Origin: Geminocystis sp. GBBB08
Lineage (GTDB): Bacteria; Cyanobacteriota; Cyanobacteriia; Cyanobacteriales; Cyanobacteriaceae
Direction: 5' to 3'
NCBI RefSeq assembly: GCF_016743215.1
Contig: NZ_VRZC01000011.1
Span: 1-43,115, forward strand
Length of the DNA stretch: 43,115 nt
Position 1 is the first letter of the stretch. Every line of letters starts with the position of its first letter. A model generated the notes under the pieces. It searched no databases, had not been told where the DNA came from, and saw only the letters and a list, made by a program, of their open reading frames with translations. Made by a program: the position numbers and the translations under genes. Positions 1 to 43,115 of the stretch are shown here, in pieces.

Positions 1-1
1 A

Positions 2-382
2 CTCGAACCAGCTTTAATGGGTAAATATAAAATGGGTGACGGGCAACCAGATATAGATGATTACAAAATGGCGGTTCAATATTGGAAAACTGATAAAGGC
101 AGTGTTTCTTTCCCTTATAAGAGTCTCGATTTATGGTTTATTACGGAGAGTGTACGTTGGGGCTTTTTACCTGCTAGTTATTTAGATGATAACGCTAAAG
201 CCTTGATTGACAAGGTAAATCGATCTGACTTATGGCGAGAAGCGGCAACAGAAGCAGGTATTCCTTCGGCGGACATTCCCAGTAGTGATTCCCGTGGAGT
301 AGAAACATTATTTGACGGAAAAACATTTGATCCAGCAAATCCCAAGGCTTATTTAGATAGTTTAGCGATAAAAAAAGTTTAA
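2..382 (+). CDS. nrtA: Nitrate ABC transporter substrate-binding protein NrtA, C-terminal part
   Basis: The frame is open from the window edge (codon boundary at base 2) and ends at TAA. Only the last ~126 residues are present, with the sequence [16 protein letters not shown] near the start and the ending [10 protein letters not shown]. NrtA is the lipid-anchored periplasmic protein that binds nitrate and nitrite and delivers them to NrtB. The family call rests on the immediately following nrtB, nrtC and nrtD genes and on similarity of this segment to the C-terminal half of NrtC (for example FPxSxxLWxxTxxxRWGxxP and FDGxxFDxxxPxxYLxxLxIK in both). The gap to nrtB is 45 bases, consistent with one operon. 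Start and promoter lie outside the window. Confidence 0.93.
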
Positions 383-427
383 TTATTACCAATAAATATT
401 AATCAAAAAAAAGAGGAAATTTACATC

Positions 428-1258
428 ATGGCTACCACCATCAGAACATCAAGAAATAATAGTAATTTTTTAACTAAATTTTGGAAGAAAAACGGGAAAA
501 ATATTTTACCCCCCATTTTAGGAATTGTAGGTTTTTTATTAATTTGGCAACTATTTTCAACTATCGGATTAGTTAAATTACCGGGGCCAATTTCTCTTAT
601 TACTAATGAACGAACTCGCATTTATTTAATGTACCCATTTTTCGATCGTGGCGGTACTGATGTTGGTTTATTTTGGCAAGCAATGGCTAGTTTACAAAGA
701 GTTTTAATCGGCTATTCTTTTGCTGCAGTTGTTGGTATTGGAGTTGGTATTTTAGTTGGTTTAAATCCTTTCTTAAATAAGGCATTAGATCCCCTATTTC
801 AATTCTTAAGAACCGTACCTCCTTTAGCATGGGTACCCATTGCCCTCGCTGCATTACAGCAAAATCAACCTGCCGCATTATTCGTTATTTTTATTACCGC
901 AGTTTGGCCTATTTTACTTAATACTGTAGTTGGTGTTCAACAAATACCTCAAGACTATATTAATGTCCAACAAGTTTTACAACTTTCTAACAAAAAATTC
1001 TTCTTTAAAATTTTAATTCCTTCTGCATTACCCTACATTTTTACTGGTTTAAGAATTGCTATTGGTTTGGCATGGTTAGCGATTATTGCGGCAGAAATTG
1101 TTATGTCTGGTATCGTTGGAATTGGCTTTTTTATCTGGGATTCTTATCAAAATAATTATATTAGTGACATTATTTTAGCACTAATTTATATCGGTGCAAT
1201 TGGTTTAATTCTTGATAAATTCATGGCTTGGATTCAATCTAAAATTGTCCGCCAATAG
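428..1258 (+). CDS. nrtB: Nitrate ABC transporter permease NrtB
   Basis: 276 residues, the usual NrtB length. It is an inner-membrane permease of the binding-protein-dependent (BPD) transport family: a first membrane span at about residues 31-50, further spans in 90-265, and the cytoplasmic EAA-type loop at about 185-225 (KKFFFKILIPSALPYIFTGL) that docks on the ATPases. It forms the nitrate channel with NrtC and NrtD. AGAGGAAAT-type purine-rich sequence precedes the ATG. The stop codon's final G is also the first base of a palindromic repeat element (1258-1310) that separates it from nrtC. Confidence 0.96.
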   Translation: MATTIRTSRNNSNFLTKFWKKNGKNILPPILGIVGFLLIWQLFSTIGLVKLPGPISLITNERTRIYLMYPFFDRGGTDVGLFWQAMASLQRVLIGYSFAAVVGIGVGILVGLNPFLNKALDPLFQFLRTVPPLAWVPIALAALQQNQPAALFVIFITAVWPILLNTVVGVQQIPQDYINVQQVLQLSNKKFFFKILIPSALPYIFTGLRIAIGLAWLAIIAAEIVMSGIVGIGFFIWDSYQNNYISDIILALIYIGAIGLILDKFMAWIQSKIVRQ

Positions 1259-1310
1259 TTCGTAGTAAGTCTTTTAGGACGAAAAAAGGGCTAAAGCCCT
1301 AACTACAAAC
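1258..1310. repeat. MITE-like palindromic element, copy 1 (between nrtB and nrtC)
   Basis: The ends are GTTCGTAGT and ACTACAAAC, near-perfect inverted repeats, with an inner hairpin AGGGCTAAAGCCCT at 1287-1300. Copies with the same ends occur at 13528-13598 and 26720-26773. No coding capacity. Inside the nrt operon such a hairpin could affect mRNA processing between nrtB and nrtC; that is inference. Confidence 0.7.
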
Positions 1311-1347
1311 AATTAATTATTTTTAAGTATTTTAAGGAGTTAAATTT

Positions 1348-3348
1348 ATGTCAGTTTTTGTCGCAGTTGATAATATTGAAAAAGTATTTTCTTTAACAGG
1401 TGGTGGTGAATATTTAGCTTTAAAAGGCATTAATTTAGAGATAAAAAAAGGTGAATTTATTTCTCTAATTGGTCACTCTGGTTGTGGTAAGTCCACTCTC
1501 TTAAATATGATTGCTGGTTTAGATTTACCAACGGAAGGAATTGTTACTTTAGAGGGGCAAAAAATCCAAAAACCAGGGCCTGAAAGGATGGTTAATTTTC
1601 AAAGTTATTGTCTTTTACCTTGGTTAACTGTTCGTCAAAATATCGCTTTAGCTGTTGATGAAGTTATGAAGGGTTATTCTGATAGTGAAAGAAAGGAAAT
1701 CGTTGAAGATCATATTAATCTTGTGGGTTTGAGTCATGCCGTTGATAAGTTCCCTAATCAGTTATCTGGTGGTATGAGACAACGAGTTGCTATCGCCCGT
1801 GCTTTATCTATTCGTCCGAAATTACTTTTATTAGATGAGCCTTTTGGTGCATTAGATGCTTTAACCAGAGGCAATTTACAAGAACAGTTAATGCAAATAT
1901 GCGATCGCTATCAAATCACTGCCATAATGGTGACTCATGATGTGGATGAAGCAGTTTTATTATCAGATAAAATCGTCATGTTAACTAACGGGCCTGGCTC
2001 AAAAATTGGCGGTATTTTAGAAGTAGATATTCCTCGTCCTCGCCAAAGAATGGAAGTAGTAAATCACCCTAGTTATTACAGTTTAAGAAGCGAAATTATT
2101 TACTTTTTAAATCAACAAAAACGCATCAAAAAAATTCGAGCCCAAAAACAAGGAGTTATCTCCCGTCATGGCTTAGAAAAAGTCAATTTGGAAATCGGTT
2201 TTTTACCTTTAACTGCTTGCGCACCTTTAGCCATTGCTAAAGAAAAAGGATTTTTCACTAAACATGGCTTAGATGAGGTTAATTTAGTCAGAGAAACCAG
2301 TTGGCGAGGTATTGTTGATGGTATCGCAGGGGGTTATTTAGATGCGGCTCAAATGCCGGCAGGAATGCCCACTTGGTTAACGGTGGGAGGCAATCAAAAT
2401 GAACCTTTACCCGTTGTAAGTGCTTTGACAATGACTCGTAATGGTAATGGTGTAACTCTCGCTAAGAAATTCTATGACATGGGAATTCATGATGGGCATC
2501 ATCTCAAAAGAATGTTACTGGAATCTGTAGAAGAGAATCATACTTTTGGTATGGTACATCCATCATCTATGCACAATATTTTACTACGATATTGGTTGGC
2601 GGCTGAAGGCATCGATCCTGATTATGATGTACACTTACAGACTATTCCCCCCGCACAAATGATCGCTGATTTAAAAGCAGGTAGTATTGACGGTTACTGT
2701 GTAGGTGAACCTTGGAACTTACGCGCGGCTATGGAAGGTTTCGGCTTCACCGTAGCAACAGATTTGGAAGTATGGAATGGACATCCGGGTAAAGTATTAG
2801 GGGTAAGGGAAGATTGGGCAAACAACTATCCTAATAGCCATATTGCCCTTGTCAAAGCCCTTTTGGAAGCCTGTCAATATTGTGCTGATTCTAGTAATCA
2901 GGAAGAAATACGCACTATTTTAAGCGATCGTAAATATTTAAGTACTAAAATTGATTATATTCAATTAGGTGATCCTAATTCCTACAGTTGTAACTTAGAA
3001 AAATCTGTTGAATATGCTCATCATCGGTTTTATGGAGACGGCATGAATCGCCCAAGTCGTACAGAACATTTATGGATGATGACACAAATGGCACGATGGG
3101 GAGATATTCCCTTCCCCCGTAACTGGGTAGAAATTTTAGAAAGAGTATGCCGAGTTGGTGTCTTTAGTACTGCTTGTCGTGAATTAGGATTAAGTGACTT
3201 AAAATATCGCCGAGAAGCCATTAAATTATTTGATGGAATACCTTTTGATGGTGAAGATCCGATCGGTTATTTAAACCATCTTGAAATTAAACGTAATGTA
3301 ACGATGGCGGAAATTCCCTTAAATTCTCGTGCATTACTAGCGGCATAG
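1348..3348 (+). CDS. nrtC: Nitrate ABC transporter ATPase NrtC with fused NrtA-like regulatory domain
   Basis: 666 residues, typical of cyanobacterial NrtC. Residues ~1-255 are an ABC ATPase: Walker A GHSGCGKST at 42-50, signature LSGGMRQR, Walker B LLLLDEPFG, and the H-loop THD. Residues ~275-655 resemble the nitrate-binding protein NrtA (FLPLTACAPLAIAKEKGFF, then AQMPAGMPTWLTVG). In this family that domain is the cytoplasmic sensor required for ammonium or nitrite inhibition of the transporter. AAGGAG lies 9-10 bases before the ATG. Follows nrtB after 89 bases containing a palindromic repeat. Confidence 0.97.
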   Translation: MSVFVAVDNIEKVFSLTGGGEYLALKGINLEIKKGEFISLIGHSGCGKSTLLNMIAGLDLPTEGIVTLEGQKIQKPGPERMVNFQSYCLLPWLTVRQNIALAVDEVMKGYSDSERKEIVEDHINLVGLSHAVDKFPNQLSGGMRQRVAIARALSIRPKLLLLDEPFGALDALTRGNLQEQLMQICDRYQITAIMVTHDVDEAVLLSDKIVMLTNGPGSKIGGILEVDIPRPRQRMEVVNHPSYYSLRSEIIYFLNQQKRIKKIRAQKQGVISRHGLEKVNLEIGFLPLTACAPLAIAKEKGFFTKHGLDEVNLVRETSWRGIVDGIAGGYLDAAQMPAGMPTWLTVGGNQNEPLPVVSALTMTRNGNGVTLAKKFYDMGIHDGHHLKRMLLESVEENHTFGMVHPSSMHNILLRYWLAAEGIDPDYDVHLQTIPPAQMIADLKAGSIDGYCVGEPWNLRAAMEGFGFTVATDLEVWNGHPGKVLGVREDWANNYPNSHIALVKALLEACQYCADSSNQEEIRTILSDRKYLSTKIDYIQLGDPNSYSCNLEKSVEYAHHRFYGDGMNRPSRTEHLWMMTQMARWGDIPFPRNWVEILERVCRVGVFSTACRELGLSDLKYRREAIKLFDGIPFDGEDPIGYLNHLEIKRNVTMAEIPLNSRALLAA

Positions 3349-3361
3349 TTTGTAATTTCTT

Positions 3362-3379
3362 CTTTAGAGTACTCTAAAG
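3362..3379. promoter_or_regulatory. 18-bp perfect palindrome upstream of a TA pair
   Basis: CTTTAGAGTACTCTAAAG is identical to its own reverse complement. It lies 13 bases after the nrtC stop and 74 bases before the antitoxin ATG. Type II antitoxins usually bind palindromes in their own promoter, so it is a candidate operator; it might instead act as an mRNA hairpin after nrtC. The palindrome is seen directly, the role is inference. Confidence 0.4.
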
Positions 3380-3453
3380 TCATTACTATTACTACTAACC
3401 ATAGATTTAGGGGGATAAAATAGAGAATAAATTGAGTAAAGTTATTGAAAATT

Positions 3454-3672
3454 ATGTCAGATCAAACAAATATAGAACAACGTTTGAGTACATTAGAACA
3501 AACAGTTCTTAATTTACAAAATCAGATTAATAAAAATACTAAATCTGATGATTGGCTTGAAAATGTAATCGGTTCAATATCGGATGAAGAAACTTTCCTT
3601 GAAGCCTTAGAATATGGTAAATTATTCCGCCAAGAAAAAATGTCTTTTGAAGAAATTAATCAGCAAAAATAA
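3454..3672 (+). CDS. Small coiled-coil antitoxin of a VapC-type pair
   Basis: 72 residues when started at ATG 3454; a TTG nine bases upstream is possible but less likely. The N-terminal half is a heptad-like coiled coil (IEQRLSTLEQTVLNLQNQI) and the C-terminal half is acidic (LEALEYGKLFRQEKMSFEEI), the usual layout of small cyanobacterial antitoxins that pair with PIN-domain toxins. No classic DNA-binding fold is recognisable. The downstream toxin frame overlaps its stop (AAATAAAAT). It would bind and neutralise the VapC-like product. The pair sits between nrtC and nrtD, which normally adjoin. Confidence 0.72.
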   Translation: MSDQTNIEQRLSTLEQTVLNLQNQINKNTKSDDWLENVIGSISDEETFLEALEYGKLFRQEKMSFEEINQQK

Positions 3673-4097
3673 AATATTTATTAGACACTGATCACATTAG
3701 TTTCTTACAAAGAAAATCAGGTACTGAATATCAAGTTTTAATCAGTAATCTTCGTCAAGATTCTTCTAGGGATTTTGCCTTTTCTATCGTTAGCTTTCAT
3801 GAACAAATAATTGGAGCTCATACTTTTATTATTCGTTCTCAAAACACACAAAATCTAGTTAAAGGTTACACATTATTACAACAGATTATTAACAGTTTTT
3901 CGGAAGCAATAATTTTAGACTTTGATGATAATGTAGTTGACATTTTTGAACAATTAAAAAATCAAAAAATTTCAGTATCAACAATGGATTTAAGAATTGC
4001 TGCAATCGCCCTTTATCAAAACTTAATTTTGTTAACTTGTAATAATCAGGATTTTTCTAAAGTCCCGAATCTCAAAATAGAAGATTGGACAACTTAA
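3669..4097 (+). CDS. vapC: VapC-like PIN-domain toxin lacking a standard start codon
   Basis: An uninterrupted frame reading (I)KYLLDTDHISFLQR, then FAFSIVSFHEQIIGAHTF, VSTMDLRIAAIAL and NLILLTCNNQDF, ending KIEDWTT: a full-length (~142-residue) PIN endonuclease of the VapC type with the acidic residues of DTDH, HEQ and MDLRIA all present. These toxins cut tRNA or rRNA. The position where ATG is expected (3669-3671) is ATA, and no ATG, GTG or TTG lies between it and the upstream in-frame stop at 3657-3659. One G-to-A change would convert an ordinary TGA/ATG overlap into TAA/ATA, keeping the antitoxin stop but losing the toxin start. ATA is a rarely used start in bacteria, so the gene is either silenced or very weakly translated. 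Confidence 0.78.
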   Translation: MKYLLDTDHISFLQRKSGTEYQVLISNLRQDSSRDFAFSIVSFHEQIIGAHTFIIRSQNTQNLVKGYTLLQQIINSFSEAIILDFDDNVVDIFEQLKNQKISVSTMDLRIAAIALYQNLILLTCNNQDFSKVPNLKIEDWTT

Positions 4098-4202
4098 ATA
4101 TTTTATTTATGTCCTTTCTATTTTCATAAAACTAACTATCAAAAACTTTAAAATTATCTCTTATTTAAGGGATATTAAATTATCTAAACAGGAGTCAAAA
4201 TA

Positions 4203-5045
4203 ATGCAAATATCCACTAAACAATTCGCACAAAAAATGGAAAAACAACTCTATCAAGACTCATTTTTAACTATCGAAAATGTTTCTAAAGTTTATCCCAC
4301 TCCCACAGGAAGTTATACCGTTCTTCAAGACGTTAATTTGAATGTTAATCAAGGGGAATTTATTTGTGTAATTGGCCATTCTGGATGCGGTAAATCCACA
4401 CTTTTAAACATGGTTTCAGGCTTTGCTCAACCTACTTCAGGATCAGTAAAATTAAAAGGTAAACCTATTACCAAACCCGGTCCCGATCGCATGGTAGAAT
4501 TTCAAAACTACTCCCTTTTACCTTGGTTAACAGTATTTGAAAACGTATATCTAGCTATTGATTCGGTATATCCTGAGAAAAAAGAAGCAGAAAAAAGAGC
4601 CATAGTAAGGGATCATTTAGCCTTAGTCGGTTTAACGGAAGCTGCCGACAAAAAGCCTACCCAAATTTCTGGGGGTATGAAACAACGTACTTCGATCGCC
4701 CGTGCTTTAGCTATACGTCCTGAAGTACTTATTTTAGATGAGCCTTTTGGTGCATTAGATCCTATTACCAAAGAAGAGTTACAAGAAGAATTACTTAATA
4801 TTTGGAATGAATATCGTTGTAATGTTTTAATGATTACTCATGATATAGATGAAGCCTTGTTTTTAGCCGATCGTCTTATTATGATGACTAATGGCCCAGC
4901 GGCGACTATTGGTGAAATATTAAATATACCTTTCCCTCGTCCTCGTGACAGGGAGCGTATTATGGAAGATCCTCAATACTACGATCTGCGCAATTATGCT
5001 TTAGACTTCCTCTATAATCGCTTTGCTCACGATGATGTAGCCTAA
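4203..5045 (+). CDS. nrtD: Nitrate ABC transporter ATPase NrtD
   Basis: 280 residues of a single ABC ATPase domain: Walker A GHSGCGKST at ~58-66, signature ISGGMKQR, Walker B VLILDEPFG, H-loop THD. Pairs with NrtC to power NrtB. Lacks the NrtA-like extension of NrtC, as expected. CAGGAGTC lies 5-11 bases before the ATG. The 854-base gap from nrtC is filled by the TA pair, so nrtD is either reached by read-through or has its own promoter in 4098-4202. Confidence 0.96.
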   Translation: MQISTKQFAQKMEKQLYQDSFLTIENVSKVYPTPTGSYTVLQDVNLNVNQGEFICVIGHSGCGKSTLLNMVSGFAQPTSGSVKLKGKPITKPGPDRMVEFQNYSLLPWLTVFENVYLAIDSVYPEKKEAEKRAIVRDHLALVGLTEAADKKPTQISGGMKQRTSIARALAIRPEVLILDEPFGALDPITKEELQEELLNIWNEYRCNVLMITHDIDEALFLADRLIMMTNGPAATIGEILNIPFPRPRDRERIMEDPQYYDLRNYALDFLYNRFAHDDVA

Positions 5046-5348
5046 GTAGGGTTTGCTGAAAAAGTCGAAAAAATCACACGATATTAACATTATGTACATT
5101 AGGAAATAATGTTTTACCTGTTATTCAACAAGGGGTTTAAACCCCTTGCCTTTAAATTTGTAGTCCTTATTTTGCCACGAATCATTTAGGATTGCTATAT
5201 AGAGTTTTACTAAATTATTTAGTTTACAGCAGTTTTCAGATCAATAAACAACAATTCTTTTATAAAAGTAGGGCGATGCACAGCCCAGAATTTGAGGGTA
5301 TGATTTACCAAATTGAAAAGCACTGTAAGAAAATTAATAAAACCAAAA
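5046..5348. other. Intergenic region between nrtD and purU
   Basis: About 300 bases between convergent genes. It holds the 20-bp perfect palindrome at 5129-5148 and a short GTAGGGCGATGCAC repeat at 5268-5286 also seen near 9381. A 75-residue open frame at 5192-5419 runs antisense into purU and has no family features, so I do not call it a gene. Confidence 0.6.
5129..5148. repeat. 20-bp palindrome, possible bidirectional terminator
   Basis: CAAGGGGTTTAAACCCCTTG is a perfect palindrome located between the convergent nrtD and purU. Related sequences occur at 33644-33655 (GGGTTTAAACCC) and 41714-41733 (imperfect), two of them followed by GCCT, which marks it as a dispersed repeat. It could fold as a terminator-like hairpin, but there is no clear T-run. 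Confidence 0.55.
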
Positions 5349-6203
5349 TTAAGCAAAAACTACAGTACGATTTCCATAAACTAAAACTCGATGTTGTAAG
5401 TGTAATCGCACTCCTCTAGCCAAGACAATTTTTTCTAAATCTTTACCTTTTCTGATTAAATCTTCTACGGTATCTCGATGACTAATTTTAACAACATCTT
5501 GTTCAATAATTGGTCCTGCATCTAAATCTTGGGTAATATAATGGGCAGTAGCCCCAATAATTTTAACTCCTCTACTATAGGCTTGATGATAGGGTTTTGC
5601 CCCGACAAATGCTGGTAAAAAAGAGTGATGAATATTAATTACATTAGGAAACTTTTGAAGAAAATCAGCACTTAAAACCTGCATATATTTTGCTAAAATT
5701 ACTAACTCAATATTAGCATTTTTTAGTAATTCTAACTGTTTTAATTCTTGCTCTTTTTTATTATCTTTATTAATCGGTAAATAATGAAATTCGATTCCAA
5801 ATTGATCGGCTATTTTAGCTAATTTTTCATGATTACTAATTATTAAACCAACTTTTACTTTTAATTCTTTTGCCTGAATACGCCATAATAAATCATATAA
5901 ACAATGATCTTGTTGACTTACCCATATTGCTATTTGAGGAATTGTATCAGAAAAATGTAGTTGCCAATCTGCTTCTAATGGTTGGGCGATCGCCTCAAAA
6001 GCTCTACCTATCAAATCCCTAGGCAAATTAAAACCTTGTAACTGCCATTCAATACGAGAAAGAAATAAACCTGCTTCTAAGTCTGTATGATGATCAGCAT
6101 GAATAATATTACCACCGTTAGCATAAATAAAATTGGCAATTTTTGCCACTAAACCCTGTTGATCAGGACAAGATAATAGTAAAGTAGCAGTATCTGAACT
6201 CAT
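5349..6203 (-). CDS. purU: Formyltetrahydrofolate deformylase PurU
   Basis: 284 residues, the usual length. An N-terminal ACT domain (~6-80, LLSCPDQQGLVAKIANFIY) is followed by a formyltransferase-fold hydrolase domain with the active-site signature NVINIHHSFLPAF and GATAHYITQDLDAGPII carrying the catalytic Asn, His and Asp. It hydrolyses 10-formyl-THF to formate and THF, balancing one-carbon pools for purine synthesis and glycine metabolism. ATG at 6203 begins the expected MSSDTATLLLSCPDQ. Convergent with nrtD; the following gene upstream on the same strand (sugar kinase) is 64 bases away. Confidence 0.96.
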   Translation of the reverse strand: MSSDTATLLLSCPDQQGLVAKIANFIYANGGNIIHADHHTDLEAGLFLSRIEWQLQGFNLPRDLIGRAFEAIAQPLEADWQLHFSDTIPQIAIWVSQQDHCLYDLLWRIQAKELKVKVGLIISNHEKLAKIADQFGIEFHYLPINKDNKKEQELKQLELLKNANIELVILAKYMQVLSADFLQKFPNVINIHHSFLPAFVGAKPYHQAYSRGVKIIGATAHYITQDLDAGPIIEQDVVKISHRDTVEDLIRKGKDLEKIVLARGVRLHLQHRVLVYGNRTVVFA

Positions 6204-6267
6204 AAATTTTCCATTGTTTCATAGATAGTCAGGAATTTATCCCTAAATGTGCTAATTATAATTGATG

Positions 6268-7143
6268 TCAATGTTTTAAAAAAGAGGCATAAAATGATTT
6301 TAGGTTTGTCGTTGCTCCTTGTATGCCTACAATAGCACTAGCAAATTTTTGAGCTTTGATTAAAGTAGTTAATATATCCCATTTTTTAACCATACCGAGA
6401 ATTAATACACTACAAAAAGCATCTCCAGCACCTACAGTATCAATAACAGTGGTATTTTGGGAGGGTGAAATTTGGTGAGTGATATTGTCACGAGTGAATA
6501 AAATTGCCCCAGCTTTTCCTTTGGTGAGAATAATATTATTGAAGGGATAAGTCGAGAATAAGTGATTAATTGCTTGATTAATATTTTTTTCTTCCTTTAC
6601 AATAAAAGATAATTCTTCTTGGTTTAACTTTAATGATGATGCTTGTTTTAATAATAATTTAATCCTGTTTAAATTCCACCAAGGCGATCGTAAGTTAACA
6701 TCAATAAATATAGACGGAGATATATCAGTTTTTATTTTCTCAAGAGTTTTGGCAGAGGTAGAATTTCTTAGAGCTAGTGTACCATGATAAAGAATACTAT
6801 GTTGAGGAAGATTCGGAATCAGAGAAGAATCAATAAAATCATAGGCACTATTTTCGAGAATATCGTAATGTGGTTCATTATTGATCAATTTTACCTGCAC
6901 CATACCCGTAGGATTAATCTTATCTTCTTGTAACCCTGTTATATTCATTCCCCAATCTTCCATAGCCTTTTTGATGATTTTTCCGTAAGCATCATTGCCA
7001 ATGCGAGAAATAAATAAAGGTGAAACACCAAATGCTTGTAAATGCCATGCTACGTTAAAAGGTGCGCCTCCTAAAACCAGATTACCATCAGGAAAACAAT
7101 CGAATAAAACTTCACCGAAAATAATTATTTGTGGATTATTCAT
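6268..7143 (-). CDS. PfkB-family carbohydrate kinase (fructokinase-like)
   Basis: About 291 residues from ATG 7143; a TTG at 7158 would add five residues, but the family usually begins just before IIIFGEVLFD. Features: N-terminal substrate motif GEVLFDCFPDG and GGAPFNVAWHLQAFG, and the PfkB signature DTVGAGDAFCS near the C terminus with the catalytic Asp. It phosphorylates a sugar, most likely fructose, from ATP; substrate is inferred from similarity to cyanobacterial fructokinases. Same strand as purU with a 64-base gap. Confidence 0.87.
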   Translation of the reverse strand: MNNPQIIIFGEVLFDCFPDGNLVLGGAPFNVAWHLQAFGVSPLFISRIGNDAYGKIIKKAMEDWGMNITGLQEDKINPTGMVQVKLINNEPHYDILENSAYDFIDSSLIPNLPQHSILYHGTLALRNSTSAKTLEKIKTDISPSIFIDVNLRSPWWNLNRIKLLLKQASSLKLNQEELSFIVKEEKNINQAINHLFSTYPFNNIILTKGKAGAILFTRDNITHQISPSQNTTVIDTVGAGDAFCSVLILGMVKKWDILTTLIKAQKFASAIVGIQGATTNLKSFYASFLKH

Positions 7144-7168
7144 TAATTTATCAAACAAGAAAAGGCGA

Positions 7169-7246
7169 TCGCATTATTTACTAAAGTTTAATTTGTAAAT
7201 CATCAAATCGCATTATTTACTAAAGTTTAATTTGTAAATCATCAAA
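7169..7246. repeat. 39-bp perfect tandem duplication
   Basis: Two adjacent identical 39-base units (7169-7207 and 7208-7246). The right-hand unit contains the last nine codons and stop of the kinase gene; the left-hand unit is a non-coding duplicate, so the kinase 3' end has been copied downstream of itself. Confidence 0.9.
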
Positions 7247-9373
7247 TTGTTTTTTGAGTTGTGTCGCATAAGGAGAATTTTGAGCGTAATATAACTTAAT
7301 CGCTTGACGATAATTAGCCATAACTTGAATAGAATTCTCTATATCTCCATCCATATTTCTAACATTCAATAAAACCCATGCTAAATTATGATACAACTCT
7401 GGTAATTTATTATTAATTTTGAGGGCTTTTTCTAAATAAATTTGAGCATTCTGCCATTGTTGCTGATGAGCAAATAAAGTGCCTAAACGATAATAAACTA
7501 AATAATGATTAGAAAATATTTGTTCATATTGGCTATAACTACTTATCGCTTTTTCAGGCTGATTTATCATCTCATAAATAATGCCTTGATTAATTAATAC
7601 CCCATGAGGAAAATCTTGACAAGAAGTCGCTTTTTGCAAGTAATTAATTGCCTCATTTAACTTCCCTTCTTTAGCGTAATGCCACCCTTTTAAACCCCAA
7701 GCATAACCACTATCAGGAATTTGTTGACAAAAATCGTTAATTTTTCTTCCGACATCTTGAGCATTTTTAGTGATAACAGCGTGTTTTAAGCTAAAAATAA
7801 GAATAGGATATACCCAACTTTGCAATTCCTGACTATGACTATTATTAATTTGTTTTGACTTAAAAATAGCTTGAGTTGCGGGGGAAATATCGCAATTCCA
7901 TTGTTTCTGTTTGGTTAAAATCCATGCTTTCACACCTAAAGAAAAAGTACAATTACTATCTAAAGATAAGGCTTGATTTATAACGGTTTCTGCTTCTTGC
8001 CATTTGCCTAACTTTCCCAATCCCCAAGCCAAGTTACTTTTTATCCACCCTTGTTGTGGTGTTAACTCGGAGGCTTTTTGTAAATCTGACACAGCTTTTT
8101 GCCAATTTCCCTGACGACAAGCCATTAAACCTAAAACAGCGTAACTTCTGCCGTCATGGGGATTTAATTTTATCGCCTGATTTGCTGTAATTTCTGCTTG
8201 TTGAGGGTTAACATGAGTTTGTACTAATGCTAATTCTATCATTACCTGATCATTATTCAGCTCACTTTGCAGACAATTTTGATAGGCTTTTACGGCTTCT
8301 ACTAAATTATGTTGCTGTAAAAAATCTTGAGCTTTTTTATGTAAAGGAGAAAGAAAATTTCCTTGTAAAGCCTTAATTAATTCAGTAGCAGTTTGGAATC
8401 TTTCTTCAACTTTAATCCGCATTCCTGTTAAAATAATATTCTCCATTAAAGGAGTAATATCAGGGCGTAATTGACGAGGAGAAATTAAAGGATCTTTACC
8501 TTTATTATGTAAAATAGAATCAACTCTTTCTGCCGCATCTTCAGGTAATTTTCCCGTTAATAATTCATACATTGAGGCACACAAAGCATAAAAATCTGTA
8601 GCCGCAAATCGTTTACTTTTAGTGCTATATTGTTCATAGGGGGCATATCCACGAGTTAGAACAGTACTCATTACACTTATCATACCATTAATAAATTCTT
8701 TGGTAGCACCGAAGTCGATTAAAATGGCGTTATCTTGAGGATTAATAATAATATTTTCTGGTTTTATATCTCGATGTAAGAAATTATTATCATGAATTAT
8801 TTTTAAGGCTTCTGCTATTTGAATAAAGTATTTTTTAATTCGACTCTCACTGATTATTCCTTCTTCTTCAAGAATTTTTAATAAAGATTTACCTTCAATA
8901 AATTCCATGACAATATAAGCAGTATTATTTTCTTCAAAACATTCATAAACTTTGGGAATATTAGGATGAAGACATTTTTTTTGGTTGTCAGATTCTAGCT
9001 TAAATTTTTGAATTTGTAATTGTTTTTCTTTAGGAGTTGTATTCAGTGACCAAATAACGTTATTATCTTGTCTAGCTGATTTTTCTGCCCATAATTCTTT
9101 AATCGCAACGGTAGCTTGATTTGCGAGATAGATACCTTTATAAGTGATACCGAAACCACCTTCGCCGAGGGTTTCTAATATTTGATAACGCCCATTTAAT
9201 AATAAAGTGTTTAGTTTTAAATGATGGGGAGAATTATTTCCAGTATTTTGGGTTTTTTCTTGATTTTTTGAATCATTATCAGAATAAAATTCGATTAAAG
9301 AATAGCCACAAATTTGACAAAAAGTTACACTTAGAGGATTCTGTTCTAAACAAGCTGGACATTGAATAGTCAT
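7220..9373 (-). CDS. Ser/Thr protein kinase with N-terminal zinc ribbon and C-terminal TPR repeats
   Basis: 717 residues. Order: zinc ribbon (Cys5, 8, 19, 22), linker, Hanks-type kinase at ~62-335 with glycine loop GEGGFG at 70-75, ATP lysine 92 (VAIKE), HRDIKPEN at 200-207 and DFG at 220-222, then about ten TPR helical pairs to ~700. All catalytic residues are present, so it should be active. No transmembrane segment is evident, so it is cytosolic. It is the last gene of a minus-strand cluster that also encodes a PP2C phosphatase (94 bases upstream), an FHA protein and a vWA protein; these are the obvious partner phosphatase, phospho-reader and substrate. TPRs suggest a scaffold for protein partners. 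Confidence 0.93.
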   Translation of the reverse strand: MTIQCPACLEQNPLSVTFCQICGYSLIEFYSDNDSKNQEKTQNTGNNSPHHLKLNTLLLNGRYQILETLGEGGFGITYKGIYLANQATVAIKELWAEKSARQDNNVIWSLNTTPKEKQLQIQKFKLESDNQKKCLHPNIPKVYECFEENNTAYIVMEFIEGKSLLKILEEEGIISESRIKKYFIQIAEALKIIHDNNFLHRDIKPENIIINPQDNAILIDFGATKEFINGMISVMSTVLTRGYAPYEQYSTKSKRFAATDFYALCASMYELLTGKLPEDAAERVDSILHNKGKDPLISPRQLRPDITPLMENIILTGMRIKVEERFQTATELIKALQGNFLSPLHKKAQDFLQQHNLVEAVKAYQNCLQSELNNDQVMIELALVQTHVNPQQAEITANQAIKLNPHDGRSYAVLGLMACRQGNWQKAVSDLQKASELTPQQGWIKSNLAWGLGKLGKWQEAETVINQALSLDSNCTFSLGVKAWILTKQKQWNCDISPATQAIFKSKQINNSHSQELQSWVYPILIFSLKHAVITKNAQDVGRKINDFCQQIPDSGYAWGLKGWHYAKEGKLNEAINYLQKATSCQDFPHGVLINQGIIYEMINQPEKAISSYSQYEQIFSNHYLVYYRLGTLFAHQQQWQNAQIYLEKALKINNKLPELYHNLAWVLLNVRNMDGDIENSIQVMANYRQAIKLYYAQNSPYATQLKKQFDDLQIKL

Positions 9374-9380
9374 ATATTAT

Positions 9381-9402
9381 AGTAGGGCGAGGTGTGCATC
9401 GC
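9381..9402. repeat. Short GTAGGGCGA repeat with GCGA/TCGC ends
   Basis: AGTAGGGCGAGGTGTGCATCGC in the gap between the kinase and phosphatase genes. A related copy (GTAGGGCGATGCAC) is at 5268-5286. Small dispersed intergenic repeat, no coding role seen. Confidence 0.4.
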
Positions 9403-9467
9403 AAAATCAATTTAATTTTTTGATAATAAATCAGCCGTTGAAATTCTCAAGGATTTATGGCAAACTT

Positions 9468-11309
9468 TTAAAATTCATAAGGTTTAACAGAGCATTTTAA
9501 AGCGATAATTGTGGCATTATCAGATGCACCTTTGTTTAAAACCTGTTGGATAATTTTATTAATGGCTGAATCGAGGTTATTTTCCTGAATAAAAATATCT
9601 AAAAACTCTTGATTAGTAAAATAATCCCAAACTCCATCACTACATAAAATCAATATATCATTGTTTTCTAAAGTTAGAGATATTGCCTGATTATTTTTAC
9701 TTAAATTTTGCACATAACCAGCACTTAAAACAGATTTTGAGCCTAGGGATTTTATTAACACATTTCTGTCAGGATGATCTAAACTTTCTTCATAGGTAAT
9801 TTGTTCACTAGCTAATAACATATTAACTAAAGAATGATCTTCACTGAGTTGTTTTATTTCTTCTCTTCTGATTAAATAAATGCGACTATCACCCACATGA
9901 CTAATTATTAATTGATTATTTATCGCTAAAATTACGCTTAATGTTGTGCCTCCTTCTTTTACTTGTTGGTTAATGTTTTGGTTTGCTTGATTAAAGATTT
10001 CTGTTAGCCATTTTTGTTGATTTTCTGCATTGTTTAATTCAAAATTAAAGGGAGTTTCTAATAAGGTTTGAATGGCTAATTTACTGGCTAATTCTCCTTG
10101 TGCCATTCCTCCCATACCATCGGCTATACCTGCTAAAATTAGATTATTTTGGTTGATTTCTTGCTGTTTGATGCCATAACTGTCTTCATTAACTAATCTT
10201 TTTGGAGATAAACCTAGTATCGATTTTTTGGCAATTTTCCATGAGATTATGTTTTGTCTTAAACTATTTCTCGTTTCGATTAGTAGTTTTAATAGTTGAT
10301 TTAATGAGTATCTTTCTTCGGCAATTGGTGATAAGCAAACTTGTAAAATTTGATATATTCTAGGAATTAAATTAATAGTTAAATTTTGACGAATAGGTAA
10401 TTTTTGTTCATGAAACATTTGATACATTAATGCACCGATAACATAACTACTCATAAATTGATTAATCTCTTTACTATAGGCTAATTCAGGTGCTGAATAT
10501 GTGCCTAATAAACCCGTTTTTAGTTTTATTTCTTGGGGATAAACATGGGTTAAATCAAAAAACTTAATTGGTGTGCCAATGGAGATAAATTGTGGTGATA
10601 AATCTAAACAATACCAACCATTTTGAGAGATATAAAAAAAGCCTTGACAAAGGGTGACTAAAAGGGATAGTTTTTCTTCGTCACTATGAGATTGACTTAA
10701 CCAGTAAGTAAGGGTATTTTTTTCTTCTGGATAAGGGATAAGAATCAATAATTTAGTGGATGATTCTTGGTTGTCAATTTCGATTTCAGGATAGTATTCT
10801 TCTTCTAAATAATCATCATCTTTTTCTTCTGCTAAATAACTGTCTGTTTCTAAATTATTCTGTTGCGAAGTGAGGGGTAAATCTAGGGTAAAATCTTCTT
10901 GTTTATCTTCTCTATTTTCATCTTGTTGATTCTCGATTATTTCTAAATTTGGACTGTCAGTAAGAGGTAAGTTTTCTTGAAATTCTAAGTCTGTAGATTG
11001 ATTAGTTATCTCTAAGGAAGACGATGGATTAAGGATGATATTTTCTAGGGTGATATTTGCCCATAAATCACTAATCATGCCATAATCATTAAGTTGATTT
11101 CTGAGGTTAATTTCGTGGGATAAGTTACTATCAATATCACCGATTCTCAATAATCCTAAACATTGATTTAAAGTATATTTTTCAGCGTTAATAACTTTAA
11201 CTTGGTAATAGTGAATTCGATTATTTAGTAACCCCAAATATTTAATAATTTCAATTTCAATATTATCTAAAGTTATAGTTTTTCCTTGTTGAATTGTGAC
11301 TAAATCCAT
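9468..11309 (-). CDS. PP2C-family protein phosphatase with N-terminal pseudokinase-like domain
   Basis: 613 residues. The C-terminal ~250 residues are a PP2C (PPM) phosphatase: ADGMGGMAQGELAS, GGTTLSVILA, HVGDSRIYLI, EDHSL and CSDGVWDYFT, with the metal-binding Asp residues. The middle (~205-350) resembles a kinase C-lobe: GTYSAPELAYSK looks like the APE motif, while the catalytic loop is LDLSPQF instead of RDxKPEN and DFG is replaced by DLT, so Lys, Asn and Gly are missing. This predicts a non-catalytic pseudokinase. An acidic Asp/Glu/Ser-rich stretch (~105-180) precedes it. It should dephosphorylate targets of the neighbouring kinase. Cytosolic; no membrane span. Confidence 0.88.
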   Translation of the reverse strand: MDLVTIQQGKTITLDNIEIEIIKYLGLLNNRIHYYQVKVINAEKYTLNQCLGLLRIGDIDSNLSHEINLRNQLNDYGMISDLWANITLENIILNPSSSLEITNQSTDLEFQENLPLTDSPNLEIIENQQDENREDKQEDFTLDLPLTSQQNNLETDSYLAEEKDDDYLEEEYYPEIEIDNQESSTKLLILIPYPEEKNTLTYWLSQSHSDEEKLSLLVTLCQGFFYISQNGWYCLDLSPQFISIGTPIKFFDLTHVYPQEIKLKTGLLGTYSAPELAYSKEINQFMSSYVIGALMYQMFHEQKLPIRQNLTINLIPRIYQILQVCLSPIAEERYSLNQLLKLLIETRNSLRQNIISWKIAKKSILGLSPKRLVNEDSYGIKQQEINQNNLILAGIADGMGGMAQGELASKLAIQTLLETPFNFELNNAENQQKWLTEIFNQANQNINQQVKEGGTTLSVILAINNQLIISHVGDSRIYLIRREEIKQLSEDHSLVNMLLASEQITYEESLDHPDRNVLIKSLGSKSVLSAGYVQNLSKNNQAISLTLENNDILILCSDGVWDYFTNQEFLDIFIQENNLDSAINKIIQQVLNKGASDNATIIALKCSVKPYEF

Positions 11310-11422
11310 TGATTTTTAGTGAATATTTATATAGTAAATAGACTTGGGGTAAAGGTAAGCAAGAAATAATAGTTTCCAGATACTTCTTTCTTCCTTATCC
11401 TCAACCTATGAGTTTTACCAGA

Positions 11423-11450
11423 CTTTGCGTCTTTGCGTCTTTGCGAGAGA
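11423..11450. repeat. Iterated CTTTGCGT repeat
   Basis: Three tandem CTTTGCG(T) units followed by an A-rich tract, between the FHA and PP2C genes. Similar CTTTGCGTCTTTGCG strings are common intergenic repeats in cyanobacteria, from general knowledge. Confidence 0.5.
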
Positions 11451-11456
11451 AAAAAA

Positions 11457-12029
11457 TTAATCGATAATTTGAAAGGTAAAACGAATTTTGGCGATAGCAA
11501 TTTCATCACCATTTTCCAGAATGTCAGGAGTGGTAATACGGGCATTAAAACGATTTTGTCCAACTTTTTTGATAAAAATACCATTAGTTGAGCCTAAATC
11601 TTTAATCTTCCATTGGTGATTCTCGAAGTAAATTTCACCGTGTTGACGAGAAACTGTCTCATTACCTAAAAAATGCTCTAAGTCTATATCCACAGGCCCA
11701 GTATCAGGGTCGAATATACCAATATTAGCATAGTTCTCGATCATAAATTCAGGAATAGGGGCCTTAGGCATTTTACTAATCAACTTGGCTTTACCAGTAG
11801 TAATAGGTGAAGGAGGAGAAGAGGGAATAATGGATTCAGGATTAGAAGGGGTAACTTTAACAGTAGGAGAGGATTCTAAGGAGTCATCAAAAGTAGGTGA
11901 AGGAGGAGAGGGAGGTATATTTGGAGTTACATCTAATGTATTTATAACAAGTTCTGCTCCACAAGCATCACAAAATTCTAAGTCTTCGGGGTTTCGATCA
12001 TATCCACAAACATTACAAGTAATAGTCAT
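11457..12029 (-). CDS. FHA-domain protein with N-terminal zinc ribbon
   Basis: 190 residues. Zinc ribbon at the N terminus (Cys5, 8, 20, 23), then a Pro/Ser/Thr-rich flexible linker (~28-78), then an FHA domain (~95-188) with the conserved phosphothreonine-binding residues in VSRQHGEI and DLGSTNGIFI. FHA domains bind phosphothreonine peptides, so this should read phosphorylation by the kinase at 7220-9373. The zinc ribbon resembles the one on that kinase. The linker itself contains several Ser-Pro and Thr-Pro sites that could be phosphorylated. 68 bases downstream of the vWA gene, likely co-transcribed. Confidence 0.93.
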   Translation of the reverse strand: MTITCNVCGYDRNPEDLEFCDACGAELVINTLDVTPNIPPSPPSPTFDDSLESSPTVKVTPSNPESIIPSSPPSPITTGKAKLISKMPKAPIPEFMIENYANIGIFDPDTGPVDIDLEHFLGNETVSRQHGEIYFENHQWKIKDLGSTNGIFIKKVGQNRFNARITTPDILENGDEIAIAKIRFTFQIID

Positions 12030-12097
12030 AGAATTAATTAATTTATCAGTAATAAAAATATCGAATTTACCATTTATAACGACTAATTTATTCTTCT

Positions 12098-13498
12098 TTA
12101 AGTGCCTGTTAATTGGCGAATTTGCTCATCGGATAAGCCCTCATCTAAATCAGTAGTTGACATTTTGACGGTTTTACCCTTAGCTCCCATTTTAACGGTT
12201 TTACGAGTGCTAGAGGAAATTTTACGGGTTTTGCGTAACTCGATAATGCCTTCATTGAGGGATTCTAACATATCCTGATTCCCAATTTTAACGGTAAGAC
12301 GACGGGCAGTCTCCATTTTTTGCTCTGCTAATTCGGGGTTTTCTTCAGCTACTTTTGTGGCATCATCTATTAATTGACTTATGTTTCTTTGTTGAACATA
12401 CCCCATTACTTCTTGATCTACGGCAGTGGTTGCTCCTTGTCCTGCTAAAAATTGGACTACAATATTCTGGGGAGGTAACTCTCCTCGACGATTTTGGGCG
12501 GGGACATCATAAGTTAAGCCTAATTGTGCTACTCTAACTTTAGAACTAGCTCGACTATCTACATCAAATTCGAGGATAAACACTGTTTCATCGTTGCCTC
12601 TAGCTGAACCGATATGATAGGGTTGCTGTAATAAGGGAAATTCTGCTTGTTCGGGATATACTCTTGTTACTCTGTTTAATTCAACTCCTTTGACGGTTTT
12701 GATATTCATGGCAAGATTATTGATAACTTCACCGATAGTGTTTTGATATTCTTCAAAGATTGTTTGTGCTACTTTCTCTACTGGTATTTGTGTACCTTTT
12801 GCTTCTTTTTCGACAATATGATATAGTCGCCCGGCGGTGGTATCTCCTAAGTTAATTAACAAATCTTCGTTATATTCACCGATACCTAAAGCGGTAATAG
12901 GAATACTATTTTCAGCAAATTTTTTCGCTAATTCTTGACATTCAAATTCATCAAATGTTTGCCCATCAGTAAATATAATCGCCCTTTTACTTGTCATGGA
13001 TTGTTTACTTAAAATATTTAAGGCTTCTTCCATGCCTTTACCCATACAAGTGCCTCCGCTAAATTCTTTTAAACGGGCGATCGCATTTTTTAAGTCTTGT
13101 TTTTGAGTAGTTGGAGTTAAAGGAATAAGAGTGGACGCTTGATCGTCAAACTGTATTAAACATACCTTATCTTGCTGATTAAGTAAACCCGAATCGATTA
13201 AATTATTGAGGGATTCAATGACAATATCAATCTTACTTTTACCGCCAGTAACTTCTCGATATTGGTTGCCGTCAGTGGTAATAAAATTACCTGTTGGTTG
13301 AGGATTACCTGAGACAATTTCATACATTGAACCACTGGTGTCAATTAAAATACTAACAGTGGTTGAAGGGCGACTATTTGCTACTTCTTTTATCGGGCGT
13401 AATTTTAGCATAATAAACAATTTTTGATCTGCTGTATCGGCGGCTAAAAATTCTCGATGGGGTGTAATTTCTACTTTTAAAGGGTTATTTAATTCCAT
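12098..13498 (-). CDS. vWA-domain protein with Thr-rich phospho-acceptor-like tail
   Basis: 466 residues, no signal peptide or membrane span, so cytosolic. A vWA domain occupies ~45-235 with an intact MIDAS: DTSGS at 53-57, GGTCMGKGM for the Thr, and FTDGQ for the Asp, predicting divalent-metal-dependent ligand binding. A beta-rich middle follows and a basic helical stretch. The tail carries TRKTVKMG, KTVKM and STTDLDEGLS; TDLD fits the TxxD pattern that many FHA domains prefer when the Thr is phosphorylated. It lies directly upstream of the FHA gene. Likely a TerY-like target or effector of the kinase and phosphatase next to it; substrate status is inference. Confidence 0.9.
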   Translation of the reverse strand: MELNNPLKVEITPHREFLAADTADQKLFIMLKLRPIKEVANSRPSTTVSILIDTSGSMYEIVSGNPQPTGNFITTDGNQYREVTGGKSKIDIVIESLNNLIDSGLLNQQDKVCLIQFDDQASTLIPLTPTTQKQDLKNAIARLKEFSGGTCMGKGMEEALNILSKQSMTSKRAIIFTDGQTFDEFECQELAKKFAENSIPITALGIGEYNEDLLINLGDTTAGRLYHIVEKEAKGTQIPVEKVAQTIFEEYQNTIGEVINNLAMNIKTVKGVELNRVTRVYPEQAEFPLLQQPYHIGSARGNDETVFILEFDVDSRASSKVRVAQLGLTYDVPAQNRRGELPPQNIVVQFLAGQGATTAVDQEVMGYVQQRNISQLIDDATKVAEENPELAEQKMETARRLTVKIGNQDMLESLNEGIIELRKTRKISSSTRKTVKMGAKGKTVKMSTTDLDEGLSDEQIRQLTGT

Positions 13499-13527
13499 AA
13501 TTTTTTTAGATAATTTTAATAGTTTAA

Positions 13528-13598
13528 GTTCGTAGTAATGGCTTTAACTATTGTGGACAAAATTTTGAAGAATAAGGGCGGAAGCCCTCACTACAAAC
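13528..13598. repeat. MITE-like palindromic element, copy 2
   Basis: Ends GTTCGTAGT and ACTACAAAC, with inner hairpin AGGGCGGAAGCCCT. Located in the gap between the vWA gene and the 130-residue gene. Same ends as 1258-1310 and 26720-26773, with a longer centre. Confidence 0.65.
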
Positions 13599-13631
13599 CT
13601 ATATAACAAATAGTCTATACCAAATGTCTAA

Positions 13632-14024
13632 TTAAAAAGAAAAGATACTAGATAAAGGTGGTAAAACTCCTCCTGTTGGTTCGATATTTTCTAAATCTGG
13701 TTCGATAAAATTAGGTATTTCTTGATTACCTGAATCTATTAATAATTTTATTTTTTCATCTAGCATTGATTTTAATTTTATCGTTATAGGAGTGAGACGA
13801 TAACCCTCTTTTATATCTTCTATCCAACTATTAATTATTTGTTGTAATTGATATTGATTAATGGTAGCTAAACTTTTAGTTTCTAGTTGTGTTTTTATAC
13901 TAGAGATAATTTCATGATTAAAAATAAGCTGAGGATTATCTTCTTGGTTTTGATTTAATTGTAAACTATAACTAAAATTTTGGTTATCCTCTTTATTAGT
14001 AATTGTTAATGTATATTTGACCAT
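13632..14024 (-). CDS. Hypothetical protein in the kinase/FHA/vWA cluster
   Basis: 130 residues, not recognised. The N-terminal half is beta-rich (MVKYTLTITNKEDNQNFSYS), the middle is helical and charged, and the tail is Gly/Pro-rich (EPTGGVLPPLSSIFSF). No membrane span or signal peptide. Position between the membrane FHA-like protein and the vWA protein, same strand, suggests a part in the same system. Gene status is supported by operon position and absence of a better frame. Confidence 0.7.
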   Translation of the reverse strand: MVKYTLTITNKEDNQNFSYSLQLNQNQEDNPQLIFNHEIISSIKTQLETKSLATINQYQLQQIINSWIEDIKEGYRLTPITIKLKSMLDEKIKLLIDSGNQEIPNFIEPDLENIEPTGGVLPPLSSIFSF

Positions 14025-14114
14025 TATTTATAATTATTTCAACTATTTTGATAGATAATTTTAGGCAAATAGGCAACTCAAATGCGTCTTAGCTTATCAC
14101 ATATAATCCGTAAA

Positions 14115-14131
14115 ACAGGCATCTTGCCTGT
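14115..14131. repeat. Short hairpin repeat ACAGGCA-TCT-TGCCTGT
   Basis: Perfect 7-bp stem with a 3-base loop, followed by a direct repeat TGTAACAATTATTGG at 14130-14144 and about 14149-14163 that reaches into the stop of the next gene. A related hairpin is at 20663-20679. Confidence 0.55.
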
Positions 14132-14156
14132 AACAATTATTGGTTGCTTGTAACAA

Positions 14157-15044
14157 TTATTGGGTTTTTATCTCAATAGCTATATTACCTAATTTACGTT
14201 TATCTCCGTTTTTTAATTCTTGGGTTAATTGTTTCATTTTTTGTCCATATTCTTGATCAAAGTTGATAAAAATTTGTTTATTTTCTAAGTAAATTTTAGC
14301 AGTTATAGGGGTATAACCCTGAGATTTTGGTAAATAAATATGGGCTTTATTACTACTGCCTAAAATCACTGGTTGACTGCCTAAAGATACGGTTTTTTGT
14401 TCGTTTTCTCCATAATGCACAATTAACCACGCTTCTCGAAAAACTGCTTCGATTAAGATTATCATTAAACCAATAAAAAAACCAATGGCGGCTAATCCGA
14501 AAATACGCCCAATTATTTCCCCAGCAATGAAGCTAAAACCGATAAAAAGACAACCGCCAATTATTCCCCCTAAAAATCCTCCTCCTAACCCTCGAATTTT
14601 GTCTAAATTGGGGATACGAAAACTTAAACCAAATCCCAATAATCCTCCAGCTATACCCCAACATATCACTCTTAATATCTCTGTTGCACCCAAAATGGAA
14701 AATATCCCCTGTGCGATACCTCCAGCGATTAACCCTGACAGTAATCCAGGTAATAATGCCGATTTGAGGCTTTCTCCCCACCTCATACCTCTTTTTAAGT
14801 AGCAATTATATCCTAATAATAAACTAAGAGCGATCGCAAATCCAATAATGGCAAACCAAAAACCCGTCATGATAACTACAGCGATAAAAGTGGTTTGATT
14901 TTGTCCGGCTAAAATAATATCACCAATTATACTGCCCATCGCTCCTCCTGTTGCCCCCCACAAACCTAGTTGTAAGGCTTGTTGGGAGTTGTCGAGAATG
15001 TTTTTAAGCAGATTTTGTCTTGAGGAAAGTTTTGAAAGAATCAT
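14157..15044 (-). CDS. Glycine-rich multi-span membrane protein with C-terminal FHA-like domain
   Basis: 295 residues. Residues ~20-210 form about six hydrophobic glycine-zipper spans (for example GLWGATGGAMGSIIGDIILA and GGFLGGIIGGCLFIGF). Residues ~215-295 are a soluble beta-rich tail: VSLGSQPVILGSSNKAHIYL and YTPITAKIYLENKQIFI, with the strand rhythm of an FHA domain but without the SRxH and NG residues. It is clearly paralogous to the C-terminal ~250 residues of the product at 25222-26694 (for example shared AHIYLPxSQGYxPITAKIYxEN and DKRKLG) and more distantly to 29596-30702. First gene of the phospho-signalling cluster; probably its membrane anchor. Confidence 0.82.
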   Translation of the reverse strand: MILSKLSSRQNLLKNILDNSQQALQLGLWGATGGAMGSIIGDIILAGQNQTTFIAVVIMTGFWFAIIGFAIALSLLLGYNCYLKRGMRWGESLKSALLPGLLSGLIAGGIAQGIFSILGATEILRVICWGIAGGLLGFGLSFRIPNLDKIRGLGGGFLGGIIGGCLFIGFSFIAGEIIGRIFGLAAIGFFIGLMIILIEAVFREAWLIVHYGENEQKTVSLGSQPVILGSSNKAHIYLPKSQGYTPITAKIYLENKQIFINFDQEYGQKMKQLTQELKNGDKRKLGNIAIEIKTQ

Positions 15045-15159
15045 GATTTCATTTTGCTGTTTTAGCCTTCTTATATATATCAGTCGAACTTTGCCTATTT
15101 ATGCAAGGTTAACAAAAATTTTCATGAAAAATATAAAAATAAAAAAGGATTACAATTTT

Positions 15160-15569
15160 TTATCTTAATAATGCTCTAAATCCAGCTTGTTCAAAATGCT
15201 TATCGTAAGCAAGAGCAATACAATATTTTGTTTTTCCATTATATAAAAAGATGAGCAATCAGTTAAACTCCATTGTTTATCTAATCTTTTTTTATACAAT
15301 TCTAAAGATTTTTTAATTAATTCTTCTGTTTGAGATATGACTTCTATTTGAGGATTTGTGAAAGAATATTCGATAAATTTAACTGCTTTTTGTTTATAAA
15401 TTTTTCCCCTCCCAGAAAAAGCATTTAATAACTCAGTAAATATCATTTCACTGGTGACAATAGTTGTATTGCCAATAGAAGTTGTTATTTCTCTTGTTTT
15501 TTGATGTAAGCTATCATCAGGATTTAATAATGCAATCCAATATCCAGTATCAGCAAAGATTTTTTTCAT
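15160..15569 (-). pseudogene. Frameshifted PIN-domain toxin (VapC-like)
   Basis: ATG at 15569 opens a typical PIN toxin: MKKIFADTGYWIALLNPDD, VTSEMIFTELLNAF and QWSLTDCSSFYIMEKQNI. The frame is then lost near 15217-15225 and runs to a stop at 15165. In the neighbouring frame the expected ending ALAYDKHFEQAGFRALLR continues to a stop at 15160-15162. One inserted or two deleted bases would restore it. The lost part contains the fourth acidic residue (YDKHF) of the active site, so the toxin is probably inactive, unless this is a sequencing error. Starts two bases after the antitoxin gene. Confidence 0.85.
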
Positions 15570-15571
15570 GG

Positions 15572-15838
15572 TTACTGTTTAGGATTACCGTAAAGATAAT
15601 AGTCTAAATTTTGGGCAAAATCTTCAGGGAGTTTTGTCGTTAATTCCTGTGAAGTTTCGGCGTTAAGCTCATCAATAAACGTTAAAAAAGATGGAATTTG
15701 AGTATCTTGTGATAAAGAATCCTGCGAGGTTGATAGTTGTTTTTTTGATTTGATAAATAATAAAAAATTTAGAACTTCTTTGACTAAAATATCAGGTGTA
15801 TTTTCAATTTCATGAATTAATTGTTCTCTTTCCAACAT
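15572..15838 (-). CDS. Antitoxin of the frameshifted PIN toxin (DUF2281-like)
   Basis: 88 residues: N-terminal helix MLEREQLIHEIENTPDILVKE followed by VLNFLLFIKSKK, the pattern of DUF2281-type VapB antitoxins, then an acidic disordered region that would wrap the PIN toxin. Two-base gap to the toxin gene. Apparently intact although its toxin is broken, the usual outcome since loss of toxin is tolerated first. Confidence 0.78.
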   Translation of the reverse strand: MLEREQLIHEIENTPDILVKEVLNFLLFIKSKKQLSTSQDSLSQDTQIPSFLTFIDELNAETSQELTTKLPEDFAQNLDYYLYGNPKQ

Positions 15839-16085
15839 AAAATTATATTCTCAAATAAATACTATATAAACATAATAACAAAAAATATTTATGCTTAAAA
15901 TATTATTTCACAAAACAGATATTTCTCCTCACTTATTAACTCTTATTAAGGAAAATATTAATCAGAATACTCTTACTCAATTTTAACTAAATATAAAACT
16001 ATTCATAATTTGTCTATTACTTGATCATTTTCATCCTAACTTTTAGCTAAAATAGCTATATAATCCAAGAAAATTAACTAAAATA
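15839..16085. promoter_or_regulatory. Divergent promoter region between two TA modules
   Basis: 247 very AT-rich bases between divergent antitoxin genes; promoters for both must lie here. I could not define -10 or -35 boxes with confidence. A 32-codon frame at 15892 has no recognisable features and is not called. Confidence 0.4.
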
Positions 16086-16454
16086 ATGAAAAGTTTAACG
16101 GCATCAGAAGCAAAAAATAGGTTTGGAATGTTATTAGATTGGGCTAGACGAGAACCTGTTATCATTGAAAAACAAGGGCGACAAGTTGCTATTTTACTTT
16201 CTGTGGAAGAATATGAGCGTTTATTAATGACAAATCAATCATCATCTAATTTAGACAAGCAGGATTTATCTCTTGAGGAAAGATTAGCTATTTTAAGATT
16301 ACCAGAAGAAGAACGCTCTCAAATTCTATTAGAAAGTGCTGATAAAATGTTATCTCATTATCAAAACAATAGTGAATGGCAAGAATTAAGCGGAGGAGAT
16401 TTTGTTGAATATAAAGAAAAATATACCCAAAAGAGGAGAAATTTGGTTAGTTAA
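16086..16454 (+). CDS. Phd/YefM-family antitoxin
   Basis: 122 residues. The N-terminal ~55 residues are a Phd/YefM DNA-binding fold (SLTASEAKNRFGMLLDWARR, PVIIEKQGRQVAILLSVEEYERL). The C-terminal half is an extended helical toxin-binding region (LSLEERLAILRLPEEERSQI). It would repress its own operon and neutralise the overlapping MazF/PemK-like toxin. The toxin start lies inside its 3' end (about 50-base overlap), implying translational coupling. Confidence 0.9.
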   Translation: MKSLTASEAKNRFGMLLDWARREPVIIEKQGRQVAILLSVEEYERLLMTNQSSSNLDKQDLSLEERLAILRLPEEERSQILLESADKMLSHYQNNSEWQELSGGDFVEYKEKYTQKRRNLVS

Positions 16455-16779
16455 TTTAGAGCCAACTTTGGGAGTAGAAATAAAAAAAATACGCCCTGTC
16501 ATAGTCATTAATTCTGATGCTATTGGTAAGTTACCATTAAAGTTAATTGCACCTGTTACTGACTGGAAAAATTACTTTGCTCAAAATCCTTGGCACGTTA
16601 AAATTATCCCTAATAAGGTTAATAATTTAAGTAAAATTTCCGCCGTTGATACTTTACAATTGAGAGGTGTTGATATTCAACGTTTTCAAAAAAAATTAGG
16701 GGTTTTATTCCCTGAAGAAATGAAGATAATTATGGTGGCTATTCTTACAATTATTGATGTTAATTTAAGTGAATTTTAA
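16405..16779 (+). CDS. MazF/PemK-family mRNA interferase toxin
   Basis: About 124 residues with the MazF/PemK hallmarks PKRGEIWLVNLEPTLGVEIKK, RPVIVINSDA and SAVDTLQLRGVDIQRF. These toxins are ribonucleases that cut mRNA at short sequences. There is no ATG; TTG at 16402 or 16405 is the only sensible start, and GGAGGAG just upstream (16392-16398) is an excellent ribosome-binding site whose spacing favours 16405. The start lies within the antitoxin gene. Appears full length, so the module should be functional. Confidence 0.88.
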   Translation: MNIKKNIPKRGEIWLVNLEPTLGVEIKKIRPVIVINSDAIGKLPLKLIAPVTDWKNYFAQNPWHVKIIPNKVNNLSKISAVDTLQLRGVDIQRFQKKLGVLFPEEMKIIMVAILTIIDVNLSEF

Positions 16780-16873
16780 TCATGGCGATCGCTAAATATT
16801 AGAAGGATTGAAATAATGATTAATGCCTAAAAATAGTTGATAATTCTTGTTTTTTGATATTGATTAAATATCC

Positions 16874-16996
16874 TCATTTTAGCCTCCAAATGTTAATAGT
16901 TTTATCACCACTACCACTAGCTAAATATTGACTATTAGGACTAAATGCCACACTATTTACACTATTAGAATGAGCTTTAAAAGTCTGTTTTAATTG
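16874..16996 (-). pseudogene. Remnant of a WD40-repeat gene
   Basis: In the minus frame ending at the stop 16874-16876 one reads FKAHSNSVNSVAFSPNSQ, then YLASGSGDKTINIWRLK: one complete WD40 blade with the GD and IW landmarks. An in-frame TAA immediately upstream cuts it to ~40 residues. It is the 3' end of a lost WD40 protein; in cyanobacteria these are often fused to kinase or NTPase domains. Confidence 0.8.
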
Positions 16997-17041
16997 TCTT
17001 TACTTTAGATATAGATTTAGACACAATAATTAATCATGATT

Positions 17042-18535
17042 TTAAATATCTAAAAAATTAGCATCATATCTTCCTGTTAGTAACCAATAAATAGGTGATA
17101 ATATACCAAAAGGTTTCCAATTATCAGGATTTTTTAATATAGCTCCGTAATGATCATAGTAGTATCCATTTGATTCTATCATTCCATTATTTTTGACAAT
17201 ACCAAATAAAGAACATGAAAAATAAGCAATAGAAATATTTGATCTTTTCCCCCATTCATCAAAAGCATTTTTTGTTAAAGGAAATCGTTGTTTTAAAAAA
17301 CTATTCATATCATTTTTATAAGGGTATAATTTTGGATGATCAAAATGATGAAAAATGACAGGTATTCTTTTTAATACAAGTTTATCATATTGACTTAAAT
17401 AACGGCTCAAATTATTAATACTTTTTGCTATTTGAGAATCTTCTTCATGACGTAATCCATTAAAAAAAAATAGTGTTTTAGAAAAATTTAACTGTTCAAA
17501 ACAATCTTTTAACCACTCATTTTCTTCAAGTTTATACTTGTTCATACCTTCTAAAAATTCTCTTCCTATAATACTGACGATTATTTGTTTATTATTGAAA
17601 GTAGTTTTTTTTTGAATTTTAAAAGAGTAATAAGAATCATGAATATCACTCCATTTAGAGTTAGTCAGAGATAGTGATTCATATAACAACCCTTCAAGAA
17701 ATATATATTCACAAGATTCACTAAGGTTTAGTGTATAATCATCTATGGGAATAATTTGAATATTAGTATGATTAAATTTTTTATGTAAATAGCTTAATAT
17801 TGGTAAATATTCTGGAAGATATGCACTTCCGTATCCCAATATTAGTAAGGAATTAATGTTATCAATTTTATCAAATTCATCTTCTTTTTTATAAACGGGC
17901 AGGAAATTAAACCATTTATTTTTCTCTTTGCCTGTAGATGCTTCAAAATTAGGTTCAACAAATAATGTATTTTTGCTAAATAAATTTTCATCATCAATAC
18001 AAAAAGTTTGCCATAAACTATTGCTATGATTAATAATAGTTTGTAAGTCTAATAATTTTAATTTTAATAATTCTAATTCATTAGGGGCAAGAGAAAAAGT
18101 ACGATCTTCAAAAATTCTACAAAAAATTGCCTCGAAAGGACTTTTTAACTTACGAATACCACTTTTTAATTGATTATCAATATAATTTAATGTATTTTGA
18201 GAGATATTATAAACTTGTTCTTGAAAAGAAAAAGCATATTTCAAAGCATCTTTATTTTGTTTTTGCCCTTCACTTAACCATGTAAAATACTCAATAATAG
18301 TATCAGGATTAACTATCGCTCTTAAGGTTAAAAGTCGCACCATTTCCATGGTATAAATTTTGTTATTAAGGGCTAAATTAATATTGTTACTATTAAGAAT
18401 TTCCTCCCATTCTTCTTTCTTATACTTATTATATCCAATGGCTTGATCGATGATTTCTAAATGTTTTTGTTTGATATTTACCCGTCTGGTTAAACCTTTA
18501 ACCGCTGTAATAATTTGATCTTTTTCTACTTTCAT
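17042..18535 (-). CDS. GAP1-middle-domain-like protein fused to a catalytically dead GTPase
   Basis: 497 residues. Residues ~1-110 match a helical segment of the 718-residue protein at 22091-24247 (~235-335): I-TAV-L-IK, W-x-x-I, then IYxxEMxRLxTL and TWL. Residues ~228-497 align with the neighbouring GTPases: LILGYGSAYLPEYLPILSYL (~231-250) occupies the P-loop position but lacks GKT; IIPIDD...SESCEYIFLEG (~261-282) matches IQPLND...AENAENIIVEG of the 19713 GTPase; YYSFKIQ matches YYSFQLQ; IVSIIGREF replaces DYPGE; FHHFD replaces SKCE; and NPDNWKPFGILSPIYWL matches the shared GTPase C terminus. I infer a pseudo-GTPase regulator. Transcribed divergently from the GTPase run, sharing the 18536-18670 promoter gap. 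Confidence 0.75.
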   Translation of the reverse strand: MKVEKDQIITAVKGLTRRVNIKQKHLEIIDQAIGYNKYKKEEWEEILNSNNINLALNNKIYTMEMVRLLTLRAIVNPDTIIEYFTWLSEGQKQNKDALKYAFSFQEQVYNISQNTLNYIDNQLKSGIRKLKSPFEAIFCRIFEDRTFSLAPNELELLKLKLLDLQTIINHSNSLWQTFCIDDENLFSKNTLFVEPNFEASTGKEKNKWFNFLPVYKKEDEFDKIDNINSLLILGYGSAYLPEYLPILSYLHKKFNHTNIQIIPIDDYTLNLSESCEYIFLEGLLYESLSLTNSKWSDIHDSYYSFKIQKKTTFNNKQIIVSIIGREFLEGMNKYKLEENEWLKDCFEQLNFSKTLFFFNGLRHEEDSQIAKSINNLSRYLSQYDKLVLKRIPVIFHHFDHPKLYPYKNDMNSFLKQRFPLTKNAFDEWGKRSNISIAYFSCSLFGIVKNNGMIESNGYYYDHYGAILKNPDNWKPFGILSPIYWLLTGRYDANFLDI

Positions 18536-18670
18536 AGATTGGTTACTACTTTATTTCATTAACACTTATTTATAATATATTAAATTGATGTATAATAATC
18601 TTAATATATTACTAAATCTTGATTTGATAGTCAAACAAAAAAATATCAATCTTTAAATTGAGGTAAATTT

Positions 18671-18907
18671 ATGAAAATTTTACAAACAAAGGGTGAAATT
18701 CTACAAGAAGAATTAAAAACAAAAACCCCATTAAATATTAATGATGGTGAAGTAGATATAGTTATTAGTACTCAAAATGAGCCTGATGAATTTGATATTA
18801 TGCGTCAACAGGCTAAAGATAATGGCTATGATTCCAGAGAAAAAATTATGGATTTAATTAGTCAAGTTAAGTTAGAAATGTTTGAAGAAAAAAGAAGAAT
18901 TAAATAA
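18671..18907 (+). CDS. Small antitoxin-like protein
   Basis: 78 residues. The beta-rich N-terminal half (TPLNINDGEVDIVIST) and charged helical C-terminal half (SREKIMDLISQVKLEMFEEK) are typical of small antitoxins. No toxin follows; a GTPase gene begins 42 bases later. GAGGT lies about 8 bases before the ATG, and the leader GAGGTAAATTT is almost repeated before the next gene. Either an orphan antitoxin or a small partner of the GTPase system. Confidence 0.6.
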   Translation: MKILQTKGEILQEELKTKTPLNINDGEVDIVISTQNEPDEFDIMRQQAKDNGYDSREKIMDLISQVKLEMFEEKRRIK

Positions 18908-18949
18908 AGTTTAAAAATATTAAAATTATAGTAAAAAGGGAGGTAAATT

Positions 18950-19699
18950 TTGGGAGTAATTTATATAGGCGATCGAACGGCAGGAAAAACCCATTTAGCC
19001 TTAGAATTAGCCAATCCTCAAAGTAATTATGTCAGAGTAATTCACCCCGATTATCAACAGATAAAAAGTTTGTTATATGATACTAATTCACAGTCAACAA
19101 AACCCACAGAAGCCGATAAATCATTTCATGATAAATATCTAAATATTAATGTCCAATTACCCACAGGAAATAAAGAAATCCACTCCGATTGGTTAGACAC
19201 TGGGGGAGAAATTTGGCGTAAATATTGGCAAGAAGGCAACCCAGAAAAATGGCAAGAATTTTTAACTACCATTAGACAAAGTGAGGGTATTTTATTAATT
19301 TTACCGCCCTATCGTCAATTAATAAATAATTATCCTAATCCCGAAGAATTTATTACCCAAAAACAATGGTGTAATCGTTTTGAAAGATGGATTAATTTCT
19401 TTAAATATGATTGCCCTAAAATTCGTCATTTATTACTATGCTTAAATAAAGCTGATTTATTTTGTAATGTACAACAAGAAGGCAATTTATTAGGGTATAT
19501 TCCTAATCGTTCTCGTTTTAATTGGCAACAAAGAAATGAATACGTTTATCAGCGTTATTTTGTTCCAATTCACCCTCAAATCAGAGAATTAAATCAAAGT
19601 ATTTCGGGTTTATCCGTGCGTTTTTTTATTACTAGCATTTATAATCGCAATTTGCTAGAATTACCTTGGATATATTTAGGCAGTTTTTTATCAAAATAA
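18950..19699 (+). CDS. P-loop GTPase 1 of the GTPase/GAP1 locus
   Basis: 249 residues from TTG 18950, chosen because GGGAGGT lies about 6 bases upstream and the frame begins GVIYIGDR as a P-loop strand should. P-loop GDRTAGKT at 7-14, DTGG-E (83-87) in the G3 position, and NKAD at 166-169 as a canonical G4. It is the only one of the three with an orthodox NKxD. No membrane span. Followed after 13 bases by GTPase 2, so co-transcribed. Resembles the small GTPases named double-GTPase in conflict-system surveys; exact family needs a profile search. Confidence 0.82.
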   Translation: MGVIYIGDRTAGKTHLALELANPQSNYVRVIHPDYQQIKSLLYDTNSQSTKPTEADKSFHDKYLNINVQLPTGNKEIHSDWLDTGGEIWRKYWQEGNPEKWQEFLTTIRQSEGILLILPPYRQLINNYPNPEEFITQKQWCNRFERWINFFKYDCPKIRHLLLCLNKADLFCNVQQEGNLLGYIPNRSRFNWQQRNEYVYQRYFVPIHPQIRELNQSISGLSVRFFITSIYNRNLLELPWIYLGSFLSK

Positions 19700-19712
19700 A
19701 AGGTTAATTATT

Positions 19713-20531
19713 ATGGGCAACATCGTTGTAATTGGTCCCCGTCGATCGGGCAAAACTACTTATTTAGCAGCATTATCTTATTTACCAGCGTTAAGAAGTA
19801 GAAAAGGAAAAGACAGCAATTTTAAAATTCAACCCCTTAATGATGAATCACGGGATTTAGCAGAAAATGCCGAAAATATCATTGTGGAAGGAGCAACTTT
19901 TGAGCCTACAGTCATAGGAGATAAATTACAAAGTGTTGATGATTTGCCTTATTATTCTTTTCAATTACAAGTAAAAAAAGGTTTATTAAAAAAACCAGAA
20001 AACATCCAAATAAATGTCAGAGATTACCCCGGAGAAGTATTTGAAAAAATCGCCGATCGAAATTTATCCGATGAAATTCATCAGGAATTTATTGACGAAT
20101 GTTTGATGAGTGATGTTAATGGTTGTCTAATTTTATTTACTCAATGGGAACATGGTACAGATAAATTTTATTATCGGGTAATGAGTCAATTTCTTAAACT
20201 TATGGATGAAAGAAATCGCACTAATAATTTAAAATTAGCGGTAGTAATGAGTAAGTGTGAAAGAGGAGAATTGTGGCCGGGAAGAATTGATCCTGAAACG
20301 GATTTATTTGGCATTCATTTACCCCGCACAAAAACGATTTTAAAAGATAGTCTTAACTCGAAAAATTTACAATTTTATGCCCTATCAACCTTCGGAGTTT
20401 TACACAAAAATGATCCTCGTCCTAATAGAATAGATCAAGCAGGTTCAAATGGTTCAGAATCAGTTTTAAGAGAGCCTAATAGTTGGCAACCTTATAATTT
20501 AATTGAGCCTTTATACTGGTTAAGTAAATAA
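19713..20531 (+). CDS. P-loop GTPase 2 of the GTPase/GAP1 locus
   Basis: 272 residues. P-loop GPRRSGKTT at 8-16, G3 DYPGE at 104-108, and SKCE at 180-183 in the G4 position instead of NKxD, followed by ALSTFG as G5. Ends EPNSWQPYNLIEPLYWL, a C-terminal motif shared with GTPase 3 and with the dead GTPase at 17042-18535. The G4 change may alter nucleotide specificity. 13 bases after GTPase 1. Probably a double-GTPase-type component; cytosolic. Confidence 0.83.
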   Translation: MGNIVVIGPRRSGKTTYLAALSYLPALRSRKGKDSNFKIQPLNDESRDLAENAENIIVEGATFEPTVIGDKLQSVDDLPYYSFQLQVKKGLLKKPENIQINVRDYPGEVFEKIADRNLSDEIHQEFIDECLMSDVNGCLILFTQWEHGTDKFYYRVMSQFLKLMDERNRTNNLKLAVVMSKCERGELWPGRIDPETDLFGIHLPRTKTILKDSLNSKNLQFYALSTFGVLHKNDPRPNRIDQAGSNGSESVLREPNSWQPYNLIEPLYWLSK

Positions 20532-20570
20532 TTTATATTAACATAATTTGTAAAATATAAACAATATTCT

Positions 20571-20596
20571 GTCATTGCGAGGCACGAAGCAATCTC
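20571..20596. repeat. Dispersed ATTGCGAGGCACGAAGCAAT repeat
   Basis: ATTGC and GCAAT form a stem around GAGGCACGAA. Similar CATTGCGAGG...GAAGCAATCTC sequences are widespread bacterial intergenic repeats, from general knowledge. Lies in the 199-base gap after GTPase 2. Confidence 0.5.
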
Positions 20597-20662
20597 ATAA
20601 TGTGCTTTGGTATAAATCCGTTAATTAAACTTCTCCAAAAATTAAGATTTTTCCACCGTATA

Positions 20663-20679
20663 ACGGGCATATTGCCTGT
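20663..20679. repeat. Short hairpin repeat ACGGGCA-TAT-TGCCTGT
   Basis: Imperfect stem closely related to the hairpin at 14115-14131, in the same gap as the preceding repeat. Confidence 0.5.
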
Positions 20680-20730
20680 ATTTATTGAGATGTATATTCT
20701 AATTAATAAAAATAGTTTTGTTAATAAATT

Positions 20731-21067
20731 ATGATAAATATAGCTAATACTAATACCTATAAAATTAAAGAAATTATCGAGGATTTAAAACAACAATTAA
20801 CCTCTATTTATGGCGATCGACTTAGTAAATTAATCTTATTTGCTTCACAGGTTAGAGGAGATGCAAAACCTGATTCAGATATAGATATTTTGGTTGTTTT
20901 AAAAGATGACGTTAACCCCGTTGATGAAATAGAAAATAATAGCTATTTTATCAGTAATTTTTGTTTAAAACATGACCAAGATATTAGTTGTTTTTAGATA
21001 ACAAAATAAGCTAAAAATAGAAAATAATTTATTTATTCAAAATATTAAAAAAGATGGAATTATATAA
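20731..21067 (+). pseudogene. Truncated minimal nucleotidyltransferase (MNT-type)
   Basis: The frame at 20731-20997 encodes 88 residues with FASQVRGDAKPDSDIDILVV, the nucleotidyltransferase core in which GSxxRG has become ASxxRG. After HDQDIS the frame ends at TAG. A neighbouring frame continues with KLKIENNLFIQNIKKDGII to a stop at 21065-21067, but with an extra in-frame TAA, so at least two lesions are present. Such genes are usually the antitoxin half of HEPN/MNT pairs; no HEPN partner is visible. Confidence 0.72.
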
Positions 21068-21081
21068 TGAGATAACTTTTT

Positions 21082-21948
21082 ATGTTTAAAAATATTATTA
21101 ATAAACTCAAAAATTCATCGGAATTTACCCAAGAAAATGCTAATATTAGACTGATCGGCGATCGACAATCGGGAAAAACAAGCTATATGGCATCCCTAGC
21201 CTATTATCCCAACGCCAGTAAAGACAGTTTCGTGCAGAATATTATCCCCATTGGGGAAGACGCAGAAAACCTCATCACCCAAGCCCAAAATATCCTCGAA
21301 CAAGGATTAGAATTAGAACCCACTTTTTTAAAAGCTAATATTGACGAAGTAAAAGACTATACCTTGAGTATAACCTTAGCAAATCAGGTAAAATTAACCA
21401 TTAATTGTAAAGACTATGCTGGAGAATTTTTTAGTGATTTAATGTTTAAAATAGGAGATACTTTACTAGATGATTATTTAGATGACTGCCTTCAAGCAAC
21501 AGGAATTATATTGTTAATTGACGGCACATCTTACCGTAAAGATAGCGAATATGCTCAAGGATTAGACAAATTTTTAGTAGCCTTAAATCAAGCAGATTTG
21601 AGTCAAGGAAAAAGAAGAATTGCGGTAACATTTAGCAAATGTGAGCAATCAGAATTGTGGATAAATCGTCAATTTGCTGAAAAAATAGCAAACAATCGTT
21701 TTCCGCAACTTTATAGACGCTTACAGGCATGGCAAAAATTAAATATAGGAGAGGTATCTTATTTTACTACTTCTGCTTTTGGAGTGTTAGGAAGTCAATT
21801 TCCCGAAGCAAATTCTCAGAAAATAAGTAGGGGTAGAGAAGGCACAAAATCCATTATCAAAAATCCTCGCCGTTGGCGCCCTTATGGTTTAGTATCCCCC
21901 ATTTATTGGCTTTGCACTGGTAAACGTAATCCTAAATTAGAGGAGTAA
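21082..21948 (+). CDS. P-loop GTPase 3 of the GTPase/GAP1 locus
   Basis: 288 residues. After a ~20-residue N-terminal extension: P-loop GDRQSGKTS at 26-34, G3 DYAGE at 111-115, SKCE at 185-188 in the G4 slot, TSAFG as G5, and the C-terminal motif NPRRWRPYGLVSPIYWL. Closest in the window to GTPase 2 (same spacing of AENL...ILEQGLELEPT). Upstream of the GAP1-like gene with only a tiny broken ORF between, suggesting direct partnership. Confidence 0.83.
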   Translation: MFKNIINKLKNSSEFTQENANIRLIGDRQSGKTSYMASLAYYPNASKDSFVQNIIPIGEDAENLITQAQNILEQGLELEPTFLKANIDEVKDYTLSITLANQVKLTINCKDYAGEFFSDLMFKIGDTLLDDYLDDCLQATGIILLIDGTSYRKDSEYAQGLDKFLVALNQADLSQGKRRIAVTFSKCEQSELWINRQFAEKIANNRFPQLYRRLQAWQKLNIGEVSYFTTSAFGVLGSQFPEANSQKISRGREGTKSIIKNPRRWRPYGLVSPIYWLCTGKRNPKLEE

Positions 21949-21951
21949 ATT

Positions 21952-22066
21952 ATGACAGCTACTATTAATAATTAAAAGTGATTTACAAGAAATAGAAGGG
22001 ATTTTAAATGATATTCAATCAAGAATTAAGCGATTTTCTCAACAACAAAAAAACTTGGATAATTAA
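21952..22066 (+). pseudogene. Tiny frameshifted coiled-coil ORF
   Basis: ATG 21952, preceded by GAGGAG, reads MTATINN then stops. The adjacent frame continues KSDLQEIEGILNDIQSRIKR and on to a stop at 22064-22066, a plausible ~38-residue helical protein with one frameshift. Good ribosome site and amphipathic helix suggest it was a real small gene between GTPase 3 and the GAP1-like gene. Confidence 0.45.
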
Positions 22067-22090
22067 TGTTAATGAAACTCGAATAAAACT

Positions 22091-24247
22091 ATGACTAGAC
22101 AAATAGAAATTCACGAATTTAGCACAGGTATTGTTATCGAAACTAAAGCCGATGGTAGTTGGTTTTCCAGAGGGTTTACGGGAAAATACATGAATTGCAC
22201 ATTTGACCCGATTCCCTACCCCATCCAAGAAGCCATTAGTAACCGTCTGTTTGCCATTGCCGAAGGCGCATCTAGTGACACTCCCGCCATAATTGGGAGA
22301 GAAGTAGAAAGTCAAGAAGAATGTTGGTGTGTAGTATCAATTGTAACTAAGGCTAGAGACGAATCTCGCAGTTTTTCCGCCTATCGTTATTTTTGTGTGG
22401 AGGGTAAGGGTAATCTCAACAAAATTTTGCGGTTTTTGAAGGAAAATCCCCTACAATTTAACCCCCTCGATGAAAAAACTATCGGTAATCCTCACCTATT
22501 CATCGACAACCATGAAATGAAAATACCTCTCGACAATTTTCAAGATTTATTTACCCAATCTATCCCTGTTATTATACCTTTCGATCGAACCTGTGTACCT
22601 ACAGTTATCAATGCCATAGCGGAAGAAATGGCAGGAGAAAATATGACGGCATGGGCATATAATGTACAGGCGTTGGATAAACCTGCTAGTTTTTACCTCA
22701 TCAAACCCCATGATGAAAAAGCAGAAGTAATTATTCGCAAAAGTTTAAGTAATCAAGTAATTTTAAATCGCCCTATTTTTGAAGAACAAAAAATTAAAAC
22801 GGCGGTGACAAGTTTATGTAAAAAGAATAAGATAAAAAGGGAATATATCCAAACTTTAGAAAATGCTTTAAGTAACCCAGATATTAACGATAAATTTTGG
22901 CAAAAAATTTTTGATGGACAAGGATTAAAAAAATCTAAATCTGAGGGTATTTATAATGATGAAATGATGAGGCTTTTTACCCTATATGCTATCATTTTAC
23001 CTCAGACATTATCAGAATTTTTAACATGGCTAAAAGGCATTAAAAAAGATGATTTATTTACTATATCTGATCATTTTCAACAAGAAATATTAAAGCTATT
23101 AACCTTAGAAGTTAGCTCAAAATATATAGTAGAAAGAATAGAGTTAGCAGTGATTTCAATCATCCCTTCTTTATTAAAAGATGACACTATAGTAGAGGAA
23201 GTAATAAATTTATTAAAAACAGAAAAAAGTCTTTGGAGATATTATTATATTAATCGCATTAGTAAATATATTGATCATGATTTAAAGTTAATGAAAAACT
23301 ATGGTAAACAAAAAGAATTAAGTGATCAATTAAAAATATTTGAAAATGAATCATGGATAACAATAAGAGATGAATTAACTATAGCTTGGCGTATTCATTC
23401 CACCTCAAATAAAAGATTTAAACCTATTCCTAAATATCAAGTATGGGTGAGATTATTTGATGGCTTAAACGAGAGTAAATTGGCTTTATTTTTCGCCCAT
23501 GTTGCGTATGATAAAGTACCGAAAGATATTTTTAGTAAGGTAAAAAAAGTTAGCTTTGGGAGTAATTATTATTGTAAAATTTATGATGTTAATACAACTA
23601 GAGAAGTCGGTATTGTTGAACAATTTATCTTAGAATTAAACGAATTATTCAATATAAAAATAGATATGAAACTCTGGAAAATTATTATTTTAGTTTTTTT
23701 CTGTTTAGGATTAGGAGGCTTAGGAGGCTTTTTTTCTCGTGTTTTTTTATTTCCCTCTAAACTAGAAAAATCTGCCAACAGTTTTATTCAAAATCAAGTA
23801 AAAGATCTTGATAATAAAGATGAATTAAAAAATAAAAAATCAGAGATAAGAGAAAACATATACAAAACTTTTGACTCTGAAAATAGTAAGTTAATAAAAG
23901 AAGTTTTTAAATGTTATCCTAATCCTGAAAAATGCGAAGTAAAAAACAAATATAGTGAACAAATTAACATTGCTGTCAATCAATTTGATAAAACACGAGG
24001 AATTATCTTAAATATAAAAAGTGAATTAAAATTAGATGATAATAATATGCAAAAAAAATTAAGAGAAATTTTAAATGATTCTAAACTAAATTATATAGAA
24101 GCGATTGAAAAAAATCATAAAAATTATCAGGAATATTGGGTAAAAGCGATTTATAAATATCAACTTGATAATGATTTAACCCCAGATGGAATTATTAATT
24201 CAGGTGGAAAAACCTTAGAATCACTCAAAAAAGATTTAGCAAAATAA
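22091..24247 (+). CDS. GAP1-like membrane-anchored protein with PG-binding-like C terminus
   Basis: 718 residues. Residues ~1-225 form an N-terminal domain with DGSWFSRGFTGKY, CTFDPIPYPIQEAISNRLFAI and RYFCVEGK. Residues ~235-335 form the helical middle region shared with 17042-18535. A single membrane span lies at ~529-549 (LWKIIILVFFCLGLGGLGGF). A charged coiled-coil-rich part follows, and residues ~681-717 (AIYKYQLDNDLTPDGIINSG) resemble a peptidoglycan-binding type 1 motif. The N-terminal and middle parts fit GTPase-associated protein 1 of GTPase-centred conflict systems. It likely receives a signal from the GTPases. If the tail is outside, it would sense or bind the cell wall; topology is inferred. 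Confidence 0.78.
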   Translation: MTRQIEIHEFSTGIVIETKADGSWFSRGFTGKYMNCTFDPIPYPIQEAISNRLFAIAEGASSDTPAIIGREVESQEECWCVVSIVTKARDESRSFSAYRYFCVEGKGNLNKILRFLKENPLQFNPLDEKTIGNPHLFIDNHEMKIPLDNFQDLFTQSIPVIIPFDRTCVPTVINAIAEEMAGENMTAWAYNVQALDKPASFYLIKPHDEKAEVIIRKSLSNQVILNRPIFEEQKIKTAVTSLCKKNKIKREYIQTLENALSNPDINDKFWQKIFDGQGLKKSKSEGIYNDEMMRLFTLYAIILPQTLSEFLTWLKGIKKDDLFTISDHFQQEILKLLTLEVSSKYIVERIELAVISIIPSLLKDDTIVEEVINLLKTEKSLWRYYYINRISKYIDHDLKLMKNYGKQKELSDQLKIFENESWITIRDELTIAWRIHSTSNKRFKPIPKYQVWVRLFDGLNESKLALFFAHVAYDKVPKDIFSKVKKVSFGSNYYCKIYDVNTTREVGIVEQFILELNELFNIKIDMKLWKIIILVFFCLGLGGLGGFFSRVFLFPSKLEKSANSFIQNQVKDLDNKDELKNKKSEIRENIYKTFDSENSKLIKEVFKCYPNPEKCEVKNKYSEQINIAVNQFDKTRGIILNIKSELKLDDNNMQKKLREILNDSKLNYIEAIEKNHKNYQEYWVKAIYKYQLDNDLTPDGIINSGGKTLESLKKDLAK

Positions 24248-24366
24248 ACTTTAGTAAAAATAGATATTAGGGAAAATGACTGATTACATTTAAGTTATAT
24301 TTTTCTAGCAGATAAAAAAATGTACATCATTTTAAGGTACAATATATCAAAATCGAAATATGTGCC

Positions 24367-24658
24367 ATGAAAATAACTAAATCAGAGCGTCTTAGTTTAA
24401 GATTAGACGAAATAACCAAAGGAAAAATTGAAAAAGCCGCCGCCGTAATCAGTCATCTCTTAATAGCTTTATTTTGACTACCGTGTTAGCCAAAGCTGAT
24501 GAGATTATTCAACATCAATTCAACATCATGAAACTATGATACTCAGTCATCGAGATCAAGAAATATTTTTTAATGCTTTGTTAAATCCACCAGAGGCAAA
24601 TAATGAACTTAAAAATGCTCTAATTGATCATGATAAATTGGTAGAGTCAGATGTCTAA
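24367..24658 (+). pseudogene. Broken DUF1778 (TacA-type) antitoxin
   Basis: ATG 24367 starts MKITKSERLSLRLDEITKGK, the ribbon-helix-helix opening of DUF1778 antitoxins. The frame slips by one base near GCCGCCGCCGT (about 24445), continues NQSSLNSFILTTVLAKADE in the next frame, and slips again at an 11-bp perfect tandem duplication ATTCAACATCA (24507-24517 and 24518-24528). Removing one copy restores HHETMILSHRDQEIFFNALL to the stop at 24656-24658. The stop overlaps the toxin ATG. Confidence 0.85.
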
Positions 24659-25171
24659 ATATCGTATTATTTCCTTTGATAAAGGCTATCAGAAAGATAA
24701 TTTTGACTGCGGTATTGAAGACTTAAATATCTACCTAAAAAAATATGCTAGTCAGGATATAAAAAGAAAATTTGCTCAAGTATTTATTATTTATCCATCA
24801 AATTCTGAGAAAATAATCGGTTTTTATACATTGAGTGCTTTTGCTATTCAAACATCTTCTTTACCACTGGAAATAGCCAAAAAATTACCTAAATATCCTG
24901 TACCTGTTTCCTTGTTAGGAAGATTGGCAATTGATGTAAATTATAAAAAAAAGGTATTGGTAAACTATTATTAGTAGATGCAATAAAAAGAGTTATTAAA
25001 GCTAGTGAAATAATTGCTATTTACGCCTTAGTAGTGTCTGCTAAAAATGACAAAGTAAAACTATTTTATCAACGTTATGGTTTTCTTGAATTATTAGATG
25101 AAAATAATTATCTTTTTTTACCTCTAAAAACTGCAACTAATTTTCTTAACATTAGCAACTTAACAGATTAA
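24651..25171 (+). pseudogene. Frameshifted GNAT acetyltransferase toxin
   Basis: ATG 24651 opens MSKYRIISFDKGYQKDNFDC, with FAQVFIIYPS, FYTLSAFAI and PVSLLGRLAIDVNYK, matching GNAT toxins that acetylate aminoacyl-tRNA (TacT/AtaT type). The frame is lost at a run of eight A (24945-24952). The other frame reads GIGKLLLVDAIKRVIKASE and YQRYGFLELLDE to a stop at 25169-25171. The lesion falls just at the acetyl-CoA binding loop (GIGKLL), so the product would be inactive. Six or nine A would restore the frame. Confidence 0.88.
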
Positions 25172-25221
25172 ATGATAGTTTGAATAAAACAATCCCTGTT
25201 TTCTTAATATTTTTTGAGATT

Positions 25222-26694
25222 TTATTCAGTTTTTTGATGATGAAATTCTAAGGTAACAAATCCTAATTTTCTTTTATCTTGATCATTCAATTGATGTTTT
25301 AAGGTTTTCATACCTTTAACTTGGGCGTATTCGGTGTCATATTCCATAATAATTTGATTATTTTCGATGTAAATTTTGGCAGTAATGGGATAATATCCTT
25401 GAGATTGGGGTAAGTAAATATGGGCATTTTTGGCACAGCCTAAAACAATGGGTTTTTCTCCTAATGAAATAGTAGTTTTTTCTTTTTCATTCCAGTTAAC
25501 AATTAAGCTATATTTCCTGTTAATTTGTTCAATTAAGGCTATCATTAAACCGAGAAAAAAGCCTAAAATTGTTGTACCGACTAAACGCCCGATAATAGCT
25601 GTAGAATATTGAGTAATGAGAAGAAATGCGATCGCACCCATTAAACCTCCAATTAAACCTCCAATCAACCCCCGTGACAACTTTAAATTAGGCACAAAAA
25701 AAGCCATACCACCGCCTACCAATGCACCTAAGATACCCCAACCAATTAAACGGGGAATGATAGGAGAAAATCCCATATTTGCTAAAGGAGTAAAAATTAA
25801 CTGCCCAATACTACCAGCCACAAATCCAGCACATAAACTACTGATTAAGCCAAGGGTAGCCTCTTGGGGAGAAAGTAAACGACGGTGTAAATAATGATTT
25901 TGCCCAATTATCAAAGCAATAGATACACCAAGAGAAATTAAGGCTGTCCAAATACCAATGCGTAAAGTACCATAAATTAAAGGATAATTACCCGATTCTC
26001 CCGATTCTACTAATTGTTGACTATAAATCAACTTTTCTGCTTCTTGGAAAGCTGTATCAAAATTGCCACTATTAGCAAAAAAAACCTTATTCTCATCTCC
26101 GGTTAACTCCGTCAAAAACTGTGTATCCGCATCCCCCGTGGCGATCGCAATTAAGTTAATGCCTTCATTTTTGATGATTTGTGCTTCCTCCATGGTTTTT
26201 TCGAGAGATTCGGCAATTCCATCGGTAAACAGCAACAAATTCTTCTGCAAACTGCTATTACTCAATTCTACCCTCCCTGCTTCCAAACCTCGATCTATTC
26301 TTGTGCCTCCTCCATCATCCACAGATTCGATCGCCTTTTCTATTTGCCTTAGATTAGAAGTAAGAGGAGAAGTAATATGAACATCAGTACCAAAACCAAT
26401 TACGGCAATTTGATCTTGATTTTCTGTAGTTTTAGCAATACTAAGATTTTGACGCTTAACAAATTTAGTAGCGGCGGTTTTCACTTCCTCTAATTTCCCG
26501 TAATCCATACTGCCAGAGGCATCAATTAACAATACAACGGCTTGAGGTTGTCTAAGGGGAGTCGGAGGTAAGGCAGTCAAAGATAAAAACAACTCTCCTA
26601 AGAGTAAAGAGGCGACTAAACAACCAATTGCACCATAAAAACCAAATAACAAAGGTTTACCTAACTTTCTTCGCCAATTTCTAAATATTTCCAT
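25222..26694 (-). CDS. vWA-domain membrane protein with FHA-like C-terminal domain
   Basis: 490 residues. One membrane span at ~15-40; vWA domain ~50-230 with MIDAS DASGS at 58-62, GGTRIDRG and FTDG; then about six glycine-zipper spans (~240-400) and a soluble beta-rich tail (~410-485) with ISLGEKPIVLGCAKNAHIYL. The span region and tail are paralogous to the whole protein at 14157-15044, so this is that protein plus an N-terminal vWA module. The predicted layout puts the vWA domain outside and the FHA-like tail inside. Probably couples an external ligand to the intracellular phospho-signalling set. Confidence 0.85.
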   Translation of the reverse strand: MEIFRNWRRKLGKPLLFGFYGAIGCLVASLLLGELFLSLTALPPTPLRQPQAVVLLIDASGSMDYGKLEEVKTAATKFVKRQNLSIAKTTENQDQIAVIGFGTDVHITSPLTSNLRQIEKAIESVDDGGGTRIDRGLEAGRVELSNSSLQKNLLLFTDGIAESLEKTMEEAQIIKNEGINLIAIATGDADTQFLTELTGDENKVFFANSGNFDTAFQEAEKLIYSQQLVESGESGNYPLIYGTLRIGIWTALISLGVSIALIIGQNHYLHRRLLSPQEATLGLISSLCAGFVAGSIGQLIFTPLANMGFSPIIPRLIGWGILGALVGGGMAFFVPNLKLSRGLIGGLIGGLMGAIAFLLITQYSTAIIGRLVGTTILGFFLGLMIALIEQINRKYSLIVNWNEKEKTTISLGEKPIVLGCAKNAHIYLPQSQGYYPITAKIYIENNQIIMEYDTEYAQVKGMKTLKHQLNDQDKRKLGFVTLEFHHQKTE

Positions 26695-26719
26695 GAGAAT
26701 AAATTGAATAAAAAATCAA

Positions 26720-26773
26720 GTTGGTAGTGATGAGTTTATTTATCTTCTTAGCTTTAAAAGGCTTACTACAAAC
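26720..26773. repeat. MITE-like palindromic element, copy 3
   Basis: Ends GTTGGTAGT and ACTACAAAC with an inner AGCTTTAAAAGGCTT stem, upstream of the vWA membrane gene. Third member of the family at 1258-1310 and 13528-13598. Confidence 0.6.
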
Positions 26774-26862
26774 GGTTAAAATTAAGTTGCTATTAAAATT
26801 TATGCTAAATTGCTTCTAATTTTTTGTAAAATAAATATATCAACTATAGATAATATTAAGCT

Positions 26863-27105
26863 ATGAGTACTGAAACGATCGATCTAACAGCAATAATTTT
26901 AATAAAAATAAAAGATTTACCTTTAGAGCAACAACAAGAAATCTTAGATTTTACTGAATTTATTACCTATAAACATAATAAAAATTTGGCAGAAAAAACA
27001 AAATCTCAGAAAAAGAGAATCGCTGGTTTATATAAAGGAAAAGGTTGGATGAGTGATGATTTTAATGAGCCTTTACCCCCTGAAGTTTTAGGAGGTATTA
27101 TATGA
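26863..27105 (+). CDS. VapB-type antitoxin (DUF2281-like)
   Basis: 80 residues. The helical segment IKIKDLPLEQQQEILDFTEF is the DUF2281 pattern, followed by GLYKGKGWMSDDFNEPLPPE, the usual C-terminal toxin-binding tail. The last four bases overlap the toxin start (ATGA), typical of VapBC operons. Confidence 0.88.
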   Translation: MSTETIDLTAIILIKIKDLPLEQQQEILDFTEFITYKHNKNLAEKTKSQKKRIAGLYKGKGWMSDDFNEPLPPEVLGGII

Positions 27106-27488
27106 AAATATTGTTAGATACTCATGCTTTTATTTGGTGGAATTTAACTCCAGAAAAACTATCTTTAAATGGATTAAACTTAATAGAGAATCAAGAAAAT
27201 ATTTTATACTTGAGTATTGCTAGTGTTTGGGAAATGCAGATAAAAATATCGATTAATAAATTACATTTTGATAACCCATTGTCAGAAATAATTACCTATC
27301 AACAAAATATTAATAATGTTCAAATTTTACCTATAGAATTAGAGCATATTTGGCAGTTAAAAAATTTACCTTTACACCATAAAGATCCTTTTGATAGAAT
27401 GTTAATTGCTCAAGCTATGACGGAAAAGATACCGATTTTGAGTATCGATTCTGTTTTGAATAACTATTCCGTTAATATTATTTGGTAA
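27102..27488 (+). CDS. vapC: VapC PIN-domain toxin
   Basis: 128 residues: MKILLDTHAFIWW at the start with the first catalytic Asp, SIASVWEMQIK with the Glu, HHKDPFDRMLIAQA with the paired Asp residues, and SIDSVLNNYSV near the end. All PIN active-site acidic residues are present, so this is an intact ribonuclease toxin of the VapC type, controlled by the overlapping VapB gene. It contrasts with the broken PIN module at 15160-15838. Confidence 0.92.
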   Translation: MKILLDTHAFIWWNLTPEKLSLNGLNLIENQENILYLSIASVWEMQIKISINKLHFDNPLSEIITYQQNINNVQILPIELEHIWQLKNLPLHHKDPFDRMLIAQAMTEKIPILSIDSVLNNYSVNIIW

Positions 27489-27581
27489 TTTAATGCAGTA
27501 ATAAGAAACAAAAGAGTTAGAAATAATTTAGGTAAATAATATCTAAATAAAATCATAATATTATACATATTTTAATTATTA

Positions 27582-28334
27582 TTAGTATTGCTCAACTTTA
27601 GTTGGTTCACCTACATTAGCATTTGGTATTGTTGCTGATATAAACTTTGCAAAAGATAAGGCTTTATCTTCACTTAAAAAAGATGCTATTTGAATCACTT
27701 TTTCCCCATTAATTTTATCTCTTTTTTGATAGGAGTCTTGACAAAAATTATTTCTAATCATATTCAAATATTCTTCACTATAGGGGATGTTAACAGGATA
27801 AAAATTAACAGGGTAAACAGAAGAATCTGAAGGTTTTTGATCACCACAAGTAGATTGAGGAAAGTTAGTTAAATTCCATGTATAATTATCTTTATTATTA
27901 TCACTTAAATTAGTTTCTTTATTCAAGCTAAAATTAATCTCAAAAGATTGCGATCCTTGAGGTAAATAAACTTCTATGTGATACTTACCATCAAGGGGTA
28001 AATTAATATCCTTAATTAATTGGTTATTAGGAGCATAAATATCGATACAAATATTACTACTTTCAGTTTGATATTCAAACTTATCACCTGAAGAAGCAGT
28101 AAAACTAAAACCAATTTTTTCCCCTTGTTTAATCAATCCAGACTGTTTTATCGAACTATTTTGAAAATCTAATGATTTAACCTTATTTTCCGTTAATTCT
28201 AGCTTATTTTGACTAAAACAATCAGTAATTTTCTTACTTTGATTATTAAGATTATTATTACTTTGACAACTAGAAACTAATAAAAAAATAACAGTCAAAT
28301 TTAACCATTTATCAATTAATAAAATTCTGCTCAT
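27582..28334 (-). CDS. Lipoprotein with a SPOR-like C terminus
   Basis: 250 residues. The N terminus has a hydrophobic signal (LTVIFLLVSSCQ) ending in a lipobox, so it should be a lipoprotein with Cys at ~23. The middle has beta-rich GEKIGFSFTASSGDKFEYQT, like pre-peptidase-type secreted domains. The tail VIQIASFLSEDKALSFAKFI resembles half a SPOR repeat, which binds peptidoglycan; that is tentative. It lies 36 bases after the vWA gene 28371-29651 on the same strand, so probably one operon. Confidence 0.72.
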   Translation of the reverse strand: MSRILLIDKWLNLTVIFLLVSSCQSNNNLNNQSKKITDCFSQNKLELTENKVKSLDFQNSSIKQSGLIKQGEKIGFSFTASSGDKFEYQTESSNICIDIYAPNNQLIKDINLPLDGKYHIEVYLPQGSQSFEINFSLNKETNLSDNNKDNYTWNLTNFPQSTCGDQKPSDSSVYPVNFYPVNIPYSEEYLNMIRNNFCQDSYQKRDKINGEKVIQIASFLSEDKALSFAKFISATIPNANVGEPTKVEQY

Positions 28335-28370
28335 ATCTACTAATATTAAGTATTGACTATTAATTATTCA

Positions 28371-29651
28371 CTATTCACTATCAAAGGTTTTTTGCTTTAA
28401 AAATTTACCCCAAAAATAAAAAGGTAAAACACCAAATAAACCTAAACTAATTAGGGTAGAAAAAAAGATTAATAGACGAGTATTTAAAGCTAATGTGCGC
28501 CCAAAAATAGGTATAATATAAAGTTTTTCCTCCGATTTTACGTCAAGAGCTTTTACTATAACCTTATGAGTTGCACCTCGATCAGGGTTTGGATCAGTAT
28601 AAGTAATTTCGTACTCTCCTAACAAGGCATTAAGAAATAATTGAAGATTTTCCGCTATATCTTCGGCATCCCCCGAAAATTCGGCGATTCCACCCGTTTT
28701 TTGGGCAATTTCTGCTAATCTTTTTTCATCGACAAATTCTTCCTCCGGTACTTTTCCCTTATTAACATCTTGACGAGTTGCAGGTTTCGGTAATTTATAT
28801 TTTTTTGCCAATTGTTGAGGAGTTAAACCATAGCCTAAAGTATGAACAATTACGTTGTTATAATCTTCTAATCTTTCTAGTAATTTAGCAAAATCTTCGG
28901 CTTCATTGGGGAAGTTATGATAACCGTCTGAGACTAAAATAATTGATAATCTAGGCTCTAATTTCCCCTCTTTTTGTTGTTCTTCCGTAAGATAAAAACG
29001 TGTATCTTCTCGATTTCCTAAAAATTTTATGGCTTCTTCTAAGGGTTGATAAAGATTTGTAGAAGCACAAGGTTTTTTACTTGCTAAAAAGGTTAAAAAA
29101 TTAGTCAATTTTACATCATTAGGGCTTAAAAAATTGTCTAATTCTTGTTTAGTAACTTTGAACCCCTCGCATTTTTCGTTTCCTTCCCCAAAAGGCACGA
29201 TCGAAACTTGGGTATTACCACCCCTTTGAGCTAAAATCGAGAGAAACTGGGTAGTAGCTTCCATCGCCCCTTCTAACTTGGTTTTACCGCTACTATCAGG
29301 GGTTAGCATACTGCCACTCATATCCATTAAGACGATAATCCACGCTGGAGGTGGCTCGGATTCTTCAGGAGATTTCCAGTTTTTTCGATCAAACTCTACC
29401 TTATTACCTTCCACTTGTAAAGCAAAATCTCTATATGATAACCCCATCACAGGTCGATCGCCCTCTCCCGTCACCTTCACCCGAAGAGTAACTTGATCAT
29501 CATTAACAGCAGTACGAACAATATCCACTTTTTTTGGGTTCTTTTCTTGTGCAGAAATAGGACTAATTAAAGTGAGAAATAATAATAAAACTAAACTAAC
29601 CTTGGGGGTCAAAAAAGCGGTTATAATAGACAAAACGGAAATTTTTTTCAT
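28371..29651 (-). CDS. Secreted or membrane vWA-domain protein
   Basis: 426 residues. Signal peptide at 1-34 (LVLLLFLTLISPISA before QE), beta-rich N-terminal domain (~40-95), vWA domain ~103-300 with MIDAS DMSGS at 110-114 and VSDGYH, and a C-terminal span at ~392-414 (LLIFFSTLISLGLFGVLPFY). Likely anchored in the membrane with the vWA domain outside. The start ATG lies 56 bases inside the 3' end of the upstream gene (29596-30702), so the whole signal-peptide start region overlaps, implying translational coupling. Confidence 0.87.
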   Translation of the reverse strand: MKKISVLSIITAFLTPKVSLVLLLFLTLISPISAQEKNPKKVDIVRTAVNDDQVTLRVKVTGEGDRPVMGLSYRDFALQVEGNKVEFDRKNWKSPEESEPPPAWIIVLMDMSGSMLTPDSSGKTKLEGAMEATTQFLSILAQRGGNTQVSIVPFGEGNEKCEGFKVTKQELDNFLSPNDVKLTNFLTFLASKKPCASTNLYQPLEEAIKFLGNREDTRFYLTEEQQKEGKLEPRLSIILVSDGYHNFPNEAEDFAKLLERLEDYNNVIVHTLGYGLTPQQLAKKYKLPKPATRQDVNKGKVPEEEFVDEKRLAEIAQKTGGIAEFSGDAEDIAENLQLFLNALLGEYEITYTDPNPDRGATHKVIVKALDVKSEEKLYIIPIFGRTLALNTRLLIFFSTLISLGLFGVLPFYFWGKFLKQKTFDSE

Positions 29652-30702
29652 AATTAATTAAATTGATATTTTCTGGGTTGTTTTCTACTTCTAAAATGGG
29701 ATAAAAAGTTACTAAATAATTATGTTTTAAAGTAATTTTTTTATTAGCTTTTAAAATTTCCCCATTAATCGCAATGTGATTAAAATATAAAATATGAGGA
29801 ATTAACACCGCCTCCCTTGATTTTATTTCAATAGTCGCCACCTGATCAGGTAAACTAGGGATACGAATATGACAGTCTTGAGATGAACCTATTTTAAGAT
29901 TCCCCTTTGATGGTAGTTTAATTGATAATCCCTCCTCAATACGATCGAGACTACTATCACTAACAAAAGTTAACACAGATTGATCAATTTGAGGATAATC
30001 TTTACTAAGATTCATGGATTGAGGGGAAATTTGAGCAAAAATTTGACTAACATATTCAAAACCACTACCAGCCCTAAGAGCGACTAAATAGCTAGGAGAG
30101 CTAGTTAAACTGAAAGTTAAGCCCAAAAATAAGCCTAAAATGCTGAAACCAACAGGATCTTCTGCTAAACGGAAATTTTTAGGCATTTCTTGTAAAAATA
30201 CTCGCATCATTTCAAATAAAATAGCTGCGATTAAACTTGCACCCATTGCCCCCCCGATACTAGCGATTAAACGGTTGCGAAATCGCTTTTTATCTCCGGC
30301 TTCCACCGTTTCCCAACGCCATGTTAAGCCTTCTGCCAATCCCACCGCAACCCCAATTAATAACCATCCCACAATCCTTATTATCGCCGCAGGAATAGCA
30401 AAAAAAGGTAAAAATAAAATTTGTGCGATCGCCCCTGATAATAAACCAATAATTAAACCTAATCCTAAAGCAATTATGAGGGGGATTTTTGCCTTTTTAA
30501 AACACAATTTTGGGCGAGTAGGGCTAGAGATAAAAATTTCATTTAACACCATGCCAATGGCTAAAGAAATAGCGATACAGGGATACAAAATCAACTCAGG
30601 AAAAGAAGAAAATAAACCTAAATCTGTAAGAAAAAATTGCCCAATATTCCAACCGATTAAAGCAGATGTTATTCCTGCTATTAAATATAAATAAATACGC
30701 AT
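29596..30702 (-). CDS. Multi-span membrane protein with FHA-like C-terminal domain
   Basis: 368 residues. About six glycine-rich membrane spans in 1-215 (for example GLGLIIGLLSGAIAQILFLP), then a soluble domain ~260-345 with IGSSQDCHIRIP and NHIAINGEILKANKKITL, the order of strands and the NG turn expected of an FHA domain, without SRxH. It is a distant paralogue of 14157-15044 and of the C-terminal part of 25222-26694. First gene of a three-gene operon with the vWA protein and the lipoprotein. Confidence 0.8.
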   Translation of the reverse strand: MRIYLYLIAGITSALIGWNIGQFFLTDLGLFSSFPELILYPCIAISLAIGMVLNEIFISSPTRPKLCFKKAKIPLIIALGLGLIIGLLSGAIAQILFLPFFAIPAAIIRIVGWLLIGVAVGLAEGLTWRWETVEAGDKKRFRNRLIASIGGAMGASLIAAILFEMMRVFLQEMPKNFRLAEDPVGFSILGLFLGLTFSLTSSPSYLVALRAGSGFEYVSQIFAQISPQSMNLSKDYPQIDQSVLTFVSDSSLDRIEEGLSIKLPSKGNLKIGSSQDCHIRIPSLPDQVATIEIKSREAVLIPHILYFNHIAINGEILKANKKITLKHNYLVTFYPILEVENNPENINLINYEKNFRFVYYNRFFDPQG

Positions 30703-30820
30703 AAAAAGTATATTAACCTTAGTTTGAGATTGGTATAAAGTAAATTCATTTTATCTTAAAGTATCTGGTTGATTTGTTATGATGAGAAAAAAAAGGTCAT
30801 AAAATACTCACTATATACTC

Positions 30821-31342
30821 ATGTCTTTAAAAACCAAAAAATCGGAAACCCTAGAAACTAAAAGGCAAAATTTTAATATTACCCCGGAGCAGGAAGCCAA
30901 ATTAAATTGGCTACAACAGGCTATGGGAACTCCTAATATTAAGGAAACTATTTTGAGATCTCTGGATGTGGTATTTACTCTTAAATCGAATCTAACAAGA
31001 GGAAATCGTTTATTTGTGCATACATCGAAAGGGGAAATAAGACTTTTAATCCCAGAGTTAGAATCGAATAGTAATGAAGATTGGTTATATTTAGTTCAAC
31101 GTCCTCACGAATGGCGTAAACAATTGTATATAAAAGGTCGAAAATTATTAGCCTCAACGGTGTGGCAGGATTTAATCATTAATGAAATGTCAAAGGAAGA
31201 AGCCGCCGATAATTGGAATTTGCCTATTGCAGTTATTGAGGAAGTTATTTCTTATGGTGAAACTTATCAAGATTTAATTAAGTTGGAGGCGGAAGAAGAA
31301 GCCTATCGTTTGAAAGAAAAAGGAGTCAATGGTGAGTTTTAA
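30821..31342 (+). CDS. DUF433-like antitoxin
   Basis: 173 residues. The C-terminal part (RKQLYIKGRKLLASTVWQDL, then MSKEEAADNWNLPIAVIEEV) follows the DUF433 antitoxin pattern. The N-terminal part is a cyanobacterial extension with a basic start. A toxin start overlaps its 3' end at 31329 but that toxin is truncated. No membrane span. Confidence 0.75.
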   Translation: MSLKTKKSETLETKRQNFNITPEQEAKLNWLQQAMGTPNIKETILRSLDVVFTLKSNLTRGNRLFVHTSKGEIRLLIPELESNSNEDWLYLVQRPHEWRKQLYIKGRKLLASTVWQDLIINEMSKEEAADNWNLPIAVIEEVISYGETYQDLIKLEAEEEAYRLKEKGVNGEF

Positions 31343-31406
31343 TTTATTAATTGACGAGGATTCTTTAGCTAAATATTTAATTAATTTGCTCAAAAAATTT
31401 GGATAA
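31329..31406 (+). pseudogene. Truncated DUF5615-type PIN-like toxin
   Basis: ATG 31329 inside the antitoxin 3' end reads MVSFNLLIDEDSLAKYLINL and stops after 25 residues at tandem TAATAG. FxxLIDED is the start of DUF5615 PIN-like toxins, which normally run over ~100 residues. The sequence beyond the stop no longer resembles the family in any frame I read. Confidence 0.7.
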
Positions 31407-31711
31407 TAGTAATTTTGATTTAAGAAATCAGTTTATTATTTTGAATCAATGGAATTCCTAAAACATTAAAACTTTGGGCTAATGGTAATATTAACGATCG
31501 CTTCTTAATTAAGATTTAAAGAATTAATGACAGTAGAAATATAACTAACTTTTATTTGTTTAATAACTATTTAATTCATCTTTTTCGATAAGGAAGGGTA
31601 GAACATTGTTTAACTCCTACGGGATGGTATAAAAATTGTAGGGGCTGAAAAATTTTCTGCCCACCCTCATCAAAAAATATTGATTATTAGTAAACATTAA
31701 AACGATCTAAA
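31407..31711. other. Gene-free region with a hairpin repeat
   Basis: About 300 AT-rich bases with stops in all frames I read. It includes GGGCTGAAAAATTTTCTGCCC at 31642-31662, an inverted repeat with one mismatch, preceded by TTGTAG, like the common cyanobacterial TTGTAGGGGC repeats. Otherwise I see nothing. Confidence 0.55.
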
Positions 31712-32515
31712 TTAGTAAGCATAAGGATTATTAGGGGTTGGAATAATTTTAACATCTGTAGCTTTTAAGACTAAATGACGTTTATCTTTTCTTTCCGTTT
31801 GAGGTGAAGAATCAAGATGAGGTAAAGTTGCTGTTTTCATAACTCCTTGTATTTCTAACCAACTATCAGCCGGAAAATTACTTCTCGATTTTGGTAATTC
31901 TACGAGGATACCTACAGGATAAGCGTCAACAGCACAACAAGTAAGGACAAAACGAGATAAATAGATATAATTGTCGGGTAATTGGTCTAAATGTACCACA
32001 AATCCTGTAATATTTGCTTTTTGTCCTGTATAGGTGTCTGGTTCGGGATAAGCATTAAGAGTTCTTACCCATTCTATCAGCGATCGCTTTTCTGGAGATG
32101 TTTGATTAAGAAAAGATTGAGTTTCTAAGGTAGTAGGAGGTAATGAATCAATTACACCTCTTTGCATAGCGGTTTGACTGCTTAACACCATTGGTTTAAT
32201 GGTTAAACCTAATATAGCCACAAAAGTTAATAAACTACTAGCCCATCCTTTTGGCAGTAAATTAGAGTGTTGATTATTCCCAGAATTATTTTGGTTAAAG
32301 TTTTTTTTATGGTAGATAAATAATTGAATAATTTTAGCTATTGATAATAAAAATAAAATCACACTACTTACTAAAACTAAAATAAAATAATTCGGATGAA
32401 TTAATAAATTTAACTCTTGAGTAAACCAATATTTAAACAATAATAATGACCATAACAAAATTGCTATTATATCCAAAATATTTAGCCATAATTCTTGATT
32501 TTTAATGTTATTCAT
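31712..32515 (-). CDS. TIGR03943-type permease partner protein (YcgQ-like)
   Basis: 267 residues. Spans at the N terminus (~10-65) and ~90-110, then an extracytoplasmic beta-rich domain with GFVVHLDQLPDNYIYLSRF, VLTCCAVDAYPVGILVE and SWLEIQGVMK. This is the TIGR03943/YcgQ layout, found beside COG0701 permeases. It starts 26 bases after the permease gene on the same strand. In Bacillus the equivalent pair is Zur-controlled; a metal-related role here is inference only. Confidence 0.85.
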   Translation of the reverse strand: MNNIKNQELWLNILDIIAILLWSLLLFKYWFTQELNLLIHPNYFILVLVSSVILFLLSIAKIIQLFIYHKKNFNQNNSGNNQHSNLLPKGWASSLLTFVAILGLTIKPMVLSSQTAMQRGVIDSLPPTTLETQSFLNQTSPEKRSLIEWVRTLNAYPEPDTYTGQKANITGFVVHLDQLPDNYIYLSRFVLTCCAVDAYPVGILVELPKSRSNFPADSWLEIQGVMKTATLPHLDSSPQTERKDKRHLVLKATDVKIIPTPNNPYAY

Positions 32516-32541
32516 TTGTGGGAGAGAATTATTTGCGATTT

Positions 32542-33576
32542 TTAAAAAAAGTAACTATAGGATAAAGTAAAAATAAAGGTTAATTGAGCAGCGATCGCCG
32601 TTAGATAAAGAATCATTCTTGGCTTAAAAATAGATAACATTAAACCAATTCCTTTTATATCAATCATAGGACCAAATACTAAAAATGCGATTAAAGATCC
32701 TGTGGTAAAAGTTGAAGCAAAAGATAAAACAAAAAAAGAATCTACTGTTGAACAAATAGAAACCACTACGGCTAAAATCATCATAGCGATAATAGAAGTA
32801 ATAGTTCCTTGTCCTAAATTTAAAATAATTTCTCTAGGTACAAAAACTTGAATTGACGCAGCGATAGCACTACCTAAAATTAAAACTCCCCCTAATTCTC
32901 GTAACTCAATTTGGACATTATTAATAAATAAATTCCATTTTTGCCACCCTGAAATAGTCTGATTTTTTCCCTCAGAATTTTTCAATAAGTTATCGTCCAT
33001 TTTAATAGTTTTTCCCTCACTTCCCAGAATGAAACTCCCTGATTGCAATAAACTATATTCTGGAACTTTTGTTTCTTGTATCGGTATTTTTTCCGTTTCA
33101 TTTAATTCCATTAACAGCGTTAAACGTTTAGCTAATATAGGTTTTAGTAAAGGGCGAGGATCAGATTGAAAACTAAAGATACAACCAATAGTAATAGCAA
33201 TAGTCAGAGAAAAAAGCATTCTTAACCAAACTATATGAGGTTGCCCATGAAAAGCGACATAAGTTGACCATAACACAATTGGGTTTACTGTGGGTGCGGC
33301 TAAAAGAAATGATACAGCCACAGAAGTAGGTAAGCCTTTTAGTACAAATCTACGAGCCACAGGAACATTACCACATTCACAAACAGGAAAGAAAAAACCA
33401 AAAATACTGCCAATAATTGCACCGAGAAAAGGATTTTTAGGTAGTTTAGTAATTAGTGTACTTTCATCCATAAAAAAGATCAGGCTACTGGATAATAATA
33501 CCCCAATTAAAAGAAAAGGCATTGCTTCCACTAATAAGCTAGTAAAGATTGTAAAAGCGCTATATATTTGAGTCAT
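32542..33576 (-). CDS. COG0701-family permease
   Basis: 344 residues with about eight membrane spans and the family signature FFFPVCECGNVPVARRFVLK and LLAAPTVNPIVLWSTY. A soluble loop lies at ~150-215. Members include the YcgR and ArsP-like permeases; substrate cannot be read from sequence. Cotranscribed with the TIGR03943 partner downstream. Confidence 0.9.
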   Translation of the reverse strand: MTQIYSAFTIFTSLLVEAMPFLLIGVLLSSSLIFFMDESTLITKLPKNPFLGAIIGSIFGFFFPVCECGNVPVARRFVLKGLPTSVAVSFLLAAPTVNPIVLWSTYVAFHGQPHIVWLRMLFSLTIAITIGCIFSFQSDPRPLLKPILAKRLTLLMELNETEKIPIQETKVPEYSLLQSGSFILGSEGKTIKMDDNLLKNSEGKNQTISGWQKWNLFINNVQIELRELGGVLILGSAIAASIQVFVPREIILNLGQGTITSIIAMMILAVVVSICSTVDSFFVLSFASTFTTGSLIAFLVFGPMIDIKGIGLMLSIFKPRMILYLTAIAAQLTFIFTLSYSYFF

Positions 33577-33743
33577 ATCATAATAATAAGGAATGAAGAA
33601 TGATAGATTAAGGATGAAGAATCAGGAATTGGCCATGAGTAATGGGTTTAAACCCTTTATGATAAATGAGAATTATGGGGCAAGATGCCTATTCCACAAT
33701 TATTATTACTTTACTTCCTGCATTGCTTCGTGTTTCCTTACTT

Positions 33744-33884
33744 TTAATTATTTACCAGCATTATGTTCACATCGTCGCCGATTTCGATTAAATTTGTACC
33801 GATGGGAATAACCGCTAAAGCATTAATATTTTGTAAATTAACTAAATTCCCTGAATTATGAGAACCTTTGGCAATAGTAAACTG
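33744..33884 (-). pseudogene. moeA: Detached C-terminal end of moeA after an in-frame stop
   Basis: Directly after the TAG at 33885-33887 the same frame continues QFTIAKGSHNSGNLVNLQNI and NALAVIPIGTNLIEIGDDV to TAA at 33744-33746. That is domain IV of MoeA. With it the gene would be 407 codons, the usual length; no frameshift is needed, only a sense codon in place of TAG. Confidence 0.88.
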
Positions 33885-34967
33885 CTAATGTCCTTTGATC
33901 AAGTTAGCATTACCCCAAAGATAGGTTTCTCTTGTACCTTGCGATCGCAAATGATTAACAGTGATAGCTTTAACCATAGAAGGGTAATGATAATTTTGAT
34001 TACCTGATAATTTGTTCATGGCAGTCTGTAAAAATCGCCAACAAGTCACCATGGTTGAAACTGGATTGCCGGGGATGCCAAAATATAACTTATCGTGTTT
34101 AAAAGTTGCTACAGTTAAAGGTTTACCCGGCTTCATTGCTACCCCCTTGACTTGAATTTTACCCCCTATTTTTTGTAATACTTGATCTACATAATCATAA
34201 TCACCCACCGACACTCCACCAGTGGAAATAACCCAATCAGCTTTATTTAAGGCTTGAATAATAGCATTTTCTAAGGCTTGAGGATTATCAGGAATAATAC
34301 CTAAAGATAAAGGAATACCTCCATTTTGTTGAATAAAACTAGCTAATAAGTATTGATTAGAGTCGATGATTTTACCTTTTTCCATAGACTGATAAGGTGT
34401 AATTAATTCATCACCAGTGGAAAGAATCGCAATAATCGGCGATCGCACAACGGGCACTTGTAAACATTGTGCAGTAGCTAAAATAGCCATTTCAGGAGGA
34501 TGAATTTTGCTACCTGCCGATAACAAACAGTCACCCGCCTGATAAAAAGAGCCTTTATAACGGACAAATTGATTTTTGAGAGGGGAAGCAAAAATTTTAA
34601 CTTCATCCCCTTCTTGTAGGGTATTTTCTTGAATAACGATGGTATCAGCACCTTCAGGTAAAATTGCACCAGTAAAAATTCGGGTGGCTTCTCCTGAAGA
34701 AATAGTTTTTTGTGGACAGTATCCTGCAGGAATTTCTTCTATGATTTTTAAACAAACAGGATTATCAGAGGTGATCATGGCTACGTCTTGAAATTTAACA
34801 GCATAACCATCCATAGCCGAATTATCATCATAGGGAAAATCGAAACTAGAAGTAATATTTTCAGCTAAAATGCGATTAGTGGCTTGATGTAAAGGTACTA
34901 ATTCCCTATCAGTGAGAGGTTTTACTAAATCGATAATAATTTTTTCAACTTCAGTAACAGTAAGCAT
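33885..34967 (-). CDS. moeA: Molybdopterin molybdenumtransferase MoeA, cut by an in-frame amber codon
   Basis: 360 residues to the TAG. Features: DNSAMDGYAV, FTGAILPEGADTIVIQEN, STGDELI, STGGVSVGDYDYV and FGIPGNPVSTMVTCW, the MoeA substrate and metal sites. MoeA inserts molybdate into molybdopterin-AMP, giving the cofactor of nitrate reductase, which uses the nitrate imported by the nrt genes in this window. The protein normally continues ~47 residues in the same frame. Loss of domain IV may impair function. An amber read-through, a sequencing error or a true nonsense mutation are all possible. Confidence 0.9.
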   Translation of the reverse strand: MLTVTEVEKIIIDLVKPLTDRELVPLHQATNRILAENITSSFDFPYDDNSAMDGYAVKFQDVAMITSDNPVCLKIIEEIPAGYCPQKTISSGEATRIFTGAILPEGADTIVIQENTLQEGDEVKIFASPLKNQFVRYKGSFYQAGDCLLSAGSKIHPPEMAILATAQCLQVPVVRSPIIAILSTGDELITPYQSMEKGKIIDSNQYLLASFIQQNGGIPLSLGIIPDNPQALENAIIQALNKADWVISTGGVSVGDYDYVDQVLQKIGGKIQVKGVAMKPGKPLTVATFKHDKLYFGIPGNPVSTMVTCWRFLQTAMNKLSGNQNYHYPSMVKAITVNHLRSQGTRETYLWGNANLIKGH

Positions 34968-34977
34968 AATGATGGGA

Positions 34978-35047
34978 TGAATAGTTGATAGTTGATAGTG
35001 ATTAGTTGATAGTAAATAGTTGATAGTGATTAGTCAATAGTGAATAA
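34978..35047. repeat. Degenerate ATAGTTGATAGTGATTAGT tandem repeat
   Basis: Several imperfect units of TAGTTGATAGT(GATTAGT) between the divergent moeA and M16 peptidase genes. Such junk repeats are common in cyanobacterial spacers. Confidence 0.6.
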
Positions 35048-35163
35048 TCATTGTGCCATAAGTATCTTGCCTATAATTTCCCTTTTCCCTCGTTTCTGAT
35101 GTTTAATTATTTTGCCCTTTTTTGATTGATAATGAGAAAAATGTACTTAAAAAATTATAATCA

Positions 35164-36411
35164 GTGAAACAACATCAAAAACATATACAAAAAGCCACTT
35201 TAAGTAACGGTATCACCCTAATAGTCATTGAAAATCCTACCACAGAAATAATTGCCGGCAGAATTTTTTGCCGTCATGCTGGAAGTTTATGGGAAGCAAC
35301 TCATCAAGCAGGAATTTTTCATCTGTTAGCCAATGTAATGTCTAAAGGCACTCATAACTTGTCATCCTTAGAAATTGCCGAAAAAATCGAGTCTATTGGT
35401 GCAGGATTAAGTACAGATACTTCTAGTGATTATTTTTTAGTTAGTTTAAAAACCATTACGGCTGATTTTCCCGAAATTTTAGCCTTAGCAGGGGAAATTC
35501 TGCGTTTTCCGACTTTTCCTAATCATGAAATAGAACTGGAAAAAAAACTAATTTTGCAGAATATTTTATCTCAAAAAGAGCAACCCTTTAATCTTGCTTT
35601 TAGTCAACTCAGGGAAATGATTTATGGTAAACATCCTTACGGGTTTTCAGTTTTAGGCACAGAAAAAACTGTTACGGAGTTAACGGTAGAGGATTTAAAA
35701 CAGTGTCATAATAAACACTTTACTCCGGATAATTTAACTATTAGTTTAGCAGGAAAAATAAATTTAGATCAAGCAATTTCGATCCTAGAAAAAATTTTCG
35801 GTGACTGGCAACCATCTAATGGGGATATTCCTCAATTTAACCCTTATCCCCTTTCTCCTAAATCAGACTATAGAAAACTTGATCAAGAAACTCAACAATC
35901 TATTATCATGATGGGTTATCTAGCACCAGAAATAAAACATCCTGATTATCCTGTACTTAAATTATTAACAACTTATCTGGGAAATGGATTATCTAGCCGT
36001 TTATTTGTGGAATTGAGGGAAAAAAGAGGATTAGCTTACGATGTCTCTGCTTTTTATCCTACTCGTCTTGATAAGTCTCAATTTGTAGTTTACATGGGAA
36101 CAGCCCCTGATAATATAGAAAAAGGAAAAGAAGGTTTATATAATGAAATCAAACGCTTAAGAGAAGAAAAACTAAGTATAGAAGAGTTAGAAACAGCAAA
36201 AAGTAAATTATTAGGGCAATATGCTTTAGGAAAACAAACAAACGGTGAATTTGCTCAAATTTTCGGATGGTATGAAACTTTAGGCTTAGGTATTGAATAT
36301 GACACCATTTTTCCTGAAGAAATTACCAAAGTCACCTTAGAAGACATAAAAAGAGTCGCCAATGATTATTTTCAAGACGACTTTTTATGTGTATCTATTG
36401 TAGGACAATAA
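35164..36411 (+). CDS. M16-family peptidase homologue without the zinc site
   Basis: 415 residues from GTG 35164. Two M16 halves with the usual SNGITLIVIENPTTEI opening, KEQPFNLAFSQLREMIYGKH and the C-terminal RLFVELREKRGLAYDVSAFY loop. The zinc motif HxxEH is HLLAN (in AGIFHLLANVM), so the catalytic Glu and second His are missing. It is therefore probably the non-catalytic partner of a paired M16 protease, as in mitochondrial processing peptidase. The catalytic partner is not in the window. Cytosolic or periplasmic location is unclear; no signal peptide. Confidence 0.87.
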   Translation: MKQHQKHIQKATLSNGITLIVIENPTTEIIAGRIFCRHAGSLWEATHQAGIFHLLANVMSKGTHNLSSLEIAEKIESIGAGLSTDTSSDYFLVSLKTITADFPEILALAGEILRFPTFPNHEIELEKKLILQNILSQKEQPFNLAFSQLREMIYGKHPYGFSVLGTEKTVTELTVEDLKQCHNKHFTPDNLTISLAGKINLDQAISILEKIFGDWQPSNGDIPQFNPYPLSPKSDYRKLDQETQQSIIMMGYLAPEIKHPDYPVLKLLTTYLGNGLSSRLFVELREKRGLAYDVSAFYPTRLDKSQFVVYMGTAPDNIEKGKEGLYNEIKRLREEKLSIEELETAKSKLLGQYALGKQTNGEFAQIFGWYETLGLGIEYDTIFPEEITKVTLEDIKRVANDYFQDDFLCVSIVGQ

Positions 36412-36427
36412 ATAATTAAAAATTAAG

Positions 36428-36503
36428 AATGAGAAGGGTGAATAGGATTCACCCAAGGAATTAGGAATGAGAAGGGTGAATAGGATTCACCCAAGGAATT
36501 AGG
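36428..36503. repeat. 38-bp tandem repeat with internal hairpin
   Basis: Two identical 38-base units (36428-36465, 36466-36503), each with the perfect stem GGGTGAAT-AGG-ATTCACCC, followed by a third partial unit and a GGCAAAATGCC hairpin at 36511-36521. It lies between the convergent M16 and glgC genes and could terminate both. Confidence 0.75.
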
Positions 36504-36573
36504 AATGAGAGGCAAAATGCCTATTTAACTATTATTAACTATTAAGTGTTAATTGTCAATTGTCAGTTAAAAA

Positions 36574-37863
36574 TTAAATAACAGTGTTATCAGGAATAAC
36601 AGCATTTTTGATCACAACCACAATGCCACTGCGAATTAAGAAACCTTCCTTTTCTCGATTAGCTTCCTCAATTCTGTCTTTATTGGTAATAATCACATTT
36701 TTGCCAATTCGAGCATTTTTATCGATAATTGCCCGTCTTACAGTAGAATTGGCTCCGATGCCCACCGGCACACTTCCTTCATCTATTTTACTCTGCCTGA
36801 TGCTATAAGATTCATAATAGTCAGCACCCATTAATAGACTATCTTCAACAATACAATTTGATTCAATTCGAGTTCTTACCCCTAAAACACAGTGATTAAT
36901 ACGGCATTCTTTGATAATGCAACCTTCACCGATAATAGATTGAGTTACATTAGAATTTAATAACTTAGTCGGTGGTAAATAACGAGAGCGAGTGTAAATA
37001 GGAGATTTTTCATCATAAAAGCTGAAATCGGGCTGAGGTTGTCTGGTTAATGCTAAATTTGCCTCATAAAAAGCCTCAATCGTTCCAATATCTTCCCAAT
37101 AACCTTTAAATAAATATGCTTGTACTCGATAATCCTTAGCGGCGGCGGGGATAATTTCTTTACCAAAATCTGTCTGACTAGGATTATTTTGTAATAATTT
37201 TTCTAAGACTTCCTTTTTGAAAACATAAATACCCATCGAAGCAATATAAGGGTTTTCTTTAGCTTTTTCAGGACTTAAGCCTAAAATAGAAGTATCCACT
37301 GCCATTTTTTGCAATTCTTCACCTTCGGGTTTTTCGCTGAAGTCAATAATTCTGCCACTATCATCGATTTTCATTAAACCAAAAGCTGAGGCTCTTTTTT
37401 CATCAATAGGTACAACAGATAAGGTAATATCAGCATTAGTTTTGCGGTGATGTTCCACAAATTTACTATAATCCATACGATAGAGATGATCACCTGAAAG
37501 AATAATATACTCGTCAATATCCCATTCTTGAAATAACCATATATATTGACGTACTGCGTCTGCTGTACCTTGAAACCATTCTGGATTTTCTTTCGTTTGT
37601 TGTGCCGCTAATACTTCCACAAATCCGTCACTAAACCCTGAAAAATTATAAGCACGACTGATGTGACGATTCAAAGAAGCTGAGTTAAACTGGGTTAAAA
37701 CATAAATTTTTAGAATTTCAGAGTTAATGCAGTTACTAATGGGAATATCAATTAAACGGTATTTTCCAGCTAGTGGTACGGCAGGTTTTGCTCGTAATTT
37801 AGTTAAAGGGTATAATCTTGTACCAGCGCCACCGCCTAAAATTATTCCGAGTACTTTTTTCAT
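36574..37863 (-). CDS. glgC: Glucose-1-phosphate adenylyltransferase GlgC
   Basis: 429 residues, exactly the family length. N-terminal nucleotidyltransferase with [35 protein letters not shown] and [10 protein letters not shown], then a left-handed beta-helix ([40 protein letters not shown]). It makes ADP-glucose, the committed step of glycogen synthesis; in cyanobacteria it is activated by 3-phosphoglycerate. ATG at 37863. Divergent from tilS across 94 bases. Confidence 0.97.
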
Positions 37864-37957
37864 AAATTTAATCTGTTAAATTACTTTTATTAGCAAGTTT
37901 ATGGGTTTATGGTCAATTCGACAATGATAATTAGGAATTAGTAATGAGGAATCAGTA

Positions 37958-38920
37958 ATGTGGACTAATTTTCATGCTAGATTACATCAAGAGTTAAAAA
38001 ATCGTCTTTTATTGCCAAAAAATAGCAAAATATTAATAGCAGTATCAGGAGGACAAGATTCCCTCTGTTTAGCTCGTTTATGCTTAGATTTACAATCAAA
38101 ATGGGGTTGGAATTTGGCGATCGCCCATTATGATCATAATTGGGTATTAGATGAAGGATTAGCTAGTCATGTAGAGAAAATCGCTGAAAATTGGGGTATA
38201 AAGTTTTATTTGAAGAAAGCTAACCAACAAATACCAGAAACCGAAGCAGATGCCCGAAAATACCGTTATGAGGGTTTAATTAATATTGCGACAAATCATC
38301 AATTTAATTATCTAGTAACAGGACATACTTTAAGCGATCGTAGTGAAACTTTTATTTATAATTTAATGAGAGGTGCGGGAATGGAGGGTTTAAGTGCCTT
38401 ACAGTGGACAAGAAAACTTAGTGATCATCTTACCCTAGTTCGTCCCTTACTCAATTTTACCCGTGGTGAAACTCTTGCCTTTTGCCAACAATTAGAATTG
38501 CCTATCTGGGAAGATAAATATAACGAGGATAAAAAATTTGCGCGTAATCGCATTCGCCTTGACTTAATTCCTTACCTCAAAAAAGAGTTTAATCCGCAGA
38601 TAGAGAAACATTTAACTCAAACGGCGGAGATTTTACGCGCTGAAGTGGAATTTTTGACACAAGAAGCTGAAAAATTATTTAATTTGGCGTTAAGTAGCGA
38701 TGGGCAAAGTATAAAATGTTCTGTATTAATAGGAAAACCCCTCAGTTTACAAAGAAGGGTTATCAAGGTTTTTTTTGAACAAAAACTGAAAACAATGCCG
38801 AATTTCGAGCAAATAGAAGCCATTGTGAGCTTAATTACCGCCCCGAACCTATCTCGAACTTCTACCTTACATAAAGGTTATTTTGCTCAAGTAAAAGGAG
38901 ATAAAATTGTAATCATTTGA
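37958..38920 (+). CDS. tilS: tRNA(Ile)-lysidine synthase TilS
   Basis: 320 residues, the short cyanobacterial form. The PP-loop SGGQDSLCLARL at ~30 binds ATP; GHTLSDRSETFIYNLMRGAG and RPLLNFTRGETLAFCQQLEL follow; RNRIRLDLIPYL is the helical region contacting tRNA. It modifies C34 of tRNA-Ile(CAU) to lysidine so that it reads AUA. Ends 18 bases before the convergent pnp stop. Confidence 0.95.
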   Translation: MWTNFHARLHQELKNRLLLPKNSKILIAVSGGQDSLCLARLCLDLQSKWGWNLAIAHYDHNWVLDEGLASHVEKIAENWGIKFYLKKANQQIPETEADARKYRYEGLINIATNHQFNYLVTGHTLSDRSETFIYNLMRGAGMEGLSALQWTRKLSDHLTLVRPLLNFTRGETLAFCQQLELPIWEDKYNEDKKFARNRIRLDLIPYLKKEFNPQIEKHLTQTAEILRAEVEFLTQEAEKLFNLALSSDGQSIKCSVLIGKPLSLQRRVIKVFFEQKLKTMPNFEQIEAIVSLITAPNLSRTSTLHKGYFAQVKGDKIVII

Positions 38921-38938
38921 GTTTGAGAAAATAATGTA

Positions 38939-41092
38939 CTAAATTTTAGACTCCTGACGGGCGATTTCTGCTTGTTCGGGATGAATACCTAAACGGGTTA
39001 AATTTAAACGTCCTTTTTGATCAAAACCACGAATTTTGACCACAATTTCATCACCAATGGCAACTTCATCTTCTACTTTTCCGACACGATGTTCTGCTAA
39101 TTGGGAAATGTGAATCATGCCTTCTTTACCGGGTAACACTTCGACAAAAGCCCCAATATCGATGATACGACTTACACGCCCTAAATAAACATCACCCTCA
39201 TTCAGTTTACGAGTCATCGTCTGAATAATACGTTTAGCTTCCTGAGCTCTTTCTGCTTGTACTGCACAAATAGTTACAGTGCCGTCATCGGCAATATCAA
39301 TTTTTGAGCCTGTTTGTTCTGTAATCGCTTTGATCGTTTTGCCACCTGGTCCTATAACTAAACCAATCATATCAGGATCAATTTTCATTGTCATTAAACG
39401 AGGTGCATTAGGTGATAATTCTTTACGAGGGGCATTGATGGTTTTCATCATTTCTCCTAAGATATGCAAACGGGCTTCTTTGGCTTGTTTCACCGCATCG
39501 GCGATGGTTTCCATTCTTAAACCAGTAATTTTCATATCCATTTGTAACGCAGTAATACCGCTATCTGTACCTGCTACTTTGAAATCCATATCCCCTAAAA
39601 AGTCTTCAATACCTTGAATATCGGTCAAAATACGCACTTGATCACCTTCTTTGATTAATCCCATGGCGGCACCACTAACAGGCTTGGTAATAGGTACTCC
39701 AGCATCCATTAAGGCTAAAGTTGAACCACATACCGAACCCATCGAGGTTGAACCATTAGAAGATAATACTTCAGAAACTACTCTAATTACATAAGGAAAG
39801 TTTGCTTGAGGTGGTAAAACAGGGGTGATAGCTCTTTCTGCCAATGCACCATGACCGATTTCACGTCTTCCGGGGGGGCGTAAGGGTTTCGTTTCACCCA
39901 CGGAATAGGGGGGAAAATTATAGTGGTGAAGATAACGTTTTTCAAAGTCAGGGTGTAAATCGTCTGCTAAATCTTGGGCATCTCCTGAAGTTCCTAAAGT
40001 GGCGATCGAAAGTACTTGAGTTAAACCTCGTTGAAATAAACCGCTACCATGTACTTTTGCCGGTAATAAACCGACACGGGAAGAAATAGGTCGTACTTCA
40101 TTTAATTTACGTCCGTCAACACGCACACCATCTTCAATGATTTGATGACGCATGAGTTTTTTGGTTAACTGTTTAAATAAGTTGGGGAGAAGTTTCCCAT
40201 TTTCGCTAACAGCGACTTTAATTTCATCATCATCGGGTAAACTATTAATGGCTTCTTGTACATTAGCTTGAATAGCATCTAAAGCTTCATCTCTAGTATT
40301 TTTATCATAATCAAAATGAGAAAGAACTTGTTTAATTTCCTCTGTGGCTTTTTCGTGAATAAAGTTAACTACATGAGGATTATCTTCTTCTTTGTTTTCG
40401 ATTTTGATTTCAATGCCCAATTCTTGAAGAAGATCTTTTTGTGCTTGAATTAATTCTAAAATCGCTTCATAACCAAATTCGATCGCCTCGATTATATCTT
40501 GTTCAGGTAACTGATTTGCCCCAGCTTCCACCATGACAATACCATCAGGAGTACCAGCCACGACTAAATCTAAATCACCGTTTTCGATTTCTCGGAAAGT
40601 GGGGTTAATAATAAATTCATCATGAACTAATCCTACTCTTACCGCCGCCATCGGTCCATAAAAAGGGATTTGTGCCACTAAAGTAGCTATGGAAGCGCCT
40701 GTAACTGCTAACACATCTGGTGGTACTTCTTCATCCATAGATAAAGTTGTAGCCACAATTTGTAAATCATCTCTTAACCATGAGGGAAAAAGAGGACGTA
40801 AAGGGCGATCAATCAAGCGACTGGTAAGGGTTGCACGTTCTGGTGGTCTTCCTTCACGGCGTAAAAATCCTCCTGGGATACGTCCTGCCGCATACAACCT
40901 TTCTTCATAATCTACAGTTAAGGGGAGAAAATCAATGCCTTCTCGGCCTTTTGTACGAGTTGCCGTTACAAAAACTGCAGTTTCACCTGCTTGTATTAAC
41001 ACCGAACCACCCGCTTGAGGTGCTAATAATCCTACTTTAATCTTTATATCTCTTCCTTCAAAAAAAGAAATTGACTTATTATATTCTTCCAT
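38939..41092 (-). CDS. pnp: Polynucleotide phosphorylase
   Basis: 717 residues with two RNase PH domains ([39 protein letters not shown]), a KH domain ([20 protein letters not shown]) and an S1 domain ([20 protein letters not shown]). It degrades RNA 3'-to-5' with phosphate and in cyanobacteria also makes heteropolymeric tails. ATG at 41092. Preceded by repeats at 41163-41257. Confidence 0.98.
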
Positions 41093-41162
41093 TCAACTTT
41101 TTTTCCTTATTCTTCGCTTTTCTCTATAAACCCTATAATGGTAACATTTTTCAGTAACGAAC

Positions 41163-41257
41163 AATTAGAATTTAGAATTTAGAATTTAGAATTTAGAATG
41201 AAAAAGCAAAAAGTCAACCTAGCCTTCTAGTCATAAGAGTCTTCTAGTCATAAGAGT
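41163..41257. repeat. Two tandem repeat tracts upstream of pnp
   Basis: 41163-41199 holds five GAATTTA units; 41224-41257 is a perfect duplication of the 17-base CTTCTAGTCATAAGAGT. Both lie in the spacer between pnp and the 99-residue gene. Confidence 0.7.
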
Positions 41258-41298
41258 CTCCTCATCAAGAGTGTTATACTTTAATCAATCCTAGCTGA

Positions 41299-41598
41299 TT
41301 AAGATTTTTCTTCAGAAAGTAGTTGTTGACAAATATCTTTTACTCTCATTCTTTCAATATAAGGCCAACCTCCCACTTCTTCAATGTGTTTTAATAATAA
41401 ATAAAGTCGGTGACGAGTATCGGGTAAATTCGGTTCAAGCATTTTTTCTCGGATGTTACGATGAAGCAATTCTAATTCTCGGAGAATCAAAAGCACGTCA
41501 AAAATGTTATCTTGGGATTTTTCTGCTAAATTCCCCATATCACTAACTAACTTTTTGAGTTCATTTTCAATGGTACTGTTATCGATACTGCTATTCAT
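41299..41598 (-). CDS. Conserved cyanobacterial hypothetical protein
   Basis: 99 residues, largely helical (FDVLLILRELELLHRNIREK, RHRLYLLLKHIEEVGGWPYI), ending VKDICQQLLSEEKS. No membrane span or known catalytic motif. It resembles short conserved cyanobacterial proteins of unknown function; I cannot assign a role. Upstream of pnp on the same strand with a 206-base repeat-filled gap. Confidence 0.75.
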   Translation of the reverse strand: MNSSIDNSTIENELKKLVSDMGNLAEKSQDNIFDVLLILRELELLHRNIREKMLEPNLPDTRHRLYLLLKHIEEVGGWPYIERMRVKDICQQLLSEEKS

Positions 41599-41713
41599 GA
41601 ATCTTAAAATTACTTAACAGAAATTAATGATAATTGATTATTTTTATTTTTGCTACATCTAAGTACCAGTGCAAAATTAATCGTAGATTTTGTTTTTCTC
41701 AAATCTATGATAA

Positions 41714-41733
41714 CAAGAGGTTTAACCCCCTTG
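41714..41733. repeat. Imperfect copy of the CAAGGGGTTTAAACCCCTTG palindrome
   Basis: CAAGAGGTTTAACCCCCTTG followed by GCCT, as at 5129-5148, just beyond the 3' end of the CPBP gene. Confidence 0.5.
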
Positions 41734-41772
41734 CCTATAATAATTTATCAATAAATCAAAGGAATACTAGAA

Positions 41773-42642
41773 CTAGGAGAAAGGGAAAACTAGAAGGCGA
41801 GAAGATTGAAAAACTAAAAATAAAGAAGTTAATAATAAAACTCCTAAACCAGCAATACTACCTAATGGTTGATCTTTTTTGCCGATGAGCCAACTTTTTT
41901 GTTTGGGATTATAACTGAAAATGTTAAATGTATCGATACAAGCCAAAACAAACACCCAACCACCATGTAAGCCGATAGCTAATCCTAAGCTACCATTATC
42001 GATAATACGGGCGTAAAAAAGAACTATTCCCATAAAAAATAATCCGGGTAATTGCGGTAATGTGTTTTTTTGTTCCCAAATTAAATGTAATAAGGCAAAA
42101 ATCACGCTGGAAATAATTGCACTTAGCCAAATATTAAAATCTTCTCTTAAAAAATTGACGAAGATGCCCCGAAAAATCAACTCTTCAATGGAGGCAATAA
42201 AAAAACTGAGGAATAAAAGTATTGGTAAATTTAACCATATATTATTAGGGGTGGAATCTTCTTGATTATTTAACTTTAACGAACCTGTTACTAATTCTAA
42301 GGCATCAATGATGAAAGTAGTTATAATGCCCAAACCATAGCCAAATAGGATAGACTTAAAAAGACTAGCTTGAAAAATCAATCCTATTTTTTCTAAGGAG
42401 GTTTGCTCTAATGTGATCATAGCCCAAGTTAAAATAGGAGCTAGAGCATAAAGAGAAATAATAAAAGTTAGTTTTTGAGTGTTGGAAATTGGTGCGGCTA
42501 TTTGCCATTTAACTAACCTTGCGAGGGGAATTGCGATGGGAAACCAGATAACCGCCCATATTATCAAAAATAAAATGATTTTTACCATTGAATTAAATTG
42601 ATTAAATAGAGCAATTAATGAATCACCCTCAAAATTTAGCAT
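41773..42642 (-). CDS. CPBP-family intramembrane glutamic endopeptidase
   Basis: About 289 residues from ATG 42642; a TTG at 42654 would add four. Seven to eight membrane spans. The CPBP (Abi) motifs are present: EELIFRG with the catalytic Glu pair and Arg, FALLH with the His, and the later GLHGGW. Members act as membrane proteases, for example in bacteriocin immunity or prenyl-protein processing; substrate unknown. Single gene. Confidence 0.9.
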   Translation of the reverse strand: MLNFEGDSLIALFNQFNSMVKIILFLIIWAVIWFPIAIPLARLVKWQIAAPISNTQKLTFIISLYALAPILTWAMITLEQTSLEKIGLIFQASLFKSILFGYGLGIITTFIIDALELVTGSLKLNNQEDSTPNNIWLNLPILLFLSFFIASIEELIFRGIFVNFLREDFNIWLSAIISSVIFALLHLIWEQKNTLPQLPGLFFMGIVLFYARIIDNGSLGLAIGLHGGWVFVLACIDTFNIFSYNPKQKSWLIGKKDQPLGSIAGLGVLLLTSLFLVFQSSRLLVFPFS

Positions 42643-42745
42643 TTTTATTGACAAGGTTAATTATTTTCAGAAACAGTGGTTTTTTGAGCAGTTGTACAGA
42701 ATTAAATTTTTGATCCCATCTATTGATAAATCTCAATATTAAGAA

Positions 42746-43115
42746 TTAATCTTCATAATCTTCTACATCATCTGCACCAACTTGTTTTAAATGAATATGT
42801 TTGTAGCCTAATTTTATTTCAAACTCATCACCCGGTTGTAATCCCATTTTTTGGGTATAACTAGAACCGATAACAATTTGACCATTTTTATGGACACTAA
42901 CTCGAAAAGTTGCCTCTCTGCCACGACCATCTTTTATTCTTTCTGGATCAAGGGGAACGCCTTTAGCTGCTAAGACGGCATCATAAAAAGCTGTTAAATT
43001 TACTCGCTCTTTATCATTTTTTCCCAAGGTATAATAACCACAGGCTTTAGCTCGTTGACGACGAGGAATATCTGATAATTCTTTAACTTTTTGTAATAAG
43101 GCTTTTCCTGATAAG
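42746..43115 (-). CDS. cyAbrB-family transcriptional regulator, 5' end missing
   Basis: The frame is open to the window edge. It reads LSGKALLQKVKELSDIPRRQ, RAKACGYYTLGKNDKERVNL, then FRVSVHKNGQIVIGSSYTQK and FEIKLGYKHIHLKQ. It is the cyanobacterial AbrB type with the DNA-binding motif at the C-terminal end, which regulates carbon and nitrogen genes. A TTG at 43027 within LGKND is internal, not the start. About 15-20 N-terminal residues are missing. Confidence 0.93.
   Translation of the reverse strand, partial: LSGKALLQKVKELSDIPRRQRAKACGYYTLGKNDKERVNLTAFYDAVLAAKGVPLDPERIKDGRGREATFRVSVHKNGQIVIGSSYTQKMGLQPGDEFEIKLGYKHIHLKQVGADDVEDYED

Follow-up and report, generated by a model that had tools for sequence, protein, structure and literature searches.

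The window analyzed here, an entire contig of 43,115 bases from a 4.1-Mb genome, encodes a 497-residue protein (17042..18535, minus strand) that joins an all-helical module to a relative of the DO-GTPases whose nucleotide-binding motifs have eroded. Judged by sequence, the N-terminal part, to about residue 190, is a mobile adaptor common to a neighboring hub protein and to varied satellite proteins, and the C-terminal part a pseudo-GTPase for which a small-GTPase fold is predicted. We tentatively propose, at somewhat less than an even chance, that the protein works independently of nucleotide as a connector with two hands, within a DO-GTPase system of cyanobacteria.

The locus suggests that one cyanobacterial order possesses a DO-GTPase system whose hub and adaptor have no Pfam family among the matches listed. 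The adaptor provides a sequence handle with which the satellites of each hub can be found. Furthermore, the dead GTPase makes it testable whether bacterial signaling systems reuse dead GTPases as scaffolds, in the manner of eukaryotes.

Organization of the locus

The gene, recognized by its open reading frame, ATG start, and domain matches, lies on the minus strand at the coordinates given by the first-pass annotation. Transcribed away from it on the plus strand is a series of four genes arranged like an operon: three GTPase genes (g1, g2, and g3) and the hub gene. The first of these, g1 (18950..19699), encodes a divergent GTPase with an intact P-loop (GDRTAGKT); its match to the Pfam DO-GTPase1 model (E 2e-4) is under the cut-off, and hhalign against alignment A4 returns 80.8% (P 1.3e-5). 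The DO-GTPases g2 (19713..20531) and g3 (21082..21948) also have intact P-loops and match PF19975 above the cut-off (E 4.5e-7 and 1.2e-8, respectively). At least two paralogous DO-GTPases therefore adjoin the hub gene, g2 and g3 by the Pfam cut-off and g1 by profile. The hub protein itself (718 aa; 22091..24247, plus strand) consists of an N-domain, a copy of the adaptor module (22778..23155, plus strand; HMM E 3.8e-49), and a C-part with a weak match to PG_binding_1 (Pfam E 0.019).

Downstream of the hub gene lies a gene for a vWA protein (25222..26694, minus strand). A linked island on the minus strand (7220..13498) carries, likewise by Pfam, genes for a kinase-TPR protein (7220-9373), a PP2C (9468-11309), an FHA protein (11457-12029), and a second vWA protein (12098-13498). 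Between the pseudo-GTPase gene and a gene for a 295-residue hydrophobic protein (14157-15044) is a stretch of small ORFs (15165-16779) that includes a PemK/MazF-like toxin gene (16402-16779, Pfam). The same genome holds a second copy of g3, 83% identical (G000:C130:361-1170; L029:322-1188), on a 5.4-kb contig where no g1, g2, or hub gene was found.

The 497-residue protein has no Pfam match at E<=10, PF19975 and PF19993 included. An intergenic promoter scan gave 4 sites, no more than chance would predict (4.4). No orthologue was found in a scan of named genomes with the whole protein as query, and the A1 query returned three loci; parts of the system are annotated as "hypothetical protein," for example in Gloeothece verrucosa PCC 7822. 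A phage origin was rejected by tblastn against 50,697 phage records (zero matches at E<=1e-3), as was a plasmid origin: among 72,556 plasmid records 8 matched, none with 80% of the query in one place.

Homology and predicted fold of the two halves

By BLASTP, residues 210-489 align with g3 (26% identity, E 1.8e-18), residues 227-485 with g2 (23%, E 4.6e-18), and residues 4-108 with residues 231-333 of the hub protein (30%, E 6.4e-12). Smith-Waterman comparisons agree, the scores standing 34 SD (228-497 vs. g3), 28 SD (228-497 vs. g2), and 18 SD (1-110 vs. the hub protein) above shuffled sequences, with 0 of 300 shuffles reaching the real score in each case. The C-part thus follows g2 and g3 as the first-pass annotation had described. 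Residues 111-227 have no pairwise match to any of the four neighbors.

The all-helical adaptor module (residues 1-190; 17966..18535, minus strand) belongs to the family of hub residues 230-355, and an adaptor HMM built in this work matches the protein across residues 1-129 (E 6e-52). Homology between the middle of the hub protein and residues 1 to about 110 had been noted before and stands; the boundary at 110 is too short, because, in a profile alignment of 46 copies, homology in the helical part continues to about residue 190, with W175 nearly invariant. The DO-GTPase-like domain occupies residues 228-493 (17057..17854, minus strand), where an HMM of DO-GTPase relatives gives E 4e-65, the window protein itself being a row of that model.

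AlphaFold2 predicts a small-GTPase fold for residues 202-497 from alignment A4 (pLDDT 80.6, pTM 0.82). VIA-align matches this model to YcjX, Arf, and Rag-like chains with Z up to 14.0, and Foldseek to Galpha and Ras-like chains with a best E of 2.8e-4 and low TM-scores (0.27-0.37 by query length, among the matches listed). The GTPase fold anticipated from sequence is the one predicted; the call is partly homology-based, because most rows of A4 are GTPases with intact motifs. Residues 1-205 yield an all-helical model (pLDDT 86.7, pTM 0.82) whose best PDB matches (Foldseek E 0.3, VIA Z 6.6) are only to generic helical repeats, so no PDB fold was assigned to this half.

Loss of the nucleotide motifs

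The losses fall mainly on the nucleotide motifs. At the Walker A (G1) site (17813..17836, minus strand), where relatives have GxxxxGK[ST], GDRQSGKT is replaced by GYGSAYLP, with YLP standing in place of GKT. At the G3 site (DYAGE), DYxG is deleted and the next Glu retained (residues 325-326; 17558..17563, minus strand). Alignment thus bears out the reported absence of GKT and of the DxxG Asp. The reported loss of G4 holds in part: the region reads HHFD in the dead GTPase and SKCE in g2 and g3, so that the canonical NKxD is absent from these as well, the acid is kept, and the loss amounts to the Lys only. Retained at the C-terminus is the family signature WKPFGILSPIYWLLTG (residues 473-488; 17072..17119, minus strand).

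Among 37 columns conserved at >=90% in 52 relatives, the dead GTPase keeps 21. Of the nucleotide-motif columns 2 of 10 are kept, against 19 of 27 for the remainder (Fisher p 0.0095); past residue 410 the figure is 12 of 13, against 9 of 24 before it (Fisher p 0.0016). Both tests used columns grouped by hand, in groupings framed after the alignment had been inspected. The final set comprised 147 GTPase domains, of which 132 were assessed; the other 15 entered the alignment without everything before the P-loop Lys (the same cause left 14 of 111 unassessed in the motif count made at the conserved-column stage). Across the 132, the P-loop Lys or Ser/Thr is lost in 4, the window's included, the DxxG Asp in 7, and both in 3; erosion over eight motif positions is greatest in the window protein. 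The kinase-fused L128 (earlier L030), whose P-loop is one residue short, escapes this count. GTPase genes with a lost P-loop adjoin g1 in L130, L129, and L151.

Given the replacement of GKT and the deletion of DYxG, the protein is not filed as a working DO-GTPase. Its resemblance to the DO-GTPases is one of fold and ancestry, and it has probably ceased to bind nucleotide.

The helical module as a mobile adaptor

The adaptor occurs in 119 of 895 ORFs from 168 loci, the window included, in a count that left out nested ORFs, the EAD1 and GAP1 comparison loci, and the Gloeothece locus; two congeneric remnants enter no ORF count. The hub N-domain accompanies it in 92 of the 119 and is absent from 27. 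The first-pass annotation described a pseudo-GTPase joined to the regulator's own domain. The sequence does show a pseudo-GTPase joined to a domain of a regulator-like protein, and the three GTPase genes alongside have intact P-loops. The N-part, however, does not belong to the regulator alone, because those 27 ORFs carry it without the hub N-domain.

The partners of these 27 satellites are varied. Pfam, run on 18 of them, identified WD40 repeats in one, TPR in three, and a caspase domain in one (PF00656, E 1.1e-11), the remainder showing no clear partner family; a hydropathy script marks hydrophobic, TM-like segments in many satellites. A hub-type gene lies within 5 kb on the same contig for 17 of the 27, the window gene among them, and a hub copy is present among the fetched loci in 17 of 20 satellite genomes, G029, G356, and G077 being the exceptions. 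The 27 probably include some ORFs cut at contig ends (L114, L119), and also L118 (G356), whose module, at residues 253-361, groups with a hub copy at 100/100 and which is probably a diverged hub.

Two satellites illustrate the range of architectures. In G351, a 983-residue protein with the N-terminal caspase domain and an adaptor is encoded at L102:3918-6869 (plus strand), 506 bases from a hub gene. In G003, the gene at L025:4901-6688, 47 bases from a hub gene, combines TPR repeats, an adaptor, and the remainder of a hub C-part; its architecture suggests that part of a hub gene was duplicated and acquired a different N-terminus.

A tree was built from 98 adaptor copies, and 23 of its 95 inner branches are open. 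To account for the 29 satellite copies it requires 12 changes, at least 8 of which are forced by well-supported branches; satellites are often placed next to hub copies from their own genus or family. The closest relative of the window's copy in this tree is a WD40 fusion of the congener G001 (100/97), followed by a TPR fusion of G020 (100/98). The adaptor is found in 81 of 388 sampled genomes of one cyanobacterial order (E<=1e-6); in a sample of the phylum it occurs in 20 of 386 (E<=1e-5), all of the window's own genome or its genus, family, or order.

This pattern favors a connector or scaffold. In the search for the same fusion elsewhere, the combination of the adaptor with a DO-GTPase domain was found only in the window gene (1 of 119 ORFs). 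This single occurrence counts against the connector reading, since conservation beyond one case is not demonstrable.

Ancestry of the GTPase half and its fused relatives

The resemblance to g2 and g3 that had been described is not that of a recent copy. Descent as a recent copy of g3 or of g2 was rejected (AU p 0.0016 each) in a tree whose rows were the congeners' g3 and g2 and the second g3 copy of the same genome, the window's own g2 and g3 being absent from it; the groups for this test were named after the first tree had been seen. A clade of the dead GTPase with two kinase-fused GTPases was not rejected (AU p 0.51). The placement of the dead GTPase is unsure, because its branch is very long (2.75) and its composition odd; when L030 (= L128) is omitted, its row shifts towards L009 and others. 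One truncated row, L040, was left out of the tree.

DO-GTPase domains also appear at the C-terminus of other proteins: Ser/Thr kinases (L128:4561-6504, L152:4730-6412, L181:3027-5087), a CHAT protein (L182:525-2501), and a GUN4 protein (L155:6049-9723). In L131, the kinase-linked GTPase part is split across two ORFs, and in L154 the GTPase is followed, by eye, by a hydrophobic stretch. No g1 or hub gene was seen within the 12-14 kb fetched around L128, L152, and L155. Taken with the lost-P-loop genes near g1, these C-terminal fusions suggest that the GTPase fold may be used as a docking part. Most fused satellite GTPases retain the P-loop Lys and Ser/Thr, and thus satellite docking need not generally be GTP-independent.

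The locus in congeners

The gene for the 295-residue hydrophobic protein was identified in congeners by eye, on the strength of its first residues. Beside it, the congener G003 has a frameshifted remnant that matches only residues 1-99 (79% identity to residues 1-61 and 74% to residues 62-99). The like spot in G001 has the adaptor module with WD40 repeats behind it, interrupted by stops, and no match to the module was found in G002 or G004. It would seem that, at a single locus, the adaptor has been joined to different partners, as expected under exchange; loss of the gene, of which the broken remnants are evidence, is consistent with dispensability. The N-module evolves fast: by NG86, dN is 0.35 and dS 0.63 against its WD40 relative (dN/dS ~0.55), and for g3 dN is 0.06 and dS 0.95.

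With neither congeneric remnant intact, decay has to be weighed seriously against the connector, although on balance it is unlikely. The gene would then be a former satellite whose GTPase function has been lost and whose reading frame is by chance still open. The condition of the locus in all four congeners, the dN/dS of the N-module, and the very long GTPase branch would suit such a history, whereas codons 206-497 remain open in AT-rich DNA whose other five frames have 22-48 stops, and the losses center on the nucleotide motifs while conservation past residue 410 persists (12 of 13 columns under the post-inspection grouping). As for the remnants, G001's had a WD40 partner and G003's partner is gone, so neither bears directly on the pseudo-GTPase form.

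A putative connector between hub and GTPases

In the mechanism we propose for the connector, the helical N-module (residues 1-190) would be an EAD-type adaptor, one copy of which resides in the hub while others recruit satellites to it, probably through contacts between copies. The C-module would be a satellite DO-GTPase stripped of its GTP-binding motifs, with the remaining fold and the C-terminal signature kept. Because these are retained, it may still occupy a DO-GTPase docking site, most likely at g2 or g3. Given that the protein has no further recognized domain, it would serve to keep GTPases and hub in one assembly or, alternatively, to lock one GTPase partner in a GTP-independent manner and so set the threshold of the switch. 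Every physical contact and every effect on the switch is something we infer; the protein may also, as the first-pass annotation suggested, compete for, or scaffold, the active GTPases. A broader picture, which we regard as possible but doubtful, is that of a cyanobacterial DO-GTPase network with its own adaptor and hub, in which GTPase folds would act as docking tags (on kinases, CHAT, and GUN4 proteins) and the dead form as the connector of hub and GTPase.

It is quite improbable that the C-module acts in a dominant-negative fashion, pairing with g2 or g3 instead of their proper partner and turning the system off, with the adaptor merely concentrating the protein locally. Kaur et al. propose that DO-GTPases act in pairs (PMC7159879), and the predicted fold and C-terminal signature are both retained; on present data such pairing is inseparable from the connector.

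A decidedly improbable explanation is a decoy: a dead GTPase resembling g2 or g3 would trap an invader factor that attacks the active GTPases and report to the hub via the adaptor. Inactive enzymes have been proposed as decoys or effectors in related systems (PMC7159879), and the N-module evolves fast; yet no such invader factor is known, and at 23-26% identity the domain is not a recent copy and would be a poor mimic of g2 or g3. Phage-defense models of PADLOC-DB match the linked kinase at 7220-9373 (PD-T4-6, E 1.7e-54; mad6, E 2.7e-54) and the PP2C at 9468-11309 (PDC-M21C, E 6.3e-13), perhaps through mere membership of large enzyme families, as these models may hit any kinase or phosphatase. 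The same database is silent at E<=0.01 on the pseudo-GTPase protein, g1, g3, and the hub, and gives one marginal match for g2 (mad8, E 0.0091).

That nucleotide is still bound through an altered site is very improbable: the Glu after the lost DYxG, the G4 acid, and the predicted fold are retained, but the P-loop Gly, Lys, and Ser/Thr are replaced, DYxG is gone, and the domain is the most eroded of the 132.

Relationship to known systems

The name "GAP1-like," which the first-pass annotation gave to the hub protein, finds no backing in the Pfam listings or in hhalign. With 18 diverse hubs as queries, GAP1 models are absent from the matches listed (25 of 35 Pfam families, E<=1), and hhalign of the hub against one genuine GAP1-N2/GAP1-M protein gives a probability of 0.6%. 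GAP1-M has no match in the window's own genome and two in 120 genomes of the order. A distant kinship of hub and GAP1 may exist. The genuine GAP1-N2/GAP1-M protein of L156 (G077:C59) comes from a genome in which an adaptor satellite is likewise present; the ORF downstream of it presumably begins like Hsp70.

YcjX and the Arf/Rag GTPases bind nucleotide, and in eukaryotes pseudo-GTPase folds serve as protein-binding or regulatory modules. The predicted fold of the C-part resembles YcjX and the Arf/Rag GTPases (PDB 6nz6, 8s5c, and 8yl2; VIA Z 14.0, 13.9, and 13.6), at 7-14% identity among the matches listed. Eukaryotic pseudo-GTPases include domains of p190RhoGAP and the dynein light intermediate chain (PMC9840978, PMC4359372). 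Unlike these, the window protein is bacterial and fused to a hub-type adaptor; the likeness would be one of role.

The nearest bacterial parallel is the GTPase-centric DO-GTPase/GAP1 conflict systems (Kaur et al., 2020, eLife 9:e52696, PMC7159879). In both, DO-GTPase genes precede a hub gene, and variable partners are coupled to the hub. Unlike those systems, the window's is cyanobacterial and has three GTPase genes, its hub is without a Pfam GAP1 model among the matches listed, an adaptor inside the hub is common to the satellites, and one satellite is a pseudo-GTPase. The nearby kinase, PP2C, and vWA genes recall the third GAP1-N2 theme, which is composed of these three and reported there as restricted to actinobacteria (PMC7159879).

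The adaptor in turn resembles the effector-associated domains EAD1-EAD10 and bDLD (PMC7159879; Kaur et al., 2021, PMC8195603). Adaptor domains common to core and effector proteins are described there (PMC7159879), and like the EADs the window's module is small, helical, and non-enzymatic, with copies on the core protein and on varied partners that are often encoded adjacently, and it is lineage-specific, its copies being closer kin within a lineage in the 98-copy tree. Unlike them, it sits in the middle of the hub. No EAD is among the matches listed for 46 adaptor members (25 of 30 Pfam families). Identity with EAD1 (PF19955) found no support in profile comparison, as hhalign of A3 against 16 EAD1 sequences gives only 0.1%; no EAD1 was found in the window's own genome. 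Binding between adaptor copies is itself a prediction made by Kaur et al. for EAD-type domains (PMC7159879).

A last parallel is with iSTAND and other inactive enzymes, which likewise combine a nucleotide-binding fold that lacks catalytic motifs with a place in a signaling complex (PMC7159879, PMC8195603); unlike iSTAND, the window protein has a GTPase rather than a STAND ATPase. Neither the adaptor nor its fusion to a pseudo-GTPase was found described in the literature searched, which covered few subscription papers. The general principles are those of Kaur et al. (2020, 2021; PMC7159879, PMC8195603).
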